Below, piece after piece: positions 1 to 64,000 of a stretch of DNA of 64,000 nt (positions are counted from its first letter, which is position 1; every line of letters begins with the position of its first letter). The DNA lies in assembly GCA_003598085.1 (NCBI GenBank), contig QZKU01000004.1:4211-68210 (forward strand), given 5' to 3'. The position numbers and the translations under genes are program-made. Source of the stretch: Candidatus Abyssobacteria bacterium SURF_5 (lineage in GTDB: Bacteria > Abyssobacteria > SURF-5). Under the pieces are notes generated by a model. That model saw only the letters and a program-made list of their open reading frames with translations, was not told the DNA's origin and did not search any database.

Positions 1-3000
1 TACCGAATCGCCCAATGAATCGAAGTTTGTTTGGAATGGTTTCACTTTTTTGGCGCACTTTGCCAAATGGCGAGTAGTCATATGTATTGACAACACCGCC
101 AATCGCATTTGTCAACTGCCGCGTGTTGCCGATGGCGTCGAACGAATAGTATGCGGGATCACCACCGGAATCAATCCGAGCAATGAGGCCTAGGCCGTGC
201 ACATACCGGGCCTGCAATTCACCAGTGCCATCGTATTCAGCAGCAATGTCAACCAGCCCAATCGGATCCTGCACGTAGCGAGTGATAACACCGTCATGAG
301 TTACAGCGGTCCGATTTCCAAGGGCATCATACGTATATTCCCATGTGCCATCGGGCGGAGCAACGACTCGGATGAGACGACTCTCCATATCATACTCATA
401 TGTGGTCGATCCCAAGGCATCGGCCTTCGATGTCATGTTGCCGTCGGCATCGTACGTATATGTCGCATCACCGACCTGTGTGTACTGGTTCATATTATTC
501 GTTGTGTATTCTGTGGTCATTCCGCTCTCAGTCGTAACGATGCGATTACCGGCGGCGTCATATTCATATTCTTCGGTATCGCCATTTGGATACGTGACGC
601 CCACAAGTTGGCCTATCGCGTCATACTCGTATTCGGTCGTTCCCTCCAGCGTTGTCATCGAGGTGCGGTTTCCGTTCTCGTCGTATGTGTAGTTGAATCT
701 GGACTGAGCAGCATCTTCAGGCGAGTAATTCACCATGCTGAGTAGTTGGCCTGCTAGGTCGTAGTCGAACGTCGTATATGTGCCATTGCCCTTGGTTTCG
801 CCGATGAGTCGTCCGGCATCGTCGTAGATGTACTGTATGAGCAAGTTGTCACTGCCGTCGGTCAGTCTCTCCAGTCTCCCCACTGCATCATAGAAATACT
901 TCAGCATGTAGCCGTCATCACCAACGCGGTGTGTGCGCTGGCCGGCATTGTTATACGAGAAGCTGAACCAATGTCCGGAAGGGTATTCAATACGTGTGAG
1001 GAAATCTCGGTCGTCATAATCGAGTGAGATTGTGCCCGACGGGTCGGTGACTTCCTCAAGACGGCCGATGGTGTCGTAGACATACGTGATCCACCTGCCA
1101 TCGGAGTAGTCTTTTCTCAGAATCTGCCCAGCCGAGTTGTACTGATAGGTGATCGTATTGCCACGGCGATTGGTGTAAGTTATCACGTTTCCGAGAGCGT
1201 CGTAAACAAACGACTCAGCGCTCGTGTCCGCATAAGCGATGGTTTGGAGATTGCCTTCATCGTCGTAGAGGAACGAAGTCTTGTTTCCAAGCGCATCCTG
1301 CAACAAGGCGAGTGCGCTGAAACGCGTGTCATATGCCAAATTTACCACGTGCCCCAAGGGATTCCGCATCGCCACGACATTGCCCAAGTGGTCATAGGTG
1401 AGGTTATAATCACCCCATGCGGGGTGGGTGACTTGGGACAGGTTGAAGTCTTTGCCGTACTCAGTCTTGACGGTGCGTCCAAGCGAATCCGTGGTCCTGC
1501 CCGGCTGTCCGTACTCATCCGGCGAAATCGTCACCGAGCCGCCCTCGAGGTCATGTATGGTAACTCTTCCGAAGTCGTCATAGGTATACGTAATCTGCTC
1601 GGCGTTGCCGTCGAGGTGTTCTTCGGTGAGGCGGCCTAAGCCATCATATTGGTAATACTGGTGACTGCCGTTGGGGTATGTGATTGACACGAGCGCGTTA
1701 TCGTCCGGAACGCCTGTGGAGCCATTGTATGTGTAGCTTGTTACCCGATTGCCCGGAGCGGTCACGCTCAGCAGATGCTCGCCTAAGGCATCATATTCAT
1801 ACGTCGTCACTCTGCCTGCGTGGTCGGTGATAATCGAAATGTGACCTTGCGGGTTGTACCCAATCTGGAAACTCTTGCCGGAGGAATGCGCCAATCCGGT
1901 CAGTTGGCCCATTTCATTATAGGATGCCGAGATGCGGTTCCCGTTGAGGTCTTGAATATATTCCAGCCTCAAATCGATTCGGAAGTGATAGACGGTCTGA
2001 TCTTTTTCGGTAAGCGTGAACGTGGAACCGTCTGACGTGAGCCTTCCGTAATCGCCCACGAGGGCGCTGTAAGTGCCGTCGGCGTTTCTATGGAAGAACC
2101 GTGTGAAGCCATTCGCCTCATGGAGCGACATATCTCCGTCGGCCAGTTGCTCGAGATAAATGTCGTAGGTATGAGTCCAGCCCAGGCCAAACGCTCCTTG
2201 ATAAAGCCGCTTATCCATTCCGTTCGGGAATAGCCGGCCTAAGGCAAGCGGAAGCCCCGGCGAGGGGCAATATGCATCGAGCTGCCCCGCGAGATAAGCG
2301 CGCGGATTCATGCTGAGTGCTTTTTCAATCTCAAAACGGAAAAGGTCGCGCACGCTGTACACGTACCGGTCAAGAGTACTCAAATACCCCGCATCTGCGG
2401 CAAGAGCCTGTTGATAGTCCCTCCATGTCGAACCGATTTGGGCCGTGAGAATAGGCCATAGGCGATTCCACACCTCCGGGTCGACATCGGGAGGTCGCAC
2501 CTCTGCTTCGACCTCTTCCCAATTGATAGGGCTGTCGGCCTGATCCATCACACTCAGATTGAAATGCAGATAGGAATGGCCAGGCATTCCTGGCGGCACT
2601 TCAAAGACCACAGGGATTCCCCATGATGTCCCGGGAGAGAGCACGCCGCCGTAACCATCGAGATTGATCCCGAGGACTTGAGCCGGCCCTGTTTCGAGTG
2701 GGTCATTTGATGAGAGCCTCATCCTTGCATTCTCCACGCTTTCGACCACAAAGATTGGCGGGACCATGTCTGCATCGCCAACGTTGGCATATTTAACGTA
2801 GAGGGTGTATGTGCGCCCCGGGCGAACTGATCCCGGCACTTGAAGTGATGCCTCGAGAACGGGGCCAATACCTGCCGTCACAGTGAATGCGGCCGCCAAC
2901 GTCTCGGTTTCACCCGTTGGCCATGTTATCCGAAGGTCATAATCGCAGAGTGGCGCATCCGGCAGGTGGAATGATACCAGAAGTTCGGTCGGACTCACGA

Positions 3001-5383
3001 GTGTTGCTGAACTCGCCTCTATGGAGGTGGATTCGCACACGAGTTCTGCCTGCATGCCCGTAGGGACAAAACCAAGGCCAGAGACAATGAAACTCACCTC
3101 GCCTGTGTCTCCGCCAGTACCTATACTGATATGCGAAACGTGTTTCTCTTTTGCGATCGCTGAGATGGTTGCTGAAGTGGTGGTGCTCAATCGGTTATAT
3201 GCAGAGACATAGATCCGCCTTGTATTTGGCGATGCCGGAACCAATAGCTCGTATACGGGTCCAGCGTTGGGTGCACCTAATCGGCCGTCAAAACTGAAAT
3301 GTGTGGGCATGTCCGTATAGTCGAAATAAAAGTAGAAGGAAGCATTTTCCTCCCACTCACCGCTCAATTGCAGAAGGACCGATGTGCCCGCGGGCACGTC
3401 AACATAGAAGTCGGCCCAATGCCCTGGCTGAGCTGTGATGTCGACAGGAGTGCCGAGGATCAATGGTACGGCTTCTCGAGTTTGGTCCCGACACAGTTGA
3501 ACCATCGTCAGCTCCCTTCCGGCGGTGACGTAGGCATGCGAACCAGCAATAGCGATGTCCATTGCCGCGCCGCTTGGAGTAGCTAGCGAACCGACGTCGA
3601 GAGGTGCGTATGGATTTGATATGTCCACTATCCTAAGGCCAACCCAATCATCCGTTATATACGCATACATCCCGGAAACGGCAATCCCAGTTGACTGACC
3701 CGGCTCAATGAGCGAAGCGACTACCGAAGGAGTTGTCGGGTCGAATACATCGATTATTTGGAAGTAAGACATACCTGCCAAAGAAGTACCATCGGCGATA
3801 TAGGCATATGCGCCAGAAACTGCAATGTCATGTGCGCCGCCCGGCGTATCCACCGAACCGACGATATAAGGAGCAGAAGGATTAGATATGTCCACTACTT
3901 GCAGAGTAGGATTCCCTACTGCAACATATGCGTAGGTCCATGAGACCGCGACCGCTTGGGCATAGTTCGCAGTGGCTACCGAGCCGGCCATAATAGGAAC
4001 CGCGGGGTTGGATATGTTCACCACTTGAAGGCCGGAATTGCCGTCTGCGACATATGCGTGCGTCCATGAAATAGCAATATCGTCGGCATAGCCTGGCGTG
4101 TCTACCGAACCAACGATGAAGGGAGCCAATGGATTGGATATATCGATTATCTGAAGGCCAAAATCTCCATCCGCGACATAAGCGTAATCACCCGACAGAG
4201 CAACATCGTTGGCATAGCCAGGTGTATCTACCGTGGCCACTAAGAAGGGAGCAGATGGATCGGATATATCCACTACCTTAAGGCCCTGACGAAAAGCCGT
4301 GACATATGCATAGTTTCCCGCTACCGCAAGCCCGTTGGCCATGTCGGGCTGGCTGACAATGGATATCGAGGAATTTATGAAAGGGCTGTAAGGGCTTGAC
4401 ACATCCACTATCTTCAGGCCCCATGCATCGTCAGTGACATAGGCATACGTTCCCGAAATGGCAACGCCTCTAGCAACACTGATATACGCTGAGCCGACTA
4501 AAGAGGAAGCGGATGGGTCAGACACATCCACAATTTGAAGACCGAAACTATTATCCCCGACATAGGCATACGTTCCGGAAACAGCCACTCCATGAGCTTC
4601 ACCCGGCGTATCGACCGATTTGATTATGTATGGAACGGACGGGTCGGATATATCTACAATCTGCAAACCTGAAGCTCCATCGGCCACATATGCAAACGAT
4701 CCTGAGACGGCGACTCCTATAGCGTTGTCTGGAGTATCAACAGCCCCAACTATGGCAGGGGCCAACGGATTAGATATTTCCACTATCTGCAGCCCGGAAT
4801 AACTGTCCGCAATGTAGGCGTAGAATCCTGAAACGGCAACTCCGTTCGCACCCGATGGCGTGTCGATTGAACGGATAATGGAGGTGTTATAAGGGTCGGA
4901 TATATCTATTACTTGGAGACCAAAATATCCATCCGCCACATACGCATAGGTCCCCGAGACAGCAACACCCACCGCAGTGCCAGGCGTATCGACAGTGTCC
5001 GTTATAAAAGGGGCATACGGATTGGATACATCGATAACTTGCAGACCCAACGATCCATCCGCCATGTAAGCATAAGAGCCGGAAACGGCGACTCCGCCAG
5101 CGGAACCCGGCGTATGGACAGAACCGACTATGAACGGAGATGATGGGTTGGATATATCCAATATCCAAAGGCCTGATTCGTTCGCCCAACCCGTAGGGTC
5201 CGTGACATAGGCGTATGTGCCTGAAACGACAACCGCGGAAGTCTCAAACGATGGCGAATCGAATGAGCCCACAATCGGCGGGAAATGAATCTCACATTCT
5301 TCGGTGGCGAATGACGACGACGAGAGCACGAAGCATGTCATCAATGACAGAATTACCACACTAATGATTGCTCGCTTGCTCAT
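1..5383 (-). CDS. Giant secreted LVIVD-repeat / RHS (YD-repeat) protein, 3' end outside window
   Basis: The reading frame is open from an ATG at 5383 to the left edge (1794 codons, no stop), so the C-terminus is missing. AAGGAGG lies 7 nt before the ATG. Residues 1-27 form a Sec signal peptide ending SSSSFA. About residues 50-620 are 14 tandem copies of a 42-residue LVIVD-type unit (pattern GLQVIDVSNP...AYVADG), which in known families folds as a beta-propeller. A linker of Ig-like segments follows, then an entry motif LYQGAFGLGWTHTYD near residue 1062, then many YD repeats (for example YEYDAIGQL) from about 1160 to 1690. An RHS core begins near 1695 (DPIGLVD, YDYSPFGKV, then RFIGRFG at the window edge). 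RHS proteins build a hollow cage that holds a variable C-terminal domain, often a toxin; that domain would lie outside. I checked the frame at four separate places and found no frameshift. The role is inferred as a cell-surface or contact-dependent protein. Confidence 0.9.
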   Translation of the reverse strand, partial: MSKRAIISVVILSLMTCFVLSSSSFATEECEIHFPPIVGSFDSPSFETSAVVVSGTYAYVTDPTGWANESGLWILDISNPSSPFIVGSVHTPGSAGGVAVSGSYAYMADGSLGLQVIDVSNPYAPFITDTVDTPGTAVGVAVSGTYAYVADGYFGLQVIDISDPYNTSIIRSIDTPSGANGVAVSGFYAYIADSYSGLQIVEISNPLAPAIVGAVDTPDNAIGVAVSGSFAYVADGASGLQIVDISDPSVPYIIKSVDTPGEAHGVAVSGTYAYVGDNSFGLQIVDVSDPSASSLVGSAYISVARGVAISGTYAYVTDDAWGLKIVDVSSPYSPFINSSISIVSQPDMANGLAVAGNYAYVTAFRQGLKVVDISDPSAPFLVATVDTPGYANDVALSGDYAYVADGDFGLQIIDISNPLAPFIVGSVDTPGYADDIAISWTHAYVADGNSGLQVVNISNPAVPIMAGSVATANYAQAVAVSWTYAYVAVGNPTLQVVDISNPSAPYIVGSVDTPGGAHDIAVSGAYAYIADGTSLAGMSYFQIIDVFDPTTPSVVASLIEPGQSTGIAVSGMYAYITDDWVGLRIVDISNPYAPLDVGSLATPSGAAMDIAIAGSHAYVTAGRELTMVQLCRDQTREAVPLILGTPVDITAQPGHWADFYVDVPAGTSVLLQLSGEWEENASFYFYFDYTDMPTHFSFDGRLGAPNAGPVYELLVPASPNTRRIYVSAYNRLSTTTSATISAIAKEKHVSHISIGTGGDTGEVSFIVSGLGFVPTGMQAELVCESTSIEASSATLVSPTELLVSFHLPDAPLCDYDLRITWPTGETETLAAAFTVTAGIGPVLEASLQVPGSVRPGRTYTLYVKYANVGDADMVPPIFVVESVENARMRLSSNDPLETGPAQVLGINLDGYGGVLSPGTSWGIPVVFEVPPGMPGHSYLHFNLSVMDQADSPINWEEVEAEVRPPDVDPEVWNRLWPILTAQIGSTWRDYQQALAADAGYLSTLDRYVYSVRDLFRFEIEKALSMNPRAYLAGQLDAYCPSPGLPLALGRLFPNGMDKRLYQGAFGLGWTHTYDIYLEQLADGDMSLHEANGFTRFFHRNADGTYSALVGDYGRLTSDGSTFTLTEKDQTVYHFRIDLRLEYIQDLNGNRISASYNEMGQLTGLAHSSGKSFQIGYNPQGHISIITDHAGRVTTYEYDALGEHLLSVTAPGNRVTSYTYNGSTGVPDDNALVSITYPNGSHQYYQYDGLGRLTEEHLDGNAEQITYTYDDFGRVTIHDLEGGSVTISPDEYGQPGRTTDSLGRTVKTEYGKDFNLSQVTHPAWGDYNLTYDHLGNVVAMRNPLGHVVNLAYDTRFSALALLQDALGNKTSFLYDDEGNLQTIAYADTSAESFVYDALGNVITYTNRRGNTITYQYNSAGQILRKDYSDGRWITYVYDTIGRLEEVTDPSGTISLDYDDRDFLTRIEYPSGHWFSFSYNNAGQRTHRVGDDGYMLKYFYDAVGRLERLTDGSDNLLIQYIYDDAGRLIGETKGNGTYTTFDYDLAGQLLSMVNYSPEDAAQSRFNYTYDENGNRTSMTTLEGTTEYEYDAIGQLVGVTYPNGDTEEYEYDAAGNRIVTTESGMTTEYTTNNMNQYTQVGDATYTYDADGNMTSKADALGSTTYEYDMESRLIRVVAPPDGTWEYTYDALGNRTAVTHDGVITRYVQDPIGLVDIAAEYDGTGELQARYVHGLGLIARIDSGGDPAYYSFDAIGNTRQLTNAIGGVVNTYDYSPFGKVRQKSETIPNKLRFIGRFG

Positions 5384-6048
5384 GACTCTGCCTCCTTATT
5401 ATTACTCGTAGAAAAAACTCCGTTCTTCCTTTGTGTGTTCGCACTTTTACAATAAAATGAAGGTGGGTTCTTCGTCAATTGAGACAACAAACGGTGTAAC
5501 GTGGCTAAGATTAAGGATAATACAGACAGAGGATTTGCTCTTCCTGCTTGGGGCATGCCACCGAAGTCCCGCTGTGAATTGAAGAAGGAAACTTCTTCTA
5601 TTGTGCCGCAAGGCAACTTATCACATAGGTTATACCTTTGTCAACCAGAAAGTTGCACAAACTTATGATCGTATTAAGGTCACTCAAAGCACCATCGAGT
5701 CAAATACCTGGAACAAAAGGTTCTGTCTGATCCCCAAAGAGACTCGTGAAATCGCACTCATCCTGATCGAGCGGGCATCCGTCCAACACGTCTTCGAACA
5801 GTGCATGTTCTAAATTTTCGCCTCGCTGATTTCTTGACTCTCAAACTTGAAGGGTTACCTCCTAGTGAAAAATAGAGCTTACCTGATCAATCCGATCTAT
5901 TTTGTGGATTTTCGAAGACAACTCCCTCTGCCATCTGCTATACTTTTATCTCCGAAGGCGCCCGAAAGAGGCCTATATTGATGCCGATTTTCAAGGATAA
6001 CAGCGGCACGAGCACCAGCAGCAGGAATAGAAGGCAAGAGAGGGGATC
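5384..6048. other. Divergent intergenic region
   Basis: This 665-base stretch lies between the divergently transcribed RHS gene and the activase gene. Apart from the candidate promoter at 5449-5478 and the ribosome-binding site of the 6049 gene, I see no gene, RNA or repeat. Short open frames in it have no ribosome-binding site and no recognisable protein character. Confidence 0.5.
5449..5478 (-). promoter_or_regulatory. Candidate promoter of the LVIVD-RHS gene
   Basis: On the minus strand TTGACG (5478-5473) is followed after 18 bases by TATTGT (5454-5449). The predicted transcript start is about 58 bases before the ATG at 5383. This is a match to the sigma-70 pattern by eye only. Confidence 0.4.
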
Positions 6049-9000
6049 GTGAACGAAAAACAAACCGGGCAAGGTATCGAAAGACAATATTTCGATGGAA
6101 TGGAAATCGGCGCAGTTTCCATCAAGTGGGTACGCAGAGCGCCTGATGGACGCACTGTCACGGAATACGCGCGTCACGGGGGGAATCCTGAGAAAGTTGT
6201 GCGGGAAATCTTTCGCCGCAGCGCTGAAGAAAGCGATTGCATTGTTGTGACCGGCCAGACGGCTCGAGCCCTGCTTGATCTCCCCTATCGCCCGGAGACC
6301 GAATGCATCGAAAAAGCCCTCTCGTTTCTGGAACTCAAGCCTGATATTCTCCTTTCGCTTGGCGGCGAAACCTTCAGTGTTTATCCCATGAGAGACGGAA
6401 TGATCAGGAACGTCATTTCTACTTCAAAATGCGCGGCCGGCACAGGCGAGTTTATCGTCCAGCAGTTCGAGCGCATGGGGTTGTCGCTTGAGGAGGGACT
6501 TCGGGCGAGTTCAGGCGGCGAAATCGTTCAATTGGCCACGCGCTGCTCCGTTCACTGTAAATCCGATGCCACTCACAAGCTCAACAAGGGGGAATGCGCT
6601 CCGAAGGACATAGCGAAGTCGCTCATTCGTGATCTGGCAAAACGGGTTCATAAGATGGTCGAGTCAGCGCAGTGGCCGACGGGCTCCCTCATGATTTGTG
6701 GAGGAATGGCGCTGAATGAGCCTTTCGTCGAAATCCTGCGCGAGATGTTCCCGAAATCACAGGTAACGGTGCTTCCGGAAAGTCCGTACCTGGAGGCTTT
6801 CGGGGCTTCTCTTTTTGCCTCGGAACTTGCCGGTAACATTGCTCTCCCTCCGTCCAATAAATGGTTTTCGCAAGCGAAGGTTAAGTTGGAGACGCTGCCA
6901 CCGCTGAGGGAGGCGGAGCCGCTGTTGGATTATCGGGTGCGTTCCGGCTTTGGGCAGCGGATCGTGAAAGACGCCCCGTACATCCTTGGTGTCGATGCCG
7001 GCTCAACCACCACGAAAGCTGTACTATTCAATGTTGATGACGGCTCAGTCGGCGCGAGCTGTTATCTCAGGACCCTGGGCAATCCGGTCCGGGCGACAAA
7101 GAATTGTCTCCGGGAACTCATCGAGCAAACGGGCGGCACACCCATAAAAGTGATTTTGGCGGCAGTGACCGGCTCCGGCAGGGAAATGGTATCGGTCTTT
7201 CTCGACAACTGCAAAAGCTTTAATGAAATACTTGCGCACGCCAGAGCGGCCGCCGAGGAAGTGCCGGATGTGGATACGGTATTCGAGATAGGCGGGCAGG
7301 ATTCGAAATTCATTTCGTTCTTGCACGGCGTACCGATAGATTACGCCATGAACGAAGGCTGTTCGGCCGGGACCGGAAGCTTTATTGAGGAATCAGCCTC
7401 CGTGGATATGGGCGTTCCAGTAACCGAAATTAGCGACATCGCGCAAAGCAGCACGAACCCCACAGCCTTTGGCGAGCGCTGCGCTGCATTCATCAATACG
7501 GACCTGCGCACTGCGCTCCAGCAGGGCGCCGCCCGGGAAGACGTCATCGCGGGATTAGCGTACTCAGTGGCCGATAATTACGTATCGCGTATAGTCGGCC
7601 CACGCCATATCGGGGATACCCTCTTGTTTCTCGGCGGAGTCGCCCTGAACAAAGCCGTGGCGCTGGCCATTGCCGCGCGCACGCGGCGGCGCGTCGTTGT
7701 GCCTGCTCATCCCGAGCTTATGGGCTGTGTGGGGGCGGCGCTCATGACGAGGGATCTTTTGCGGGACGGCTTTCTGCGTGAGGGCAGCCTCGACCTTGAA
7801 TCACTTTCGCAAGGCGAGATAGATGTCAAAGGCGCTTTCCGGTGCAAATCCTGCGACAACGAATGTGAGATCCGCAAGATATCGATCCGCGGAGGAATGT
7901 ATCCCTTCGGCGGGCTGTGCTCCAAATATGAACAACTGCGTCATACGGGCCGACCGGCGGAGGAAGGACGCGACCTGATAGCTATTCGGAACAAGATGAT
8001 GTTTGAGGAATTCGGCCATCGCCGTGTCGAAAAAGCGCGCGGCGCTATCGGCATCCCGATGGCGCTGACGACGTTTCAATTGTTTCCGTTCTACGCGAAG
8101 CTGATCAATGAGCTTGGATACAACGTCGTGCTGTCCGAGCCTTCAAAGGCCGGAAACGCCAGAGTCGCGTCACCCATTTGCTACCCGTGTGAAATCGTTC
8201 ATGGAGCCACATATGACTTGTTGAGGCGGGACGTGGATTTCATTTTCCTGCCGCACGTGATCGAACTGGAGATTCCCGATGGCTCTCTCCACAGCTACAC
8301 ATGCCCATCTACGGCTCTGATCCCGGACATCATTCGGGCTGCTTTTAACGACGCGGCGGAAAAGATTCTCTCGCCTCATATCGCGCTTTCCGAACACCTG
8401 ATCGAGACCACCCTGAGCCAAATAGCGAGGATGGCGGCCGCGTTGGGCCTGGATGAGGACGCAGGAAGAGACGCCGCGGCAAAAGCTCTCCAGCACTACG
8501 CAAAGTTCAAGGAGCGGTACCGCGAACAGGTCGAGAACGAACTGGAAATACTAAGCGGCGAGCCTATGGTGATCATTGCAGGGAGGCCATACATCACCTG
8601 CTCTCCTCAGGTCAATCTCGCGCTGCCTCGCAAGATCGCCAGCAGGGGCTATCATGTTGTCTCGGCAGATATGCTGCCGCTATTGAAAAACGCGCTTCCG
8701 GAGAGGGACGTCTGGCATTTTACGCAGCAGATCAGTAATGCCGTCGCCCACGCAAACAAGGCGGAGAACGTATCCATTTGTCTTGTATCCTGCTTCTCGT
8801 GCGGTCCCGACGCCAGCATGTACCACTACTATCGGCAGGAATTGGCAGGATCGACTTTCTGCTACCTCGAACTTGACTCGCATACCGCGCATGCGGGCTT
8901 TGAAACGCGGGTGGGCGCGTTTCTCGATATTGTGGAGGAACGCCGCCGCAAGCGGGCAAAGGGATTCAAGACGCCCGAAGCCGGCCGATCGAGCACTTCC

Positions 9001-10383
9001 GCCAGGCAACCGGTGAGACAGGCACGGCTTTCGAGCGAAATGGATTGCATCATAGACAGCGATGGGCAGAGAGTGGAATACGATGATCCGCGCGTGACGC
9101 ATATCATAACGGTGGACGTAAACCCGATCGCACGGCGCCTGCTCCGGCACGTGTATCAACTGAACGGCCGCAAAGTAAGGGTGGCCGATGAGACAGATTC
9201 CGGGATAATGCAGTACGCGCGACGGCTGTGTTCCGGCAGAGAATGTGTCCCGATGACGGCCATGGCCGGCGCCACGTTGAAGGACATCCAGCATTACCGG
9301 TCCGACAGCGAGATCAGCATCTACCTGACGCTTAATCAGCAGGGCCCTTGCCAGAACGGCGCGTGGCCCCTGATATGGGAGACGTTCGGCAGGAGACTCA
9401 ATATAAGCAACGTCATCTTTGGCATCTGGTCGGGAGAAGCAAACAACTTCCTGGGACTCTCGCCCATGCATGAGATGGGCGTAAGCGGCAGCTTCCTGTT
9501 GGGGGACCTCCTGGAGGAGGTGCGGAACGCGCTGGCGTGTCTCGCAACGGATAAAAAATCCGCCATCGAGATATTCGAAGCCGAACTCGACGGCTTCATA
9601 GAAAACTTTACCTTAGATCAGGATCAGCTTGAAAAGGCGCTCGAGAAACTGGCCGAACGATTGGCGGAAATCCCGCTGAAAGCTCCCATCGAGGAAACAC
9701 CCAGAGTGCTCATCATCGGCGGACTCAATTTGCTGTTTATCAATGACCCTGTGACCGAATACCTTCTTGAGCAAGGCGTTCTCGCGAAGGTCGTTCCCTT
9801 TTCCGAAGGACTGAGCTGGCTTACGTCGGAAGAAATTGTGAGATACGGCTTCGAGAGGGGCGTGATTAATCCGAGACAGCAGTTTGAAGAGTTGCCTCAG
9901 ACTTCCGATGCCGAACATGCTTTGAAGGCGCAACAGTCGAGTTTCCGCCTGAACCTTATTGATCTCATCGAGACACGGCTGAGGAACATCATCGAGAAAT
10001 CAGGCCTTGCCTTTGCGACGCATACGTCGTACGTGGACATAATCGAAGCCGGCTCGAGCCACGCCACGCACATCGGCTTTACGGAGACGACCGGCACTAC
10101 GGGCCGGTACCTCTGTTCGGTGAAGCAGGATGATTATGACGGAATCATCAACCTCGGCTCGTTCAATTGCGCGCCGGCGATGAATGCGCAGGCGGTCATA
10201 CGGCCGCTGGCGAATAAGAACAACGTCGCCTACGCCGCAATCGACTGTGAGAGTCCGTCGCTATCGGTAAACCAGCGCAGGCTCCTGGAGACCGTGGCCG
10301 TGCGTGCAAGAAGAATTCGGGCTGAGAAGACGGCCCGCCGAAATATGTCCCGGCCCGCTCCCTCCGGCATCGGCCGCTCATAA
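6049..10383 (+). CDS. Acyl-CoA dehydratase activase fusion (BadF/BcrA-type double ATPase plus HgdB-like region)
   Basis: This 1444-aa protein starts at GTG 6049 behind AGAGAGGGG. It has two ASKHA ATPase domains, about residues 20-265 and 312-590. Each carries the glycine-rich loop that holds a cluster cysteine in HgdC-type activators (CAAGTGEF in the first, GCSAGTGSF in the second) and a second cysteine motif (RCSVHC; GERCAAF). The second domain has the phosphate-binding GVDAGSTTTKAV. After about 600 comes a cysteine-rich motif CKSCDNECEI, then the DUF2229/2-hydroxyglutaryl-CoA dehydratase-related region containing CFSCGPD and CQNGAWP. Known small activators use ATP to inject a low-potential electron into a 2-hydroxyacyl-CoA or benzoyl-CoA type enzyme; the long fused family has no settled substrate. 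No separate dehydratase alpha/beta genes lie beside it. The crotonase downstream suggests acyl-CoA metabolism. Confidence 0.85.
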   Translation: MNEKQTGQGIERQYFDGMEIGAVSIKWVRRAPDGRTVTEYARHGGNPEKVVREIFRRSAEESDCIVVTGQTARALLDLPYRPETECIEKALSFLELKPDILLSLGGETFSVYPMRDGMIRNVISTSKCAAGTGEFIVQQFERMGLSLEEGLRASSGGEIVQLATRCSVHCKSDATHKLNKGECAPKDIAKSLIRDLAKRVHKMVESAQWPTGSLMICGGMALNEPFVEILREMFPKSQVTVLPESPYLEAFGASLFASELAGNIALPPSNKWFSQAKVKLETLPPLREAEPLLDYRVRSGFGQRIVKDAPYILGVDAGSTTTKAVLFNVDDGSVGASCYLRTLGNPVRATKNCLRELIEQTGGTPIKVILAAVTGSGREMVSVFLDNCKSFNEILAHARAAAEEVPDVDTVFEIGGQDSKFISFLHGVPIDYAMNEGCSAGTGSFIEESASVDMGVPVTEISDIAQSSTNPTAFGERCAAFINTDLRTALQQGAAREDVIAGLAYSVADNYVSRIVGPRHIGDTLLFLGGVALNKAVALAIAARTRRRVVVPAHPELMGCVGAALMTRDLLRDGFLREGSLDLESLSQGEIDVKGAFRCKSCDNECEIRKISIRGGMYPFGGLCSKYEQLRHTGRPAEEGRDLIAIRNKMMFEEFGHRRVEKARGAIGIPMALTTFQLFPFYAKLINELGYNVVLSEPSKAGNARVASPICYPCEIVHGATYDLLRRDVDFIFLPHVIELEIPDGSLHSYTCPSTALIPDIIRAAFNDAAEKILSPHIALSEHLIETTLSQIARMAAALGLDEDAGRDAAAKALQHYAKFKERYREQVENELEILSGEPMVIIAGRPYITCSPQVNLALPRKIASRGYHVVSADMLPLLKNALPERDVWHFTQQISNAVAHANKAENVSICLVSCFSCGPDASMYHYYRQELAGSTFCYLELDSHTAHAGFETRVGAFLDIVEERRRKRAKGFKTPEAGRSSTSARQPVRQARLSSEMDCIIDSDGQRVEYDDPRVTHIITVDVNPIARRLLRHVYQLNGRKVRVADETDSGIMQYARRLCSGRECVPMTAMAGATLKDIQHYRSDSEISIYLTLNQQGPCQNGAWPLIWETFGRRLNISNVIFGIWSGEANNFLGLSPMHEMGVSGSFLLGDLLEEVRNALACLATDKKSAIEIFEAELDGFIENFTLDQDQLEKALEKLAERLAEIPLKAPIEETPRVLIIGGLNLLFINDPVTEYLLEQGVLAKVVPFSEGLSWLTSEEIVRYGFERGVINPRQQFEELPQTSDAEHALKAQQSSFRLNLIDLIETRLRNIIEKSGLAFATHTSYVDIIEAGSSHATHIGFTETTGTTGRYLCSVKQDDYDGIINLGSFNCAPAMNAQAVIRPLANKNNVAYAAIDCESPSLSVNQRRLLETVAVRARRIRAEKTARRNMSRPAPSGIGRS

Positions 10384-10399
10384 AAGCCGGACCGGCTTT
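10383..10399 (+). terminator. Weak intrinsic terminator-like hairpin after the activase gene
   Basis: AAAGCC and GGCTTT pair around a GGACC loop immediately after the stop codon, followed by the interrupted T-rich tract CCCTTTGTTT. The stem is short, so termination may be partial. Confidence 0.4.
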
Positions 10400-10407
10400 C
10401 CCTTTGT

Positions 10408-10437
10408 TTGATTTCGCTCTCTCCAATCTAATACAAT
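10408..10437 (+). promoter_or_regulatory. Candidate promoter of the crotonase gene
   Basis: TTGATT (10408-10413), an 18-base spacer and TACAAT (10432-10437) lie 60 bases before the ATG at 10498 and directly after the hairpin that follows the preceding gene. Confidence 0.4.
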
Positions 10438-10497
10438 ACGCGTGCACACCGCGCATTCCATGGATAATTTATGTCCTCTCACATACGGAGGCACAGC

Positions 10498-11301
10498 ATG
10501 AGCAAGGTCCTTACTGAAAGAGACGACAAAGTCTTCATCATTACGATCAATCGGCCCGAGGTGCGCAATTGCGTGGACGGCGAGACCGCATCGCTCCTCG
10601 AACATGCGTGGAAAACCTTCCGGGATGACGAAGAACTGTACGTCGCCATCTTGACCGGCGCCGGCGACAAAGCCTTCTGTGCGGGCGCAGACCTGAGAAA
10701 TCTGCAAACGCTCGGGCCGGGACCGAATGCGAGCCGCCACGAGCGCCGCCGGTTCATAACCAGTGGCCCCGGCTATATGGGCTATACGCGTCAAGTGGAC
10801 ATCTACAAGCCGATCATCGCAGCCGTCAACGGGTTCGCGCTTGCCGGCGGACTCGAGCTTTCCTGCCTGGCCGACATCCGCATTGTCGAGGAACATGCCG
10901 AGATGGGCGTCGCCTGCCGCCGCTGGAATGTGCCGCTTCTCGATGGCGGCACGCAAAGGCTGCCGCGCATTATCGGCATGGGCTGGGCGATGGAGATGAT
11001 CATTACCGGCCGCTTCGTCTCGGCGCAGGACGCATACCGCATTGGGCTCGCCAACGAGATCGTTCCAAAAGGAAAATCACTTCAGCGCGCAAGGGAGTTG
11101 GCTCACCAGTTGTGCAAATTGCCGCAGGGCGCGATGAGGACCGATAAACAGGCCGCGCTGATGGGGTATGGCCGCCCGCTGGAGGAGGGCCTGCGCATCG
11201 AGGCGGAAGTCGGGCAGACCGTTCTCGAGGGCTTTGACATTGTCGAAGGCGCAAGCGCATTCATCGAAAAAAGAAAGCCGTCGTTCAAACAGGATACGTA
11301 A
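10498..11301 (+). CDS. Enoyl-CoA hydratase/isomerase family protein with altered catalytic residue
   Basis: 267-aa crotonase-fold protein. The ATG at 10498 is chosen over one at 10471 because GGAGG lies 6 bases before it. The oxyanion-hole segments are present (AFCAGADLRN near residue 59; NGFALAGGLE near 111). Aligned without gaps to rat crotonase, the first catalytic glutamate (Glu144) is kept as Glu120 in GGLE, but the second (Glu164) is Cys140 in VACRRWNVP. GGTQRLPRIIG follows, as in the family. Family members hydrate 2-enoyl-CoA, isomerise double bonds or do related acyl-CoA chemistry; loss of Glu164 argues against a standard hydratase. It lies between the activase and an enolase-superfamily gene on the same strand, suggesting a shared acyl-CoA or organic-acid pathway, but the substrate is unknown. 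Confidence 0.88.
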   Translation: MSKVLTERDDKVFIITINRPEVRNCVDGETASLLEHAWKTFRDDEELYVAILTGAGDKAFCAGADLRNLQTLGPGPNASRHERRRFITSGPGYMGYTRQVDIYKPIIAAVNGFALAGGLELSCLADIRIVEEHAEMGVACRRWNVPLLDGGTQRLPRIIGMGWAMEMIITGRFVSAQDAYRIGLANEIVPKGKSLQRARELAHQLCKLPQGAMRTDKQAALMGYGRPLEEGLRIEAEVGQTVLEGFDIVEGASAFIEKRKPSFKQDT

Positions 11302-11420
11302 TAATACCCATTTCGCCGAATGCACATTTTCGGGCACGGCATGCCGCGTCCGAAAACAGCCGAAAAATCTGCGGCTCATGTCTCACCGGCTCCGTCCGGA
11401 CAGCCAAACACGAGGAAAAT

Positions 11421-12671
11421 ATGAAGATCGACCATATCGAAACCATCCACCTCTATTTCGAGTATTCCGAAGGCAAAAGCTTCTCAACGCCGGCCGGGCC
11501 GGTCAAAGGCCGCATGACAACGCTGGTGCGGGTCTACGCCGATAACGGGCTAACCGGGATCGGCTCGGCCTACGCGCATCCGGCCATGGTTGAAGCCGCC
11601 ATTCAGCATTTGGCGCCTCTGCTGGAGGGACGCGCCGTGACCGATACCGAATATGATCCTCTCAGCCAGTTTATGCGGGGCGATACGCAGATCGAGCGCC
11701 TGTGGAGAGGCATGTACGTCTGGACGCGCTGGTCGGGACGGAAAGGCGCCGCCATGGCGGCTCTCGGCGGAATCGATCAGGCGCTGTGGGACCTGACAGG
11801 GCAGGCGGAAGACAAACCGGTTTGGAAATTGCTCGGGGGCAAAACCTCGAAATGTCCCGCCTATGCGAGTGGAATGCTGTACGGTTTCACGCCGGCGGAA
11901 ACGGCCGAGCTCGCAGCCAAGTACGTCTCGAGAGGATTCCGCCGCGTCAAGATGCGCATCGGTTATAGCTGGGAGCACGACGTTGCCGCCGTACGCGCCG
12001 TGCGCGCCGCAATCGGCGACAAGATAGATCTGATGTGTGACGGTACCTGGCGCTTTGATCTTGAAGGTGCGCGGCGCATGGCGAAAGAACTCGTCGCCAA
12101 CCGCGTGTTCTGGTTTGAAGAACCTTTTGAGGCAGACGATCTGGACAATTACGTTGCCCTGCGCGGCACAATCGGGCTCCCGCTTGCATCCGGCGAGAAC
12201 GAGTTCGGTTTCGAGGGCTTCCGCGAGCTCATTCGCATCGGAGCGGTTGATATCGTGCAGCCCGACGCCTCGCGTTGCGGCGGCATCAGCGAAGTCGTCA
12301 AAGTCGCCAGACTGGCGCGGACTGCCAATCTTCGGTTTGCTCCTCATTCGTGGTGCGATCCGGTCGCCGTCATCTCAAATGCCCATGTCGTTGCGGCCCA
12401 TGATAACGGAATAACAGTTGAGATTGACCAAACCGGCAACCGCTTCATCGAGGAATTGTTGGGCCATCCGCTGACCGTCAAGGACGGCCTGCTCGATCTT
12501 GGCGATCGGCCCGGACTTGGGACCGAACTTGATCCCGCCGCGCTCGAGCGGTTCAGAGTGGCGAGCCCGGCAGATATCCCGCAGGGCAATCACTGCGACA
12601 TCATTCTGGGACCGCCGACCGTGCTCGCGCCAATCCCGCCATATGTCGGAGACAGATCCCAATCTGCCTGA
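11421..12671 (+). CDS. Mandelate racemase/muconate lactonizing enzyme family protein (enolase superfamily)
   Basis: 416-aa two-domain enzyme: an N-terminal capping domain (about 1-130) and a TIM barrel. The ATG at 11421 has GAGGAAAAT before it. Metal ligands are visible as Asp207 (MCDGTW), Glu233/234 (WFEEPFE) and Glu259 (ASGENEFG). The catalytic dyad of the mandelate racemase subgroup is present as Asp282 (QPDASRCGG) and His309 (APHSWCDP). The usual K-x-K base motif reads Lys177-Met-Arg179 (RVKMRIGY). Enzymes of this subgroup abstract the proton alpha to a carboxylate and are mostly sugar-acid dehydratases or racemases. It could feed the sugar-acid operon near 39-43 kb, but it sits beside the crotonase and is not linked to that operon. 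Specific substrate unknown. Confidence 0.87.
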   Translation: MKIDHIETIHLYFEYSEGKSFSTPAGPVKGRMTTLVRVYADNGLTGIGSAYAHPAMVEAAIQHLAPLLEGRAVTDTEYDPLSQFMRGDTQIERLWRGMYVWTRWSGRKGAAMAALGGIDQALWDLTGQAEDKPVWKLLGGKTSKCPAYASGMLYGFTPAETAELAAKYVSRGFRRVKMRIGYSWEHDVAAVRAVRAAIGDKIDLMCDGTWRFDLEGARRMAKELVANRVFWFEEPFEADDLDNYVALRGTIGLPLASGENEFGFEGFRELIRIGAVDIVQPDASRCGGISEVVKVARLARTANLRFAPHSWCDPVAVISNAHVVAAHDNGITVEIDQTGNRFIEELLGHPLTVKDGLLDLGDRPGLGTELDPAALERFRVASPADIPQGNHCDIILGPPTVLAPIPPYVGDRSQSA

Positions 12672-13109
12672 TTGAAGCAGTCTCGCAAAACTCCGCCGGC
12701 CAAAGGTGTCACTTGCTGTCCAAGATAATTCCAACATGTGGCATTTTGGTTCAAAAACCGACATTTTTTAAGGCCAATTGAAGTGACTAATTTGAGGCTG
12801 TCTTCAAAAACTTTTTTCACCGCGGAGACGCGAAGAGCGCAGAGAAAGACATGCACAACAAGACACCCCTTAAATCCTCCTTTTATTCTGCCTTTGCGGC
12901 CTCTGCGCCTTTGCGGTTCAATAAGCTTTTCAGTATCAGCCGACCGTTTTTCGAAATGGAAAAGCTCTCTTGGGCAAGAGTGGCGCCGCTTCTTAAATAC
13001 AGAATCAACCCCATGGAAGGGCGTTTCCGGCAGGGTCATTTTAGAATAAGACCCCGGTTAACGGGAGTGTCCGGAAACACATGCGATTGTCTGTAGAAGG
13101 AGATCTGCC
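12672..13109. other. Intergenic region with an inverted-repeat element
   Basis: No credible gene. The central part (12818-12919) is an imperfect inverted repeat described separately. Open frames across it on both strands read as low-complexity Arg/Leu/Ala strings typical of this repeat type rather than proteins. Confidence 0.6.
12818..12919. repeat. Imperfect inverted repeat, ACCGCRGAGACGC-type
   Basis: The left arm CACCGCGGAGACGCGAAG and the right arm (reverse complement AACCGCAAAGGCGCAGAGG) are imperfect inverted copies around about 45 bases. The same style of element, built from short purine-rich steps, occurs at 49379-49474, and a degraded copy is at 41790-41850. It carries no gene. Such elements are scattered between genes in many environmental bacterial genomes. 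Confidence 0.55.
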
Positions 13110-13391
13110 ATGAGACTATTAGGATTAAAGGAAAGAGCGCTGACTACTTCCAAACCCGAAAAGCATAAGGAGGGAATGGTCGCCAGGCTGATCGAGCAGC
13201 AAACGGCGAAGCTGCCCTCGGACGTGTTTCTTTGGGCGGCACTTGGCTCGATAGGGGCGGCATTCGTCCTCGAAGTAACAGGCCGCGAGGAGAAGGGACA
13301 TTTCGTCGGCCAATGGGTCGCTCCTTTCCTGCTTCTCGGCCTTTACAACAAGCTCGTAAAAGTATCAGGGTCAGATCGGATCCGCCGCTAG
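13110..13391 (+). CDS. Small membrane protein of unknown function
   Basis: 93-aa protein with a strong ribosome-binding site (AAGGAG about 8 bases before the ATG). The N-terminal 30 residues are charged. Two hydrophobic segments follow, about 40-58 (LWAALGSIGAAFVLEV) and 68-84 (WVAPFLLLGLYNKLV), separated by a short charged loop, and the C-terminus is basic. This fits a two-pass or hairpin inner-membrane protein. I do not recognise the family. It stands alone between two intergenic stretches of more than 380 bases, so it is probably its own transcription unit. Confidence 0.7.
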   Translation: MRLLGLKERALTTSKPEKHKEGMVARLIEQQTAKLPSDVFLWAALGSIGAAFVLEVTGREEKGHFVGQWVAPFLLLGLYNKLVKVSGSDRIRR

Positions 13392-13774
13392 CACGTTCCT
13401 CCTGAAATCCTTTTTCGTCCGTCGCTTCGCAACCTCGGATGTGGAGGGGGCGCGGCGATTGGTGAAGCGGCGGCGCGATGCATGAGTAGTTTTTCGGGGG
13501 AACCTTCTGTTTCGGCGAATAGATGCGGTCCTGCGCACAGCCGGTAACGGCCGGAAACATCACCCTGTTTCTCTCCTATTGAAACAAGGCTCCCCTCCTT
13601 TTTTGGAAATTTGCTTCATCTTCTTCGATTTCAGACGCTTTAGTTACCCGCCTCCTCCTGCTCTCCTTTTTGTTATAAAACCATTTTGCAATTCTTGAAA
13701 GTGTGGATATAATATCTCCACCGCGGTAAAACAGCGGGAGCGGTAATGGACTTCTTCACGAGGAGCGGGAAAAA
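13392..13774. other. Intergenic region upstream of the phospholipase C-like gene
   Basis: Nothing gene-like is visible. The right end holds the candidate promoter at 13686-13713 and AGGAG before the ATG at 13775. Confidence 0.5.
13686..13713 (+). promoter_or_regulatory. Candidate promoter of the phospholipase C-like gene
   Basis: TTGCAA (13686-13691), 16-base spacer, perfect TATAAT (13708-13713). Predicted start near 13720, giving a leader of about 55 bases. Confidence 0.5.
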
Positions 13775-15532
13775 ATGAAAACCTATAGCCGATTCAATGG
13801 AGTCGAAAGAATATGCCTCCGGTTTACCTTGATCGCGTCGCTCTTAGCTCTCATTCTGACCGCGCCCGCATGGGTCCAGGCCGATATGGCGAGCCCCCTG
13901 CATAAGTCGGAGCCGAACATGCAGGTACACCAGTATCTGACGGGGGAAGCAGCTTTCCTATGGCCGGGGACGAATGGGATGGAGCCGGTAATCCAGGCGG
14001 AATGGGATGCTTTCTTTGCAGGCGACCATCACGAACTGTGGGATTATATCGGCGCGCGCACCGAATACTCAGGCGCGACGCCGGCGCCGGGAACAATCAC
14101 TTATGGCGGCCGGTATGCCGGCGCCGTCGTGACCGACATACTCTGGTCGGCGCCCGAGCCGTCGCTCGATATGCCATATTCCGAGTACGACCAGGCGCGG
14201 TTTTACATTATCGATCCGTTCTTCGATCTCGTGAACGACGACGGCAGCGGCAGCAGCGCCGGAAATCTGACGGTCGGGAGCTGGCCTGCGGTCGGCGACG
14301 ATCTGATCGAGGGTACGCACGAAGAAGACCTGTTTTTTGTGCACGAGACGTTCGTGATCCTGTACGACCTTTACGGCCATTCGGCATTCGATCCGGGACG
14401 AGACTATCTGCAGGACGAATTCTACAACGGCCTCGATTATGACGCCGCCGAAGTGTTTTATCATCACCTCTGGCGGCGGAAGGCGCATAATGACGGCGAT
14501 CTGCTGATGACCGGCGTGAGCTGGGCCAACTCGCAAAGCTCATGGGATGAGGTTATCGTGATGCCCGACATCTTCGACGCGCACCCGAGCCCGATTCAGG
14601 TCGCCGAGGGCTGCTGGCAGCTTGCGCTCGATTATTACCTCGGCCAGGGAGGGCGCCCGCAGGACAAAGGCCTCTCGCTTTATTTTCTCGGCCGCGTGGC
14701 ACACCTGCTGGCGGATTTGACTGTCCCCGCACACGCTCATTGCGATCCGCACAGCCCGGTGTGGCCCGATTCGTACGAGAATTTCATGGGCGCCGTCGGA
14801 GTGTATTCTCAATACACGCATAACGAAGTGCCCGTGTTCGATGCGGACGGCGCTGTGATCGGCGCCCGACCGTGGGGCTACACCGATCAGACGTGGCCGT
14901 ACAATGAGTTTTCCTACGTGCGTTATGACATTCCGGGAACCAAATGGGACCCGTTCGAGCCGAATGATGATACCGCCCGCGCCAAGTGGGAAAGCCAATC
15001 GCCTCTATTCCACCTGTTCTGGGCGACGGCCGAACTCGCCGACAATTACGACAGCAACGACGCCAACGGTGAGCTGGACGGGGGAGCAAGGCGGGCAGGC
15101 GGCTTCAGTGAATTCGAGCTGCGGCAGATCGCCGACGAACTCATGCCGCAGGCGATGATTTCCCTCGACGAACTGTACCGGCTGTTCTTCTACACGATCG
15201 AGCAGTCCGTGCCGGCAGTTCACCTGCTCTTCCCGGCGGACGGCTCGATTCTGACATCGCCGCCGACGTTCATGTGGACAAGCACCGGCCTCGGGGCTGC
15301 CCCGGTTTACGCTGTGGACAGCAGCTTCTCGCAATCGTTCACGAGCTACCGGTCGACGTATGAAGATCTTGGACTGCTCATCACTGATACCAGTTGGACC
15401 ATGCCGCTGGGCGTGTGGAACAGGATTCCTTCCGGCGGCCAAATCTATTGGCGCGTGCGGGGCGCAGACCTTTCGCAGCCCCCGGTAGAAGCGATCGTTT
15501 CGGACGAAATCTGGTCATTTACGAAGCAGTAA
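13775..15532 (+). CDS. Secreted zinc-dependent phospholipase C/S1-P1 nuclease-like protein
   Basis: 585-aa exported protein. Residues 1-36 form a Sec signal peptide (hydrophobic stretch LIASLLALILTAPAWVQA, then DMAS). The mature part has His-rich motifs of the zinc phospholipase C / S1-P1 fold: HQYLTGEA near the mature N-terminus, HETFVILYDLYGHS in the middle, and RVAHLLADLTVPAHAHCDPH with His310, Asp314, His321 and His323 as likely zinc ligands. About residues 485-585 form a fibronectin III-like or Ig-like tail (HLLFPADGSILTSPPTFMW). Family members hydrolyse phosphodiester bonds of lipids or nucleic acids outside the cytoplasm. It is a single-gene unit with its own promoter. Substrate not determined; an inactive, binding-only role is possible. 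Confidence 0.78.
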   Translation: MKTYSRFNGVERICLRFTLIASLLALILTAPAWVQADMASPLHKSEPNMQVHQYLTGEAAFLWPGTNGMEPVIQAEWDAFFAGDHHELWDYIGARTEYSGATPAPGTITYGGRYAGAVVTDILWSAPEPSLDMPYSEYDQARFYIIDPFFDLVNDDGSGSSAGNLTVGSWPAVGDDLIEGTHEEDLFFVHETFVILYDLYGHSAFDPGRDYLQDEFYNGLDYDAAEVFYHHLWRRKAHNDGDLLMTGVSWANSQSSWDEVIVMPDIFDAHPSPIQVAEGCWQLALDYYLGQGGRPQDKGLSLYFLGRVAHLLADLTVPAHAHCDPHSPVWPDSYENFMGAVGVYSQYTHNEVPVFDADGAVIGARPWGYTDQTWPYNEFSYVRYDIPGTKWDPFEPNDDTARAKWESQSPLFHLFWATAELADNYDSNDANGELDGGARRAGGFSEFELRQIADELMPQAMISLDELYRLFFYTIEQSVPAVHLLFPADGSILTSPPTFMWTSTGLGAAPVYAVDSSFSQSFTSYRSTYEDLGLLITDTSWTMPLGVWNRIPSGGQIYWRVRGADLSQPPVEAIVSDEIWSFTKQ

Positions 15533-15719
15533 GAGAACCCTGATTTCCCGCATGATGGCTACGTGATGGGTTTCTTGTCCCCCAAGTCCGTTTCCAAATC
15601 CGGCCATGGCGGGAGTTCTTTTGATCCGGAGAAAGCATCGAAACCTCCTCTCTTAGGCTGTCCCGAAACGAGGTTGGCGCCGATGACAAAGCAGTATCGA
15701 CAAGTCAGAGTAACCCGTC

Positions 15720-15739
15720 ATTCCTGCGAAAGCAGGAAT
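15720..15739. repeat. REP-like hairpin (ATTCCTGC-GAAA-GCAGGAAT)
   Basis: A perfect 8-bp stem with a GAAA loop, preceded by CCCGTC and followed by CCAGGATC. This matches the common extragenic CGTCATTCC-type hairpin repeat of many proteobacterial-like genomes. It could act as an RNA stem or a repeat target; only one copy is seen here. Confidence 0.6.
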
Positions 15740-15806
15740 CCAGGATCCGGCAGAAGAGAAATTTGAATTACGGGATAGCCTCCTCTCTCCGTTTCTCTTT
15801 TCTTTC

Positions 15807-15835
15807 TTGAAAATAGAGTCTGCTGCGGATATGAT
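15807..15835 (+). promoter_or_regulatory. Promoter of the URO-D-family gene
   Basis: TTGAAA (15807-15812), exactly 17 bases, TATGAT (15830-15835). Predicted start near 15842, 38 bases before the ATG. A good sigma-70 match by eye. Confidence 0.6.
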
Positions 15836-15879
15836 AAGGTCCGACAGGGAAACGGATTTTCGTGTAATGGAGACACCCC

Positions 15880-17049
15880 ATGAATTCATTCGCCTCGAAA
15901 CAACGAGTGATTGATACCTTGAATCATCGCCAACCCGACCGCATTCCGTTCGATCTTGGCAGCTCCATCGAGACCGGCATCACCATACAAGCCTACGACC
16001 GGTTCATCGAGTTTATGAATTTGACCGAAGAGCCTGACGACACGCTGTTCAACGCCTTCATGCAGACCGGCAATTTCAAGCAGGTCCCCGAAAACATCCT
16101 TCGGCATCTGAAAGTGGATACGCGTGGCACGCTCATCCAAATGCCTTCCGAGCCCGAGCCGAGAATCGAATTCGAAGGCGACACCATGCTCCTCTATGAC
16201 GAATGGGGCGTGAAATGGGCAAAGCCGGAAAGCAGCTTTTATACCGACCCGGTAGGCCACCCGCTTGGCGGAGAGCTCACCCGCAAACGTCTAAAAGAGT
16301 TTCCCTGGCCAGACCCCCTGCAGGAATCTCGATTTCATGGCCTGAAGGAAGAGGCGCAACGAATGCGCGATACCGGCTGTGCCGTAATGTTCAGTCTCTA
16401 CGGGCTCGGCTTGTGGGAAGTCGCCTGGATGCTGCACGGCCTCGAGGCGACCCTGGTGGATTTCATGCTTCAGCCGGCACTGATGGAACAGCTTCTGGAT
16501 AGGATTAAAGAATTCCAGATGCGGCTATGGGAAAGGACTCTGGAGGTCGTCGGCGAAAATGTGGACATCTGTCTGCATAGCGAAGATCTCGGCACGCAGA
16601 ACAATCCCATCATGTCGCCTGAGCTGTATCGCAAATTCTTGAAGCCGCGCCAGGCGGAACTATTTGCGCACATCAAGAAGGTAGCGAAAAACGACGTCAA
16701 GGTTCTGCTGCATTCCTGCGGCAGCATCCGGAAACTGATTCCGGACTTGATCGAAACGGGCATCGACGCGCTCAACCCCATCCAGGTGAGCGCGACCGGA
16801 ATGGATACCAAAGAGCTAAAGAGGGAATACGGGAAGGACCTCTGCTTCTGGGGCGGCGGAGTCGATACCCAGGAGATTCTGCCGCATCGCTCGCCGGCAG
16901 AGGTGCGGGATGAGGTTAAGCGAAGGATCGAAGACCTCGCTCCAGATGGCGGATTCGTTTTTGCGGCAGTCCACAATATACAACCCGACGTCCCGCCGGA
17001 AAACCTTCAGGCGATGTGGGAAGCCTTTCAGGAATGCGCGGATTATTAG
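15880..17049 (+). CDS. Uroporphyrinogen decarboxylase-family protein (MtaA/CmuA-like methyltransferase)
   Basis: 389-aa TIM-barrel protein; ATG preceded by GGAG. The N-terminus (LNHRQPDRIPFDLG) is typical of the broad URO-D family. The motif LLHSCGSI (His278, Cys280) and a later GGGVDTQEILP match the zinc-ligating H-x-C arrangement of corrinoid methyltransferases of the MtaA/MtbA/CmuA type. True HemE lacks this motif. Family members move methyl groups between cobalamin proteins and coenzyme M, tetrahydrofolate or other thiols. No corrinoid protein gene is adjacent, so the partner is unknown. It is followed after 31 bases by the amphi-Trp gene and then a FadH-like reductase, which suggests co-transcription. 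Confidence 0.82.
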   Translation: MNSFASKQRVIDTLNHRQPDRIPFDLGSSIETGITIQAYDRFIEFMNLTEEPDDTLFNAFMQTGNFKQVPENILRHLKVDTRGTLIQMPSEPEPRIEFEGDTMLLYDEWGVKWAKPESSFYTDPVGHPLGGELTRKRLKEFPWPDPLQESRFHGLKEEAQRMRDTGCAVMFSLYGLGLWEVAWMLHGLEATLVDFMLQPALMEQLLDRIKEFQMRLWERTLEVVGENVDICLHSEDLGTQNNPIMSPELYRKFLKPRQAELFAHIKKVAKNDVKVLLHSCGSIRKLIPDLIETGIDALNPIQVSATGMDTKELKREYGKDLCFWGGGVDTQEILPHRSPAEVRDEVKRRIEDLAPDGGFVFAAVHNIQPDVPPENLQAMWEAFQECADY

Positions 17050-17080
17050 TCTGTAACCAGGATGAAGGAGAGAAGCTATC

Positions 17081-17314
17081 GTGGCCAAGTTGAAGAAATT
17101 CATGCGCGACATCGAAAAAGAATATCCCGCAAAACAGTTCGTTACGAAGCTGCGCCGGCTTGCCGATTGCATCGAACAGGGGAAACTGTTCCGGATACAG
17201 GTGGCGGGCGAGCGCGTGACCGTGCCGCCCAACGCAGTCATCAATATCGAACATGAGCGCGAAGGAAATAATGAAGAAATAGAGTTTCAATTGAAATGGA
17301 AACTGACAAGATAA
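17081..17314 (+). CDS. Amphi-Trp domain protein
   Basis: 77-aa protein starting at GTG 17081, with GAAGGAG upstream. It fits the amphi-Trp small-domain pattern: KLRRLADCIEQGKLFRIQVAGE, then VTVPPNAV, then acidic residues and a final EIEFQLKWK beta-strand with the hallmark tryptophan. Function of the family is not established. It lies between the URO-D-family gene and the flavin oxidoreductase with short gaps (31 and 49 bases), so it is probably co-transcribed with them. Confidence 0.8.
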   Translation: MAKLKKFMRDIEKEYPAKQFVTKLRRLADCIEQGKLFRIQVAGERVTVPPNAVINIEHEREGNNEEIEFQLKWKLTR

Positions 17315-17363
17315 CAATTGGAAACTACAATGCGTTCCCATACCGTTTCCACTGGAGGCTGCC

Positions 17364-19367
17364 ATGAAAGACCCGTTGCTTAATCCAATAAGAATAGGAA
17401 GGTTGGAGATCAACAACCGCATTTATATGCCCGCGATGCATCTGGGGATGGCGGAAGATTTTCAGGTGACGGACCGGCTCGTTGATTTTTATGCCGAGCG
17501 AGCCCGCGGCGGCGCGGGTGCTATTTGCGTCGGCTACGCCACTATTGATGATTTGTCCGGCAACACCCAGAATATCGGCGCGCACAGCGACGAATTCATT
17601 CCGGGCCTTGCGCGCCTGTCGGATGCCATAAAGAAAAACGGTGCGCGTTCGGCGCTTCAATTGAATCATGCCGGCCGCTACAACATGTCCTTTTTCCTCG
17701 GCGGAAAACAGCCGATTGCGCCTTCTCCGATCGCTTCCCGCATGACGCGCGAGACGCCGCGCGAAATGACGCTCGAGGATATCCGGCGGACAATAACGGC
17801 GTTCGCCGAGGCGGCGGCCCGCGCGAAGAAGGCGGGTTTCGATATCGTCGAGGTTCTCAGCGGGACCGGCTACCTGATCAGCGAATTCCTGTCACCGCTA
17901 ACGAATCAGCGCAAGGATGAGTATGGCGGCTCGCTCGCGAACCGGATGCGGTTCGGGCTGGAAGTCATCTGCGCCATCCGCGAAAAGCTGGGCAAGGATT
18001 TTCCGCTCATCGTGCGCATGAACGGGAACGACTTCATGCCGGGCGGACAAGGCCGCGGCGAGCTTCAGGAATACGCGCAGGCGCTGGTGCAGCACGGCGT
18101 GGACGCGCTGTGCATCAATGTTGGATGGCATGAGGCGAGGGTCCCGCAGATCGTATCGTTTGTTCCGCGGGGCGTCTTCGCGTATCAGGCGCGGGGAATA
18201 AAGGAAAAGGTGAATGTGCCGGTGATCGCAAGCCACCGGATCAATGATCCCGCGGTCGCTCGCAAGCTGATAGCCGACGGCATGTGCGACATGGTCGCCA
18301 TGGGCAGAAGCCTGATCGCCGACCCGTATCTGCCCGAGAAGGTGAGGACGGGACGCGAGGATGAAATCGTTCACTGCATCGCGTGCGCGCAGGGTTGCTT
18401 CGATCATCTGTTCGAACTAAAGTCGGTCGAGTGCCTCTGCAATCCGAAGGCCGGCCATGAGGCGGAATTGAGCGCGCGAAAAACAGAAAAACCGAAGAAG
18501 GTCATGGTAATCGGCGGCGGTCCTGCAGGCATGAGCGCGGCCCTCGCGGCGCAAGAGCAGGGACATTCCGTCACGATTTACGAACAGAGCGGCAGGCTCG
18601 GCGGCCAGCTTTTCCTCGCATCTGCGCCTCCTGGTAGAGACGAGTTCATGGAGCTCGCGCGAGACCTGGAGAAACAGGTAAAAGTCAATGGGGTGCGCGT
18701 CATGCTCAATCAAAAGGTTGATGCCGCTCTCATCACAAAAGAAGCGCCTGACACCGTTATCCTGGCCACCGGCGCCGTTCCGATCGTTCCGCCGATAACC
18801 GGAATCGACCGCCCGAACGTCGTGCAGGCGTGGGACGTGCTGCAGAATAAAGTCCTCACCGGCAGCAAGGTCGTGGTGATAGGAGGCGGAGCAGTCGGAG
18901 TTGAAACCGCGATGTTTCTCGCGGAAAAGGGAACGCTTTCCGGCGAGGAATTGAAATTCCTTTTCATCAATAAAGCCGAGAGCCCCGAAGCTCTTTATGA
19001 ATTGGCCAGCCGTGGAACGAAAGAGGTTGTTCTCATAGAAATGATCGACAAGATCGGCAAAGATATCGGCCGTTCCACTCGCTGGGGAATGCTGCAGGAC
19101 ATGGCCCGCTTCGGGATCAGGAGCGATGTGCAGACGCGAGCGCTCGAGATAACCGATTCCGGCATAAAGATCGAGCGGAATGGCGCGACGGAAGAGATCC
19201 CGGCCGATACCATCGTCCTTGCTGTCGGCGCGCAGTCTCACAACCCGCTTCAGGCAATCCTCGAACAGAAGAAGATTCAGTACACCGTGGTCGGTGATGC
19301 CAGTCACGTGGGAACGGCTTTCGAAGCGGTTCATGCAGGATTCCGGGCCGGAAGAGAGATACAGTAG
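17364..19367 (+). CDS. NADH:flavin oxidoreductase / 2,4-dienoyl-CoA reductase-like iron-sulfur flavoenzyme
   Basis: 667 aa with GGAGG before the ATG. Residues 1-330 form an old yellow enzyme FMN barrel. A [4Fe-4S] motif C338-x2-C341-x3-C345-x11-C357 matches FadH exactly in spacing. A Rossmann FAD domain (VMVIGGGPAGMSAA, near 385) and an NAD(P) domain (VVVIGGGAVGVETA, near 510) follow. FadH-type enzymes pass hydride from NADPH through FAD and the cluster to FMN and reduce conjugated double bonds of acyl-CoAs; relatives reduce cyclic enones, bile-acid intermediates or trimethylamine. The exact substrate is open. It ends a same-strand run that includes the URO-D-family and amphi-Trp genes. Consistent with degradation of unsaturated or cyclic acyl compounds. 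Confidence 0.87.
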   Translation: MKDPLLNPIRIGRLEINNRIYMPAMHLGMAEDFQVTDRLVDFYAERARGGAGAICVGYATIDDLSGNTQNIGAHSDEFIPGLARLSDAIKKNGARSALQLNHAGRYNMSFFLGGKQPIAPSPIASRMTRETPREMTLEDIRRTITAFAEAAARAKKAGFDIVEVLSGTGYLISEFLSPLTNQRKDEYGGSLANRMRFGLEVICAIREKLGKDFPLIVRMNGNDFMPGGQGRGELQEYAQALVQHGVDALCINVGWHEARVPQIVSFVPRGVFAYQARGIKEKVNVPVIASHRINDPAVARKLIADGMCDMVAMGRSLIADPYLPEKVRTGREDEIVHCIACAQGCFDHLFELKSVECLCNPKAGHEAELSARKTEKPKKVMVIGGGPAGMSAALAAQEQGHSVTIYEQSGRLGGQLFLASAPPGRDEFMELARDLEKQVKVNGVRVMLNQKVDAALITKEAPDTVILATGAVPIVPPITGIDRPNVVQAWDVLQNKVLTGSKVVVIGGGAVGVETAMFLAEKGTLSGEELKFLFINKAESPEALYELASRGTKEVVLIEMIDKIGKDIGRSTRWGMLQDMARFGIRSDVQTRALEITDSGIKIERNGATEEIPADTIVLAVGAQSHNPLQAILEQKKIQYTVVGDASHVGTAFEAVHAGFRAGREIQ

Positions 19368-19496
19368 CCGCGATTTGTTGAGCCGGTCGGTTGGAAGCAG
19401 CCAAGAAGGAGGGTGCTCACGAGTCGATCTTTCAGTTCCACCCCGCTGACTGAATTGCCGGACGATCCTTTAACAACGGAAGCTGAATGAACGGAA

Positions 19497-20330
19497 TTAT
19501 CCGCGGTCGCCCAATGACGCAATCAGTCCCGAATCATACAGGTTCATCGGTGCGATTCCCTCTTTCCGGGTCCCGATAACCCGGACGAATCCGATGTACC
19601 TGCCGGCGTCCGCCTCGAGCGCTTCCGCAACCGACGGAAATTTATTCTTTTTCGATTTCTCCAGGAGAATCTCAAAATCCCGCCAGTGCTTCCATCCATC
19701 AGGCATGGTGTCGGCAAGGACAACGTCAACGCGATTTGCGCGATCCCATAGCGCCCGCCACCAGTCGGCGGTCTTGAATGTAATGCATTCATCTTCCCAG
19801 AAAGCGTGCCCGTTGGATTGTTTTTGAGTCAGGTGCGCAGGTATTTCGTTGTCAATGGACTGCGTGAGGCCGGCTTCAGCGACGGCGATTTTTCCGCCCG
19901 GCCGCACGAAGCAGCTCAGGTAGCTCAGGTAAAGCTCGTCGGTCCCGTAGTACTGATAGGAATCAACGCTTATGACCGCATCGAAGAACTCGACCGGGAA
20001 CGGAAGCGCATGCGCTTCGATCCTGAGCGGGAAGACGCGGTCCGCGACCCCTGCCTCCTGCACTCGCCGCCAATTCTCATTTTGGTTTACCCACAGATCA
20101 ACCGCCCATACCTGAACGCCGAATTCGCGCGCCAGAAAGATGCTGCTGAGCGCGCTGCCGCAGCCCAAATCAAGTACACGCATCTCCGGCTTCAAATCCA
20201 GAGAAGCCGTTAGCCACTCCGTCAGCCAGAGCACGTTCGGTCCCATCTGGTTGTCCAATACCCAATTCGGATCATACTTGTTTGAAAGAGGGAAGGCTGG
20301 ATTAAATAAAGGATTCTGTTTTTCTTCCAT
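19497..20330 (-). CDS. Class I SAM-dependent methyltransferase
   Basis: 277-aa protein with the SAM-binding motif VLDLGCGSALSSIFLA near residue 55 and a downstream acidic residue in WAVDLW. A motif II-like FDAVISVDSYQYYG follows. It resembles small-molecule methyltransferases of the UbiE/MPMT class and carries no targeting signal. It faces the end of the 17364 gene (convergent) and has a 222-base gap upstream. The substrate cannot be told from the sequence. A short palindrome (CCGTATTCAGTACGG, 20351-20365) lies just before the start and might be an operator. Confidence 0.82.
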   Translation of the reverse strand: MEEKQNPLFNPAFPLSNKYDPNWVLDNQMGPNVLWLTEWLTASLDLKPEMRVLDLGCGSALSSIFLAREFGVQVWAVDLWVNQNENWRRVQEAGVADRVFPLRIEAHALPFPVEFFDAVISVDSYQYYGTDELYLSYLSCFVRPGGKIAVAEAGLTQSIDNEIPAHLTQKQSNGHAFWEDECITFKTADWWRALWDRANRVDVVLADTMPDGWKHWRDFEILLEKSKKNKFPSVAEALEADAGRYIGFVRVIGTRKEGIAPMNLYDSGLIASLGDRG

Positions 20331-20552
20331 GTCATTTCATTCGGGGATAGCCGTATTCAGTACGGTAGTTCGAAATATTGTACTATTTTCTTGAGGAAAA
20401 ATGAAGAGGAAATCCTGCGGCTCTCTATGAATTGTTAAGCAGATGCAGAGAAGTGATGAATGGTGTCCGTGGGCATTTATGACGCCTACAACAAACTCGC
20501 AGCAGAAAAGTTGAACCCGAAATACTATGTGAGTTGCCACCGGCCGTGAGGG

Positions 20553-21134
20553 CTAATAGGCGGCAGGCGACTGCACAACTTTCTCCTTACCCAGAAGCTC
20601 TCTCACGGCCCGGTCAAGTTCCTGTTCGCCGCGAAGGTTCACGTAGCGGATCAAGCCTTTCTGATCGACCAGAAACGTGGCGGGGAGCGAATAAACGTTG
20701 TAGAGGCGGGAGATTTCATTTTCCCAGCCTTTCCCGTCAAAAATTTGCGGCCACTCTATCCCAACCATCCTCACCAGTGTTTCCAATTCCGTGCGATCGG
20801 TATTCAGGCTGATGCCAATGACGGTGAAGCCGTCGTTTTTATATCTGTCATAGACGCGTTTTATATGCGGCAACTCCATGAGACAAGGGCTGCACCAGGT
20901 AGCCCAGAAATCGAGGAGTACGACTTTCCCCCGATAATCTGACAACGATACTTTCTGGCCCGAGAGATCAACGGCCGTGAAGGTCAGAGCTTTTACGCCT
21001 TTGACCGGCAGCCTTCCTTGTTCCGGACCGGAAAACAGAACCAGCAACAAGATAATGCCTCCGACCGCTACGGCGAGCAGAAGGGGAGGCGGGATCTTTC
21101 TTAACAAGTCTAATGCATCTTTTTTCCGGTCCAA
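20553..21134 (-). CDS. TlpA/ResA-type thiol-disulfide oxidoreductase
   Basis: 193-aa membrane-anchored thioredoxin-fold protein. An N-terminal membrane segment (about 17-37, LLLAVAVGGIILLLVLFSG) is followed by a periplasmic AhpC/TSA-Redoxin domain with the active site WATWCSPC and the cis-proline segment YSLPATFLVD. Proteins of this type reduce cysteines outside the cytoplasm, often the heme-binding CxxCH cysteines during cytochrome c maturation. That would fit the octaheme cytochrome gene at 25.6-27.8 kb, but this link is inferred. It lies 29 bases downstream of the ankyrin gene, so the two probably form an operon. Confidence 0.85.
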   Translation of the reverse strand: MDRKKDALDLLRKIPPPLLLAVAVGGIILLLVLFSGPEQGRLPVKGVKALTFTAVDLSGQKVSLSDYRGKVVLLDFWATWCSPCLMELPHIKRVYDRYKNDGFTVIGISLNTDRTELETLVRMVGIEWPQIFDGKGWENEISRLYNVYSLPATFLVDQKGLIRYVNLRGEQELDRAVRELLGKEKVVQSPAAY

Positions 21135-21163
21135 AAGTTTTCTCCTTTACTGCCGCATGGCGA

Positions 21164-21679
21164 TTATTCTTCGGCGCCGGCTTCTTTCAAGATGCGGCAA
21201 ACGTTGAGGTGCCCTCTTTCGTGCGCGTATCTGAGGGCCGTCCATTGCCGGTTGCTCTTGAGATTCAACTCGGCCTTTTCTCTTATGAGCAGCCTTACGG
21301 TGAGATAGTGTCCACTTGCCGCTGCAATCATGAGGGCCGTATACCCGTCACTTGTTGTGCCATTGATATCGGCGCCGTTCTGCAGGAGCAAACGAATAAA
21401 TTCATCATGCCCTTTGGCGGCGGCTATCATCATGGGCGTCAAGTCGGTGTCGGTATCCCTTGCGTTCGGGTCGGCCCCATTCTCCAGGAGCGCTTTCCCG
21501 ACTTCCACATTTCCCGATGTCGCCGCGACTAAAATGGCCTTTACTCCGACTCCTACGGCCGGAGCGTCGGCATCCGCCCCATTTTTCAACAAAAATTTAA
21601 CCGCTCGAGCCGATCCCTTTAGAGATGCCATCATCACGGCCATGCCCAAATGTTTCTTCTTAAGGACAACTGTCTTCAT
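21164..21679 (-). CDS. Ankyrin-repeat protein
   Basis: 171-aa protein made almost wholly of about five ankyrin repeats (for example LLLQNGADINGTTSDGYTAL followed by MIAAASGH). AAGGAGGAC precedes the ATG. There is no signal peptide, so it is probably cytoplasmic and binds a protein partner. Upstream gene of a likely two-gene operon with the TlpA-like gene. Partner unknown. Confidence 0.85.
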   Translation of the reverse strand: MKTVVLKKKHLGMAVMMASLKGSARAVKFLLKNGADADAPAVGVGVKAILVAATSGNVEVGKALLENGADPNARDTDTDLTPMMIAAAKGHDEFIRLLLQNGADINGTTSDGYTALMIAAASGHYLTVRLLIREKAELNLKSNRQWTALRYAHERGHLNVCRILKEAGAEE

Positions 21680-21921
21680 ACGAATCGTCCTCCTTTTCTT
21701 GCGGGGCGCTTGCAGTACTCTCGGAGGAAACTACGCGTTCGGCAATATCTTCCTTTCTTCTCCAAATAATTCGGCTAATAACCTCGCCCCTGATAATAAA
21801 AGACCCTTCTTCCGCAGACGTCCACTTCAATTATGGCGAAACCGTTGCAGAATTGACATCGAGTACGCTGGAGACAATGGACAGAAGGTTTCACGCGATG
21901 AAGGTTTTGCTTGGCTTGTGG

Positions 21922-22347
21922 CTATGATGAGGGGGATTTTTTCTGTACCGCTTCAAAACGGACCGCGACGGAATTGATGCAATATCGTTTCCGCGTAGGT
22001 TCGGGACCATCGTCAAACACATGCCCCAAGTGGGCATCACATCGGCTGCACTTTACTTGGACCCGCTTCTTAAGAGAAGTCAGCTCTCGTCGCGTTTGGA
22101 TATTCTCCTCCGAAATCGGAGCCCAAAAGCTGGGCCATCCAGTGCCGGAGTCGTATTTCTGTTCCGAACTAAATAATTCGTTGCCGCAGCAAACGCAGTG
22201 GTAAATCCCTTCCTCGAAGCAATCGATATACATTCCGCGGAAAGGTTCTTCAGTTCCCTTCTTTCGTGTTACCCTGAATTCTTCAGGGCTCAACTGTTGT
22301 CTCCACTCGTCTTCCGTTTTTATTATCTTGCCGGTAAATACAGGCAT
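21922..22347 (-). CDS. msrB: Peptide-methionine (R)-S-oxide reductase
   Basis: 141 aa from the ATG at 22347; an in-frame GTG at 22368 would add seven residues but fits the family start less well. Zinc-binding pairs HCVCCG and KCSRCD are present, as are the substrate segment SGTGWPSFW and the catalytic cysteine in RYCINSVAV. MsrB reduces the R form of methionine sulfoxide in proteins using thioredoxin. No signal peptide, so cytoplasmic. Single-domain form without MsrA. It lies 82 bases downstream of the beta-helix protein gene on the same strand. Confidence 0.93.
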   Translation of the reverse strand: MPVFTGKIIKTEDEWRQQLSPEEFRVTRKKGTEEPFRGMYIDCFEEGIYHCVCCGNELFSSEQKYDSGTGWPSFWAPISEENIQTRRELTSLKKRVQVKCSRCDAHLGHVFDDGPEPTRKRYCINSVAVRFEAVQKKSPSS

Positions 22348-22429
22348 TTTCTCGACTTTCTGCCACACCGGCCGGTTATTATCAGGCCTTCTATTGTTAC
22401 GAACTCTACTATAATTTTAACATAATTCT

Positions 22430-25400
22430 CTAATTGATCTTTACTGGTTTGTCGAGAAAAGGCTCGAACGTTACTTTTCCCAAGGCCGGATCATCATCTG
22501 CGTCAACGATCATGCGGGAAATGGCGCCCCCATCTGAGCTACCCCAATAGCAGTTGCTTGTTGTAAACGGAGATGAATCGGCAGAGTTCCCGTTGTAGAA
22601 CTGGCTGCCGGAGTTGCCATACACGTTGTTGTTTTCGAAAACAAGATATCCGAGAACGTATACACCGCCGTTATCCTTTGCGGACCGCCCTCGATTGGCG
22701 GTCACGGTGTTCCTGGTGAAGACTTCATTTTCTATGGATGTCCCCCAGAAATTGATGAATACGCCGCCGCCGAATTGCGACAGCGCGATGTTTGAGCCGA
22801 TGTAGTTGCGCGTGATGCTGCTGTTGTGTTCCGTGAAAATGCCGCCACCTTCCCGGGCCTGATTCCGCGTCACCTCATTTTCATCGACGAGCCCGAAGGT
22901 GGAATAAATGCCGCCGCCTGCCGCTTTCGCGGTGTTTCCATCTATTCGATTGCCGATCGCCGAGGACCGGGACAGATAGACGCCGCCACCGTTGCCTGTG
23001 GCCGTATTGGCGGTGATGTCGTTGTCTTCCACATGGATCGTCGAAGTGTTCATGTATCCGTAGGCATAAATGCCGCCGCCGTCGCCGTCCGCAGTATTGT
23101 GGTGAATTTTATTCGAGAGGACATAGATGATATCGTTCGTATAGGCGTAAATGCCGCCGCCATTGGTGGGGGCCTCATTATGATGGATATCATTTCCCGC
23201 GATAACCGGGCCGCCTTGTCGAATCGTTATCCCGCTGCCGCCGTTTCCTGCTATCTCGCAATTTTTTATGAGCGGCGAGGAAGATTCGATCAACAAACCT
23301 TTGCCTCCGTCGATACTGCAGAATTCCAGAATGGTTCCGTCGATGTAGGTTCTCTGATCATCGAGAATCGCATCCGCACATTGTTCGGCAAAGATGATGC
23401 TTCCCCATCTCCCCGAAGATTCACGCGTAAACAGAATAGGAGCGTCCGCCGTTCCCCGAGCCTGAAGCTCTCCCCGCACTTTCAGATTTTTGCCAGGAGC
23501 AAAATGAACAGCCACTCCCGGTTCAATAACAAGTCTCCCTTCCGACATAATGATCGTGTTGCCGGCGACGAAATACGGGCTCTTCGCTTTTTGGAGATGC
23601 ATCTCGCTGTCTATCGGGCCGGACAAGGTGAAGGCGGTTTCGGGCGCAGTTGTAAAGCCCGTGGGCCTGCTCCAATCCGACCAACTGCCGGTGGGCGAAC
23701 GGGAGGCGATTCTCCATGCATACTCCCTGACTGCCTGAAGTTTATCACTTCCCATCGTCAGCTCATCCATTTCCGGTCCAGAGGTCATGGTATCGAGCAC
23801 TGGATTAAAGGCGCTGTCGCCGGCGGCAAAGACCTGCCACCGGTAGGAGACTACAGCTTCGCCTGCTTCGGGAGGGGCGGCTTTCAGGATTATCTTATCC
23901 CGCAGCACCCCCTGATCGCCGTCAGCCGGATGAAGGTTTACGGGCGCGAGGAGCGATTCTTCCGACGGAGAAAAATACAGCCTCACCTCTTCGGAAAGCC
24001 CCGTCTCCGCCTCGCCCTCGTCTCGAGTCGAAAATCCGGAGACACACAAGAAATATTCCTTTTCCGGTTCCAGATCGGTGATGAGAAACGACTTTTCAGA
24101 ACCTGTCTGTAAAACCGTATCATATGGATACCCGCTCTCCGAGCTGATATAGATCCTGTGGCCGGTGAAGTTTGCGCCGGGCGATTCTTCCCACGTCAAT
24201 TCGATTCCGCCGTCTCGCGAGGCCGCGCGTACGTGGAAAGGCGGCAGCATGGGCGGCTGTGGGCGCTGTTCGAGCATGAACGGCTTGTAAATGGCCAATC
24301 CATTGGATTCGTTGTCGATCCAATCATAGGTCACCCGAAGGATCGAGTCTTCGGAAGAAGTGCCCCAATAATTTTCGGTAGCGACGACATCGGGCGCATC
24401 GGACACATTGGCTATATAAAGAGCGTAGCCTTCGTTGCCCAGGATATTATTGCCGCGGATAAGCGGATTGCCTGAAACATAAATGCCGCCGCAACCTTCA
24501 TCTCCATCGGCGCTGTTTGCGGCGATACAGTTATCCTCAATGGGGCCGGAGCCGAAATAATGCAAACCCCCTCCTTCGATGCGGGCGGCCTTATTGCGAA
24601 TAATGCTGTTCGATTTGATGCTGGCATTCTCGGAGAAAATGCCGGCGCCGCGCTCCGCTGAATTTCCCTGCACAAGGTTGTCGGCCACTTCGGATTCGAC
24701 CGCATAAATTCCGCCGCCACGCAATATGGCTTTATTATTGATAACGGTGTTCCCGTTCAAAATCGCTTTGTAGGCGTAGATTCCGCCCCCGAAGCGTGAA
24801 CTGCTGTTGCCGAAGATCACATTGTTCATGATGTGCGCAGTTCCGCCGTCCGCGGCGTAAGCATAAATCCCGCCGCCGCCGTCACGACCGCCGTCGGAGA
24901 TGTTGTTGTAGATGATATTGTCGGCGATTCGGACATTCCTGTCGGAGTAACTAATGATGCCTCCTCCGTTGCCGGAAGCCGGGTCATGTTCGGTGGAATT
25001 CCCATAGATGCGGTTGCCCATGATAGTCGGTGCGCCGAATTCCACCCGAATCCCGCTGGAGACGTTATTACGGATTTCGCACTGGGTAATAAAGGGGGCG
25101 CCGAACCTGATGAAGAGGCCTCCCCCTTTTTCGACAATACAATTGCTCAGGATGCAGCCGGCTGAATAGGCGCCGGACTCGGAGAAGGCGGCATCAGTGC
25201 TGAAGTCGGTAAATGAGACGTTTCCCCAGGGCGTTTCGGTATGTGCGGTAAACAGAATAGGTTTCGCCGGCGTCCCTACAGCCCGGAGGCTTCCGTTTAT
25301 CTCGAGAGATTTCTCGGGGTAAAATTCAACAATGACGCCGGGTTCGATTTCCAGCGTTGCGCCTTCAATCAACTTGATGTCGTTCGTTATTTGGTATGGG

Positions 25401-25534
25401 CTCTTCCTGGCAAACCAGATAGTGTCCTTCTCGATATTGCGGCTGACGCTGGTCGCCGCCCAAGCCGGCGCCGACAGAAGGACCACGAAAAGAATTGCGC
25501 AAAACCGGCACTTCCACAGTTTCTGCTTTCTCAT
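22430..25534 (-). CDS. Secreted right-handed parallel beta-helix protein with fibronectin III domains
   Basis: 1034 aa. Signal peptide about 1-27 (FVVLLSAPAWAA). Two right-handed beta-helix regions of NosD/PbH1-type repeats (about 55-400 and 700-1020), rich in short units such as GNGGGIYAY and ENNVIYNN, flank two fibronectin III-like domains (about 430-660; LPPFHVRAASRDGGIELTW). Both halves begin with a similar segment (IEGATLEIEPGVIVEF and SEGRLVIEPGVAVHF), indicating an internal duplication. Such proteins are surface adhesins or polysaccharide-acting enzymes; no catalytic residues are recognised here. The gene begins 39 bases after the cytochrome c stop on the same strand, so it may be the last gene of the respiratory operon, though a functional link is not evident. 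Confidence 0.85.
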   Translation of the reverse strand: MRKQKLWKCRFCAILFVVLLSAPAWAATSVSRNIEKDTIWFARKSPYQITNDIKLIEGATLEIEPGVIVEFYPEKSLEINGSLRAVGTPAKPILFTAHTETPWGNVSFTDFSTDAAFSESGAYSAGCILSNCIVEKGGGLFIRFGAPFITQCEIRNNVSSGIRVEFGAPTIMGNRIYGNSTEHDPASGNGGGIISYSDRNVRIADNIIYNNISDGGRDGGGGIYAYAADGGTAHIMNNVIFGNSSSRFGGGIYAYKAILNGNTVINNKAILRGGGIYAVESEVADNLVQGNSAERGAGIFSENASIKSNSIIRNKAARIEGGGLHYFGSGPIEDNCIAANSADGDEGCGGIYVSGNPLIRGNNILGNEGYALYIANVSDAPDVVATENYWGTSSEDSILRVTYDWIDNESNGLAIYKPFMLEQRPQPPMLPPFHVRAASRDGGIELTWEESPGANFTGHRIYISSESGYPYDTVLQTGSEKSFLITDLEPEKEYFLCVSGFSTRDEGEAETGLSEEVRLYFSPSEESLLAPVNLHPADGDQGVLRDKIILKAAPPEAGEAVVSYRWQVFAAGDSAFNPVLDTMTSGPEMDELTMGSDKLQAVREYAWRIASRSPTGSWSDWSRPTGFTTAPETAFTLSGPIDSEMHLQKAKSPYFVAGNTIIMSEGRLVIEPGVAVHFAPGKNLKVRGELQARGTADAPILFTRESSGRWGSIIFAEQCADAILDDQRTYIDGTILEFCSIDGGKGLLIESSSPLIKNCEIAGNGGSGITIRQGGPVIAGNDIHHNEAPTNGGGIYAYTNDIIYVLSNKIHHNTADGDGGGIYAYGYMNTSTIHVEDNDITANTATGNGGGVYLSRSSAIGNRIDGNTAKAAGGGIYSTFGLVDENEVTRNQAREGGGIFTEHNSSITRNYIGSNIALSQFGGGVFINFWGTSIENEVFTRNTVTANRGRSAKDNGGVYVLGYLVFENNNVYGNSGSQFYNGNSADSSPFTTSNCYWGSSDGGAISRMIVDADDDPALGKVTFEPFLDKPVKIN

Positions 25535-25573
25535 TTTTTGCCCCCAACTGATTTCTTCCCCTACCTCTTTTCT

Positions 25574-27784
25574 CTAATAGTCCATCTGGGTCCAGTCGAT
25601 CTCTTCTTTCTGCTCCTCCTCGGCCTCCGGCGGTTTCTCCGGTATTTTGTCCATAATCATCAGGTATTTGGAGACGAGGTCGATCCACATTTCGGCGTCA
25701 GAGACCCTCTGGGCGCCTTCCGGGGTGTAGTAAACGTATGGCATTTTCGTGCCCGCACCCGCATATTTGTCCGGGTTGCGAAGGAAGTTCTTGATCCACT
25801 CGAAGCGCAGCCTCGTCTTCGAGAGCATGAGGTTAATCGAGAGGTCCTCAAGCTTGACGTCCTCCGGCAGACCTCCTTCAAGAGAGATCGGGTGGCACTG
25901 CATACACTTGTCGGCCACCACCCGATACTCGCCCATATCCCGATCGAGTTGTGGCATTTCCTCTTTCTGCGGAATCAGCACGTACGGCACGCGAGCGTCC
26001 TCAGCAGAAGAAGACTTCACCGAAAAATAATCAATCATATCTTGCACTTGTTCATACGAAAAGGAAAAAGTCGGCATCCTCATCTTCAGCCACGGCCGCA
26101 TGGGAACGGGTTTCGTCAGGTATTGAAAAGCCCATTGGGGCTGAACCTTCTCTCCTTCGCCGACGAGCCGGGGCGGCACGTACGTCTTGAGTCCGATGAA
26201 CTGATCGATGCGCGGTTTGACGTTCTCCTCAAACATATGACAGCCGCGGCAATGGTTTTCGGTGACTTCCCATTCCCCCGCCTGTCCGCGCCGCTGGGCC
26301 TCTGCGGCCGCCAGCATATATTTCTGCGGAAGCTGAAAAACCGTGTTGGAGAAATAGAAAATGGTGAGTGATTCAATTTCGCCTTCTTCAAAGTTAAACT
26401 TCGGCATTTTCAACGGCATATCGACCGTCTCGTAAATCTTCGGTTCCTTTATCTTATTGAGAATCCAGTCCCATTTGGTCGTAGGAACCTGTGAATTTCC
26501 GAACGGGAGTTCGTCGAGCGTTTTCTTCGCGACCTCGGCCACCTCGACGCCGGGAAGCGGAGATCTGTCGAAGTCCTTCATCTTGTGACAGCCGTAGCAA
26601 CCCTGAAGTTGAACCAGTTTGCCTCCGTTTTCCACTGACGCCCCGTCTGTTTTCAGCGGCTCCGAGCGCACAAGCTCGGCATTATCCTTCAGAGTCATAA
26701 GATATGCGGTGAGGTTGAGCCGGTCGCTATCGGTGATGTCGAGCTTGGGCATACGCGTGTCGGGGTTGTACGCCTTGGGATCCTTCAAATACTCGAACAC
26801 CCAGTTCCCATTCAATTTGATTCCGGCGTCCGACAGATTCGGAATGCGTCTCGTCAGCGAATCCTCCTCCCGCTTTTCGGAATGGCAGGCTTTACATCCG
26901 AGGTCGGTAAACAGGGTCTCACCCTCTTTGGCGGACGCAGGTGACAGATCAACCTTCGGATATTCCTTATCGGATTTCAAAGAGAGCGCATAGGCCGCAA
27001 TGTCGCGAATTTCGTCATCCGAAAGCGTAAAGGTCGGCATGAGAGTGCGCGGCCGCATTTTTTCGGGAGTTTTCAACCAACTCAGCATCCATCGTTCGTC
27101 CGCCAGCTTCTCCTTAAATCCGTCGAGAATTGGCGCGAATTTGGGAAGATCTTCGAATCCGCGCGCACTGTGGCAGTCGTAGCAACCATATTTTTGAAAG
27201 GCGAGTCTGCCGAGTTCAAACTGCTCGGCCCCTTCCAGTCCGTATGAAGTCTCATGGCAGCCGATGCAAGGCGCCTGAAGATATTGATGCGGGATGAGCG
27301 GATTGTACCAGGTCTCTTCATATCCATGGGCAGCGAATGCGGTTGTCCCCACGCCCTGCCCATGATGACAGACAGTACAGCCAAATTTATCCGCCTTATG
27401 CAGGTCAAGCATTTTCCCCGGATGAGCTTTAAACGGCTCGGGCGCATCGGCGAACAGGGGATTATCGATGCCGAGATGGCAGCTCGTGCAGAGATCGCGC
27501 ACATTCGCATCCGGCAGGAACACCTGGCGAAGATGCGGCCGCATGGACCGGGCCTCGCGCAACTGCTTCTCCCATTTCTCTGTCTCAGCCGAGTCCCCGG
27601 CCTGAGCGGACGCGGCTATTTGCTCAAGCAGCTTCTGCTCCGACAGCTTCTGAAATTCTCGCTGATATGCCGCCCATTCGCGCGAGTTCTCGTGCTGGAA
27701 AACGCGCACCGTCAAAACGGCAAAAACCAGAATGGCCGCTGAGAAGACCAGGCGGCTCGAAAATTTCGCCCTGATGATATTCAT
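25574..27784 (-). CDS. Octaheme membrane-anchored cytochrome c
   Basis: 736 aa. N-terminal membrane anchor at about 12-29 (VFSAAILVFAVLTVRVF). Eight CxxCH heme sites begin at residues 99, 136, 173, 201, 297, 396, 512 and 627. The first three are closely spaced. The last five each sit in a class I cytochrome c module with a following Met-Pro axial-ligand motif (for example TLMPTFTLSDDEIRDIAAY, RMPKLDITDSD, KMPKFNFEEGE, RMPTFSFSYEQ, KMPYVYYTPEG). The periplasmic part could carry electrons between the bc complex and the molybdoenzyme coded upstream. It starts 7 bases after the subunit IV gene, so it is translationally linked to it. I know no named cytochrome with this exact architecture; it is likely a fusion that replaces cytochrome c1. 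Confidence 0.9.
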   Translation of the reverse strand: MNIIRAKFSSRLVFSAAILVFAVLTVRVFQHENSREWAAYQREFQKLSEQKLLEQIAASAQAGDSAETEKWEKQLREARSMRPHLRQVFLPDANVRDLCTSCHLGIDNPLFADAPEPFKAHPGKMLDLHKADKFGCTVCHHGQGVGTTAFAAHGYEETWYNPLIPHQYLQAPCIGCHETSYGLEGAEQFELGRLAFQKYGCYDCHSARGFEDLPKFAPILDGFKEKLADERWMLSWLKTPEKMRPRTLMPTFTLSDDEIRDIAAYALSLKSDKEYPKVDLSPASAKEGETLFTDLGCKACHSEKREEDSLTRRIPNLSDAGIKLNGNWVFEYLKDPKAYNPDTRMPKLDITDSDRLNLTAYLMTLKDNAELVRSEPLKTDGASVENGGKLVQLQGCYGCHKMKDFDRSPLPGVEVAEVAKKTLDELPFGNSQVPTTKWDWILNKIKEPKIYETVDMPLKMPKFNFEEGEIESLTIFYFSNTVFQLPQKYMLAAAEAQRRGQAGEWEVTENHCRGCHMFEENVKPRIDQFIGLKTYVPPRLVGEGEKVQPQWAFQYLTKPVPMRPWLKMRMPTFSFSYEQVQDMIDYFSVKSSSAEDARVPYVLIPQKEEMPQLDRDMGEYRVVADKCMQCHPISLEGGLPEDVKLEDLSINLMLSKTRLRFEWIKNFLRNPDKYAGAGTKMPYVYYTPEGAQRVSDAEMWIDLVSKYLMIMDKIPEKPPEAEEEQKEEIDWTQMDY

Positions 27785-27791
27785 TTCTTCT

Positions 27792-28514
27792 TCAGATATT
27801 GAACCATGGCGTGGTCACAATGTACCTGATATTGAAGGCGAGGCGCAAAAGTATCTTGATCGGTACGCCGTACATCAAGAGCACAAGCGTGAAAGCGATG
27901 AGGTATCTCACCGCTCCCATGCGGCGGAAGATGCCCTTCATAAGGACTGCCGGCAGCGCCAGCCCAATTGTTATATACGTTGCAAGAAAGGCGATGCCGG
28001 CCCACTGAGGCATATTGACCAGCGTCTCTTCCGCGCTTTTTGCGACCGACCAATCCTCCCACAGCCAATAAAACTGCCAGTTGGGTCCGCGCAGGAACTG
28101 GCCGATCAGGATCAGGACGAACCACATCCCAAACCCGAACACATAGGTGATTATGGCCGCTCGGCGTTCGGAAAATGAGTACTTGCCGATTGCCGTCGTG
28201 CTGACGTCAATATAAGGAATGAGGACGAGCCCGAGGATAATGAGAGTGGGAATGACAACTCCGGCGATCCACGGATCGAAGTATACGAGTAATTCCTGCA
28301 ACCCGACAAAGTACCAGGGAGCTTTCGCCGGATTTTCAGTCTTGTTCGGGTCCGCAATGCTGAGGAGAGGAGCGTTCTGCAGCATCGACCATACGAGCAG
28401 AATGACTGAAGCGATGATGGCGGCGATAAATTCCTTCATCACCAGATGAGGAATCACGAACTCAAACTCATCTTGCGCCACTTCAGCAGAACCGGCTTTG
28501 ACAGAGAGGTCCAT
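27792..28514 (-). CDS. Cytochrome b C-terminal part (subunit IV-like) of a bc complex
   Basis: 240 aa starting at ATG 28514 (MDLSVKAG) behind GATGAGGAT. A much longer in-frame extension into the upstream gene exists but has no protein character. The segment APWYFVGLQELLVYFDPW corresponds to the Qo-site region; the usual PEWY reads APWY, so the glutamate is missing. Five or six membrane helices follow, more than the three of plastid subunit IV, so it probably includes extra C-terminal helices as in some bacterial menaquinol:cytochrome c reductases. It lies 11 bases after the cytochrome b6-like gene and just before the octaheme cytochrome. It completes the quinol-oxidising cytochrome b in the membrane. 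Confidence 0.87.
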   Translation of the reverse strand: MDLSVKAGSAEVAQDEFEFVIPHLVMKEFIAAIIASVILLVWSMLQNAPLLSIADPNKTENPAKAPWYFVGLQELLVYFDPWIAGVVIPTLIILGLVLIPYIDVSTTAIGKYSFSERRAAIITYVFGFGMWFVLILIGQFLRGPNWQFYWLWEDWSVAKSAEETLVNMPQWAGIAFLATYITIGLALPAVLMKGIFRRMGAVRYLIAFTLVLLMYGVPIKILLRLAFNIRYIVTTPWFNI

Positions 28515-28525
28515 AGAATCCTCAT

Positions 28526-29293
28526 CTAGAGCGGGTGTGAAATCCCTCCGTCTTTCCTCACCCGCCAGAAGTGAACGAACATCAATACCACTGCCGCCAG
28601 CGGCAGCAGGATGCAATGCAGCACGTAGAACCGCAGAAGAGCGTTTTCTCCTACCATCGTGTCTCCGAGCAGCAAGTACTTCACGTCGTTCTCGGGTCCG
28701 ATACCGAGCAATTGGTGGAAGGGTCCTTCGGAGCCCAGCAGAGGAGTAGCCCCGGCCATTCTCGTGCCGACGGTGATCGCCCAGAACGAGAGTTGGTCCC
28801 ACGGGAGGAGATAACCGGTAAAACTGAGCAGAAGCGTCAACACCAGGAGGAAAACGCCGACCACCCAGTTGAATTCCCGCGGCGGACGATACGAGCCGGT
28901 GAGGAAGACCCTCAGCATATGCATCATCACCAGGATGACCATGGCGTGGGCCGCCCACCGGTGCAGATTGCGCATGACGAGGCCGAACTTCACCACGTGT
29001 TCGAGCAAGCGCATGTCGAGATACGCATATTCGACCGTCGGGCGATAATAGAACATGAGAAGCACGCCGGTGATCGTCTCCACCAAAAACATGAAGAACG
29101 TCAGGCCCCCGAGGCAAAAGGTGTGCCTGATTTTCAGGCCTATCCTTCTCACTTTCGGCGGATGCACATGAAGGAAAAAGTTGGAGACGACCGTCAGCAC
29201 CCGGTTGCGGGGAGTATCAGAAAATCGGTGCCTGAAGACCGAGCGCCATATTTGGCTCTCGGTGATCTTTTTGGATATGCTTCCCATATGCAT
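28526..29293 (-). CDS. Cytochrome b N-terminal part (b6-type) of a bc complex
   Basis: 255 aa with four hydrophobic helices. Heme ligand pairs are His111/His125 (RNLHRWAAH...MMHMLRVF, 14 apart) and His226/His241 (YVLHCILL...FVHFWRV, 15 apart). The 15-residue spacing of the second pair is the b6f/Gram-positive pattern; bc1-type cytochrome b has 14. The [14 protein letters not shown] segment is typical of the family. The start is either ATG 29293 or ATG 29287; neither has a clear Shine-Dalgarno sequence because a 90-bp inverted-repeat element ends 4 bases upstream. Acts in the membrane, oxidising quinol and passing electrons to the Rieske protein and cytochrome c. Confidence 0.93.
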
Positions 29294-29296
29294 TAC

Positions 29297-29386
29297 GGGG
29301 CCAGACCTTGACGCATGACATAAGCGGATTCGCCGAGAAAATTCAGTCTAAAGGAAGGCTTATGTCATCTGCCAAAGCCTGACCCC
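29297..29386. mobile_element. MITE-like 90-bp inverted-repeat element
   Basis: Two 29-bp arms (29297-29325 and 29358-29386) are inverted repeats with 23 of 29 matching positions. The outer end is GGGGYCAG and the inner end ATGACATAAGC. There is no gene inside the 32-base centre. It sits between the TorD gene and the cytochrome b gene, directly before the latter's start codon. Its size, arms and lack of coding fit a miniature transposable element; no transposase gene is in the window. Confidence 0.65.
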
Positions 29387-29392
29387 CTCACT

Positions 29393-30106
29393 TCAATTCC
29401 GGTCTGGATGCAACCGCTGGAGATGCTGCAAATCTCCGGCGCATACGTTAGCGGCCAAGCCGATAACGCCGCAATAAAAGGAGACCGCCGCCTCGCACAG
29501 GTTCGGCACCTTGCGCGACGCCAAAACCTTCTCGGCTTTCCGATGAAGCTCCGGCAACCATCTGGCCGGGTGGCGCTTGAGGAAATCGATTTCGGCGAAC
29601 ACGTAAGGCGTGATGTCCTCGTTTCTCTGCAACGCTATGACTTCTTTAAATGTCAGGTAATGCATGAACTCGAGTTGGGTTGTCACATGGTCCGGGAGTT
29701 CGCGTTCCGGCGCTTCAGCGACGCTGAGACCGAAGTTGTTGTAGAAGCGTACCAGTTCCTCCATATTGCCCATTCTGTTGCCGGCATATTTCCCTTCATA
29801 GAGAGGGCAGGGAGGTCCTCCCGGGCCTGCGTCAAAAACGCGAACGAATTCGGCTTCGAAATCCTCCTGTGACACGTTTTTCAGCAGTTGGCCGGAAAGC
29901 GCCCCTTCCTCCACAGCCACTTCGTACGGGAGATCATGCAGAAGCGCAAGTACATACTTCAGATACTCGCCGTCCTTCACCATCTTCAGAAATTCCGTTT
30001 CGGGGTACCGAAACGATTCGGCGAGGAATCGGTACATCTGGCTTCTGCGCGCGCGTTCCGTCTGCTCGACGCCCTTGATGTTATCGAGTTCGACGATAGG
30101 CTTCAT
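29393..30106 (-). CDS. TorD/NarJ-family molybdoenzyme assembly chaperone
   Basis: 237-aa all-helical protein with no signal peptide. The middle carries the family hallmark: EFVRVFDAGPGGPPCPLYEGKY, split here as EFVRVFDAGP and CPLYEGKY. TorD-like proteins bind the twin-arginine leader and apo form of a molybdoenzyme until cofactor insertion is complete. It follows the beta subunit gene by 22 bases and is surely dedicated to the alpha subunit at 32-35 kb, which has a Tat leader. Ribosome-binding site AAAGGG. Confidence 0.9.
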   Translation of the reverse strand: MKPIVELDNIKGVEQTERARRSQMYRFLAESFRYPETEFLKMVKDGEYLKYVLALLHDLPYEVAVEEGALSGQLLKNVSQEDFEAEFVRVFDAGPGGPPCPLYEGKYAGNRMGNMEELVRFYNNFGLSVAEAPERELPDHVTTQLEFMHYLTFKEVIALQRNEDITPYVFAEIDFLKRHPARWLPELHRKAEKVLASRKVPNLCEAAVSFYCGVIGLAANVCAGDLQHLQRLHPDRN

Positions 30107-30128
30107 GCTACCCTTTCAGCAAAAATGC

Positions 30129-31262
30129 TTATGTGTACATCGAATTCATCGGGTCCTTGTTGAACGGCCCGAACATCTTTTCCCACCGCTTCGCGATCAG
30201 GATTTCCATCAGTTCCGATTTCTCTCCATCCCGCGTTCTCTGCATTTCCTGCTGAAGCAGCTTCAGCGACTGCTCGACTTCCGGGCCGAACAGGTCCACC
30301 AGATATCGCAGCGGGATGCGCGGCTTTGAGGTATCGATTTTGCCCGTATCGTCGAGCCGGGGCGGAGCAAGCGGCGGCACATAATACACGTTCGGTTCGG
30401 TCCCGAACTTCGGGAACAGCGGCAGGGCCACTTTCCACTTCTTCACGAGCTGGTATATCGGTCCCTGTTCATTATCGAGATAATCGACAAAACGAACGCG
30501 TCCGGTGCATTGGCGCACGCACGCATTGGCCACGCCCTTCTCGATGCGCGGGTAGCAGAAGATGCATTTTTGACTGGTCAACTTCTCAAAGTTGAAGTAA
30601 ATCTTCTTATACGGGCACGCCTCCAGGCAGAAGCGGTATCCCTTGCAGCGATCCTGGTCGATAAGCACGATCCCGTCCTCTTCGCGCTTATAAATTGCGT
30701 GGCGGGGGCAGGCGTCGATGCACGGCGGATATGTGCAGTGGTTGCAGATTCTGGGAAGATAGAAGAAGAAGCTGTTGGGATAGTTGATGCCGACAGCGCC
30801 CTGATCTTCGTCCCAGTTCATTGACCATTCTGGAGTAGTGCCATCGCTGTTCTTGGCGGACAGCGTCACTTGCCCCCATTTGGTATTCAGGATCTCGTCG
30901 TGATTGAAGGTCCACAGGTCTCCGAATTCCTTTCGAGTAGGCAGTTTGCCGCGGATAGGCTCGCGCACGCGCCCCTCGAAAAGCACTTTGTAGCCGCCGC
31001 CGCTCTTCTCGAAATCCTTCGGTGTTCCTTTGCCGGGCATGGTATTGACGGTGTTCCACCACATGTACTCCCGGCCTTCTTTTTTCGTCCACGTGTTCTT
31101 GCACGCCATGCTGCAGAGCTGACAGCCGATGCACTTGTTGAGGTCCATCACCATGGCGAGCTGGCGCTTGGTGCGGCGCAATTCATCCTTGATCGCCAGA
31201 AATTCCTTCGAAAGTTCCTCTTGTCGCTGCTTATCTTCCTGTGTCGGTTCCAGTACTGCCAT
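30129..31262 (-). CDS. Iron-sulfur beta subunit of a type II DMSO reductase-family molybdoenzyme
   Basis: 377 aa, no signal peptide, so presumably exported by hitch-hiking on the alpha subunit. Four cluster motifs: C44-x2-C47-x2-C50-x3-C54; C173-x2-C176-x4-C181-x3-C185; C206-x5-C212-x3-C216, where the expected second cysteine is Tyr209, implying a [3Fe-4S] cluster as in NarH; and C233-x2-C236-x11-C248-x3-C252. So three [4Fe-4S] and one [3Fe-4S] cluster, the set known for EbdB, DdhB, SerB and ClrB. It relays electrons between the Mo centre and the heme b subunit. The start has GAGGAGA before the ATG. Confidence 0.93.
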   Translation of the reverse strand: MAVLEPTQEDKQRQEELSKEFLAIKDELRRTKRQLAMVMDLNKCIGCQLCSMACKNTWTKKEGREYMWWNTVNTMPGKGTPKDFEKSGGGYKVLFEGRVREPIRGKLPTRKEFGDLWTFNHDEILNTKWGQVTLSAKNSDGTTPEWSMNWDEDQGAVGINYPNSFFFYLPRICNHCTYPPCIDACPRHAIYKREEDGIVLIDQDRCKGYRFCLEACPYKKIYFNFEKLTSQKCIFCYPRIEKGVANACVRQCTGRVRFVDYLDNEQGPIYQLVKKWKVALPLFPKFGTEPNVYYVPPLAPPRLDDTGKIDTSKPRIPLRYLVDLFGPEVEQSLKLLQQEMQRTRDGEKSELMEILIAKRWEKMFGPFNKDPMNSMYT

Positions 31263-31304
31263 GTTTATTCTCCTCTATCTGAAGGATTGAAGCCAAATCA
31301 TCCA

Positions 31305-31985
31305 TTATGCAAGCTGAATATCCCGCCATTCCTTTGAGAAGGCTTTTACGCCGCCTCGCTCGCCGGCCGCTCCTTCCCAGGCGGCGACACCAATCTGTTT
31401 TTTCATTCCGGCGGCCAGTTTGATTGAGTCCTCGGGAACCGTGAAAGCACGGCTCATGACGACCGTCCATTCGCCGTTCTTCCAGCCGGAATTCGCCATA
31501 ATGGAACTTTTTTCGGTGTACAGACTGGTGGAAAGACCTTGAGCAATCTGATTCTTCGGCTTATTATCGAAGTCGGCGCGCCAGTACCAGGAATTGGTGG
31601 GAGCGTCTTTGGTTCCCATTTCTTTGATCGGCGTCTCAATGTCGTCGCGCATTGGGAAGAGGAGCGAAACTCCGTCGGGAAACGTATCCAGATCGCCGAT
31701 TTGGAGGTTCTGGTTTTCGCTTTTCCAGTTCAAACGGAAGAATATCTCTTTCCCGTTATGGAGGGTTTTAAGCCTTACTTGCGGTATTTTCCCGATGTCC
31801 TTTTCATCGCGCGTCGCCTTGATATAAGGAGACGGCTGGTTTGCGAGCGGAGTGGCCGCCGTTTCCAAAACATATTCGTTCGCGCTTTTCCATACAGGCG
31901 AATCCAGCTTGAGCAATTCATCTTTGGTGGCCGTCACCTTCGCCGCCACGATCTTATCAGCAGTTGTCGTCGCATTTTCAGCCAT
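31305..31985 (-). CDS. Heme b gamma subunit of a type II DMSO reductase-family molybdoenzyme
   Basis: 226-aa protein of the ethylbenzene dehydrogenase gamma / EB_dh heme-binding family. Met112 in SLLFPMRDD is the probable axial ligand matching the EbdC methionine; a lysine near the C-terminus (VKAFSKEWRD) may be the other. In EbdC and DdhC this subunit has a Sec signal peptide, but here the N-terminus (MAENATTTADK) is polar and the start is well supported by AAGGGGG upstream. It may therefore be exported with alpha-beta by the Tat system. It lies 31 bases after the alpha gene. It would carry electrons to or from a periplasmic cytochrome. Confidence 0.85.
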   Translation of the reverse strand: MAENATTTADKIVAAKVTATKDELLKLDSPVWKSANEYVLETAATPLANQPSPYIKATRDEKDIGKIPQVRLKTLHNGKEIFFRLNWKSENQNLQIGDLDTFPDGVSLLFPMRDDIETPIKEMGTKDAPTNSWYWRADFDNKPKNQIAQGLSTSLYTEKSSIMANSGWKNGEWTVVMSRAFTVPEDSIKLAAGMKKQIGVAAWEGAAGERGGVKAFSKEWRDIQLA

Positions 31986-32016
31986 AATGTGTGTCCCCCT
32001 TCGTTACATGCCGCTC

Positions 32017-34926
32017 CTATGCCTTTTGAACCTCAACCGTCACCGCCCGGTCAACAGGTTGAGTACACCAATTCCACCGGTAGTAGTTGAGGTGACCGTA
32101 TCCAGCCGCCAAGTCCAGCCATTTTATCATACCGGGTATGGCCGCGTCATAACTCTTCCACTTCTCGAACTGGTACGGCTCCCAGGCATGGTAAATGATC
32201 ACCTGCCCCGGCTGCAAATCGTTTTGCGAGCGAGCAGCCGAAGTGACCTTGACATGGACCTTGAAATCATCGAAATCATTGAAAACGCGAACCAGGTCGC
32301 CGTCCTCAATCCCCCGTTTTTTGGCGTCCTCGGTGTTCATGAACATGAATGGTCGCCCCTGATGGGTGCGAGCGAGCACATCGTCGGTAATCCAGATCGA
32401 GTGAACGCTCCACCGCTGGTGGCCGCTGGTCATGCGCAGCGGGTAGTTGCCGCCCATATTCGGGTTGTCCTTGTGGACCGGGAGCTGTTCTCCTGCCTCG
32501 ATGAACCAGTCGTGATCGATATAGAAGGTGATCCTCCGGTTGTAGGTCGGATACGGTATCTTTTTTGGCCCGGTATGATATGTAAGCGGCACGATCGGCT
32601 CGTCCGGCTTAATATCGGTCATGAGGTGCATCGCGATGACGTCGAGCTTCGAGACGCTCGTGAAGCGAACGATGCCGTCCTTGCGGAGGGACTGAAGGTT
32701 TGTGCCTTCGGGCAGAGTACCGAGCGTCGCGCTCAGTTGAAGCGCATCATCGAGCGTTTCGTCGGCGGAATTTCTCTGCAGCGTCTGCCGTTCCACAAGC
32801 TTTGTCATGTCGAGCGTGGTGCCGGTTCGGGTCTTAAACTCTTTGATTCCCCGTTTTCCACAGATTTCCTGCACCTTGACGGCCAGGAGGCGGCCGACCT
32901 CCCATTCCTCTTTCCCCTCGCCGAATGGTTTCACCGCCCGTTCCGTCAGCGTGAGCCAGGGGACGTGGGGGGTCGGGAATCGCGTGTCGGTTTTCTCATA
33001 GAATCCGGCGCCGGGCAAGATCATATCGCTCATGAGAGCGGTCGTGCTCCAGCGTGTCTCGACGGCAAATATAAACTTGTACTGTTTCCACAAACTTGGG
33101 TAGATATTGGTCAGCCAGCCGCGGTTTTTCCGCGCCGGGCTGGTCCCCTGATAGCAGTAAACAAGCGGTTTCTGATCTTTTGCCGGTCTGATTAACCCGT
33201 CCCACCAGCCTTTCGCGACCGCCTCGTTGAAGTACTCGGCGAAGCTGCGTTTCATCGTGGGGCAGTGCCAGTCCTTCCGGTCCCAAGTATCCTTATAGCC
33301 GGAATGGTAGTAGTAAAGGAAAACCGGCGGGACCATTCCGAGGCGCTCTCGGTCCGCCGTTCGCTCCATTTCGCGCTGGATCATCTCGTCAGTCAACGAC
33401 GGATCCTTCGCCTTCAGCATGAATTTATCCACCCGCGACTCGCCGAACTGCCACAGAGAACTAAGCCCTCTCCGTTCGCGGATCATGAGAGCGGTCGCGC
33501 CGTCAAAGAGCGATTCGCTCCAGCCGCGGATGCCGCTCCCCTTGTTGCCGATGCTGCCCGTCAGCGCCAGCAGCAGGCACATGGCGCGCTCCATCAGATC
33601 GCCATGATAATACTTGGAAGAATTCCAGCCCACCAGCACCTGCACGTGGCCGCGTGCTCTCCACGCTTTTTCCGCGAGGCCGCGGATGGTATCGGCATTG
33701 ACGCCGGTCATTTTCGAGACCTGCTCCGGCTTGTAATCTCTCTCCAATTCTTCTTTGAGGAGATCGAAGACCGGCCGCACTTCCACCTTCTGCCCGTTAT
33801 TGAGAGTGACGGTATACCGGCCTTCAAGAGCGGGATCGCATGGGAGCGCAAGCGTCTCGCGCGGCGCCTTCACCGGCGCATTCGTCTTGGTATCCCAGAA
33901 ATACATCTGGTCTTCCCAACCGCTGCCGGTCATGTCGGTTTCGCGGAGAAACTTTTTGGTGTCCGACCTGACAAGCATTCCGAGGTCCGTTTGCTCCTTG
34001 ATGAATGCCTTGTCGTATTTACCCTGAGAAATAAGCTGCTGCGCAAGAGCCAGTCCCAGAGCCGCATCGGCGCCAAACTCGATAGGAATCCATTCGTCGG
34101 CATGTACGGCCGATGGCGAATAGTCGGGAGCTATGGTGATCACTTCCGAGCCGTTGTAGCGGGCCTCGGAAATGAAGTGGTACGAGGGAATGCGCGTGTA
34201 CACCGGGTTCATATGCCAGATCAGCAGCAGTTTCCCGAAAAACCAGCCGTCAACAGAGTCGCAGAACTGGAATTTGCCGAACGTTTCGTACACGCCTTTA
34301 TTGAAGTCGCCGATAGTCGAGTTCAGGTCGAGTTCCGTTGCCCCGAGACCGCTGAAAAAGCGGAACATCGTGATCAGATGAATCCAGCCTCCGTTGCCAG
34401 GACCCGGCTCGTACACGATGGATTCGGTTCCATTGGCCTGAATGGCGTCAACCAACTGGGTGGCCACCTCGTTGATCGCCTCATCCCATGATATCCGCTT
34501 CCACTTTCCCTCGCCCCGTTCGCCAACTCGCTTCATGGGGTACTTGACGCGGTCGGGATTGTACATCATATTGCTGTAAGAACAGCCTTTCTGGCAGCCG
34601 CGCGGGTTCCAATCAGGACCGGTCGCATCAACAACGGGATATTTTCCCGCTTGTTCTTCGCGCCACACGATCCCGTCTTTGGTGTATACGCGCCACAGGC
34701 AATTGCCGGGATAACAATCCACCAGGTGTGTTCCGTAAGTCACCTTGTCCCATTTCCACTCATCACGATGCAGCTTTTCCCAGCCGCTGTACTTCCATTC
34801 TTGAAACACCTTCTCCGTCGCGTGCGCGGTTCCTCCCAGGAAGCCGAGTGAATCGAGCGAGAGCGCCAGCGCGGTCGTGCCGGTTATCTGCAGAAAACGG
34901 CGCCTCGTGAACCTGAAGTCCGACAT
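32017..34926 (-). CDS. Molybdopterin catalytic alpha subunit, type II DMSO reductase family
   Basis: 969 aa from ATG 34926, chosen because AAGGAGG lies 5 bases before it. Twin-arginine leader FTRRRFLQITGTTALALS, cleaved after about GGTAHA, so periplasmic. The first iron-sulfur motif is His67-x3-Cys71-x4-Cys76-x34-Cys111, with His as one ligand as in NarG and EbdA. Asp207 (STIGDFNKG) is the likely molybdenum ligand, a mark of type II enzymes. Known relatives hydroxylate hydrocarbons (ethylbenzene, p-cymene, steroid side chains), oxidise dimethyl sulfide, or reduce selenate, chlorate or nitrate. The substrate is not readable. The partner genes (beta, gamma, TorD) follow; a Zn-alcohol dehydrogenase precedes, which supports the hydroxylation model. 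Confidence 0.92.
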   Translation of the reverse strand: MSDFRFTRRRFLQITGTTALALSLDSLGFLGGTAHATEKVFQEWKYSGWEKLHRDEWKWDKVTYGTHLVDCYPGNCLWRVYTKDGIVWREEQAGKYPVVDATGPDWNPRGCQKGCSYSNMMYNPDRVKYPMKRVGERGEGKWKRISWDEAINEVATQLVDAIQANGTESIVYEPGPGNGGWIHLITMFRFFSGLGATELDLNSTIGDFNKGVYETFGKFQFCDSVDGWFFGKLLLIWHMNPVYTRIPSYHFISEARYNGSEVITIAPDYSPSAVHADEWIPIEFGADAALGLALAQQLISQGKYDKAFIKEQTDLGMLVRSDTKKFLRETDMTGSGWEDQMYFWDTKTNAPVKAPRETLALPCDPALEGRYTVTLNNGQKVEVRPVFDLLKEELERDYKPEQVSKMTGVNADTIRGLAEKAWRARGHVQVLVGWNSSKYYHGDLMERAMCLLLALTGSIGNKGSGIRGWSESLFDGATALMIRERRGLSSLWQFGESRVDKFMLKAKDPSLTDEMIQREMERTADRERLGMVPPVFLYYYHSGYKDTWDRKDWHCPTMKRSFAEYFNEAVAKGWWDGLIRPAKDQKPLVYCYQGTSPARKNRGWLTNIYPSLWKQYKFIFAVETRWSTTALMSDMILPGAGFYEKTDTRFPTPHVPWLTLTERAVKPFGEGKEEWEVGRLLAVKVQEICGKRGIKEFKTRTGTTLDMTKLVERQTLQRNSADETLDDALQLSATLGTLPEGTNLQSLRKDGIVRFTSVSKLDVIAMHLMTDIKPDEPIVPLTYHTGPKKIPYPTYNRRITFYIDHDWFIEAGEQLPVHKDNPNMGGNYPLRMTSGHQRWSVHSIWITDDVLARTHQGRPFMFMNTEDAKKRGIEDGDLVRVFNDFDDFKVHVKVTSAARSQNDLQPGQVIIYHAWEPYQFEKWKSYDAAIPGMIKWLDLAAGYGHLNYYRWNWCTQPVDRAVTVEVQKA

Positions 34927-34976
34927 AAGAACCTCCTTACCCAATGCTTCGGCCGCATCCCCGGGCGACCAACCGA

Positions 34977-36053
34977 TCAAGGCGTCAAGGCAATCTTGAT
35001 CACATCATCCGAACGTTTCTGGAACATCTCGTAACCCTTGACTCCCTCCTCCAATGACATCCTGTGTGTAATCAGGGGGGTCGCGTCCAGCAGGCCTGCT
35101 TCTATTAGCCTGAGGAGCCGGTCCATGTGAACCACATTGACAAGCCCCATGCTGACCCCGATGTTCTTGATCGAGAGCTGCGGCATCATGAGTTCCTGCG
35201 GATCCTCGAAAATGCCGATGATCGACACGTTGCCGCCGGGTCTGACAGCCTGGAAACAGGCGTCAAAGGTCGATTTTATCCCCACGGCTTCGATTACAAC
35301 ATCGGCGCCGCATCGGCTTTTCACCTGCTCCAGGATATCACGCGGGGCGCCTCCCGTTAGTTCCTGTATCTCATGAATAACATCCTTTTTGCCCGGGTCG
35401 ATTGTATGCGTGGCTCCAAGGGCTCTGGCCACTTTGAGACGGCCGGGAATGGGGTCGACCGCGATCAATTTTGCGGGGCTGAATAAAGTCGCGCATGCAA
35501 TCGCGCAGAGGCCTACCGGCCCGGCTCCGAAGACAACGACGCTGTCGCCCGGACAGATTTTCCCGTTAATGACGCCGAAATATCCGGTCGAAAGGATGTC
35601 TCCCACCAGCAACACTTGCTCGTCCGACAGCGAAGGTGGAATCTTGTGCATCCCAAGTTGGGCGTAAGGCACGCGAATATACTCGGCTTGCGCTCCGTCG
35701 AAGTTTCCAAGGAAAGGACCACAGCCAAAAACGCCTCCTTTTTTGCATTTGGCCGCCAGCCCTTTTTGGCACATCTCGCACTTGCCGCACTGCACTGTGC
35801 ACGCGACCGCCACGCGGTCACCGGGGGCAAATCCGTCAATGCCCTCGCCGCATTCTTCCACCACACCCACAAATTCGTGGCCGAGGATAGTGCCCGGCAT
35901 CATCGGAGCGGCGCCGTGAATCATGTGAATGTCGCTCCCGCATATGCTGGACAGAGTTACTTTTACAATGGCGTCATCGGGATGCTCGATTGAGGGTTTT
36001 TCGACATCTGCGACGGCGACTTGATTGATTTCTTCAAAGATGATCGCCTTCAT
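34977..36053 (-). CDS. Zinc-dependent medium-chain alcohol dehydrogenase
   Basis: 358-aa MDR enzyme. Catalytic zinc ligands Cys38 (SICGSDIH) and His59-Glu60 (LGHEFVG); structural zinc Cys89, 92, 95 and 103. Rossmann motif GAGPVGLCAIA near 175 with Asp in AVDPIP indicating NAD preference. It most resembles the threonine/secondary-alcohol dehydrogenase branch. A segment near 245 (GGAPRDILEQVKSRCGADV) is longer than in common members. Its start overlaps the ferredoxin stop by 4 bases (ATGA), so translation is coupled. Inside a molybdoenzyme operon it could oxidise the alcohol made by the molybdoenzyme to a ketone or aldehyde. Confidence 0.9.
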   Translation of the reverse strand: MKAIIFEEINQVAVADVEKPSIEHPDDAIVKVTLSSICGSDIHMIHGAAPMMPGTILGHEFVGVVEECGEGIDGFAPGDRVAVACTVQCGKCEMCQKGLAAKCKKGGVFGCGPFLGNFDGAQAEYIRVPYAQLGMHKIPPSLSDEQVLLVGDILSTGYFGVINGKICPGDSVVVFGAGPVGLCAIACATLFSPAKLIAVDPIPGRLKVARALGATHTIDPGKKDVIHEIQELTGGAPRDILEQVKSRCGADVVIEAVGIKSTFDACFQAVRPGGNVSIIGIFEDPQELMMPQLSIKNIGVSMGLVNVVHMDRLLRLIEAGLLDATPLITHRMSLEEGVKGYEMFQKRSDDVIKIALTP

Positions 36054-36343
36054 GGCTCTCCGTCACTCAAAGGAACCATAGTGATGGCATTCCATGGACA
36101 TCCTTCAATATAGGCGCCGAGAGGTCCGCGCGTGACACAGTTGCGGCATCCGATGCATTTTTCCGGGTTGACCCGCATCCTTTTGAAGAGGAAGCTGCTG
36201 TCATCATCCACAAGTTCGAGAGCTCCGTCGGTCGGACAGAACATGGCGCAAACGGGAGAGCCCGCACATCCCGTGCACAAATCACCGATACAAGCAACCT
36301 GACGTCTCCGCGCCACGACCGGTCGTCCTCCGGCAACAATCAT
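36050..36343 (-). CDS. Two-cluster ferredoxin-like protein
   Basis: 97-aa protein with two cysteine sets: C23-x2-C26-x5-C32-x3-C36-P and C63-x2-C66-x2-C69-x12-C82-P, which probably hold two [4Fe-4S] clusters. The spacing resembles the electron-transfer subunits found in bc-linked and molybdoenzyme operons. No signal peptide. Its start codon overlaps the stop of the Rieske gene (ATGA) and its stop overlaps the start of the alcohol dehydrogenase gene, so the three are translationally coupled. It may accept electrons from the alcohol dehydrogenase side or serve assembly; role unknown. Confidence 0.85.
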   Translation of the reverse strand: MIVAGGRPVVARRRQVACIGDLCTGCAGSPVCAMFCPTDGALELVDDDSSFLFKRMRVNPEKCIGCRNCVTRGPLGAYIEGCPWNAITMVPLSDGEP

Positions 36344-36906
36344 ACCTTAATGAATACTTCCTGCTTTTCAAATTCTTCAATTGTGAAAATCTGACTCGTG
36401 TCGACAACGAGATTGCCGCGGGTATTCTGAGAAATTTTCAGCCGGTCGAGCGGACGAGGAGCGGGTCCGGCGAAATTGACGCCGTTTGAATAAAACTGGC
36501 TTCCATGGCAGGGACATTTGTAGATGCCGAGACCGGGAAACCAGTTGACCGTACATCCCAGATGCGTGCAGCGCGCAAAGAGCGCATAGATGCGTGAGGC
36601 CTCGCGAATAACAAAAAACCGTTGCTCCGTCTTCCACCGCGGTTCCACGAAAACGACGCCGTACGCGTCGGGATCGGCGCCTGACGAAAAATTATCTATA
36701 GTGCCGATTTCAAATATGCTCGGGGGATGGAATACTACGGTGGGAGAAAAGAAACGAACGGTCTGGATGGCGCCCGCACCGGAAAGAGCAAAAAGCGAGC
36801 CCCAACCGATAACCGAAAGGCTCTTGTGCAAGAGTTCGCGCCTGCTGAGCCCTTCTGACATCGCTCTCACTTTATCACCAGCAGTTGAGCCGGCTTCCAT
36901 AACCAC
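36340..36906 (-). CDS. Rieske [2Fe-2S] protein of a bc complex
   Basis: 188 aa. Twin-arginine-like start SRRELLHKSLSVIGWGSLF followed by a membrane anchor; the Rieske fold is Tat-exported. Cluster motifs CTHLGC (Cys113, His115) and CPCHGS (Cys131, His134), with Cys118 and Cys133 for the disulfide typical of bc-type, high-potential Rieske proteins. The start is GTG 36906 or ATG 36900, both behind AAGGAG; a later ATG at 36861 is also possible. It transfers electrons from quinol at the Qo site to cytochrome c. It is unusual for the Rieske gene to be separated from cytochrome b by molybdoenzyme genes. Confidence 0.92.
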   Translation of the reverse strand: MVMEAGSTAGDKVRAMSEGLSRRELLHKSLSVIGWGSLFALSGAGAIQTVRFFSPTVVFHPPSIFEIGTIDNFSSGADPDAYGVVFVEPRWKTEQRFFVIREASRIYALFARCTHLGCTVNWFPGLGIYKCPCHGSQFYSNGVNFAGPAPRPLDRLKISQNTRGNLVVDTSQIFTIEEFEKQEVFIKV

Positions 36907-36941
36907 TCATCTCCTTGACGGCCAAAGCGCGAGTCTAAGCT

Positions 36942-37688
36942 CTATAGCTGTCGTTGAGGGTCGAGCTCGCGGCCGATTTTTAAAATCATCCGTTTGCGAA
37001 GCAAGCCGATTAGGGTGTTGAGCAGATTGATGCCGTTCTCCGCCATATTCACCATCTCATCGGGAGACATCCTGCCGGTTACCGTTTTCGAAAAGAACCG
37101 CACTTCCTGCCGCGCGAGAACCTCGATCAGGTCGACATATATCTTGATGAACTCGGAATTGAATCCCGCTTCCTCCGTGTAACCGGCATCGCGTAGCTTC
37201 CTCAGAATCTCGATAATCCTTACCGAATCCTCGTCAAAGCGGCCATCCAATTTGCGCCAGATGATGCCCACCCGCTCCATCTCCAGCACCTCTTCCTTCG
37301 AGACACCCGTCAGCTCACACAGAGCTTTCAGGTCGGGTGGATCAAACTTTGGCAGGGTGGAGATATTCTTGAAAAGCCTTCCCTCGAGTTCCAGAATCGT
37401 CTTGATTTCCTGAGTGTCCATCGAGCTTTCGCCTTGCTCGAGAATTTGCTTGATGATGCTCAGGGGGAAGTAACGCTTCTCTTGCAGCTCACGAATCAAT
37501 CGGATACGCTGCACATAGCTCTGGTCGTAGTAGGCCATGTTGCGATGCGTCTTGAGCGGCCTCGGAAGGAGGCCTTCGTTGATATAATACCGAATGGTGC
37601 CGGGCGGTACGCCGGTAAGTCTGGAGAGCTCGTGCATCTTGAGGAGCTTCTGCTTGTGGGCTGGCTTATTTTTTGTGATCGGGGTCAT
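36942..37688 (-). CDS. MerR-family transcriptional regulator
   Basis: 248 aa. N-terminal winged helix (HELSRLTGVPPGTIRYYINEG, split as HELSRLTGVPPG and TIRYYINEG) at about 18-85 and a long helical C-terminal part that lacks the metal-binding cysteines of MerR/CueR types. This fits an organic-ligand sensor. The C-terminal half (about 100-240) is unlike common MerR proteins. It is the first gene of the respiratory operon, 35 bases ahead of the Rieske gene, and palindromes in its own leader are likely operators. So it probably controls the whole operon. Confidence 0.88.
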   Translation of the reverse strand: MTPITKNKPAHKQKLLKMHELSRLTGVPPGTIRYYINEGLLPRPLKTHRNMAYYDQSYVQRIRLIRELQEKRYFPLSIIKQILEQGESSMDTQEIKTILELEGRLFKNISTLPKFDPPDLKALCELTGVSKEEVLEMERVGIIWRKLDGRFDEDSVRIIEILRKLRDAGYTEEAGFNSEFIKIYVDLIEVLARQEVRFFSKTVTGRMSPDEMVNMAENGINLLNTLIGLLRKRMILKIGRELDPQRQL

Positions 37689-37700
37689 GCTGCACGATCA

Positions 37701-37724
37701 TTTACAAAGTAAACAGTATTACTG
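37701..37724. promoter_or_regulatory. Paired palindromes, candidate MerR-family operator
   Basis: Two adjacent perfect palindromes: TTTACAAAGTAAA (37701-37713) and CAGTATTACTG (37714-37724). They lie just inside the predicted transcript start of the MerR gene (about +8 to +31), a position suited to repression. No protein-binding data; assigned from symmetry and position only. Confidence 0.5.
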
Positions 37725-37738
37725 CGTACGTTGCCCAT

Positions 37739-37767
37739 AAATTACCACATGGCAGTGGCTTTGTCAA
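37739..37767 (-). promoter_or_regulatory. Promoter of the MerR/respiratory operon
   Basis: On the minus strand, perfect TTGACA (37767-37762), 17-base spacer, TAATTT (37744-37739). Transcript start near 37732, about 45 bases before the MerR ATG. The next gap in the operon large enough for another promoter is only the MITE-containing stretch at 29294-29392. Confidence 0.6.
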
Positions 37768-37988
37768 GCACAAAATTTCGACTTCCGCCTCGAAAAAGGG
37801 CGCAACTTTCGGAAAATCAAGGACTTACTGATTAACATTTTTTTTATGAATCTAATTCACAATCGCCTTCCGGCGACCCCCAAATTGTGGGTCTGGTGCG
37901 GGAAGAGGAACTGCGTGAGAAGCACCTCGCGCACTGGGCCACCCATGATATCTTTGGCTCTCAAGCTGTATCGATCTCCGGCGCGCCT

Positions 37989-38016
37989 TTTTGGTAATTG
38001 CGAGTGTCAAGTTATA
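37989..38016 (+). promoter_or_regulatory. Candidate distal promoter of the sugar-acid operon
   Basis: TTGGTA (37989-37994), 16-base spacer, TATAAT (38011-38016). Confidence 0.4.
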
Positions 38017-38082
38017 ATCTCCCAGATGGCTTAACACTCCCCTGCTCGGCAAAAATATTCGACCGCTTCAGTCCCCGCAGTA

Positions 38083-38091
38083 TGTTATAAT
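38083..38091 (+). promoter_or_regulatory. Candidate proximal extended -10 promoter
   Basis: TGTTATAAT is an extended -10 element without a clear -35. It would start transcription about 28 bases before the ATG at 38126. GAAGGAGG follows at 38103-38110. Confidence 0.4.
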
Positions 38092-38125
38092 CTCTCTGTT
38101 TTGAAGGAGGTTGTTCGTTCAAGGA

Positions 38126-39097
38126 ATGCATACGCGATATCTTGAAATTGAGAGGCGGCAACGCCGGCTGCACGTGGCCGCGCTCGGGCAAATGTTGGTT
38201 GTGACGCTGCTGTGGTCTTCGTCATTCCCCATCCACAAGATTCTCCTGAATCAAGGAATGCCTCCTCTGACGCTGGCAGGATATCGGTACTTTGCGGCAG
38301 CACTCGTCCTGGCGGCCGCTCTCTGGCTGAACAGCGGCAATGGATGGCTTCGGCAGAAAGAGAATGAAGTGGCTGGCGCAGAATCCTCCCTTTCTCTTTT
38401 GGCTGTCCTTGCTGCCGTCGGGCTCTTCATGTATGGAGCCCAGGGCATCCACATGATTGCGCTTTCGATTTTGACTGCGTCCGATTCCGGTCTGGTGAGC
38501 ATGACGTGGGCGCCGATTGCGGTCGTCCTTTTTACTCTTGCGCTGGAAAGACGGCTCCCGCGTCCGGTCCAGCTCAGCGGGTTGGCTCTTGTTCTCCTCG
38601 GGCTGTATTCATACTTCCCGCTGCGCTTGCAGAGCGTGCGCCTTCTCGGAATCGGACTCAATGTCATCTCTTCTTCAACATGGGCGCTCGCCGTCATTCT
38701 TACGCATCGCACCCTGAGCCATACTCGTGTCTCTTCACTCAGGCTGACGGCTGTATCCATGCTCGCGGGAAGCTCGCTTCTTCTGATCGCGGCGCTGGCT
38801 CATGACGGCGCCTACATCCCGACCATATGGCAAGCGATGTGGCTCGCGTATCTGGCAACGGTAAATACCGCGTTCGGTTTTGCGCTTTACAACCACACCA
38901 TGAGGGTGCTCGGCCCATTCGAGTTAATTGTTTTCCAGGATTCGATGATCATCCAGATCGGCATCTTTTCGGCGGTTTTCCTCGGGGAAATGATAACGCC
39001 GGCGATGGCGCTCGGCATGTTCTTTGTAACGATTGGAATCGCGGTCGTACAGATTTTTGCGCCGGGCGCCCGAGCGGCGGCACGCCTTGACGAGTGA
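38126..39097 (+). CDS. EamA-family (DMT) transporter
   Basis: 323 aa with about ten hydrophobic helices in two EamA repeats. Typical motifs include LLWSSSFPIHKILL in helix 1 and a proline-containing PIAVVLFTLALERRLP mid-protein. The chosen start is ATG 38126; a TTG at 38111 lies directly on the GAAGGAGG sequence and is less likely. DMT transporters export or import small metabolites. First gene of a run with an IlvD/Edd dehydratase, sugar kinase and class II aldolase, so it probably carries a sugar acid or related compound. Substrate unknown. Confidence 0.87.
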   Translation: MHTRYLEIERRQRRLHVAALGQMLVVTLLWSSSFPIHKILLNQGMPPLTLAGYRYFAAALVLAAALWLNSGNGWLRQKENEVAGAESSLSLLAVLAAVGLFMYGAQGIHMIALSILTASDSGLVSMTWAPIAVVLFTLALERRLPRPVQLSGLALVLLGLYSYFPLRLQSVRLLGIGLNVISSSTWALAVILTHRTLSHTRVSSLRLTAVSMLAGSSLLLIAALAHDGAYIPTIWQAMWLAYLATVNTAFGFALYNHTMRVLGPFELIVFQDSMIIQIGIFSAVFLGEMITPAMALGMFFVTIGIAVVQIFAPGARAAARLDE

Positions 39098-39192
39098 AAT
39101 TTTCATGCAAATCCATCTCAGAGGTATTGGTTCTTCCACAGAAGAAAACAGGCATATTCGTTTCGGAGCAATTTGCGATGAAGGAGGTTGCG

Positions 39193-40875
39193 ATGGAAGA
39201 TAAGAAGACCAGCAGTCATATTTATACCGGTTCCGACCCGCTCAGTCGATTCCGAAGGGCGCTGCTCTACACGGTAGGCTTCACCAAGGAGCAGATGGAC
39301 AAGCCGCTCATCGCCGTAGCCAACACATGGAATGAGATTCACCCAGGGCACATGCATCTGAGGCGGCTTGCGGAAAAGGTGAAGGAGGGCGTCCTGATGG
39401 CGGGCGGCATGCCGATGGAGTTCAACACCATCAGTCTGTGCGATGGGCTTGCCAACGGCCATGCCGGCATGCGCTACGTTTTGCCCAGCCGCGAGATAAT
39501 TGCTGATTCGATCGAGCTCAACATTCACGCGCACGCCTTTGACGCGATGGTGCTGATCGGCTCGTGCGACAAAATCATTCCCGGCCTGTTGATGGCCGCG
39601 GCCCGGATTGATATTCCCGCCATCCTCGTTGCCGGCGGGCCGATGTTCCCCGGTCACTGGCCGCGCTTTGACCTGAATTTCTCGGTTTCCGCGATGCCGG
39701 AGGTGGCCGGACGCTGGGGGCGCGGCGAGTTTTCGGAAGAACAGCTTGAGGAAATGACCCGGTGCATCTATCCGTGCGCGGGTGCGTGCTGGGGAATGGG
39801 CACGGCCAACACAATGGCATGCCTGACAGAAGCGGTTGGATTGTCACTTCCGGGCGACGGGACCGCCCACGCCACTACTGCGAAGAAGGACCGCCTGGCG
39901 GTTGAGGCGGGCGTCCGCGTCATGGAGCTGTTGAAGGCAGGATTGACACCATCAAAGATTCTCACCGAAGCCGCGTTTGAGAACATGCTGCGAGTGAACA
40001 TGGCGATTGGCGGCTCGCTCAATACGGTTCTGCATATCCCGGCAATTGCGCATGAGGCAGGCATTCATATTGACATGGACATGTTCGACGAGATGTCGCG
40101 CCGGACGCCGCACCTGTGCAACATTGAACCGTCCGGCCCGTATTTTCTATCCGATTTGGAGCGAGCGGGTGGAATCCCGGGCGTGATGAAGCGGCTCGAG
40201 GCGAGCCTGCAAAAAGGCGCCGTCACGGTGACCGGCAAAACAGTCGGCGAAAATCTGCAGCATGCGGAAGTCTTTGATGACGAAGTTATTCGTCCGCTTG
40301 ACAGGCCGGTTCATCATTATGGCGGCATAGCGGTTCTCAAGGGAACTCTTGCGCCGCGCGGCGCAGTAATCAAACAGGTGGCCGTCTCTGAATCACTGTG
40401 GAAATTTGAGGGACCCGCTCACGTTTTTGATTCCGAGGAGGATGCTACCCAGGCGCTGCTTTCGGGCGGAATCAGCGCGGGAGATGTCATCATTATCCGC
40501 TACGAGGGCCCTCGCGGCGGCCCCGGCATGCGCGAGATGGCGCATTTCCGCGTGATGCTCGAGCTCAGCGGGCTGGGCGAGAAGGTGTACCTGATCACCG
40601 ACGGCAGATATTCCGGCTACAGCAACGGCCCGTCCATCGGATATCTTTCGCCCGAGGCCGCCGATGGCGGGCCGATCGCGCTTGTGCGGACGGGCGACCG
40701 TATTTCAATTGACGTTGAGGCGCGCCGCCTCGATGTGCTTGTGAGCGAAGAAGAGATGGCTGAGCGGACAAAACAGTGGAAATCTCCCGCGCAGCGTGTG
40801 AGGAAGGGATATCTGGCCCGGTATGCCGCCTCGGCGCGCTCGGCCGCCGAAGGCGCAATTATTCCTAATCCATGA
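39193..40875 (+). CDS. Dihydroxy-acid/sugar-acid dehydratase, IlvD/Edd family
   Basis: 560 aa from ATG 39193, which has AAGGAGG 5 bases upstream; an earlier in-frame ATG at 39094 lacks such a site. Iron-sulfur cysteines Cys125 (GSCDKIIPG) and Cys199 (ACWGMGTANTM) are kept, but the first cysteine of the three-cysteine IlvD set (PCN motif) is glycine (Gly52 in HPGHMHL). This places it outside classical [2Fe-2S] IlvD and nearer to Edd-like or divergent sugar-acid dehydratases. The reaction removes water from a 2,3-dihydroxy acid to give a 2-keto-3-deoxy acid. The kinase and aldolase genes downstream support sugar-acid breakdown rather than branched-chain amino acid synthesis. Confidence 0.85.
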   Translation: MEDKKTSSHIYTGSDPLSRFRRALLYTVGFTKEQMDKPLIAVANTWNEIHPGHMHLRRLAEKVKEGVLMAGGMPMEFNTISLCDGLANGHAGMRYVLPSREIIADSIELNIHAHAFDAMVLIGSCDKIIPGLLMAAARIDIPAILVAGGPMFPGHWPRFDLNFSVSAMPEVAGRWGRGEFSEEQLEEMTRCIYPCAGACWGMGTANTMACLTEAVGLSLPGDGTAHATTAKKDRLAVEAGVRVMELLKAGLTPSKILTEAAFENMLRVNMAIGGSLNTVLHIPAIAHEAGIHIDMDMFDEMSRRTPHLCNIEPSGPYFLSDLERAGGIPGVMKRLEASLQKGAVTVTGKTVGENLQHAEVFDDEVIRPLDRPVHHYGGIAVLKGTLAPRGAVIKQVAVSESLWKFEGPAHVFDSEEDATQALLSGGISAGDVIIIRYEGPRGGPGMREMAHFRVMLELSGLGEKVYLITDGRYSGYSNGPSIGYLSPEAADGGPIALVRTGDRISIDVEARRLDVLVSEEEMAERTKQWKSPAQRVRKGYLARYAASARSAAEGAIIPNP

Positions 40876-40892
40876 GTCATGGGGGTTAATGC

Positions 40893-41792
40893 ATGCCAGT
40901 TGATGTTGTCGGAGTAGGGATCGCCTGTTCGGACGTAAATATCACCGTAACATCGATTCCAAAGATCGATGAGAACGTGCTCGTGCTGGATTACCGCAAG
41001 CATCTTGGCGGCACCGTCTCGACAGCGCTCGCGGCGCTGCAGCGGCTTGGAATGAGAACGAAATACATGGGAATGCTCGGAGATGACGAATACGGGCGCT
41101 TCACCTTGGAGGGAATGAAAGCCGAAGGCATCGACATGACCTCGGTGCGCCTGATCGAGGACGAACGCTCACCGTTCAGTTTTGTGATGGTTGACAGCCT
41201 TACCGGCCGGCGCTCGATCGCATTCTATCCGGGCTGCGCGTTCACCGTTCCCGCCGACGTCATCGACAGCGCGGCGATTCAATCGGCACGGTTGCTGCAC
41301 GTTGATATTGCGAACCCGGCGGTTTTCGCTGCCTGCGAGATCGCAAAGAAAGCCGGCGTACCGGTGTCGCTCGACGCAAATGCGCTTTACCCGGGCCTCG
41401 AAGAATTGCTCCATATGACGAACATCTTCATCACCGCGCGCGAAATTACCTGCGGCCTGAGCGCAACTGAAGACCCGGTCGAGGCAGGCAGGTATCTGTT
41501 GAATGAATACAAACTTGATCTCGCGGTGGTGACACTCGGGGCGGAGGGAAGCGTCGCGGTTACGCACTCTGAAGTAGCACATGCAAAAGGCTTCCCGGTC
41601 GAGGTGGTCGATACGACCGGCGCCGGAGACGTTTTTCACGGCGCGTATCTGTATGGTCACATCAGCGGCTGGCCGATCAAGCGAACGCTTCAATTCGCCA
41701 ACGCCGCCGGCGCAATCATGTGCGCCACCCAAACCGGCTGGACCGGTATTCCGACGCGGGAAGAAGTGGAGAAATTTTTGAAAATTCATTAA
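40893..41792 (+). CDS. PfkB-family carbohydrate kinase
   Basis: 299 aa with both PfkB signatures: HLGGTVSTALAALQRLG near residue 38 and DTTGAGDVFHGAYLYG near 240, which includes the catalytic Asp. It begins 17 bases after the dehydratase stop. PfkB enzymes phosphorylate sugars or keto-deoxy sugar acids with ATP. By position it would phosphorylate the 2-keto-3-deoxy acid produced by the dehydratase, as KdgK does. Sequence alone does not fix the substrate. Confidence 0.9.
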   Translation: MPVDVVGVGIACSDVNITVTSIPKIDENVLVLDYRKHLGGTVSTALAALQRLGMRTKYMGMLGDDEYGRFTLEGMKAEGIDMTSVRLIEDERSPFSFVMVDSLTGRRSIAFYPGCAFTVPADVIDSAAIQSARLLHVDIANPAVFAACEIAKKAGVPVSLDANALYPGLEELLHMTNIFITAREITCGLSATEDPVEAGRYLLNEYKLDLAVVTLGAEGSVAVTHSEVAHAKGFPVEVVDTTGAGDVFHGAYLYGHISGWPIKRTLQFANAAGAIMCATQTGWTGIPTREEVEKFLKIH

Positions 41793-41850
41793 CCATCAAG
41801 ACGCCAAGAAGAATCGTCTCGCGCAAAGCCGCGACGGCGCAAAGCCCGCG
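41790..41850. repeat. Degraded copy of the intergenic inverted-repeat family
   Basis: AACCATCAAGACGCCAAGAAG followed by GCGCAAAGCCGCGACGGCGCAAAG resembles the steps of the elements at 12818-12919 and 49379-49474. The right arm is not clear, so this is a weak call. Confidence 0.3.
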
Positions 41851-41954
41851 ATCAACACGGAGGAAAGAGAAAATATTTCCTGTCAATTGCTGATCATCAT
41901 GCAGGATAGGCTTCATTCCAAAATCTAAAATCCAAAATTGCCAAGAGGTGAACG

Positions 41955-42794
41955 ATGGCGCTGAGTTCGATGATTCCGCTTCTGAAGGCGGCTCAGAAGG
42001 AAGGATACGCAGTAGGCCAGTTTAACTTCCATAACATGGATGGTCTCATGGGTATTCTGCAGGCCGCCGGCAACAAGCATTCTCCGCTCATTCTCGGTCC
42101 GCTCTTTCTTCCGCCGCGGGCGATCATGGCGATGTTGCGGGAACTGGCAAATGAGGCGGCCGTCCCGGTGGCGGTCACACTCGATCATGGCCGCAGCCTC
42201 GATCAATGCCAGCAGTGCATCGATGCCGGCTATACGGATGTGATGTTGGATTCGTCGGCGCTCCCATTTGAGGAAAACGTGCGGGGGACGCGGGCGGTTG
42301 TCGAGGCGGCTCATAAGGCTGGCGTGGGTGTTGAAGGCGAAATAGGACACGTCGGCATGGGCGAGGATTATGGCGATATTTCGGGCGTCAAGGCAACGCT
42401 CACCAAGCCTGAGGAAGCCGCGCGTTATGTCGAGGAGACAGGTGTTGATGCGGTAGCCGTCGCGATCGGTTCCGCGCACGGCCACTACAAGGGCGAGCCG
42501 CACCTCTATTTCGAGCGGCTCTCGGAGATCCGGATGGCGTTAGAAACGCCGCTCGTCCTGCACGGCGGCTCGGGCATCAGCGACTCCGATTTTCGAGAAT
42601 CCATCCGGCGCGGCATCAGCAAAGTGAACATCTACACGCATCTTGCCGATGCGGCGCTCGCGGCGACCCGGGCCCAGCTTGCTGATCCCGACCTCAAACA
42701 TTTTTTCCAGCTCCAGTATGCAACGCAGGATGCCATCCGCTCCGTTGTCGAGCATTACATGGATGTCTTCGGGTCGACCGGAAGGGCATCATAG
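41955..42794 (+). CDS. Class II (zinc) ketose-bisphosphate aldolase family protein
   Basis: 279-aa TIM-barrel protein. Metal and catalytic motifs of class II aldolases are visible: Asp-His in VTLDHGRSLDQC, Glu in VEGEIGHVG, His in GSAHGHYKG, His in LVLHGGSGI, and the phosphate-binding VNIYTHL region. The ATG has AGAGGTG upstream. Such enzymes cleave ketose bisphosphates to dihydroxyacetone phosphate plus an aldehyde. In this operon it follows a dehydratase and a kinase, where a class I Eda aldolase is normal. So it may cleave a phosphorylated keto-deoxy acid. GatY/KbaY-type tagatose-bisphosphate aldolase is an alternative. Confidence 0.88.
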   Translation: MALSSMIPLLKAAQKEGYAVGQFNFHNMDGLMGILQAAGNKHSPLILGPLFLPPRAIMAMLRELANEAAVPVAVTLDHGRSLDQCQQCIDAGYTDVMLDSSALPFEENVRGTRAVVEAAHKAGVGVEGEIGHVGMGEDYGDISGVKATLTKPEEAARYVEETGVDAVAVAIGSAHGHYKGEPHLYFERLSEIRMALETPLVLHGGSGISDSDFRESIRRGISKVNIYTHLADAALAATRAQLADPDLKHFFQLQYATQDAIRSVVEHYMDVFGSTGRAS

Positions 42795-42814
42795 CACGGC
42801 AACGGAGAAGTCAT

Positions 42815-43021
42815 ATGTATCTCGAAAACTGGATCCGATTGATCGCCGGCTGCTTCATTTTGATCAGCTTGGCGCTCGGCCTGCTGGTGAGCCGCTACTG
42901 GTTCATCTTTACCGCATTTGTCGCGGCGAACCTGGCGCAATCCGCGTTGACCGGCTTTTGTCCGATGGAACTGTTACTCAAAAGACTCGGTATCAAAGCA
43001 AAAGGCCGGCTTGACTCTTAG
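42815..43021 (+). CDS. DUF2892 membrane protein
   Basis: 68-aa protein with two hydrophobic helices (IAGCFILISLALGLLV and FIFTAFVAANLAQSALTG) ending in the family motif FCPMELLLKRLG. ATG 42815 has GGAG upstream. This domain also occurs at the C-terminus of YgaP-type rhodaneses; here it is a stand-alone small protein. It lies 20 bases after the aldolase gene. Role unknown. Confidence 0.85.
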   Translation: MYLENWIRLIAGCFILISLALGLLVSRYWFIFTAFVAANLAQSALTGFCPMELLLKRLGIKAKGRLDS

Positions 43022-43032
43022 GTGAGCCGGCC
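43004..43032 (-). terminator. Intrinsic terminator for the 43070-43744 gene
   Basis: On the minus strand GGCCGGCT and AGCCGGCC form a perfect 8-bp stem around a 13-base loop, followed by TTTTGCTTTG. It overlaps the stop codon of the convergent DUF2892 gene. Confidence 0.6.
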
Positions 43033-43069
43033 CCGCCCTTGCCAGTGATAAATGATTCCTCCGCATCCA

Positions 43070-43744
43070 TCACGGAGCGATGCTGAATTCGACTTCATGA
43101 TCTGAGAAGTACAGGACTCCGTTTCCGCCCCTTGTAAATTCCACGTCAACCCCGTAAGAGCGCCCCGGTTCAAGAATACTGCTGGGGACTATGTAATAGG
43201 TGGAACCGGGCGGCAAATAACCACTCTCAAAGTCACAGCCGCCATTATCCGATTCGACACTGACGTAGATGGCGTCGACCCCGGGCGGAGGACTGTTCCA
43301 GGTGACGACCAACGATGGCTCAGGCAATACCTGGCCGTCCGTGGGGCTCGTGATGGTGGGAACCGCAGGCATCAGGCTGTAATCGACTACAAAAGGATGA
43401 TTAACGGTTAGTGCGCCCAACTTGATCGTGAGCTGATATGACCCGTTCGGGATGAGCTTGGTGAAGGCTGTCCATTCCTCGCCGCGGTCAAACTCAATTT
43501 CGTCGAATCCCGCGGTATTCTGCAAAATGGTCACCGGCGCCCCCAGCTTCGGATGCGTGAGCAAGAGGCTGGTGATGCCTTCTCCCTCTACACTTATGTT
43601 GATCCCGCCGTCATAAACCACCGAAACGCCCGACCGTTCCTTGTAAATCTCAACCCCCTCGCCGTAGAGCTGTGCAAAAACATTTGTTGCCGAAGACAAT
43701 ACCAACAGCATCATTCCCACTGCAACTGATAACCGCGTGCCCAT
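43070..43744 (-). CDS. Secreted protein with Ig/fibronectin-like domain
   Basis: 224 aa from ATG 43744, which has AAGGAGG 7 bases upstream. Signal peptide (VGMMLLVLSSATNVFA). The first half of the mature protein is beta-rich with Ile-Glu repeats; the second half is fibronectin III or Ig-like (VPTITSPTDGQVLPEPSLVVTW, about 130-220; shown here as its start TITSPTDGQVLPEP). No enzyme motif is seen. It is a single-gene unit with a strong promoter and a terminator. Function unknown; perhaps a surface or periplasmic binding protein. Confidence 0.75.
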   Translation of the reverse strand: MGTRLSVAVGMMLLVLSSATNVFAQLYGEGVEIYKERSGVSVVYDGGINISVEGEGITSLLLTHPKLGAPVTILQNTAGFDEIEFDRGEEWTAFTKLIPNGSYQLTIKLGALTVNHPFVVDYSLMPAVPTITSPTDGQVLPEPSLVVTWNSPPPGVDAIYVSVESDNGGCDFESGYLPPGSTYYIVPSSILEPGRSYGVDVEFTRGGNGVLYFSDHEVEFSIAP

Positions 43745-43882
43745 TCTCAATCCTCCTTCAGTTTGTGCCGAACTCCTTGTCAAACCGCCATTCGGGATGC
43801 CTCCAGAACAATGGCAGTCATCGCCATTTTTCTGGAATTGACCACGTTCTTTTGAAAATCATTCAATTGCCTTGCGCGATGG

Positions 43883-43911
43883 ACTATATCATCAGCAAGT
43901 TAATTTGTCAA
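43883..43911 (-). promoter_or_regulatory. Promoter of the secreted 224-aa protein gene
   Basis: On the minus strand perfect TTGACA (43911-43906), 17-base spacer, TATAGT (43888-43883). The predicted leader is about 132 bases. Confidence 0.65.
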
Positions 43912-43946
43912 TTTGCAAGAAGAACTCGAAGACTGTATGAAATGAA

Positions 43947-43967
43947 GGCGCCGGAAGAGCCGGCGCC
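43947..43967 (-). terminator. Hairpin, probable terminator of the OYE-type gene
   Basis: Perfect 8-bp stem GGCGCCGG/CCGGCGCC with a 5-base loop, followed on the minus strand by TTCATTTCAT. The T-tract is interrupted and the hairpin is about 210 bases past the stop codon, so termination may be weak. Confidence 0.4.
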
Positions 43968-44175
43968 CTGCGGGTGGAGTTGAAGGAGTCAGACCGTGTG
44001 GAGGTCGGTCTGTCGTGATCCGTCTTTCGCGCGTGAAACTCAAAAGAAATTAACACTCGCGAGATCAGTTTATCACACAAAACGTTCTTCGACAATATAC
44101 TGAAAGAGGGAAATTCACAGATATCTTTAACAAAAGAGGCGGCGGAAACGGGGAAAGGGGATTGTTCTGAAGAAG

Positions 44176-45300
44176 TTATCCTCTTTCCGCTGTCGCTGAA
44201 GCCGGCTTCTTCTTAAAACACTGCAAACCTCTTGAGGCGGTGAGGGCAAGGCAGCGGTTGCAGGAGACGCACTGAGCGGGGGCGCGGTCGCCCTCGAGCC
44301 AGCGCTTGACCAGGTGGGGCTCGCAAATCAGCGGCCGGCAAAGCGAGACCATAGCTGCTTTACCTTCGGCCACAATCGATTCAGCCGTTTCGACAGACCT
44401 GATTCCACCGACGGTGATGACGGGAACAGAAAGAGCGCCGGCGAACTGTTGCGCATACTGGAGAAAGTATGCTTCCGGCCGTTTCCGCGGTATCCCCTTT
44501 TGGATCGATTTTCCTTCTTCGAGAGTGGTATCCCAGATGCCGCCGCTGATCTCGATTGCATCCATTCCCATTTCGGACAATCTGCGCGCCACCCACATCG
44601 ATTCATCGAGTTCGAGACCATCCTCGACAAAGTCCCTGCAATTAAGCTTGATAAGAACAGGATAGCCGGCGCCGACCGAGCGCCGTATCTCCTCGTAAGT
44701 CTCAAAGAGGATTCGTGCCCTCGCCGGTAAATCGCCACCGTACCCGTCGGTTCGCCTGTTTGAATTCCGGGCGAGAAACTGGTTGAGAAGGTATCCATGC
44801 GCGCAATGAATTTGGACCGCGTCAAAACCGGCCTTCTTCGCGCGAGCGGCCGCCGCGCCAAAATCGAGCACAAGCCTCTGTATTTCCGGTTGGGTCAGCT
44901 CGCGAGGAGTCGCGCCGAACTTTTTCGTCGGCACTGCCGAGGGACCCACCGGCGGGCCTTCGATCAACTCGGGAAAAGCTTGGCGCCCGCAATGCACGAT
45001 TTGAGCGCAAACCAGCCCTCCGCTTTCATGGACCGCCTGTGTCAGCCGCGCAAAGCCTGCGATGTGTTCATCCGACCAGATGCCGAGCATTCCGGGACCG
45101 CCTATGCCATTGGGTTGGACGGCGGCATAGCCGACGACAATAAGGCCCAGGCTCCCCGCGCCGAGTTCTCCGTACAGCCGCGCCAGTTCATCCGTCGCCA
45201 TTCCCTTAGCCGTGGCCAATCCTTCGTAAGTGGCTGAACGAATGAACCGGTTCGGCAACCGCAACTGGTTGATGTCGATCGGTTGAAGCACGTTGTACAT
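44176..45300 (-). CDS. Old yellow enzyme-family NADH:flavin oxidoreductase
   Basis: 374-aa FMN barrel without the C-terminal FAD/NAD domains of the 17364 paralog. Family motifs: RFIRSATYEG, IHCAHGYLLNQFL (substrate/FMN loop), NRRTDGYGG. It ends with CVSCNRC...LQCFKK, so a four-cysteine cluster site may be present (C-x2-C-x2-C and a later C). Start ATG 45300 behind AAGGAGA. It reduces activated double bonds or related groups, substrate unknown. It lies downstream of etfBA but is separated from etfA by a strong terminator. Confidence 0.88.
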   Translation of the reverse strand: MYNVLQPIDINQLRLPNRFIRSATYEGLATAKGMATDELARLYGELGAGSLGLIVVGYAAVQPNGIGGPGMLGIWSDEHIAGFARLTQAVHESGGLVCAQIVHCGRQAFPELIEGPPVGPSAVPTKKFGATPRELTQPEIQRLVLDFGAAAARAKKAGFDAVQIHCAHGYLLNQFLARNSNRRTDGYGGDLPARARILFETYEEIRRSVGAGYPVLIKLNCRDFVEDGLELDESMWVARRLSEMGMDAIEISGGIWDTTLEEGKSIQKGIPRKRPEAYFLQYAQQFAGALSVPVITVGGIRSVETAESIVAEGKAAMVSLCRPLICEPHLVKRWLEGDRAPAQCVSCNRCLALTASRGLQCFKKKPASATAERG

Positions 45301-45324
45301 TGACTTTCTCCTTGGACAGAAAAC

Positions 45325-45352
45325 GGGGCCGGATCAGAGATGATCCGGCCCC
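45325..45352 (-). terminator. Strong intrinsic terminator after etfA
   Basis: Perfect 12-bp stem GGGGCCGGATCA/TGATCCGGCCCC with a 4-base loop; on the minus strand it is followed by GTTTTCTGT. It lies 18 bases past the etfA stop. Confidence 0.75.
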
Positions 45353-45370
45353 GAAACGGCTCTTGGTGTC

Positions 45371-46357
45371 TTACTGCGCGAGCATGCTCTTGAATTCCCG
45401 GGTCATGATCGGGACGACCTTGAACAGGTCGCCGACGATGCCGTAGTTGGCCACCTTGAAAATCGGGGCCTCGGGGTCCTTATTGACGGCGACGATGACC
45501 TTCGAGGTCTTCATGCCGGCAAGGTGCTGGATCGATCCCGAGATACCGCAGGCGATGTACAGCGACGGGTTCACTACTTTTCCCGTCTGGCCGACCTGGT
45601 CATGATGGTCACGCCAGCCGGCATCGACTGCCGCGCGTGAGGCGCCGACCGCCGCCCCAAGAACATTCGCCAGTTCTTCGATGATTTTGAACTCGTCCGG
45701 GCCTTTCATGCCGCGCCCGCCGGCCACGATCACATTGGCCTCGGTCAGTTCTATTTTTCCGCCCGCGCTCTTAACGACATCGCGCACGATTGTCCGGATA
45801 TCCGAGTCCGAGAGCGCAACCGGCGCCTTCGCCACTTCCGGGCTGGCGCCCGCATCCAGTTCACCGGGCGGGAGCACGTTCGGCCGGATTGTAGCCATCT
45901 GCGGGTTGTCCCTGCAAAAGACTTTGATAACGGCTTTGGCCGAATAGACCGGGCGCGTGAATACCAGCTTTTTCTGGTCGTTGACTTCGACGCCGGTGCA
46001 GTCGGAAGCCAAACCGACACCCAGCTTCGCCGCGACGGTAGGCGCGAGATCTTTCCCGACCGCCGAATTCCCAAAAAGCAGGACCGACGGCTGATGCTGT
46101 TTGACAAGGTCTACGACCACTTTGGCATACGCATCGGGTGTATATGCCTTCAGCTTCGCGTCGTCGGCGAGGTACACCGTTTTCGCGCCCATTCCGGCAA
46201 GGTCTTTGGCAAGAGACTCGACACCGGAGCCAAGCAGCACAGCGGCCACGTTCTCGCCCAATTTCGCGCTGATCCCCTTGCCGGCATTAAGCATTTCATT
46301 GACGACTTTTATGATTTTGCCGTCGCGCAATTCAGCAAAAACCCATATTCCGCTCAT
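45371..46357 (-). CDS. etfA: Electron transfer flavoprotein alpha subunit
   Basis: 328 aa. The C-terminal FAD-binding domain carries [34 protein letters not shown] and [14 protein letters not shown], which are hallmarks of EtfA. With EtfB it carries electrons from acyl-CoA dehydrogenases to the quinone pool via an ETF:quinone oxidoreductase, or takes part in flavin-based bifurcation. Neither an acyl-CoA dehydrogenase nor ETF-QO is in the window. It lies 45 bases downstream of etfB. Confidence 0.95.
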
Positions 46358-46402
46358 CTTTTCTTCTCCTTACGATCAGTATAAAAACCCGGCGGTTCAT
46401 GT

Positions 46403-47188
46403 TCAGATTACTTTTGCCTCATTCCTGAGAAGCTTCACGACTTCTTTCGCCGCATCCTCGGGCTCTCCCGGGACAATGCGGCCGGCCGGCCTGTCCGGAG
46501 GCATCGACATGCTCACTACCTCAAGTTTCGCCCCCGCTTTTCCGACTTCGCCCGCGGAGGCATCGATATCGGCCGGTTTCTGCGCCGCAAGCGGTTTCTT
46601 CTTCGCCTGCATGATTCCCTTGAGCGAGGCGTAGCGCGGTTCGTTCAGCCCTTTTTGGCAGGTGATAACCGCCGGCAGAGGGACCTCGACGACTTCCGAT
46701 CCGCCTTCGATCTCGCGATGTGCAACCGCTTTGCCGTCCTGCAGCTCGAGCTTGGTCACCACCGCAACGTGCGGAACACCCAACAGCTCGGCCACCCGGA
46801 CGCCCACCTGATGATTATCATAATCTATGCCCTGCTTGCCGCACAGAAGCAGGTCGCATTCCATCTTTTTGACCGCCTTGGCCAGAGCGACCGCGGTCGC
46901 GTGCGCATCGCCGCCGAGAAAAGCGGGATCGTTCAGGTGGACCGCCTTGTCGGCGCCCATTGCCAGTCCGGTCCGCAGCGCTTCGGCCGCCTTGTCCCAT
47001 CCGAGTGAAATAAGAGTCACTTCGCCGCCTTTTGCCTCTTTGATCCGTAGGGCTTCTTCAATGGCGAACTCGTCGTATGGATTGATAACGTACGTAACAC
47101 CATCCGTGCTGATAGCCGTTTCACCAGGTTTCACTTGGACTTTTGTTTCCGTGTCCGGAACCTGTTTCACCAAGACAACGATTTTCAT
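46403..47188 (-). CDS. etfB: Electron transfer flavoprotein beta subunit
   Basis: 261 aa from ATG 47188, which has AAAGGAGG at a 6-base spacing (an ATG at 47194 abuts that site). EtfB pattern: MKIVVLVKQVPDTETK at the N-terminus and the nucleotide-binding signature VAELLGVPHVAVVTKLE followed by the family PLPAVITCQKGLNEPRYAS segment (shown as two parts: PLPAVITCQKGLNEP, RYAS). In the order ECH-etfB-etfA it forms a fatty-acid or aromatic acyl-CoA oxidation operon. Confidence 0.95.
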   Translation of the reverse strand: MKIVVLVKQVPDTETKVQVKPGETAISTDGVTYVINPYDEFAIEEALRIKEAKGGEVTLISLGWDKAAEALRTGLAMGADKAVHLNDPAFLGGDAHATAVALAKAVKKMECDLLLCGKQGIDYDNHQVGVRVAELLGVPHVAVVTKLELQDGKAVAHREIEGGSEVVEVPLPAVITCQKGLNEPRYASLKGIMQAKKKPLAAQKPADIDASAGEVGKAGAKLEVVSMSMPPDRPAGRIVPGEPEDAAKEVVKLLRNEAKVI

Positions 47189-47232
47189 GAGCATCCTCCT
47201 TTATGCTTTACTGCACGCGGAAAGCCTGGTTT

Positions 47233-48015
47233 TCACCTATCCAGAAAATTTGCCTTGCGCTTCTCCAGGAAAGCGCGGAGACCTTCCTTCTTATCAGCGG
47301 TCTCGCAGATTTCACCAAAAATATTTGCCTCGAGCGCCAGCCCGTCCGCCAGAGGCACGTCCAGCCCGCCGCCAATCGCCCGAAGAGCCGCCCCAATTGC
47401 GGGCATGCTTTTCGAGGCGATTTTTTCCGCCAGTTTCCGCACACTCTCCTCGAGTTCCGCGGCCGGCGCCACTGCATTCACGAGTCCCAACCGCAACGCT
47501 TCCTCGGCCGATATCATGTCGCCGGTAAGAATCAACTCGGTTGCTCTGCTCGGACCAATGATTCGCGCGAGCCGCTGCGTGCCGCCAAACCCTGGAATGA
47601 TTCCCAGATTGATTTCCGGCTGTCCGAACTTGGCGACATCGGCCGCAATGCGAATATGACACGCCATCGCCAGCTCACAGCCGCCGCCAAGCGCCATCCC
47701 GTTCACCGCGCAGATCACCGGCTTCGCAAGCTGTTCGATCTTGTCCAATACCCGCTGCCCGTTAACGGCGAGCGCCTCGCCCTCGGCGGCATTTTGAATC
47801 TTATCCAATTGATTGATATCGGCGCCGGCTATAAAAAAACGACCCTGCCCGGTGATGATCACAACTTTTACCGACGGATCGTTCGCGATCGAGTCGATTG
47901 CATTACTGATATCGGAAAGGACGGGACCACTAAGCGCGTTCGCGGGCGGGTGATCAACAGTGAGCTTCGCTATCTTGTTCTCGACGTTCAGGTGGACAAA
48001 TTTCAATTCGTTCAC
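47233..48015 (-). CDS. Enoyl-CoA hydratase
   Basis: 260 aa, start GTG 48015 with GGAGG 4 bases upstream. Both catalytic glutamates of crotonase are present: Glu114 in GGGCELAM and Glu134 in GQPEINLG, with GIIPGFGGTQRL after. This is a standard hydratase that adds water to trans-2-enoyl-CoA. It contrasts with the 10498 paralog, which lost the second glutamate. It heads the etfBA operon, 44 bases before etfB. Confidence 0.93.
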   Translation of the reverse strand: MNELKFVHLNVENKIAKLTVDHPPANALSGPVLSDISNAIDSIANDPSVKVVIITGQGRFFIAGADINQLDKIQNAAEGEALAVNGQRVLDKIEQLAKPVICAVNGMALGGGCELAMACHIRIAADVAKFGQPEINLGIIPGFGGTQRLARIIGPSRATELILTGDMISAEEALRLGLVNAVAPAAELEESVRKLAEKIASKSMPAIGAALRAIGGGLDVPLADGLALEANIFGEICETADKKEGLRAFLEKRKANFLDR

Positions 48016-48481
48016 GACGCCTCCGCTCTTCTTTGAGTTCTCCAGTCGGTTCTAATAGAACCTTGGCCTCTGCCGATGCCGGCGTGTCCGCGACATGACT
48101 CGAAAAACACCTTCAGTTCCTCCGCCCAACCACCATCGAATCGATCGCGGAGCATTTCCTTAAGATGTTGATCTCCTCAACCGGATCGCACACCGACAGA
48201 GCGAATTCATCAACGCGCTGCTCGGTTAACTTGTTCCATATCCGCGGCCGCAAAGGCGAAACTTCAACGTATTCGTGGCGGGCCTTGCGGTCGTTCACAA
48301 AGGGGTGCCCTCGCGCGCCTCTTTCAAGCTCGGGAAAAAGACGCAAACAGTGCGCCACGTGAACCTCTGCCCTCGAAAGCAGATGACGCCCTTGCCACCG
48401 AAGCAACAGGGTGAGCCGGCGGCAAGGCTGATTATATAAACTCCGTTAGTCGTTGTCAAGTGATTTTGTCTGTCCGGCCAG
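48016..48481. other. Intergenic region with one weak open frame
   Basis: An open frame on the minus strand (48113-48406, 97 codons, TTG start, no ribosome-binding site) gives a protein-like but unrecognised sequence. It may be a gene remnant. Otherwise I see nothing in this stretch. Confidence 0.35.
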
Positions 48482-48859
48482 TCAAGAAATAATCGCGTGG
48501 GCTATGGCTTGTTCCCTTGAATGGGAAAGGGAAAGAAGAATCTTTTTGCCTCCCAGAGCATCGTATATCTTCGCGGCTCCGCCATACAGCCTGACCTTGG
48601 GAGGACCTGCCGCAGCGGGTGCAACTTCAATGTCGCGCATTCTGACGCCTCTACTCAAGCCGGTTCCCAACGCCTTGGCCACCGCTTCTTTGGCGGCGAA
48701 CCTGGCGGCAAAATGCATGGCCGGCCGCGCCTTCTTCATGCAGAAGTCGATCTCCTCTTGCGTGTACACCCTTTCGAGAAACTTCTCCTTCTGCCGCGCG
48801 ATTGCCCGCTCGATCCGTTCTATTTCAATGATATCTATGCCGTTGCCAAGCACTGTCAT
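48482..48859 (-). CDS. acpS: Holo-[acyl-carrier-protein] synthase
   Basis: 125 aa, the usual length. Motifs GNGIDIIEIERIER (metal-binding Asp) and FAAKEAVAKALGTG (metal-binding Glu) are clear, and the end (LLSLSHSREQAIAHAI) matches the family. It transfers 4'-phosphopantetheine from CoA to acyl carrier protein, an essential step in fatty acid synthesis. Start ATG 48859 without an obvious Shine-Dalgarno. It follows the FMN-binding protein gene by 42 bases. Confidence 0.94.
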   Translation of the reverse strand: MTVLGNGIDIIEIERIERAIARQKEKFLERVYTQEEIDFCMKKARPAMHFAARFAAKEAVAKALGTGLSRGVRMRDIEVAPAAAGPPKVRLYGGAAKIYDALGGKKILLSLSHSREQAIAHAIIS

Positions 48860-48901
48860 ATCAATAACTTGTATCGCAACAGAGGCGCCATTCCTGAAAG
48901 C

Positions 48902-49309
48902 CTAGCAAATCCTTTTCCCCGGCAGGGGCGGACAGGCCGTGAACACGGAGTCAACGCGGATAGTCCCGATGCCGCGCGGCCCGGAATACGCATTATACTT
49001 CAAGAGCGGGTGCGAGGCGAACATCTCGAACATCGGGCCGGAGGTCTGGAACTCCTCGAAGGTGCCTTTCACCTGATAGGCCACCCCGTCCTTGGTGAGA
49101 ACGGACACGGCGACCTTCCTGTTAGCAAGAAGGTTGTGCTTTGTTTTGTTCATCATGATATCGACGAACACCAGCATCTCATCTCCGAACGGCATGACCG
49201 AGAGGATGGGCACGACGTTCGGCATCCCGTCCCCATCCACGGTAGCCATGAATTTCGCCGCTTCGGTGTCCGCGAATTTCTCGATTACGGGCGCAGGCAT
49301 CTTTGCCAT
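48902..49309 (-). CDS. Pyridoxamine 5'-phosphate oxidase-family FMN-binding protein
   Basis: 135 aa from ATG 49309 (GGGAG upstream; a TTG at 49324 is less likely). Split-barrel flavin fold: FADTEAAKFMATVDGDGMPNV, split as FADTEAAKFMATV and DGDGMPNVVPI, then NRKVAVSVL and YQVKGTFEE. Members are small flavin reductases or heme/F420-type proteins. No known substrate. Possibly co-transcribed with acpS. Confidence 0.85.
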   Translation of the reverse strand: MAKMPAPVIEKFADTEAAKFMATVDGDGMPNVVPILSVMPFGDEMLVFVDIMMNKTKHNLLANRKVAVSVLTKDGVAYQVKGTFEEFQTSGPMFEMFASHPLLKYNAYSGPRGIGTIRVDSVFTACPPLPGKRIC

Positions 49310-49378
49310 CTCGATTTCTCCCAATTAGACAAGAAATATCATATTCACCGGGAAGTTCAGAATATCAACTAAAGAACT

Positions 49379-49474
49379 AACCACCAAGTCACTAAGACAC
49401 CAAGAAGAATTCATTCACACAAAGCGTCGATTACCTTTTTTCTTGCCTTTGTGTCTTGGTGCCTTGGTGGTTGA
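49379..49474. repeat. Inverted repeat, ACCACCAAG/CTTGGTGGT family
   Basis: The left arm AACCACCAAGTCACTAAG begins at 49379. The right arm TCTTGGTGCCTTGGTGGTT (ending at 49472) is its near inverse. About 30 bases of spacer. The element sits in the 177-base gap before the glycyl-radical gene's 3' end. Related to the repeat at 12818-12919. Confidence 0.6.
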
Positions 49475-49486
49475 TTTTGTCTTAAA

Positions 49487-51862
49487 TCATATGTTCCCGT
49501 GCGATGTTCGTGCGATAATTTCGTCCTGCATCCCTCGCCCGAGCGTGACAAAGTATGCGTTATAACCGGTGACGCGCACCAGCAGATTACTGTATTTCTG
49601 CGGGTCGGCCTGCGCCGCCAAAAGAGTTTCCTTGTCAATCACGTTGATTTGGATCGAAGTACCGCCAAGGTCCTCGTAAGCGCGCAACAGCGCAGCGAGG
49701 CGGTCGAGCTGAGCTTCGCCAGCGAGTACTGAAGGATTTAATGTGATTGTGTATGAGGCGCCGCGCGGGTTGACGTCGAAGCCGTAGCGGGTGACGGATT
49801 TGATGGCGGCCGTTGGCCCGAGCATATCGCGTCCCTGTACCGGCGCCACGGCGTTGGAGAGGTGCTCGCCCTTATGACGGCCATCGGGCGTTGCGGCGGT
49901 GTGCTCGGCAAACGAAATGAAATAATTCCAGGAAAGATAACCGGCTGTATAGCGCCTGCCGGTGGCTGGCGACGCGTGTTTGGCGGTTTCCTCCGACCAG
50001 AACCGTGAAAGCTCGCGCCCAATGGCATCTACATAGTCATCATCGTTCCCGAATTTGGGCGCGCGGTTGATCAGCATCTGCCGGACTGATTCGTAGCCCG
50101 CGAAATCAGCCTTCAGCGCGGCGACCAGATCGGCCATCGGGAGAAGCCTCTCATCAAATGCCAGTTTCTTGACTGCGGCGACGGAATCCGCCAGCGTCGA
50201 GATGCTGCACCCCTCGATGGTGATGAAGTTGTATTTGGCGCCGCCGGCGCGAACGTCTTTCCCGTTCTCCATGCAGCCGCCGATATGGGAAGAGAGATAT
50301 GGGACCGGCAGGAACCTCGCCCGCTGGGCGTCCCACGCGTTATACACTTGAATCGTCTGCAGGAGGATATCCTTCAGTTGCCTCTTCACGGCTTCGAGGA
50401 ACTGCTCGTATGTGTCAAAAGAGACAGGATCGCCGGTTGCGCGTCCGATCTGATCGCCGGTGATCATGCATTTGCCATCATTCAGCGCCAACTCGACCGC
50501 CTTTGCGAGGTTGACGTTGACGTCAACCGTGCCGGAGAGATCGTTGCCGTGGGAAGTATTCTCGATGCAGCCGACAATGCCGTAATCGAGGGCCTCCTCT
50601 CGAGATATGCCCTCTTTTTCGAGCGCAAGGATACTCGTCTTGTCGAAGTTCAGGAGAAACGGCGCGCCCTGGGCGCTCGCGATCATTTCGCAAACGCGGC
50701 GCATCAGTCGTGGGGGCGTCCCCTTGTGCAGGCGGATCGAGCGTTTGGGCTCGAGCATATTCATCTCATCGATGACATCGAGCACGAGATAAGTTAATTC
50801 GTTGGTGACATCTTCACCATTTTTTCCGCAGCCGCCGAGTGTGATAAGTTGGCCGAACCCGGAATTAATGCCGTGGCGGCCCCCCAGGTAAAAGCGGTCA
50901 TAGGCGTAATTATGCTTGATCCAGAAGCACTCGAGGATCTCCTTCGCCTGCTCGCGCGAGAGTTTGCCCGTTTCGACGTCGCGTTGATAATAGGGATAAA
51001 GGTATTGATCGAATCTGCCATATGAGAGGCCGGCGCCGGGATAGCTTTCAGCGATCATGTCGATCATATGAGTGAACCAGACCGACTGGAGGGCCTCGTA
51101 AAATCCCTCCGCGGGATAATAAGGCACGCGCTCGCAAATGCGAGAGATCTCGAGCAATTCCAATTTCCGTTCATATGCGCGCTCGCGCTCGGCCTGCTCG
51201 CGCGCAAGCTGAGCGTATCGCACGGAGAATTCGCGAACCGCATCGCAACATATGATCACCGCCCGATAAAACGCCCGACGCGAGTCGTCGCTTTCTTTAG
51301 ACAGCCTTTGCCGGGCCTCCTCCTGGATTCCGGCAAAACCAATGTTCAGCACCTTCGGGAAATCCTGAATAATGTGCGAGGGTACCGGGCCGCAATTGCT
51401 GACGCCGTGACGGATCAGCCACTCCGTTTTTTGCGATTCGCGCCGGTCAATCTCAAGATATTCCTCGGTTTCCCGCTCGTTCAGACAATTGGAGAGAGCG
51501 GTATTGAAGCGGCCTCCCACGATCAACTCGCCTTCAAGGATGTCGACAGGAATCTGCCGCAACGCCTGCGCAAAGAACAGTGCCCGGCGCACGATGAGCG
51601 GCTCATCCCAGAAGTTAATTGGAAGGTTTACCGGCTGGGCCAGAGCGAGCAGGCTATTTTCCAAAGCCTTCATAAAGGGGACAACTTCCGGCACCACATA
51701 GTCCTCATGCCGGCGATACACGATATCATGCGGTGCGCCCGTAGTGTACGGGAGGACTTCATTCCGGAATGACCGGTTTTCCCAATCGAAATACTCGTCC
51801 CGCAGCCTCTTGATCCGGCCGCTCAATGCCGCCGAGGGTCCCCATATTTTCAGGTCAGTCAT
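49487..51862 (-). CDS. Glycyl-radical enzyme of the pyruvate formate-lyase-like family
   Basis: 791 aa, the normal length for diol dehydratase or decarboxylase members. The catalytic cysteine is Cys432 in YGIVGCIENTSH with Glu434 two residues on; the glycyl-radical site is Gly766 in VRVTGYNAYF. The residue after Glu434 is Asn, not the Pro of GCVEP in glycerol, propanediol and choline enzymes, so the substrate is probably not one of these. The radical must be made by a radical-SAM activase, and no such gene is in the window. The enzyme is oxygen-sensitive, which supports anaerobic growth. Cytoplasmic, no microcompartment tag at the N-terminus. Confidence 0.92.
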   Translation of the reverse strand: MTDLKIWGPSAALSGRIKRLRDEYFDWENRSFRNEVLPYTTGAPHDIVYRRHEDYVVPEVVPFMKALENSLLALAQPVNLPINFWDEPLIVRRALFFAQALRQIPVDILEGELIVGGRFNTALSNCLNERETEEYLEIDRRESQKTEWLIRHGVSNCGPVPSHIIQDFPKVLNIGFAGIQEEARQRLSKESDDSRRAFYRAVIICCDAVREFSVRYAQLAREQAERERAYERKLELLEISRICERVPYYPAEGFYEALQSVWFTHMIDMIAESYPGAGLSYGRFDQYLYPYYQRDVETGKLSREQAKEILECFWIKHNYAYDRFYLGGRHGINSGFGQLITLGGCGKNGEDVTNELTYLVLDVIDEMNMLEPKRSIRLHKGTPPRLMRRVCEMIASAQGAPFLLNFDKTSILALEKEGISREEALDYGIVGCIENTSHGNDLSGTVDVNVNLAKAVELALNDGKCMITGDQIGRATGDPVSFDTYEQFLEAVKRQLKDILLQTIQVYNAWDAQRARFLPVPYLSSHIGGCMENGKDVRAGGAKYNFITIEGCSISTLADSVAAVKKLAFDERLLPMADLVAALKADFAGYESVRQMLINRAPKFGNDDDYVDAIGRELSRFWSEETAKHASPATGRRYTAGYLSWNYFISFAEHTAATPDGRHKGEHLSNAVAPVQGRDMLGPTAAIKSVTRYGFDVNPRGASYTITLNPSVLAGEAQLDRLAALLRAYEDLGGTSIQINVIDKETLLAAQADPQKYSNLLVRVTGYNAYFVTLGRGMQDEIIARTSHGNI

Positions 51863-51984
51863 GGATTCGGTCCTCCGATCGGATACGATTTAAAAGCAGG
51901 CTGATGTCTGGAAGCCGGAAGCAGCCTCCTTGCTGGAAATTATACCAAAACCGTGCAGGTGATTTCATCCGCTGGGCAATACTC

Positions 51985-53367
51985 TCAGATACCCAACATC
52001 AGTTTGGCGAGGCCGAAGTAGATGAGCATGCCGGTTATATCGACGGAAGTCGCAAGAGCGGGGCTGGCCACAACAGCGGGATCGATCTTTGCCTTTGAGG
52101 CGAGAATCGGCAGCAATGCTCCGATTAGAGTGGCCGATATGACCTGCAGACCCAGTGCAAGCGCCACGACGGTGCTGATTTCGATGAGTGAGAAGCCGCC
52201 CGTGGTCGGACCGGGGGCAGGCGAGAAAAGGAAGACCCGGATGAGGGCAACCAATATGAGAGCCATGCTGAGCATCAGGCTCACGCGCAGCTCTTTCCAG
52301 ACGACCTCGAAAATGTTGCCGGGACGTATCTGCCGCAGGGCGAGCGCTCGAACGACCACGGTCGCCGCCTGCGAGCCGGTATTGCCGCCGGTGCCGATCA
52401 GCATGGGCAGATAAAAGGCAAGGATGAAGACAGAGGTGAGCGTGTCCTCGAACATTTCCAGAACGGCGCCCGAAATAAGCCCGAGCAGGGCGAGCGTAAC
52501 CGCCCAGAAGGCGCGCCGCCTGAAATGCGCAGTTGCGGGCACGGCCAGATAATTCTCGTCCTGCACCTCGCCCGTCAACCCCATGAATTTCTCGATGTCT
52601 TCGGTCTGCTCTTCGCGGATGATGTCCATGGCATCGTCATGAGTGACGATGCCTACGAGCGCGCCGCCGCCATTGATGATCGGGATTGCGAGCAGGTCGT
52701 ACTTCTCAATTTTCCGCGCGACCTCTTCCTGATCCTCATCGAGGCGGGCCGAAATGACGTCGGAATGCATCACCTCGCCTACCCGTTTGAAGGAGCGAGC
52801 AAGAATAAGGTCTTTCAGCGATACGAAGCCGATAAGCCTTCTCTGATCGTCGACGACGTAAGCATAGTAAATGGTTTCCTTGTCGGGCGCCTCGAGCCGA
52901 AGCTTGCGGATGGCCTCCTCGACCGTCAGATCGGGTGAGAGGGTCGCATAATCGGAAGTCATCACCGCTCCTGCAGTGCCTTCCGGGTACGACGCAAGTT
53001 TTCTTATGTCCTCGCGTTCGACCTGCGCAATAGCCGGCATGATGATCTGCGTTTCGGCTTCCGGCATCCGTTTAATCAGGTCCACCCGCTCGTCGTGCGA
53101 CATGTTGGAAATGAGTTCCACGAGCTCGGGACGCTGCAGCGAGGACGCCAACGCTAGCTGAATCTCGCTGTCAAGATAACTGAAGATTTCCGCCCGCGCA
53201 CGCCGGTCCGCATACGACAGGATTTGATGGATTTCCTCGGTGGTAAGGCCGCTGAGGAATTCGGCGATAAAGGCAGGATGCGTTGCTCCGCAAAATTCGC
53301 GAAGGCTCTCAGCGTTCCCCTCGGCAAGCAGCTCGCGCAACTCGGGGACGAGCAAAACGTTTTTCAT
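51985..53367 (-). CDS. mgtE: Magnesium transporter MgtE
   Basis: 460 aa. An N-terminal superhelical domain (about 20-130), two CBS domains (about 137-257; motifs VIDEEED-like ARLDEDQEEVARKIEKY and ITHDDAMDIIREEQTED), then five membrane helices with the Mg pore segment NTGSQAATVVVRAL. It is a Mg2+-gated channel: the CBS part closes the pore when cytoplasmic Mg2+ is high. The start has the Shine-Dalgarno GGAGGTG, which lies in a hairpin. An unusual leader precedes it (see findings). Confidence 0.95.
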   Translation of the reverse strand: MKNVLLVPELRELLAEGNAESLREFCGATHPAFIAEFLSGLTTEEIHQILSYADRRARAEIFSYLDSEIQLALASSLQRPELVELISNMSHDERVDLIKRMPEAETQIIMPAIAQVEREDIRKLASYPEGTAGAVMTSDYATLSPDLTVEEAIRKLRLEAPDKETIYYAYVVDDQRRLIGFVSLKDLILARSFKRVGEVMHSDVISARLDEDQEEVARKIEKYDLLAIPIINGGGALVGIVTHDDAMDIIREEQTEDIEKFMGLTGEVQDENYLAVPATAHFRRRAFWAVTLALLGLISGAVLEMFEDTLTSVFILAFYLPMLIGTGGNTGSQAATVVVRALALRQIRPGNIFEVVWKELRVSLMLSMALILVALIRVFLFSPAPGPTTGGFSLIEISTVVALALGLQVISATLIGALLPILASKAKIDPAVVASPALATSVDITGMLIYFGLAKLMLGI

Positions 53368-53371
53368 TATC

Positions 53372-53410
53372 CACCTCCGACAGGACCACCGCCTTGGCGG
53401 CCCGGAGGTG
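53372..53410 (-). promoter_or_regulatory. Hairpin hiding the mgtE Shine-Dalgarno
   Basis: On the minus strand CACCTCCG (53410-53403) pairs with CGGAGGTG (53379-53372), the latter containing the Shine-Dalgarno. An inner CCGCC/GGCGG stem lies in between. If formed, translation of mgtE would be shut off. Confidence 0.5.
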
Positions 53411-53604
53411 AGGAGGGCGCTCAGTCCACTATGGACGCGAGCAGAACACCGGGGTGAGCAGCCACGGCGGGAACCGGTCCGAAATGTGGCAAATCTGTAC
53501 TCGGCAAGTATGCTCTCGGAAAAAGCTTACTACTGCCAGATTCCTCCATCTCGTACTCCATTACAGATAAAAACTTGATAAATACTGATCCCTTCATGAT
53601 AAAA

Positions 53605-53625
53605 GCGTTGCCCACAGGGCAACGC
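53605..53625 (-). terminator. Intrinsic terminator in the mgtE leader
   Basis: A perfect 9-bp stem (GCGTTGCCC/GGGCAACGC, 3-base loop) is followed on the minus strand by TTTTATC. No minus-strand gene ends nearby; it lies about 30-50 bases after the predicted mgtE transcript start. Confidence 0.6.
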
Positions 53626-53662
53626 GCATCAACAGAGGCTTTTCAACCCCTGATCCGTGTTC

Positions 53663-53691
53663 ATTATAGTGAAATTCCAGCCGCCGGTCAA
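53663..53691 (-). promoter_or_regulatory. mgtE: Promoter of mgtE
   Basis: On the minus strand TTGACC (53691-53686), 17-base spacer, perfect TATAAT (53668-53663). Predicted transcript start near 53656. Confidence 0.6.
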
Positions 53692-53811
53692 GCGGAAAAT
53701 CGAGAAATCTCGCTCTCCGCTCTCTCCGATAATGTATAATTGATGTGACGCGGTGAGGGCCGCAAGCATCTCGTGTAAAACGGACTTTTCTTACCGTCAA
53801 CCGGATACTCG

Positions 53812-55710
53812 ATGAAAACCTGCACGATTCGTTTTATCCTGCTTTTTCTGTTTTTCGCGGGCGTCTCTTGCTCCGAAAAATCAGAAATGAAAACTGCGGC
53901 AGCAGGGAAGGATTCCTGGCCGCACGTTGTTCCGTACCTCGATAGCACACCTTCAGCAAAAGACGGACAAGGCACTGCTTCTGTTGCTCCCGCCGGTCCA
54001 TTCCTTGCGGGCGCAATGACTGATTTTGAAATAGCTTTCACGGTCGGAGAAGCCGGCATAGCGCCCGGCGGGTTTGTTATACTTCAGGTGTCTCCATGGT
54101 GGGGATGGACGACGCCTCAAACGCTCGATCCCGATGGTCCAGGCTACACAACTGTCCGTACTTCATTTTCCGACGCCTCCACAAAAGCATTTACACTCCA
54201 GCTCGGCAGAATCGTTGTCTCATCCGCGTCACGCGGCTTCAGGCACGGAGAAACCATCACGTTCAACCTGAAAGATGTGCGGGTGGATAAATTTGCCGAG
54301 GCCGAGGAATTGTTCCAAATATTCACCGATGCCGACGGTGACGGCCACTCCCGGTGCATTGACAAACCTCCATCCGTCAGAGTAGAGGCGCGAGAAGCGG
54401 TTCGCCTCGAGGTAACGGCGCCGTCGCAGGTGAGACCGGGCGAAACAATCAAGGTGGGTGCGGCGCCACTCGATGTTCTCGGCAACTGGAGTACAATGCC
54501 GCCCGGCAGGTGGCGGCTGTCGGTTATCCGAAACGGACATACTGTGGATGATATCGCGGGGGAAGCATCTGGCGAAGAGAAAAGAATCACCATTCCTTAC
54601 GTCTTCGCTGAAGAGGGGCTGTTTTTCTTTGTGGTTGAAACTGCCTCGAGGTTGCAGGGCAAGAGCAACGTCGTCTTTTGCCGGCAGGGCGAACCTGCTC
54701 TGAATCTCTACTTCGGCGACATCCACGGCCATTCGCGCATGTCGGATGGGACCGGCACGCCGGGGGATTACTACCGATACGCGCGCCAGGTTTCGGGCCT
54801 CGATATCGCCGCACTGACAGATCATGCCGACTACGGAACTATTCCCATAGACGGGGCGGCTTGGGAGCGAATTAAAGATGCGGCAAACACGGCGTACGAG
54901 CCGGGCGAATTTGTCACGTTCCTCGGCTTCGAGTGGACCAACTGGAAGTACGGCCACCGCAATGTCTATTACCGCGACGGCGATGGCCCGGTCTTCCGCT
55001 CAATCGATCCGGAGAGCGACTCCCCGCAGGAATTATGGGAATTGCTGCGGCCGTACGAGGCAATGACGGCCGCTCATCATGTTGGCGGCGGACCAATATC
55101 GACCGACTGGAGCATCCCGCCCGGCCCAAAAGAATACTTCGTCGAGATCAGCTCTATCCATGGGACATCTGAATTTCTCGGAGGCGATTCCGCAGTGTAT
55201 CATCCGGTCAGGGGCGCGTTCGTACGTGATGCGCTGGCGAGAGGATACCGGCTCGGGATAGTCGGCGGAGGAGACACCCACGACGGCCATCCCGGCCAAA
55301 GAAGCGCCGGCGCGCCGGTTACAGGACTTATGGGCGTCTACGCGAAAGAGCTAACACGTGAGGCGGTTTGGGAGGCATTTCGCAGGCGACAGGTTTATGC
55401 AACCAGCGGCCCGAAGATCATCCTTTCCTTCCGAGCCGGCGATTCGCCCATGGGTTCGGAAATCACATGGAGCAGAAATCAGGGGCCGCTACCCCTCGCC
55501 TTTCGCGCCATCTGTTGTGAGAAGATTGAATCGGTTGAAATCATCCGAAACGGACAGGCTGTGTTCCGGACGGCGGGTGAAGGTTTGACCGCTCAATACT
55601 TGCTAACAGATCCAGACCCACCTTCCGGCACTTCCTCGTACTACCTTCGAGTGAAGCAAGCAGATGGCAACCTCGCATGGTCAAGCCCTGTGTGGGTGAC
55701 CAAAAACTAA
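53812..55710 (+). CDS. Secreted PHP-type metal-dependent hydrolase (DUF3604-like) lipoprotein
   Basis: 632 aa. N-terminal hydrophobic segment ending FFAGVSC, a possible lipobox, so probably anchored to a membrane. Residues 60-290 are beta-rich. The PHP-like domain follows: YFGDIHGHSRMSDGTGTP near 302 (metal-binding His-x-His), ALTDHADYG near 338, MTAAHHVGGGP near 420 and GGGDTHDGHPG near 480. A beta-rich tail ends it. This His pattern is that of DUF3604 proteins, thought to be metal-dependent phosphoesterases or related hydrolases; the activity is not established. No clear Shine-Dalgarno precedes the ATG. Confidence 0.82.
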   Translation: MKTCTIRFILLFLFFAGVSCSEKSEMKTAAAGKDSWPHVVPYLDSTPSAKDGQGTASVAPAGPFLAGAMTDFEIAFTVGEAGIAPGGFVILQVSPWWGWTTPQTLDPDGPGYTTVRTSFSDASTKAFTLQLGRIVVSSASRGFRHGETITFNLKDVRVDKFAEAEELFQIFTDADGDGHSRCIDKPPSVRVEAREAVRLEVTAPSQVRPGETIKVGAAPLDVLGNWSTMPPGRWRLSVIRNGHTVDDIAGEASGEEKRITIPYVFAEEGLFFFVVETASRLQGKSNVVFCRQGEPALNLYFGDIHGHSRMSDGTGTPGDYYRYARQVSGLDIAALTDHADYGTIPIDGAAWERIKDAANTAYEPGEFVTFLGFEWTNWKYGHRNVYYRDGDGPVFRSIDPESDSPQELWELLRPYEAMTAAHHVGGGPISTDWSIPPGPKEYFVEISSIHGTSEFLGGDSAVYHPVRGAFVRDALARGYRLGIVGGGDTHDGHPGQRSAGAPVTGLMGVYAKELTREAVWEAFRRRQVYATSGPKIILSFRAGDSPMGSEITWSRNQGPLPLAFRAICCEKIESVEIIRNGQAVFRTAGEGLTAQYLLTDPDPPSGTSSYYLRVKQADGNLAWSSPVWVTKN

Positions 55711-55722
55711 GCAGAAGAGTGC

Positions 55723-56232
55723 TTACATCTCTTCTTCGGGCTCAGCCGCCTCAGGTTCGGCTTCGACTGAAGGTGCTTTCTCCTTGACCGTCCGCAGGCG
55801 ATCTTTACCGAACATCTTCCAGAATTCAACAGCCTGTTCGCCACTCAGCGAATCCGCAAGAGCGGTCCACAGCTCCGCCTCCTTGGCAACAACGGCTTCA
55901 TGAGTTTTATGCACTCGTTGTATCTCGTTTTTGACTCGCGCAGGATCCGGACTACCCTGCAGCGCTGCCGTAAGATCTTGATAGGCTTTCTTATACCTGC
56001 TCACAAGCTCGTCGATTTGTTGGCGATACTGCTCGTTCACCTTCTTCATCCGTGCACGCTGTTCATCCGTCAACTGCAGTCTCTGATCGATCGCGGTCAT
56101 CTCTTTTTGACTGGGCGGGCGAAACACAACGGCCGGATCTCGCCCCTTCGTTTTGGCTGCCTGAGCCAGTGCATCTGCTCCAATGCCGACAATTAAACCG
56201 AGAACTACCAGCGAAACCAGTGCCTTTCTCAT
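55723..56232 (-). CDS. Spy/CpxP-like periplasmic protein, copy 1
   Basis: 169 aa. Signal peptide (ALVSLVVLGLIVGIGADALAQA region, residues 1-24). The mature part is long helices with the LTxxQ-like motif LQLTDEQRARMKKVNEQYRQ and ends in an acidic tail (EAEPEAAEPEEEM). Similar to Spy/CpxP family periplasmic chaperones, which bind unfolded proteins under envelope stress, but lower in similarity. Paralog of the next gene (shared RPPxQxE, QLQLTDEQR, LQGxxDPAxV and LW-AL pattern). It has its own promoter at 56275-56303. Confidence 0.75.
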   Translation of the reverse strand: MRKALVSLVVLGLIVGIGADALAQAAKTKGRDPAVVFRPPSQKEMTAIDQRLQLTDEQRARMKKVNEQYRQQIDELVSRYKKAYQDLTAALQGSPDPARVKNEIQRVHKTHEAVVAKEAELWTALADSLSGEQAVEFWKMFGKDRLRTVKEKAPSVEAEPEAAEPEEEM

Positions 56233-56604
56233 GTCGCTCCTCTCCTTTTCTGAACCGGTGCACGAATTGGTTGAATTGTATCACTTTCGACGTAGTTGCG
56301 CAAAAAAATATTCAACAGAAGACGACTTATTTGTTTCGAGGTGTGAAATCATTATGGATGGGATATCAAACTAATATGGGGTGGATTTGGGTTGTGCCGG
56401 TTTCCCCGATGACATCCTCAAAGAGTGCGATTGCGGGTAAATTCCGTTATGAATAAGCGGCGAGATGGCGAATCTCGTGGGCAAGATCGTTCGCATATGA
56501 ATTCGCAAACGACGCCATGATCTCGCAGATTCGCCATCCCTTCGCCACAACCGCGGGTATGATTTGCTCTTCGTTGATCCCGGTGATCGCTCTGCTGACA
56601 CCCT
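56233..56604. other. Intergenic region between the Spy-like paralogs
   Basis: It holds a promoter for the downstream copy (56275-56303). An open frame on the minus strand that runs from inside the upstream gene into this gap (to 56447) ends in a protein-like tail, but has no start signal of its own. I treat it as a remnant or chance. Confidence 0.45.
56275..56303 (-). promoter_or_regulatory. Promoter of Spy-like copy 1
   Basis: On the minus strand TTGCGC (56303-56298), 17-base spacer, TACAAT (56280-56275), 36-base leader to the ATG at 56232. Confidence 0.5.
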
Positions 56605-57093
56605 TTATCTCAAGAAGCCCTCGGGCGCCGGCGCCGGAGTCGTTGCGGGACCGGTTACTCTGCTTTGGCCGAATACCTGCCAGAATTTCTCGGTTTGTTC
56701 CTGCGTCAGATTGTTCGAAAGCGCATTCCATAACTGCATCTCCCTCGAAATGATCGAGGAGTGCAGCCGGTGCAACTCTTCGAGGGCATTTTCGACCTGG
56801 GCAGGATCGCTCGTTCCCTGAAGAGTTGCCGCAAGATTCTGTCGTGCAGTCTGATAGCTGCTTGTAAGCCTTTGCAGTTCCTGCGTGTATTGGACGTACG
56901 TGTTCTGCAACTGAACGCGCTGTTCATCCGTAAGCTGTAACTGCTGGACAAGCGCATCGATTTCATTTTGAGTGGGAGGCCGCAGTAATACCATCAAATC
57001 GGAACCCGCCTGTCCCACTTGTTGCGCGTTTGCCCCGATCCCGAAGGCGAACATTATTGCCACAACTAAGACGAAAGCAATCAACTTCTTCAT
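56605..57093 (-). CDS. Spy/CpxP-like periplasmic protein, copy 2
   Basis: 162 aa from ATG 57093, which has AGGAGG upstream; an earlier in-frame start at 57117 lacks one. Signal peptide (KKLIAFVLVVAIMFAFGIGANA). Helical mature part with LRPPTQNEIDALVQQLQ and LTDEQRVQLQNTYVQYTQ, clearly paralogous to copy 1. The tail is Pro/Ala-rich instead of acidic. Likely envelope-stress or binding protein. Confidence 0.75.
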   Translation of the reverse strand: MKKLIAFVLVVAIMFAFGIGANAQQVGQAGSDLMVLLRPPTQNEIDALVQQLQLTDEQRVQLQNTYVQYTQELQRLTSSYQTARQNLAATLQGTSDPAQVENALEELHRLHSSIISREMQLWNALSNNLTQEQTEKFWQVFGQSRVTGPATTPAPAPEGFLR

Positions 57094-57132
57094 GTTTATC
57101 ATCCTCCTGTAAAACACAACATCTTTTACTAA

Positions 57133-57161
57133 AATGTAACAGAACGCACAAGACTTGGCAA
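57133..57161 (-). promoter_or_regulatory. Candidate promoter of Spy-like copy 2
   Basis: On the minus strand TTGCCA (57161-57156), 17-base spacer, TACATT (57138-57133), leader of about 33 bases. Confidence 0.45.
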
Positions 57162-57257
57162 GCCCGAAGCCTCTACAAGAGGAGGACGCTTAATGGCGGG
57201 TTTAAGAAGACATGACTCACCTGGGGTGATAAATTTCGGCAAGCCCTTACGCGGCTC

Positions 57258-59870
57258 TCACCACTGGACGCAGTCTAAGTCCTGCAGCCCTTCATTATAT
57301 GATTCAAGCGTTTGCGCAGCCTGGATCATCTCTTTGCCGATTGCGCTTGACGGTTTCACACCACAAGGCAACGTCCTGGTAAATTGTGCCAGAAGGTTGT
57401 CCGCGACTTGAACCGTATCCTCTATCGGGCCCGGTTCGGAGTCATTTTCGAGGTTGAGCTTTGTTGCGATCAACTGATGCGCCAGAATCATGCTTGCGTC
57501 ACCGCGGACCGGCGTCTGCAACAGCTTGTGCAGAGTCTCCTTTTGATAAAGATAATTACCGAGCCGGAGCGACTGAATCGGCCAGGCGCCGGGGTGATTC
57601 TTCCAGAAACCGAAGCCTTTCGGGCATTGATATTCAGGCACAATCGCGGTGACGACGCACGTATCCGGCTCGCTGTCAGAAATTCCATCGGAGACAACCA
57701 ACTGAACAACGTACTGTCCCTCCGTCTCGGCCAGCAGAATAGGCGTCGGAGATGTTGGGTCGACCAGAATGGGTCCGGTGTCCGATTCCGTCATCATCAG
57801 TAGCGACTCTGCAGGATAGGATGCCGGGTTCTTGAGGACGCACCAGGAATAGAAGAGCGGGTCTCCATCCGGGTCATAACTGGATGCGCCATCCAGTTCG
57901 AGCGCACTGCCAACCGTGGTTTCCTGATCGCCTCCGGCATCGGCAACAGGCGGCAAGTTTTGTGTCGATATGACGACCAGATCAGGCTGGCTGGTGCACA
58001 ACCCATCGCTCACGCACAGTTCGACATGGTATTCTCCCACTTTATCCACTGTGAATGATGCGCTCCCGTCCCCTTGAATATCAAGGACTGCAGCGCTCCC
58101 CTCAGGCTTTTTGAAAAGTGACCAGGAATAGCTGAGGGTATCTCCGTCCGGATCACTGCTCGCGCTGCCATCCAAAAACGCAGTTCCCCCCACGACCACA
58201 CTGGTATCGGGGCCGGCGTCGGCGGCCGGGCAGGAGTTGATGGTACTGATGACCACGCTGTCAATGGCGCTTTCACAATGACCATCGGAAACGATCAGGT
58301 CAACAATATAGTCACCGAATGCATCAATGAAGATCTCCGGATTAAGAGCGGCCGGATCGGAGAGCTCGGCGGAGCTGAACTGGGGTTTGCTTGATATATT
58401 CCAGGTATATGTGAGAGCGTCTCCGTCAATATCCGTGCTGCCGCTGCCGTCAAGACAGATGATCTGGCCGACGGACGCCGCTTGATCGGTTCCGGCATTC
58501 GCGGCAGGACACGTATTACAGAAATCGTCAAGTACTCCATTGCAGTTGTTATCTATACCGTCGTTACAGATTTCAACGGCGTCAGGGTCTCCACAACCGG
58601 TTTGAATAAGAGGCGCCCATCTGATGATGAGCTGGGCGGTATAGGCGTCCTGATCCGGTTCCTGGGTTCCGGTGCGGTACCAACTCCCGTTAGCATGATA
58701 AAGGACCAACCCGAATTGGCGTCCCGAGGCGGTTTCCGGGTCGTAATCCGGGTTCTTTATGCGCTCCTGAACCAATGCAGTGATATCGGGGCTGTAGAAC
58801 CACGTGCCGGTGGTCCAGTTGGAAATGTTATTCCACGGCACTGCTTCCCCCTGGCGCGGGATCTGGTTTAGAAAAGCTCCGTCCGGATAGTTCGCGGTGC
58901 TGAATCCTAATCCCGCTTCCCATTTACCGTCGGGAACAAGTGCTTGAAAGGCGGCATCAAGATATCCCTCGTTAACGTAGTCGGAGCGTATTGCAACGAA
59001 TGCGCTCTCGATTATCGACAGCTTTGGAACGGTGAGAGCCCATCTCCAGTACGAACTGTACCAGCAGCCCGTAGTCGCCGCATATCCGAAGTAATGCCAT
59101 CCATTCGAGTCATTGTAGCCGTTCAGATTTCTCGCGCCTACGGCGGAATAAGCGTCTTCCTCGGGAGAATCCTTGATATAAAACGTCTCTGTCACGGCAG
59201 TGGAAGGAGTAACTGGTCCCGGAATCCACTCGACATACAGTTGTGCTGTATAAGAGTCATTATCGGGTTCCTGCGTCGCCGTCCGGTATGCGGAGCCGGA
59301 GACAAAAGAAAGAACTAATCCCAGATAGTTTTTTCGCACGTCCTGAGGATCATAATCGGCGCTGTCGACGCGTGCTTGAACCAGATTACTGATATCAGGA
59401 CTGCTATACCACGAACCGGCAATCCAGTCAGGGATATTTTCCCACAAGACCGGAGTCCCCTGCCGCAAGATATCGTTCAGGCTACTACCGAGAGGATAAT
59501 TTGCGGTCGAAAAACCATTTCCATTGGTCCACCGATCATCCGGAACCAATCCCTGGAAATCCGCGCTTAACAAGCCGGAATTGGTGTAGTCCGCCCTCAG
59601 TTGCACAAATGCATTTGTAATCGTAGATCCCCGCGGGATATCTATCGCCCATCTCCAGTACGCACTGAAATATACGCTCGAAGAACGTCCGAAGTATTGC
59701 CAGCCGTACCCGTTGTTGTAAACATTTGCATCCTTGGCGCCCCAATTGGCACAGGTGTCTTCTTGAGGGGCATTGGCCACTCGAAAGACCGCGCTGTCCG
59801 CATATGCAGCGCCAGTCGCCGGAAGCACAAGAAGCAACATAAGAAGCAGAATGGGAATTTTTCTCATCAT
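57258..59870 (-). CDS. Large surface protein: two DNRLRE-like modules, MopE-type motif, PKD-like domains
   Basis: 870 aa from ATG 59870 with AGGGGG 5 bases upstream. Signal peptide (ILLLMLLLVLPATGAAYA). Two tandem modules of about 220 residues (FRVANAPQEDT...WRWAIDIPRGSTITNAFVQL; second copy FYIKDSPEEDA...YWRWALTVPKLS) look like DNRLRE/carbohydrate-binding beta domains. Then a MopE-like calcium/metal motif EICNDGIDNNCNGVLDDFC, three PKD/REJ-like domains (LDGSGSTDIDGDALTYTW and similar), and a C-terminal CPKGFGFWKNHPGAWP motif. Such mosaics are cell-surface or exported binding proteins. Paralog of the next gene. Confidence 0.85.
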   Translation of the reverse strand: MMRKIPILLLMLLLVLPATGAAYADSAVFRVANAPQEDTCANWGAKDANVYNNGYGWQYFGRSSSVYFSAYWRWAIDIPRGSTITNAFVQLRADYTNSGLLSADFQGLVPDDRWTNGNGFSTANYPLGSSLNDILRQGTPVLWENIPDWIAGSWYSSPDISNLVQARVDSADYDPQDVRKNYLGLVLSFVSGSAYRTATQEPDNDSYTAQLYVEWIPGPVTPSTAVTETFYIKDSPEEDAYSAVGARNLNGYNDSNGWHYFGYAATTGCWYSSYWRWALTVPKLSIIESAFVAIRSDYVNEGYLDAAFQALVPDGKWEAGLGFSTANYPDGAFLNQIPRQGEAVPWNNISNWTTGTWFYSPDITALVQERIKNPDYDPETASGRQFGLVLYHANGSWYRTGTQEPDQDAYTAQLIIRWAPLIQTGCGDPDAVEICNDGIDNNCNGVLDDFCNTCPAANAGTDQAASVGQIICLDGSGSTDIDGDALTYTWNISSKPQFSSAELSDPAALNPEIFIDAFGDYIVDLIVSDGHCESAIDSVVISTINSCPAADAGPDTSVVVGGTAFLDGSASSDPDGDTLSYSWSLFKKPEGSAAVLDIQGDGSASFTVDKVGEYHVELCVSDGLCTSQPDLVVISTQNLPPVADAGGDQETTVGSALELDGASSYDPDGDPLFYSWCVLKNPASYPAESLLMMTESDTGPILVDPTSPTPILLAETEGQYVVQLVVSDGISDSEPDTCVVTAIVPEYQCPKGFGFWKNHPGAWPIQSLRLGNYLYQKETLHKLLQTPVRGDASMILAHQLIATKLNLENDSEPGPIEDTVQVADNLLAQFTRTLPCGVKPSSAIGKEMIQAAQTLESYNEGLQDLDCVQW

Positions 59871-59916
59871 GATATCCCCCTCGGCGATCACGATTCCGCC
59901 ATATACCTCCATTGGT

Positions 59917-59931
59917 AGCAAGAATCGTTCT
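59917..59931 (-). repeat. Leader motif shared with the paralog (AGAACGATTCTTGCT)
   Basis: A 15-base motif 47 bases before the ATG of the 59870 gene. It recurs with one change at 62307-62321, 54 bases before the ATG of the paralog. Probably a leftover of gene duplication or a shared regulatory site. Confidence 0.5.
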
Positions 59932-60138
59932 GAAGGAGATATCTGAAGGCAAAACAAGAGAGATGGGTCGGAAGCAACTGATAAAACGCTACTTACACAG
60001 GGTTGTAATGGGGGACAGAGCCGCAAGGTTTCAGCGGGACCCGCCTCCTTTTATTTCAAAATCGTCATCGAGAGCTCACAGAATTACTTTTGTGTAATTT
60101 GTGGCATCGTGTTCATTAACTGGCTGCGAAGACCAATG

Positions 60139-62253
60139 CTAGTGCGAAACAAGCCTGAAATCCTTCAGTTGAATCGTCAATTCTCCTTCTCCAGATGGGA
60201 ATTCGGGTCCAACGATGTATTCGCCCCACCTGATGTTGGTTCTTATCGGATTGCCCAAAGCTTTTACCGCGGCTTCTTCAGAGATGGCGGACAAATCGAG
60301 GCTGAAGTTGATCCAGTCTCCGTTGTTGGAGAGCCTTGCCAGGTCGCTCCATCGCAAGAGGATATAGTTACTTCTTTCCTCGTAGATTGTGGAAAGAGAT
60401 AAGTTCCAGTAGGGGCTATGAACATGATTGAGATAGTTATCGGATTCCACAGCCTTTTTGGAAATGGTATCTAAAAAAGTCCCCCCAATTCTGATTGCGC
60501 CGCTATTATCGAACTTCAGCCAGTTCTCATTGGTCATACTTACCCTGATTGAGCCCTTTAAAGAATAGTTGAGCCCGGTATACGTTTCATCAAGCACGGC
60601 TGTATACGGCATGCAGGTGATGCCGGGATCATCCGGATACGTTCGGCTCAACCCGATGTACACCCAGAGACGATCGCTCAGCCCCGGCCTGTCGGGGTGG
60701 GTGTATGTATTTATCGGATGGAAGTTCAAGGTGAGCACGCGACCATCTGAGGACCAGTCGAAATCCTGGTCGATTCCATATCTCGGAAGTTTCTCTTCAG
60801 GACAATCGGTATAAGCATACCTGCCTCCCATTACCGACAGATACCCTGCTTGTACATCGTCTTTGTAGAATGGGATATTTGTCGTCTGGCAGATGTGGTC
60901 GTGCTTGTCGAAACGCAATGTGCATTCTTCTGGAGCGACGATTGAGCCGTCGCAACCCTCTTTGGCGGTTCCTCCGCCTTCACATACGTTTTGGGGAGGC
61001 AGCCACTTGACATGCAGCTGAGCGGTATAACGATTATCCACGGGTTCTTGTGTCGCGATGCGGTATCCTGTTCCGGCGACAGGGTACAGGACAAGGCCGA
61101 AAGCCGCTCGCTGATTGTTTGCGGGGTCGTAATCCGGATCATCGATATGTTCCTGAACGAGTGCTGCCACATCGGGGCTATAAAACCACGCGCCAGTGGT
61201 CCACCAAGGAATATTGCTCCAGGGTATCGCATCTCCACGACGAGGGATATCGGATAAGGAATTGCCATCGACATACTGTTTTCGACTGAAGCCGGCTGGA
61301 CTCTCCCAGGATCCATCCGGTGCAAGCGCTTGTAGAGCTGCATCAAGATATCCGGATGTCGAACCAGCCGAGCGAATTTTCAGAGAGGCGCTCGTTATGG
61401 TTGAACCCCGGGGTATTGACAGAAACCATCTCCAGTAAGCGTTATACGTGCTCGATGTGCCGGAGACGTATCCGAAATATTGCCGCCCGTTCTTATTGTT
61501 AAAACCGTTTTTGTTTACAGGCCCTTGCGATGAAAAAGTATCCTCCTGCGCCGTATCGGCAACCTGAAAGATCATCTCGGTTTCGGCGGAGCGAGTCTCA
61601 GGAGGCCCGGGAATCCACTCGATGTACAGGCGCGCGGTGAACGTGGCATCATCCGGTTGCTGAGTCGCTGTTCGAAAGTGGGAACCGGAAACATAAGAGA
61701 GCGCCAAACCGAAGTATCTCCCTCTCTCGTCAAGCGGGTCGTAGTCCTCATTGTCAATGCGGGCCTGGACCAGATTCGACAGATCGGGGCTGTCGTACCT
61801 GGCGCCGTAAGTCCAGTCCGGCACTTTCTGCCAGAGGACGGGGGTCCCCTGACGCAGAATACTGTTCAGATCAGTTCCCCTCTGATAGTTTGTGGCAGCG
61901 AAGCCGTTCTCATTATCCCAGCGGTTGTCCGGGAGCAGCGCGGAAAATTCGGCGGCCAGTTCGCCGAAGTTAGTATAGTCCGCTCGCAACTGCACGTGAG
62001 CCGCAGTAATCGTGGAACCCTTCGGGATGTTTATTGGCCATCTCCAGTAGGCGTTATAGTAACAGCCGGCATCTTGACAGAATCCAAAATATTGCCAGCC
62101 GGAGGAAGTATTGTATCCATTGAAGTCCCGAGAGCCGCAGATCGAGAAAGCATCCTCCTGCGGTCGATTCGCCAAAGAAAAAAATGCGCTGTCGCCAAAC
62201 GCGCTCCCGTTGAAGAGAAAGCAAAGGAACAGAATAAAAATTTTTCGCCTCAT
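60139..62253 (-). CDS. Large surface protein: two DNRLRE-like modules plus unique C-terminal domain
   Basis: 704 aa. Signal peptide (KIFILFLCFLFNGSAFGDSA). Two tandem DNRLRE-like modules (SLANRPQEDAFSICGSRDFNGY...PINIPKGSTITAAHVQL in the first), about 55-60% alike by eye to those of the downstream paralog. After about residue 420 the protein has an unrecognised beta-rich domain with Cys-rich start (CEGGGTAKEGCDGS) and no MopE or PKD parts. No enzyme motif seen. Likely an exported binding or adhesion protein. The start of the gene is preceded by GGGGGAGAAGATC. Confidence 0.82.
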   Translation of the reverse strand: MRRKIFILFLCFLFNGSAFGDSAFFSLANRPQEDAFSICGSRDFNGYNTSSGWQYFGFCQDAGCYYNAYWRWPINIPKGSTITAAHVQLRADYTNFGELAAEFSALLPDNRWDNENGFAATNYQRGTDLNSILRQGTPVLWQKVPDWTYGARYDSPDLSNLVQARIDNEDYDPLDERGRYFGLALSYVSGSHFRTATQQPDDATFTARLYIEWIPGPPETRSAETEMIFQVADTAQEDTFSSQGPVNKNGFNNKNGRQYFGYVSGTSSTYNAYWRWFLSIPRGSTITSASLKIRSAGSTSGYLDAALQALAPDGSWESPAGFSRKQYVDGNSLSDIPRRGDAIPWSNIPWWTTGAWFYSPDVAALVQEHIDDPDYDPANNQRAAFGLVLYPVAGTGYRIATQEPVDNRYTAQLHVKWLPPQNVCEGGGTAKEGCDGSIVAPEECTLRFDKHDHICQTTNIPFYKDDVQAGYLSVMGGRYAYTDCPEEKLPRYGIDQDFDWSSDGRVLTLNFHPINTYTHPDRPGLSDRLWVYIGLSRTYPDDPGITCMPYTAVLDETYTGLNYSLKGSIRVSMTNENWLKFDNSGAIRIGGTFLDTISKKAVESDNYLNHVHSPYWNLSLSTIYEERSNYILLRWSDLARLSNNGDWINFSLDLSAISEEAAVKALGNPIRTNIRWGEYIVGPEFPSGEGELTIQLKDFRLVSH

Positions 62254-62306
62254 GATCTTCTCCCCCAGCTATTGCTGATGAAAAAAAACTGTCGTCTTGC
62301 CAGCAG

Positions 62307-62321
62307 AGCAAGAATCATTCT
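62307..62321 (-). repeat. Leader motif shared with the paralog (AGAATGATTCTTGCT)
   Basis: Matches 59917-59931 at 14 of 15 positions and lies 54 bases before the ATG of the 62253 gene. Confidence 0.5.
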
Positions 62322-62465
62322 CATTGGAAATTCGAGTTGAAAAAAGACTGGAGAGTCATCGACAAGGTTCTGCGGAGAAGGAGGTTGGAAAGCGGGTGAT
62401 CCGGTATCCCTAAGAGCCCGAATCAATATGAAGCTTCAGAAAGATTTCAATCAATGCATCCGGTA

Positions 62466-63635
62466 TTACGAATTTGTCTTTCCGGTTCCGGAAAAAAAGG
62501 CAAGGCCGACAGCCAAAAGCATTACCGAAGCGGCAACAAGGTACATCTGAGAATATCCAATCAATGCAGCGACAATCCCATACGCAAATGAGCCTGCCAT
62601 CACACCGAGATCAAACGAAGCGGTAAAGAGAGCTAGTCCTTTTCCCCTGTCTTGCGGCTTGACACGATCGACAACTGAAGCGGCGACCGCCGGCACTGCG
62701 AAGCCTATGCCTGTTCCCCAAAGGAAGCCGCCGGCAAGCAGTTCCCACCGATTTTCAAACAGTCCCAACCAGAAAAGCGCGATGCAACCCGCGGCGAATG
62801 CCGGCAATGCGACGCGGCGGCGACCATATACATCGGCCAGGTCCCCCAGAAATAGCCGAACGATCGCACCGGCAGTGGAGCTGGCGACAAAGAAATAAGA
62901 GATACTGATATCGCGAGGCGCAAGATAGACGGCAATAAAATTAAGGAGCGCCCCTACTCCGGTGCAGTAGAAAAAGAGGGAGCCGACGGGAATCAGCAGG
63001 TCGGCCTGACTGAGCAGCATGAGAAACGGATTCGGCGGAAATTCTATTCCGAGAGGGCCGCGCTCCCTCAAGGGACTTGCGAAGAACAACGCAATCAACA
63101 AGAAGATAAGGGCGAGCGCAAACAGCACCTGGAAGCCAAGATGCGCGATAATGTATTCCGCCACCGCCGGCAGAGCAGCATACGTGCTCATGCCCGATAA
63201 CCCGAAAACACCGATGACTTTTGCCCGGCGCGTGCTCGGGGCATCGTCGGTTATTACCGTAAAGATGCCCGTGATATAGCAGCCGAAGCCCACCCCGTGA
63301 AGCATGCGCACCACCAGGATGCTCCAGTTCAGCCGACGGCAGAAGAAGTAACCGATCGTCGCCAGGATCATCAATGCGATCCCGCAGAAAATGAGCCTCT
63401 TGCGCCCGTACTTGTCTATTGCCGTCCCCACGAGAGGCCTCACCACGACGGAACCAAATGCGAGCACACCCATATAGAGCCCGATTTGTGCCGCGTTCGC
63501 GCCGAGTTCTTCCAGATAACGATTGAAGTACAGGAAGAAGACCATGTTCGAGATGACGCATACGTTGCACAGAAAGGCAAAAGCGAAATTGTGTCCAAAT
63601 GTTTTCACGGCCTTTGAGATAGGATATCCTTTCAA
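62466..63635 (-). CDS. MFS-family transporter
   Basis: 389 aa with 12 hydrophobic helices. The MFS signature G-x-x-D-x-x-G-R-R/K-R occurs in loop 2-3 (GTAIDKYGRKRLIF) and, weaker, in loop 8-9 (GDLADVYGRRRVAL). The likely start is TTG 63635; no good ATG with a ribosome-binding site is in frame nearby. No sequence feature fixes the substrate; it is like efflux or sugar-type MFS carriers. It is a single gene, facing away from the zinc-ribbon gene. Confidence 0.85.
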   Translation of the reverse strand: MKGYPISKAVKTFGHNFAFAFLCNVCVISNMVFFLYFNRYLEELGANAAQIGLYMGVLAFGSVVVRPLVGTAIDKYGRKRLIFCGIALMILATIGYFFCRRLNWSILVVRMLHGVGFGCYITGIFTVITDDAPSTRRAKVIGVFGLSGMSTYAALPAVAEYIIAHLGFQVLFALALIFLLIALFFASPLRERGPLGIEFPPNPFLMLLSQADLLIPVGSLFFYCTGVGALLNFIAVYLAPRDISISYFFVASSTAGAIVRLFLGDLADVYGRRRVALPAFAAGCIALFWLGLFENRWELLAGGFLWGTGIGFAVPAVAASVVDRVKPQDRGKGLALFTASFDLGVMAGSFAYGIVAALIGYSQMYLVAASVMLLAVGLAFFSGTGKTNS

Positions 63636-63678
63636 TTGGGTCCGGCGGGAGCGGAAATTTCAAATACAAAATAACTAT

Positions 63679-63707
63679 ATTCTAAATTGAAACCCTCGCG
63701 GGGGCAA
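63679..63707 (-). promoter_or_regulatory. Candidate promoter of the MFS gene
   Basis: On the minus strand TTGCCC (63707-63702), 17-base spacer, TAGAAT (63684-63679), about 36 bases before the TTG start. Confidence 0.4.
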
Positions 63708-63772
63708 ATATCACCGAACTGCTGAGAGACCATGTGATAAAATGAAAAATGACCGATATAGGATGTCATCCC

Positions 63773-64000
63773 ATGAATGATAACATCGAATGCCCCCATT
63801 GCCGGAGGATGACCCCGAGCGAGGGGTTGAACTGCATTTATTGCGGTGAAGTATTGCCCGCACAAGTGGGGCCGCTTACAGGCATGCGTTATTCTCACAA
63901 GGGAGTAATGTCAAGAAATTTCTGTAAAATGCTCTTTTCTTTGGTCTTTGTCTTTAAAGGTGCGAAGCGAATCAGCAGTAGTAGGCGTTGTGGGAATGTG
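63773..64000 (+). CDS. Partial zinc-ribbon protein, runs off the right edge
   Basis: The frame from ATG 63773 is open for 76 codons to the window end. Near the N-terminus CPHC (residues 7-10) and CIYC (21-24) form a zinc-ribbon knuckle pair, and a hydrophobic stretch (MLFSLVFVF) lies at about 53-61. It may be a membrane protein with a cytoplasmic zinc ribbon. Nothing else can be said without the rest. Confidence 0.55.
   Translation, partial: MNDNIECPHCRRMTPSEGLNCIYCGEVLPAQVGPLTGMRYSHKGVMSRNFCKMLFSLVFVFKGAKRISSSRRCGNV

Follow-up and report, generated by a model that had tools for sequence, protein, structure and literature searches.

The closest described relative of the locus analyzed here, known from the literature (PMC3653055, PMC7803848), is ahyABC of Desulfococcus oleovorans Hxd3 (Desulfosudis), a sulfate reducer that degrades oil. 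The ahyABC product, a putative alkane C2-methylene hydroxylase, has been tied to growth on alkanes by proteomics (PMC3653055), and the hydroxylase function is itself a proposal. Two further systems are related in composition, namely ethylbenzene dehydrogenase (EbDH, EbdABCD) of Aromatoleum aromaticum, which hands its electrons over to c-type cytochromes at a potential of +256 mV (PMC8840923), and the steroid C25 dehydrogenases (S25DH) of Sterolibacterium, in which several alpha subunits share fewer beta and gamma subunits (PMC6016249). In the open literature, we found no relevant paper linking Rieske or bc genes with ahy, and subscription reviews (e.g., Heider 2016) may describe such a link; likewise, no paper on Poribacteria and ethylbenzene dehydrogenase was found. 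A question for a sulfate reducer like Hxd3 is how it could use the electrons of about +250 mV that come from EbDH-type enzymes, a potential far above those of menaquinone and sulfate.

The window, a stretch of 64,000 nucleotides from contig QZKU01000004.1 of Candidatus Abyssobacteria bacterium SURF_5, contains a locus of this kind in a candidate phylum known from groundwater. Judged from its sequence, the operon type is known in outline from Hxd3; new are a Poribacteria-like host from a little-known candidate phylum, an alcohol dehydrogenase (ADH) within the operon, and three further alpha subunits that share one gamma subunit. With this locus, the range of the Ahy system comes to include a candidate phylum, and the operon ADH would couple hydroxylation with the next step of the pathway.

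Gene content and conservation of the locus

The array comprises eleven minus-strand genes (25574-37688; Table 1), all of them intact and without internal stops, with intergenic gaps of -4 to 99 bp. Profile and PDB matches agree with the gene identities of the initial annotation, whose outer coordinates were exact. Within the array, subunit IV had to be corrected to the bounds in Table 1, and the alpha subunit most likely starts at ATG 34926 rather than at TTG 34980, and has the Tat motif RRRFLQ. A conserved twelfth gene, which encodes a beta-helix protein and adds to the eleven-gene set, had been missed.

Table 1. Genes of the locus, listed in the direction of transcription (positions in the window).
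Product	Position	Strand	Remarks
MerR-family regulator	36942..37688	-	First in array; NCBIfam MerR-type matches
Rieske [2Fe-2S] subunit	36340..36906	-	PF00355; RR-type N-terminus; CTHLGC...CPCHGS
Small 2x[4Fe-4S] ferredoxin-like protein	36050..36343	-	PF12838; always adjoins Rieske
Zn-dependent medium-chain alcohol dehydrogenase	34977..36053	-	PF08240/PF00107
AhyA-type molybdenum alpha subunit, Tat signal (MSDFRFTRRRFLQ)	32017..34926	-	TIGR03479, EbdA 2ivf
Heme-b gamma subunit (EB_dh)	31305..31985	-	PF09459 E=2e-28; PDB 2ivf_C E=3e-32
FeS beta subunit	30129..31262	-	TIGR03478
TorD/NarJ-type maturation chaperone	29393..30106	-	TIGR03482, PF02613
Cytochrome b6-like subunit	28526..29293	-	PF00033; PDB 6rqf_I E=2e-46
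Subunit IV-like protein	27792..28514	-	Weak PF00032 E=3e-4; ExtQ 1e-13
Octaheme cytochrome c, N-terminal hydrophobic anchor	25574..27784	-	Exactly 8 CxxCH
Secreted right-handed beta-helix protein, fn3 mid-protein	22430..25534	-	PF13229

A genome search found the order Rieske, ferredoxin, alpha, gamma, beta, TorD, cytochrome b6, subunit IV, octaheme cytochrome, and beta-helix in about ten Desulfobacterota-type genomes, with the Hxd3 chromosome among the genomes that have it. The gene order is thus not unprecedented; the claim that no operon with all these parts had been described holds only for the ADH, whereas the remaining parts, except the directly adjacent MerR gene, occur in the same order in Hxd3, for which ahyABC is published. 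The Hxd3 locus has divergent MerR genes nearby, none of them directly adjacent, and adjoins MoaA-, FmdE-like, and ModE-like/ABC-transporter genes. A MerR homologue precedes the Rieske gene in L018 (61% identity), a locus of a Poribacteria MAG, and in L019 (40%).

The ADH, whose nearest solved structures are the ADHs 4cpd and 5yln and in whose sequence no export signal was found, has a counterpart with 72% identity in the Poribacteria MAG (L018/L069). Unlike in the window, there is no ADH gene between ferredoxin and alpha in Hxd3 or the other Desulfobacterota loci, and the insertion is specific to the host family of the window. In all Ahy loci with a long enough contig, including Hxd3, the octaheme gene is directly followed by a beta-helix homologue, often a lipoprotein-like one.

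The alpha subunit belongs to the AhyA clade

The alpha subunit scored 898 bits against TIGR03479, and its best solved relative is EbdA (2ivf, E=8e-227). In the phylogenetic tree, it was placed inside a 16-row clade with the Desulfococcus AhyA L016, with a clade support of 100/100. The Hxd3 chromosome was recognized by both published ahyA primers and by the identity of 84.69% between the L016 alpha and the Hxd3 alpha (published value, 84.7%). In the active site, Asp223 and Lys450 are present and His192 is replaced by Pro, which is the reported ahyA signature (PMC7803848), and gamma, beta, and chaperone genes are part of the same operon. Based on the identity of 64% to Hxd3 AhyA, the 100/100 grouping, and the Asp223/Lys450/Pro192 signature, the locus is assigned by sequence to the AhyABC-type hydroxylases and not to the selenate/chlorate-type reductases. 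The tree and the active-site comparison, both suggested in the initial annotation, support the first of its two models, in which a hydrocarbon would be hydroxylated with water and the ADH would take over the alcohol.

With EbdABCD, the locus shares the alpha-beta-gamma-chaperone composition, Asp223/Lys450, and a heme-b gamma subunit, but alpha identity is only 40%, His192 and Trp87 of EbdA correspond to Pro and Tyr, and no bc module has been reported with ebd in the literature examined. The alpha subunit is also distinguished from EbdA by its score of 801 bits against the NCBIfam EbdA equivalog, below the cut-off of 2000 bits, together with the Pro at position 192.

Four alpha subunits and one gamma subunit

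The beta subunit scored 495.6 bits against TIGR03478 (cut-off 480.7) and is 67% identical to its Hxd3 counterpart. The gamma subunit shares a Met (MG) and a Lys (ER.G.K) with all Ahy gammas and with EbdC. Three more alpha subunits with 77-80% identity are encoded elsewhere in the host genome, and as the gamma subunit of the window is the only close gamma copy in this genome, four alphas face one gamma; Hxd3 has one alpha of the Ahy clade. The three extra alphas probably swap with the alpha of the window on the single beta-gamma pair, which would broaden the substrate range. In subunit counts, this resembles the steroid C25 dehydrogenases. Near the paralogous alpha genes are genes for GDSL lipase, acyl-CoA ligase, and thiolase.

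Ahy loci consistently include a bc module

The bc module of Rieske, ferredoxin, cytochrome b, and subunit IV was present in all 13 Ahy-clade loci that included beta/gamma and enough flanking sequence. The flanks examined at five loci from the outlying clade of hydroxylases (L020, L022, L023, L025, L027) contained none of these genes.

The Rieske cluster motif (CTHLGC/CPCHGS) is invariant across 8 loci, and the cysteines of the ferredoxin are conserved in 8 loci; identities to Hxd3 are 57% and 53%, respectively. The cytochrome b6-like subunit is 77% identical to that of Hxd3, has cytochrome b6 as its best PDB match, and contains a conserved FCLGG Cys that aligns with Cys35 of cytochrome b6, the heme cn site. 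In subunit IV, the Qo motif PEWY is replaced by (A)PWY within KAPWYFVGLQE; WYFVGLQ is invariant in 11 loci, and KAPWY is the form in the window and in almost every relative, with KAAWY in L021. The Rieske motif, the split cytochrome b6 with its heme ligands and Cys35, and subunit IV, the latter recognized by a weak profile match and its conserved position, characterize a b6f-type complex. The subunit IV profile had no match in the PDB at E 0.01. The octaheme cytochrome has its 8 CxxCH motifs at conserved positions and 47% identity to Hxd3; it had no match among PDB sequences, and its predicted structure (mean pLDDT 49) was set aside.

Proposed mechanism and direction of electron flow

The initial annotation rightly took the bc complex as a feature that needs explaining but saw in it an argument for a reductase or a hybrid system. 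As a constant part of Ahy loci, the complex is most plausibly an exit for electrons and not their supply. We consider it probable that the locus codes for a molybdenum hydroxylase of the AhyABC type with a private electron exit, including reverse flow through the bc complex in the sulfate-reducing relatives and possibly also here. In the periplasm, the Tat-exported alpha-beta-gamma enzyme would use water to hydroxylate an alkyl chain, with a secondary carbon of an n-alkane as the most likely target, and the alcohol would enter the cell and be oxidized to the ketone by the Zn-ADH of the operon. The two electrons would pass from molybdenum via the FeS clusters and the gamma heme b to the octaheme cytochrome and on to the Rieske/b6-type complex, which would return them uphill to menaquinone, with the proton-motive force driving this reduction by otherwise too positive electrons. 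The bc module would thereby offer a concrete and testable answer to the question of electron use in sulfate reducers like Hxd3, along with marker genes.

More tentatively, we suggest that alkane hydroxylation by Ahy is an energy-consuming first step, for which a dedicated hydroxylase-octaheme-b6-type assembly with a Glu-less Qo motif runs backwards into menaquinone. This module would be common to sulfate reducers and the candidate phylum, with one beta-gamma core for four interchangeable alphas and the ADH built into the operon.

The same enzyme family and electron route could serve another substrate, such as an alkylbenzene, an isoprenoid, a sterol side chain, or another biogenic lipid. Sequence cannot reveal the substrate, and the four alphas at 77-80% recall the steroid dehydrogenase paralogues (PMC6016249), as the lipase, ligase, and thiolase genes near the paralogues would also fit; however, the His192 to Pro exchange and the clade match Hxd3, the sole lineage with alkane evidence, and we regard such a substrate as somewhat unlikely.

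With respect to direction, dsrA was above the cut-off in eight relatives, and neither heme-copper oxidase nor NarG was above the cut-off in five sulfate-type genomes (G001, G002, G005, G083, which is Hxd3, and G123), in a search that covered these two sinks. In these genomes, the quinone pool is therefore the only apparent outlet for a high-potential cytochrome. The host has NarG/NarGH, an NXR-like enzyme accompanied by a separate bc module, and no dsrA above the cut-off, so that its electrons could go to nitrate or nitrite and the direction may differ. The complex could then run forward from menaquinol to the octaheme cytochrome, with the hydroxylase feeding the same cytochrome and a periplasmic nitrate/nitrite-linked enzyme draining the shared high-potential pool, in line with the second Rieske/cytochrome b/multiheme module next to the NXR-like alpha and with the proposed use of N-oxides by an Ahy-bearing candidate-phylum MAG (PMC7803848). 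As forward flow leaves the module unexplained in those dsrA-type genomes, Hxd3 among them, in which neither heme-copper oxidase nor NarG was above the cut-off, we judge it unlikely.

Among the three reductases compared, alpha identities were 34% for ClrA, 37% for PcrA, and 26% for NarG, and position 450, a Lys in the window alpha, is His in PcrA and NarG, with ClrA also aligning with Lys. Among plasmid records, no named Ahy or S25DH was found, and the best named relatives were chlorate reductases at about 32%. The best trees grouped the Ahy clade with the hydroxylases, but AU tests did not reject joining it with the reductases (p 0.08 and 0.17); as these tests against a reductase origin were not significant, we make no claim on the deep rooting of the clade. 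A terminal reductase of the selenate, chlorate, perchlorate, or nitrate type that is fed by the bc complex via the octaheme cytochrome, the second model of the initial annotation, would agree with the type II DMSO reductase family of the alpha, the AU result, and the bc module beside the NXR-like enzyme, but is highly improbable given the much closer match to AhyA, the retained Lys450, the operon order shared with the alkane degrader Hxd3, close relatives in sulfate reducers, and, in contrast to clr, no chlorite dismutase among the annotated neighbors.

The host genome also has an NXR-like locus (G000:C42, L034), which resembles the window locus in that a type II molybdenum enzyme lies beside Rieske, cytochrome b, subunit IV, and multiheme cytochrome genes. 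It differs in its alpha, which matches NxrA 7b04 (E=3e-283) and is 26% identical to the window alpha, and the cytochromes b of the two loci share 52% identity.

Gene array and family placement of the molybdoenzyme

The eleven genes of the array (see table) are all open reading frames without internal stops, separated by gaps of -4 to 99 bp, and the names given to them in the initial annotation agree with our family scans. The top solved relative of alpha is the ethylbenzene dehydrogenase (EbDH) alpha subunit 2ivf (E=8e-227, over the full length), with perchlorate reductase 4ydd far behind and matching in pieces (2e-142). Gamma matches 2ivf_C, cytochrome b matches cytochrome b6 6rqf (2e-46) with its FCLGG cysteine aligned to Cys35 of b6, and the octaheme cytochrome has eight CxxCH motifs. 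The beta-helix gene belongs to the conserved gene set, and the operon is real, intact, and conserved.

Features of the locus and of two further molybdoenzyme loci in the host genome (G000)
Feature	Position	Strand	Description
Array	25574-37688	-	MerR, Rieske, ferredoxin, Zn-ADH, alpha, gamma, beta, TorD, cytochrome b, subunit IV, octaheme cytochrome
Alpha start	34926	-	most likely start, with predicted Tat signal
Twelfth gene	22430-25534	-	secreted beta-helix protein, 39 bp downstream of array
L034	G000:C42:78000-93000		NXR-like alpha, matching 7b04 NxrA over its full length, together with beta, gamma, 9-heme cytochrome, cytochrome b, subunit IV, Rieske
L035 (G000:C85)	281-3781	-	single ORF as assembled, 1166 aa

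Alpha is 64% identical to AhyA of strain Hxd3, 40% to EbdA, 37% to PcrA, and 34% to ClrA, and it has Asp223, Lys450, and a proline in place of His192, the residues by which AhyA is marked (PMC7803848). In the tree, it forms one clade with its three paralogues and the four alphas of the MAG JACRIR01 (100/100); the Desulfobacterota AhyA clade (100/99; the two combined 100/100) is the sister group. Forcing Ahy together with the reductases was not rejected (p 0.08 and 0.17), and the deep order of these groups is not firm. The assignment to the Ahy family is based on the near clade, the residues, and the operon; the deep root plays no part in it.

Relatives and the Hxd3 locus

In a scan of named genomes, the closest relatives were found in JACRIR01, a 'Candidatus Poribacteria' groundwater MAG whose operon (L018, L069) is the same as that of the window, MerR and ADH included, followed by Desulfobacterota MAGs. 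A close alpha occurs in 10 of 389 sampled genomes of the Desulfosudis order, among them Hxd3 (G083). Both published ahyA primers match the Hxd3 alpha with the published spacing, and its identity to the alpha of Desulfococcus MAG 4484_241 (84.69%) equals the 84.7% published for the two known AhyA sequences (PMC7803848), which identifies L062/L067 as the Hxd3 ahy locus. Its order (Rieske, ferredoxin, alpha, gamma, beta, TorD, cytochrome b, subunit IV, octaheme, beta-helix) is that of the window, except that the ADH and a directly adjacent MerR are extras of the latter. The window locus is a variant of this ahy system, and its host lineage is new. Next to the Hxd3 locus, N-terminal sequences and homologous genes in the Desulfococcus locus L016 indicate MoaA-, FmdE-, and MerR-like genes at one end and ModE-like and ABC-transporter genes at the other.

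The ADH, encoded between ferredoxin and alpha, has no visible export signal and probably performs the second step in the cytoplasm. Within the lineage's phylum, two of the three genomes in the collection have the alpha. The host genome has four alphas and one close gamma, which resembles the steroid dehydrogenases, where several alphas have beta-gamma in common (PMC6016249). Of its three stand-alone paralogues (L030/L031 on C41, L032 on C113), two form a tandem pair separated by an Atg22/MFS-like transporter gene; genes for acyl-CoA ligase, thiolase, and acyl-CoA dehydrogenase lie nearby. A Desulfobacterota genome (G123) has a stand-alone AhyA-clade alpha (L064, C6) besides its full locus L063, and alpha multiplication is therefore not limited to the Poribacteria-like lineage.

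The bc module and a proposed route of electrons

All 13 Ahy-clade loci with beta, gamma, and enough flank (window, L012 to L019, L021, L028, L062, L063; L069 and L018 cover one and the same site) contain Rieske, ferredoxin, cytochrome b, and subunit IV. L021 differs in having Rieske and ferredoxin behind TorD rather than in front of alpha. The octaheme gene comes next in 12 of the 13, the exception being L019, where the contig ends. The cofactor motifs are invariant and intact, and nearly all loci read KAPWY at the Qo motif, with proline for the usual glutamate of PEWY. Five loci of an outlying hydroxylase clade with alphas and beta/gamma showed no bc genes in the stretches examined, some of them short; L024, with an alpha at about 52%, carries bc genes upstream. 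No description of this module together with ahy was found in the open-access literature, to which the search was confined.

EbDH releases electrons at +256 mV to c-type cytochromes, with a substrate couple of about +30 mV (PMC8840923). For the alkane/2-alkanol couple, we estimate a potential near 0 mV from formation energies. The potential of menaquinone is about -70 mV. The known route for such an uphill transfer, established for iron oxidisers, is a Rieske/cytochrome b complex running in reverse on the proton-motive force.

Eight relatives had dsrA over the cut-off; this search covered genomes other than Hxd3 and G123, whose sulfate reduction is taken from literature and kinship. Neither haem-copper oxidase nor NarG exceeded its cut-off in five sulfate-type genomes, Hxd3 included. 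The tested outlying-clade hosts (G011 to G013) have oxidases, and dsrA was not over the cut-off. In a sulfate reducer without a high-potential acceptor, hydroxylase electrons would have to climb to menaquinone, and the complex of the Ahy loci, running in reverse on the proton-motive force, could drive this climb. From the constancy of the bc module, together with the potentials and the lack of an evident high-potential acceptor, we infer, as the main new point, that electrons would climb via the reversed complex, a testable bioenergetic proposal.

The window's host genome encodes NarGH as well as an NXR-like enzyme that has a bc module to itself (L034), the second such combination with a molybdoenzyme in this genome. 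In this nitrate-equipped host, electrons may flow the opposite way. The same genome, which has no haem-copper oxidase and in which dsrA did not exceed its cut-off, also encodes a Qrc-like menaquinone reductase molybdopterin subunit (L039, C86; QrcB over the cut-off) with multiheme cytochromes. Finally, L035 is an unusual putative fusion, possibly linked to cofactor sulfuration, in which a DMSO-reductase/formate-dehydrogenase-like molybdoenzyme part (residues 38-710, approximately) is followed by a NifS-type cysteine desulfurase (782-1158).
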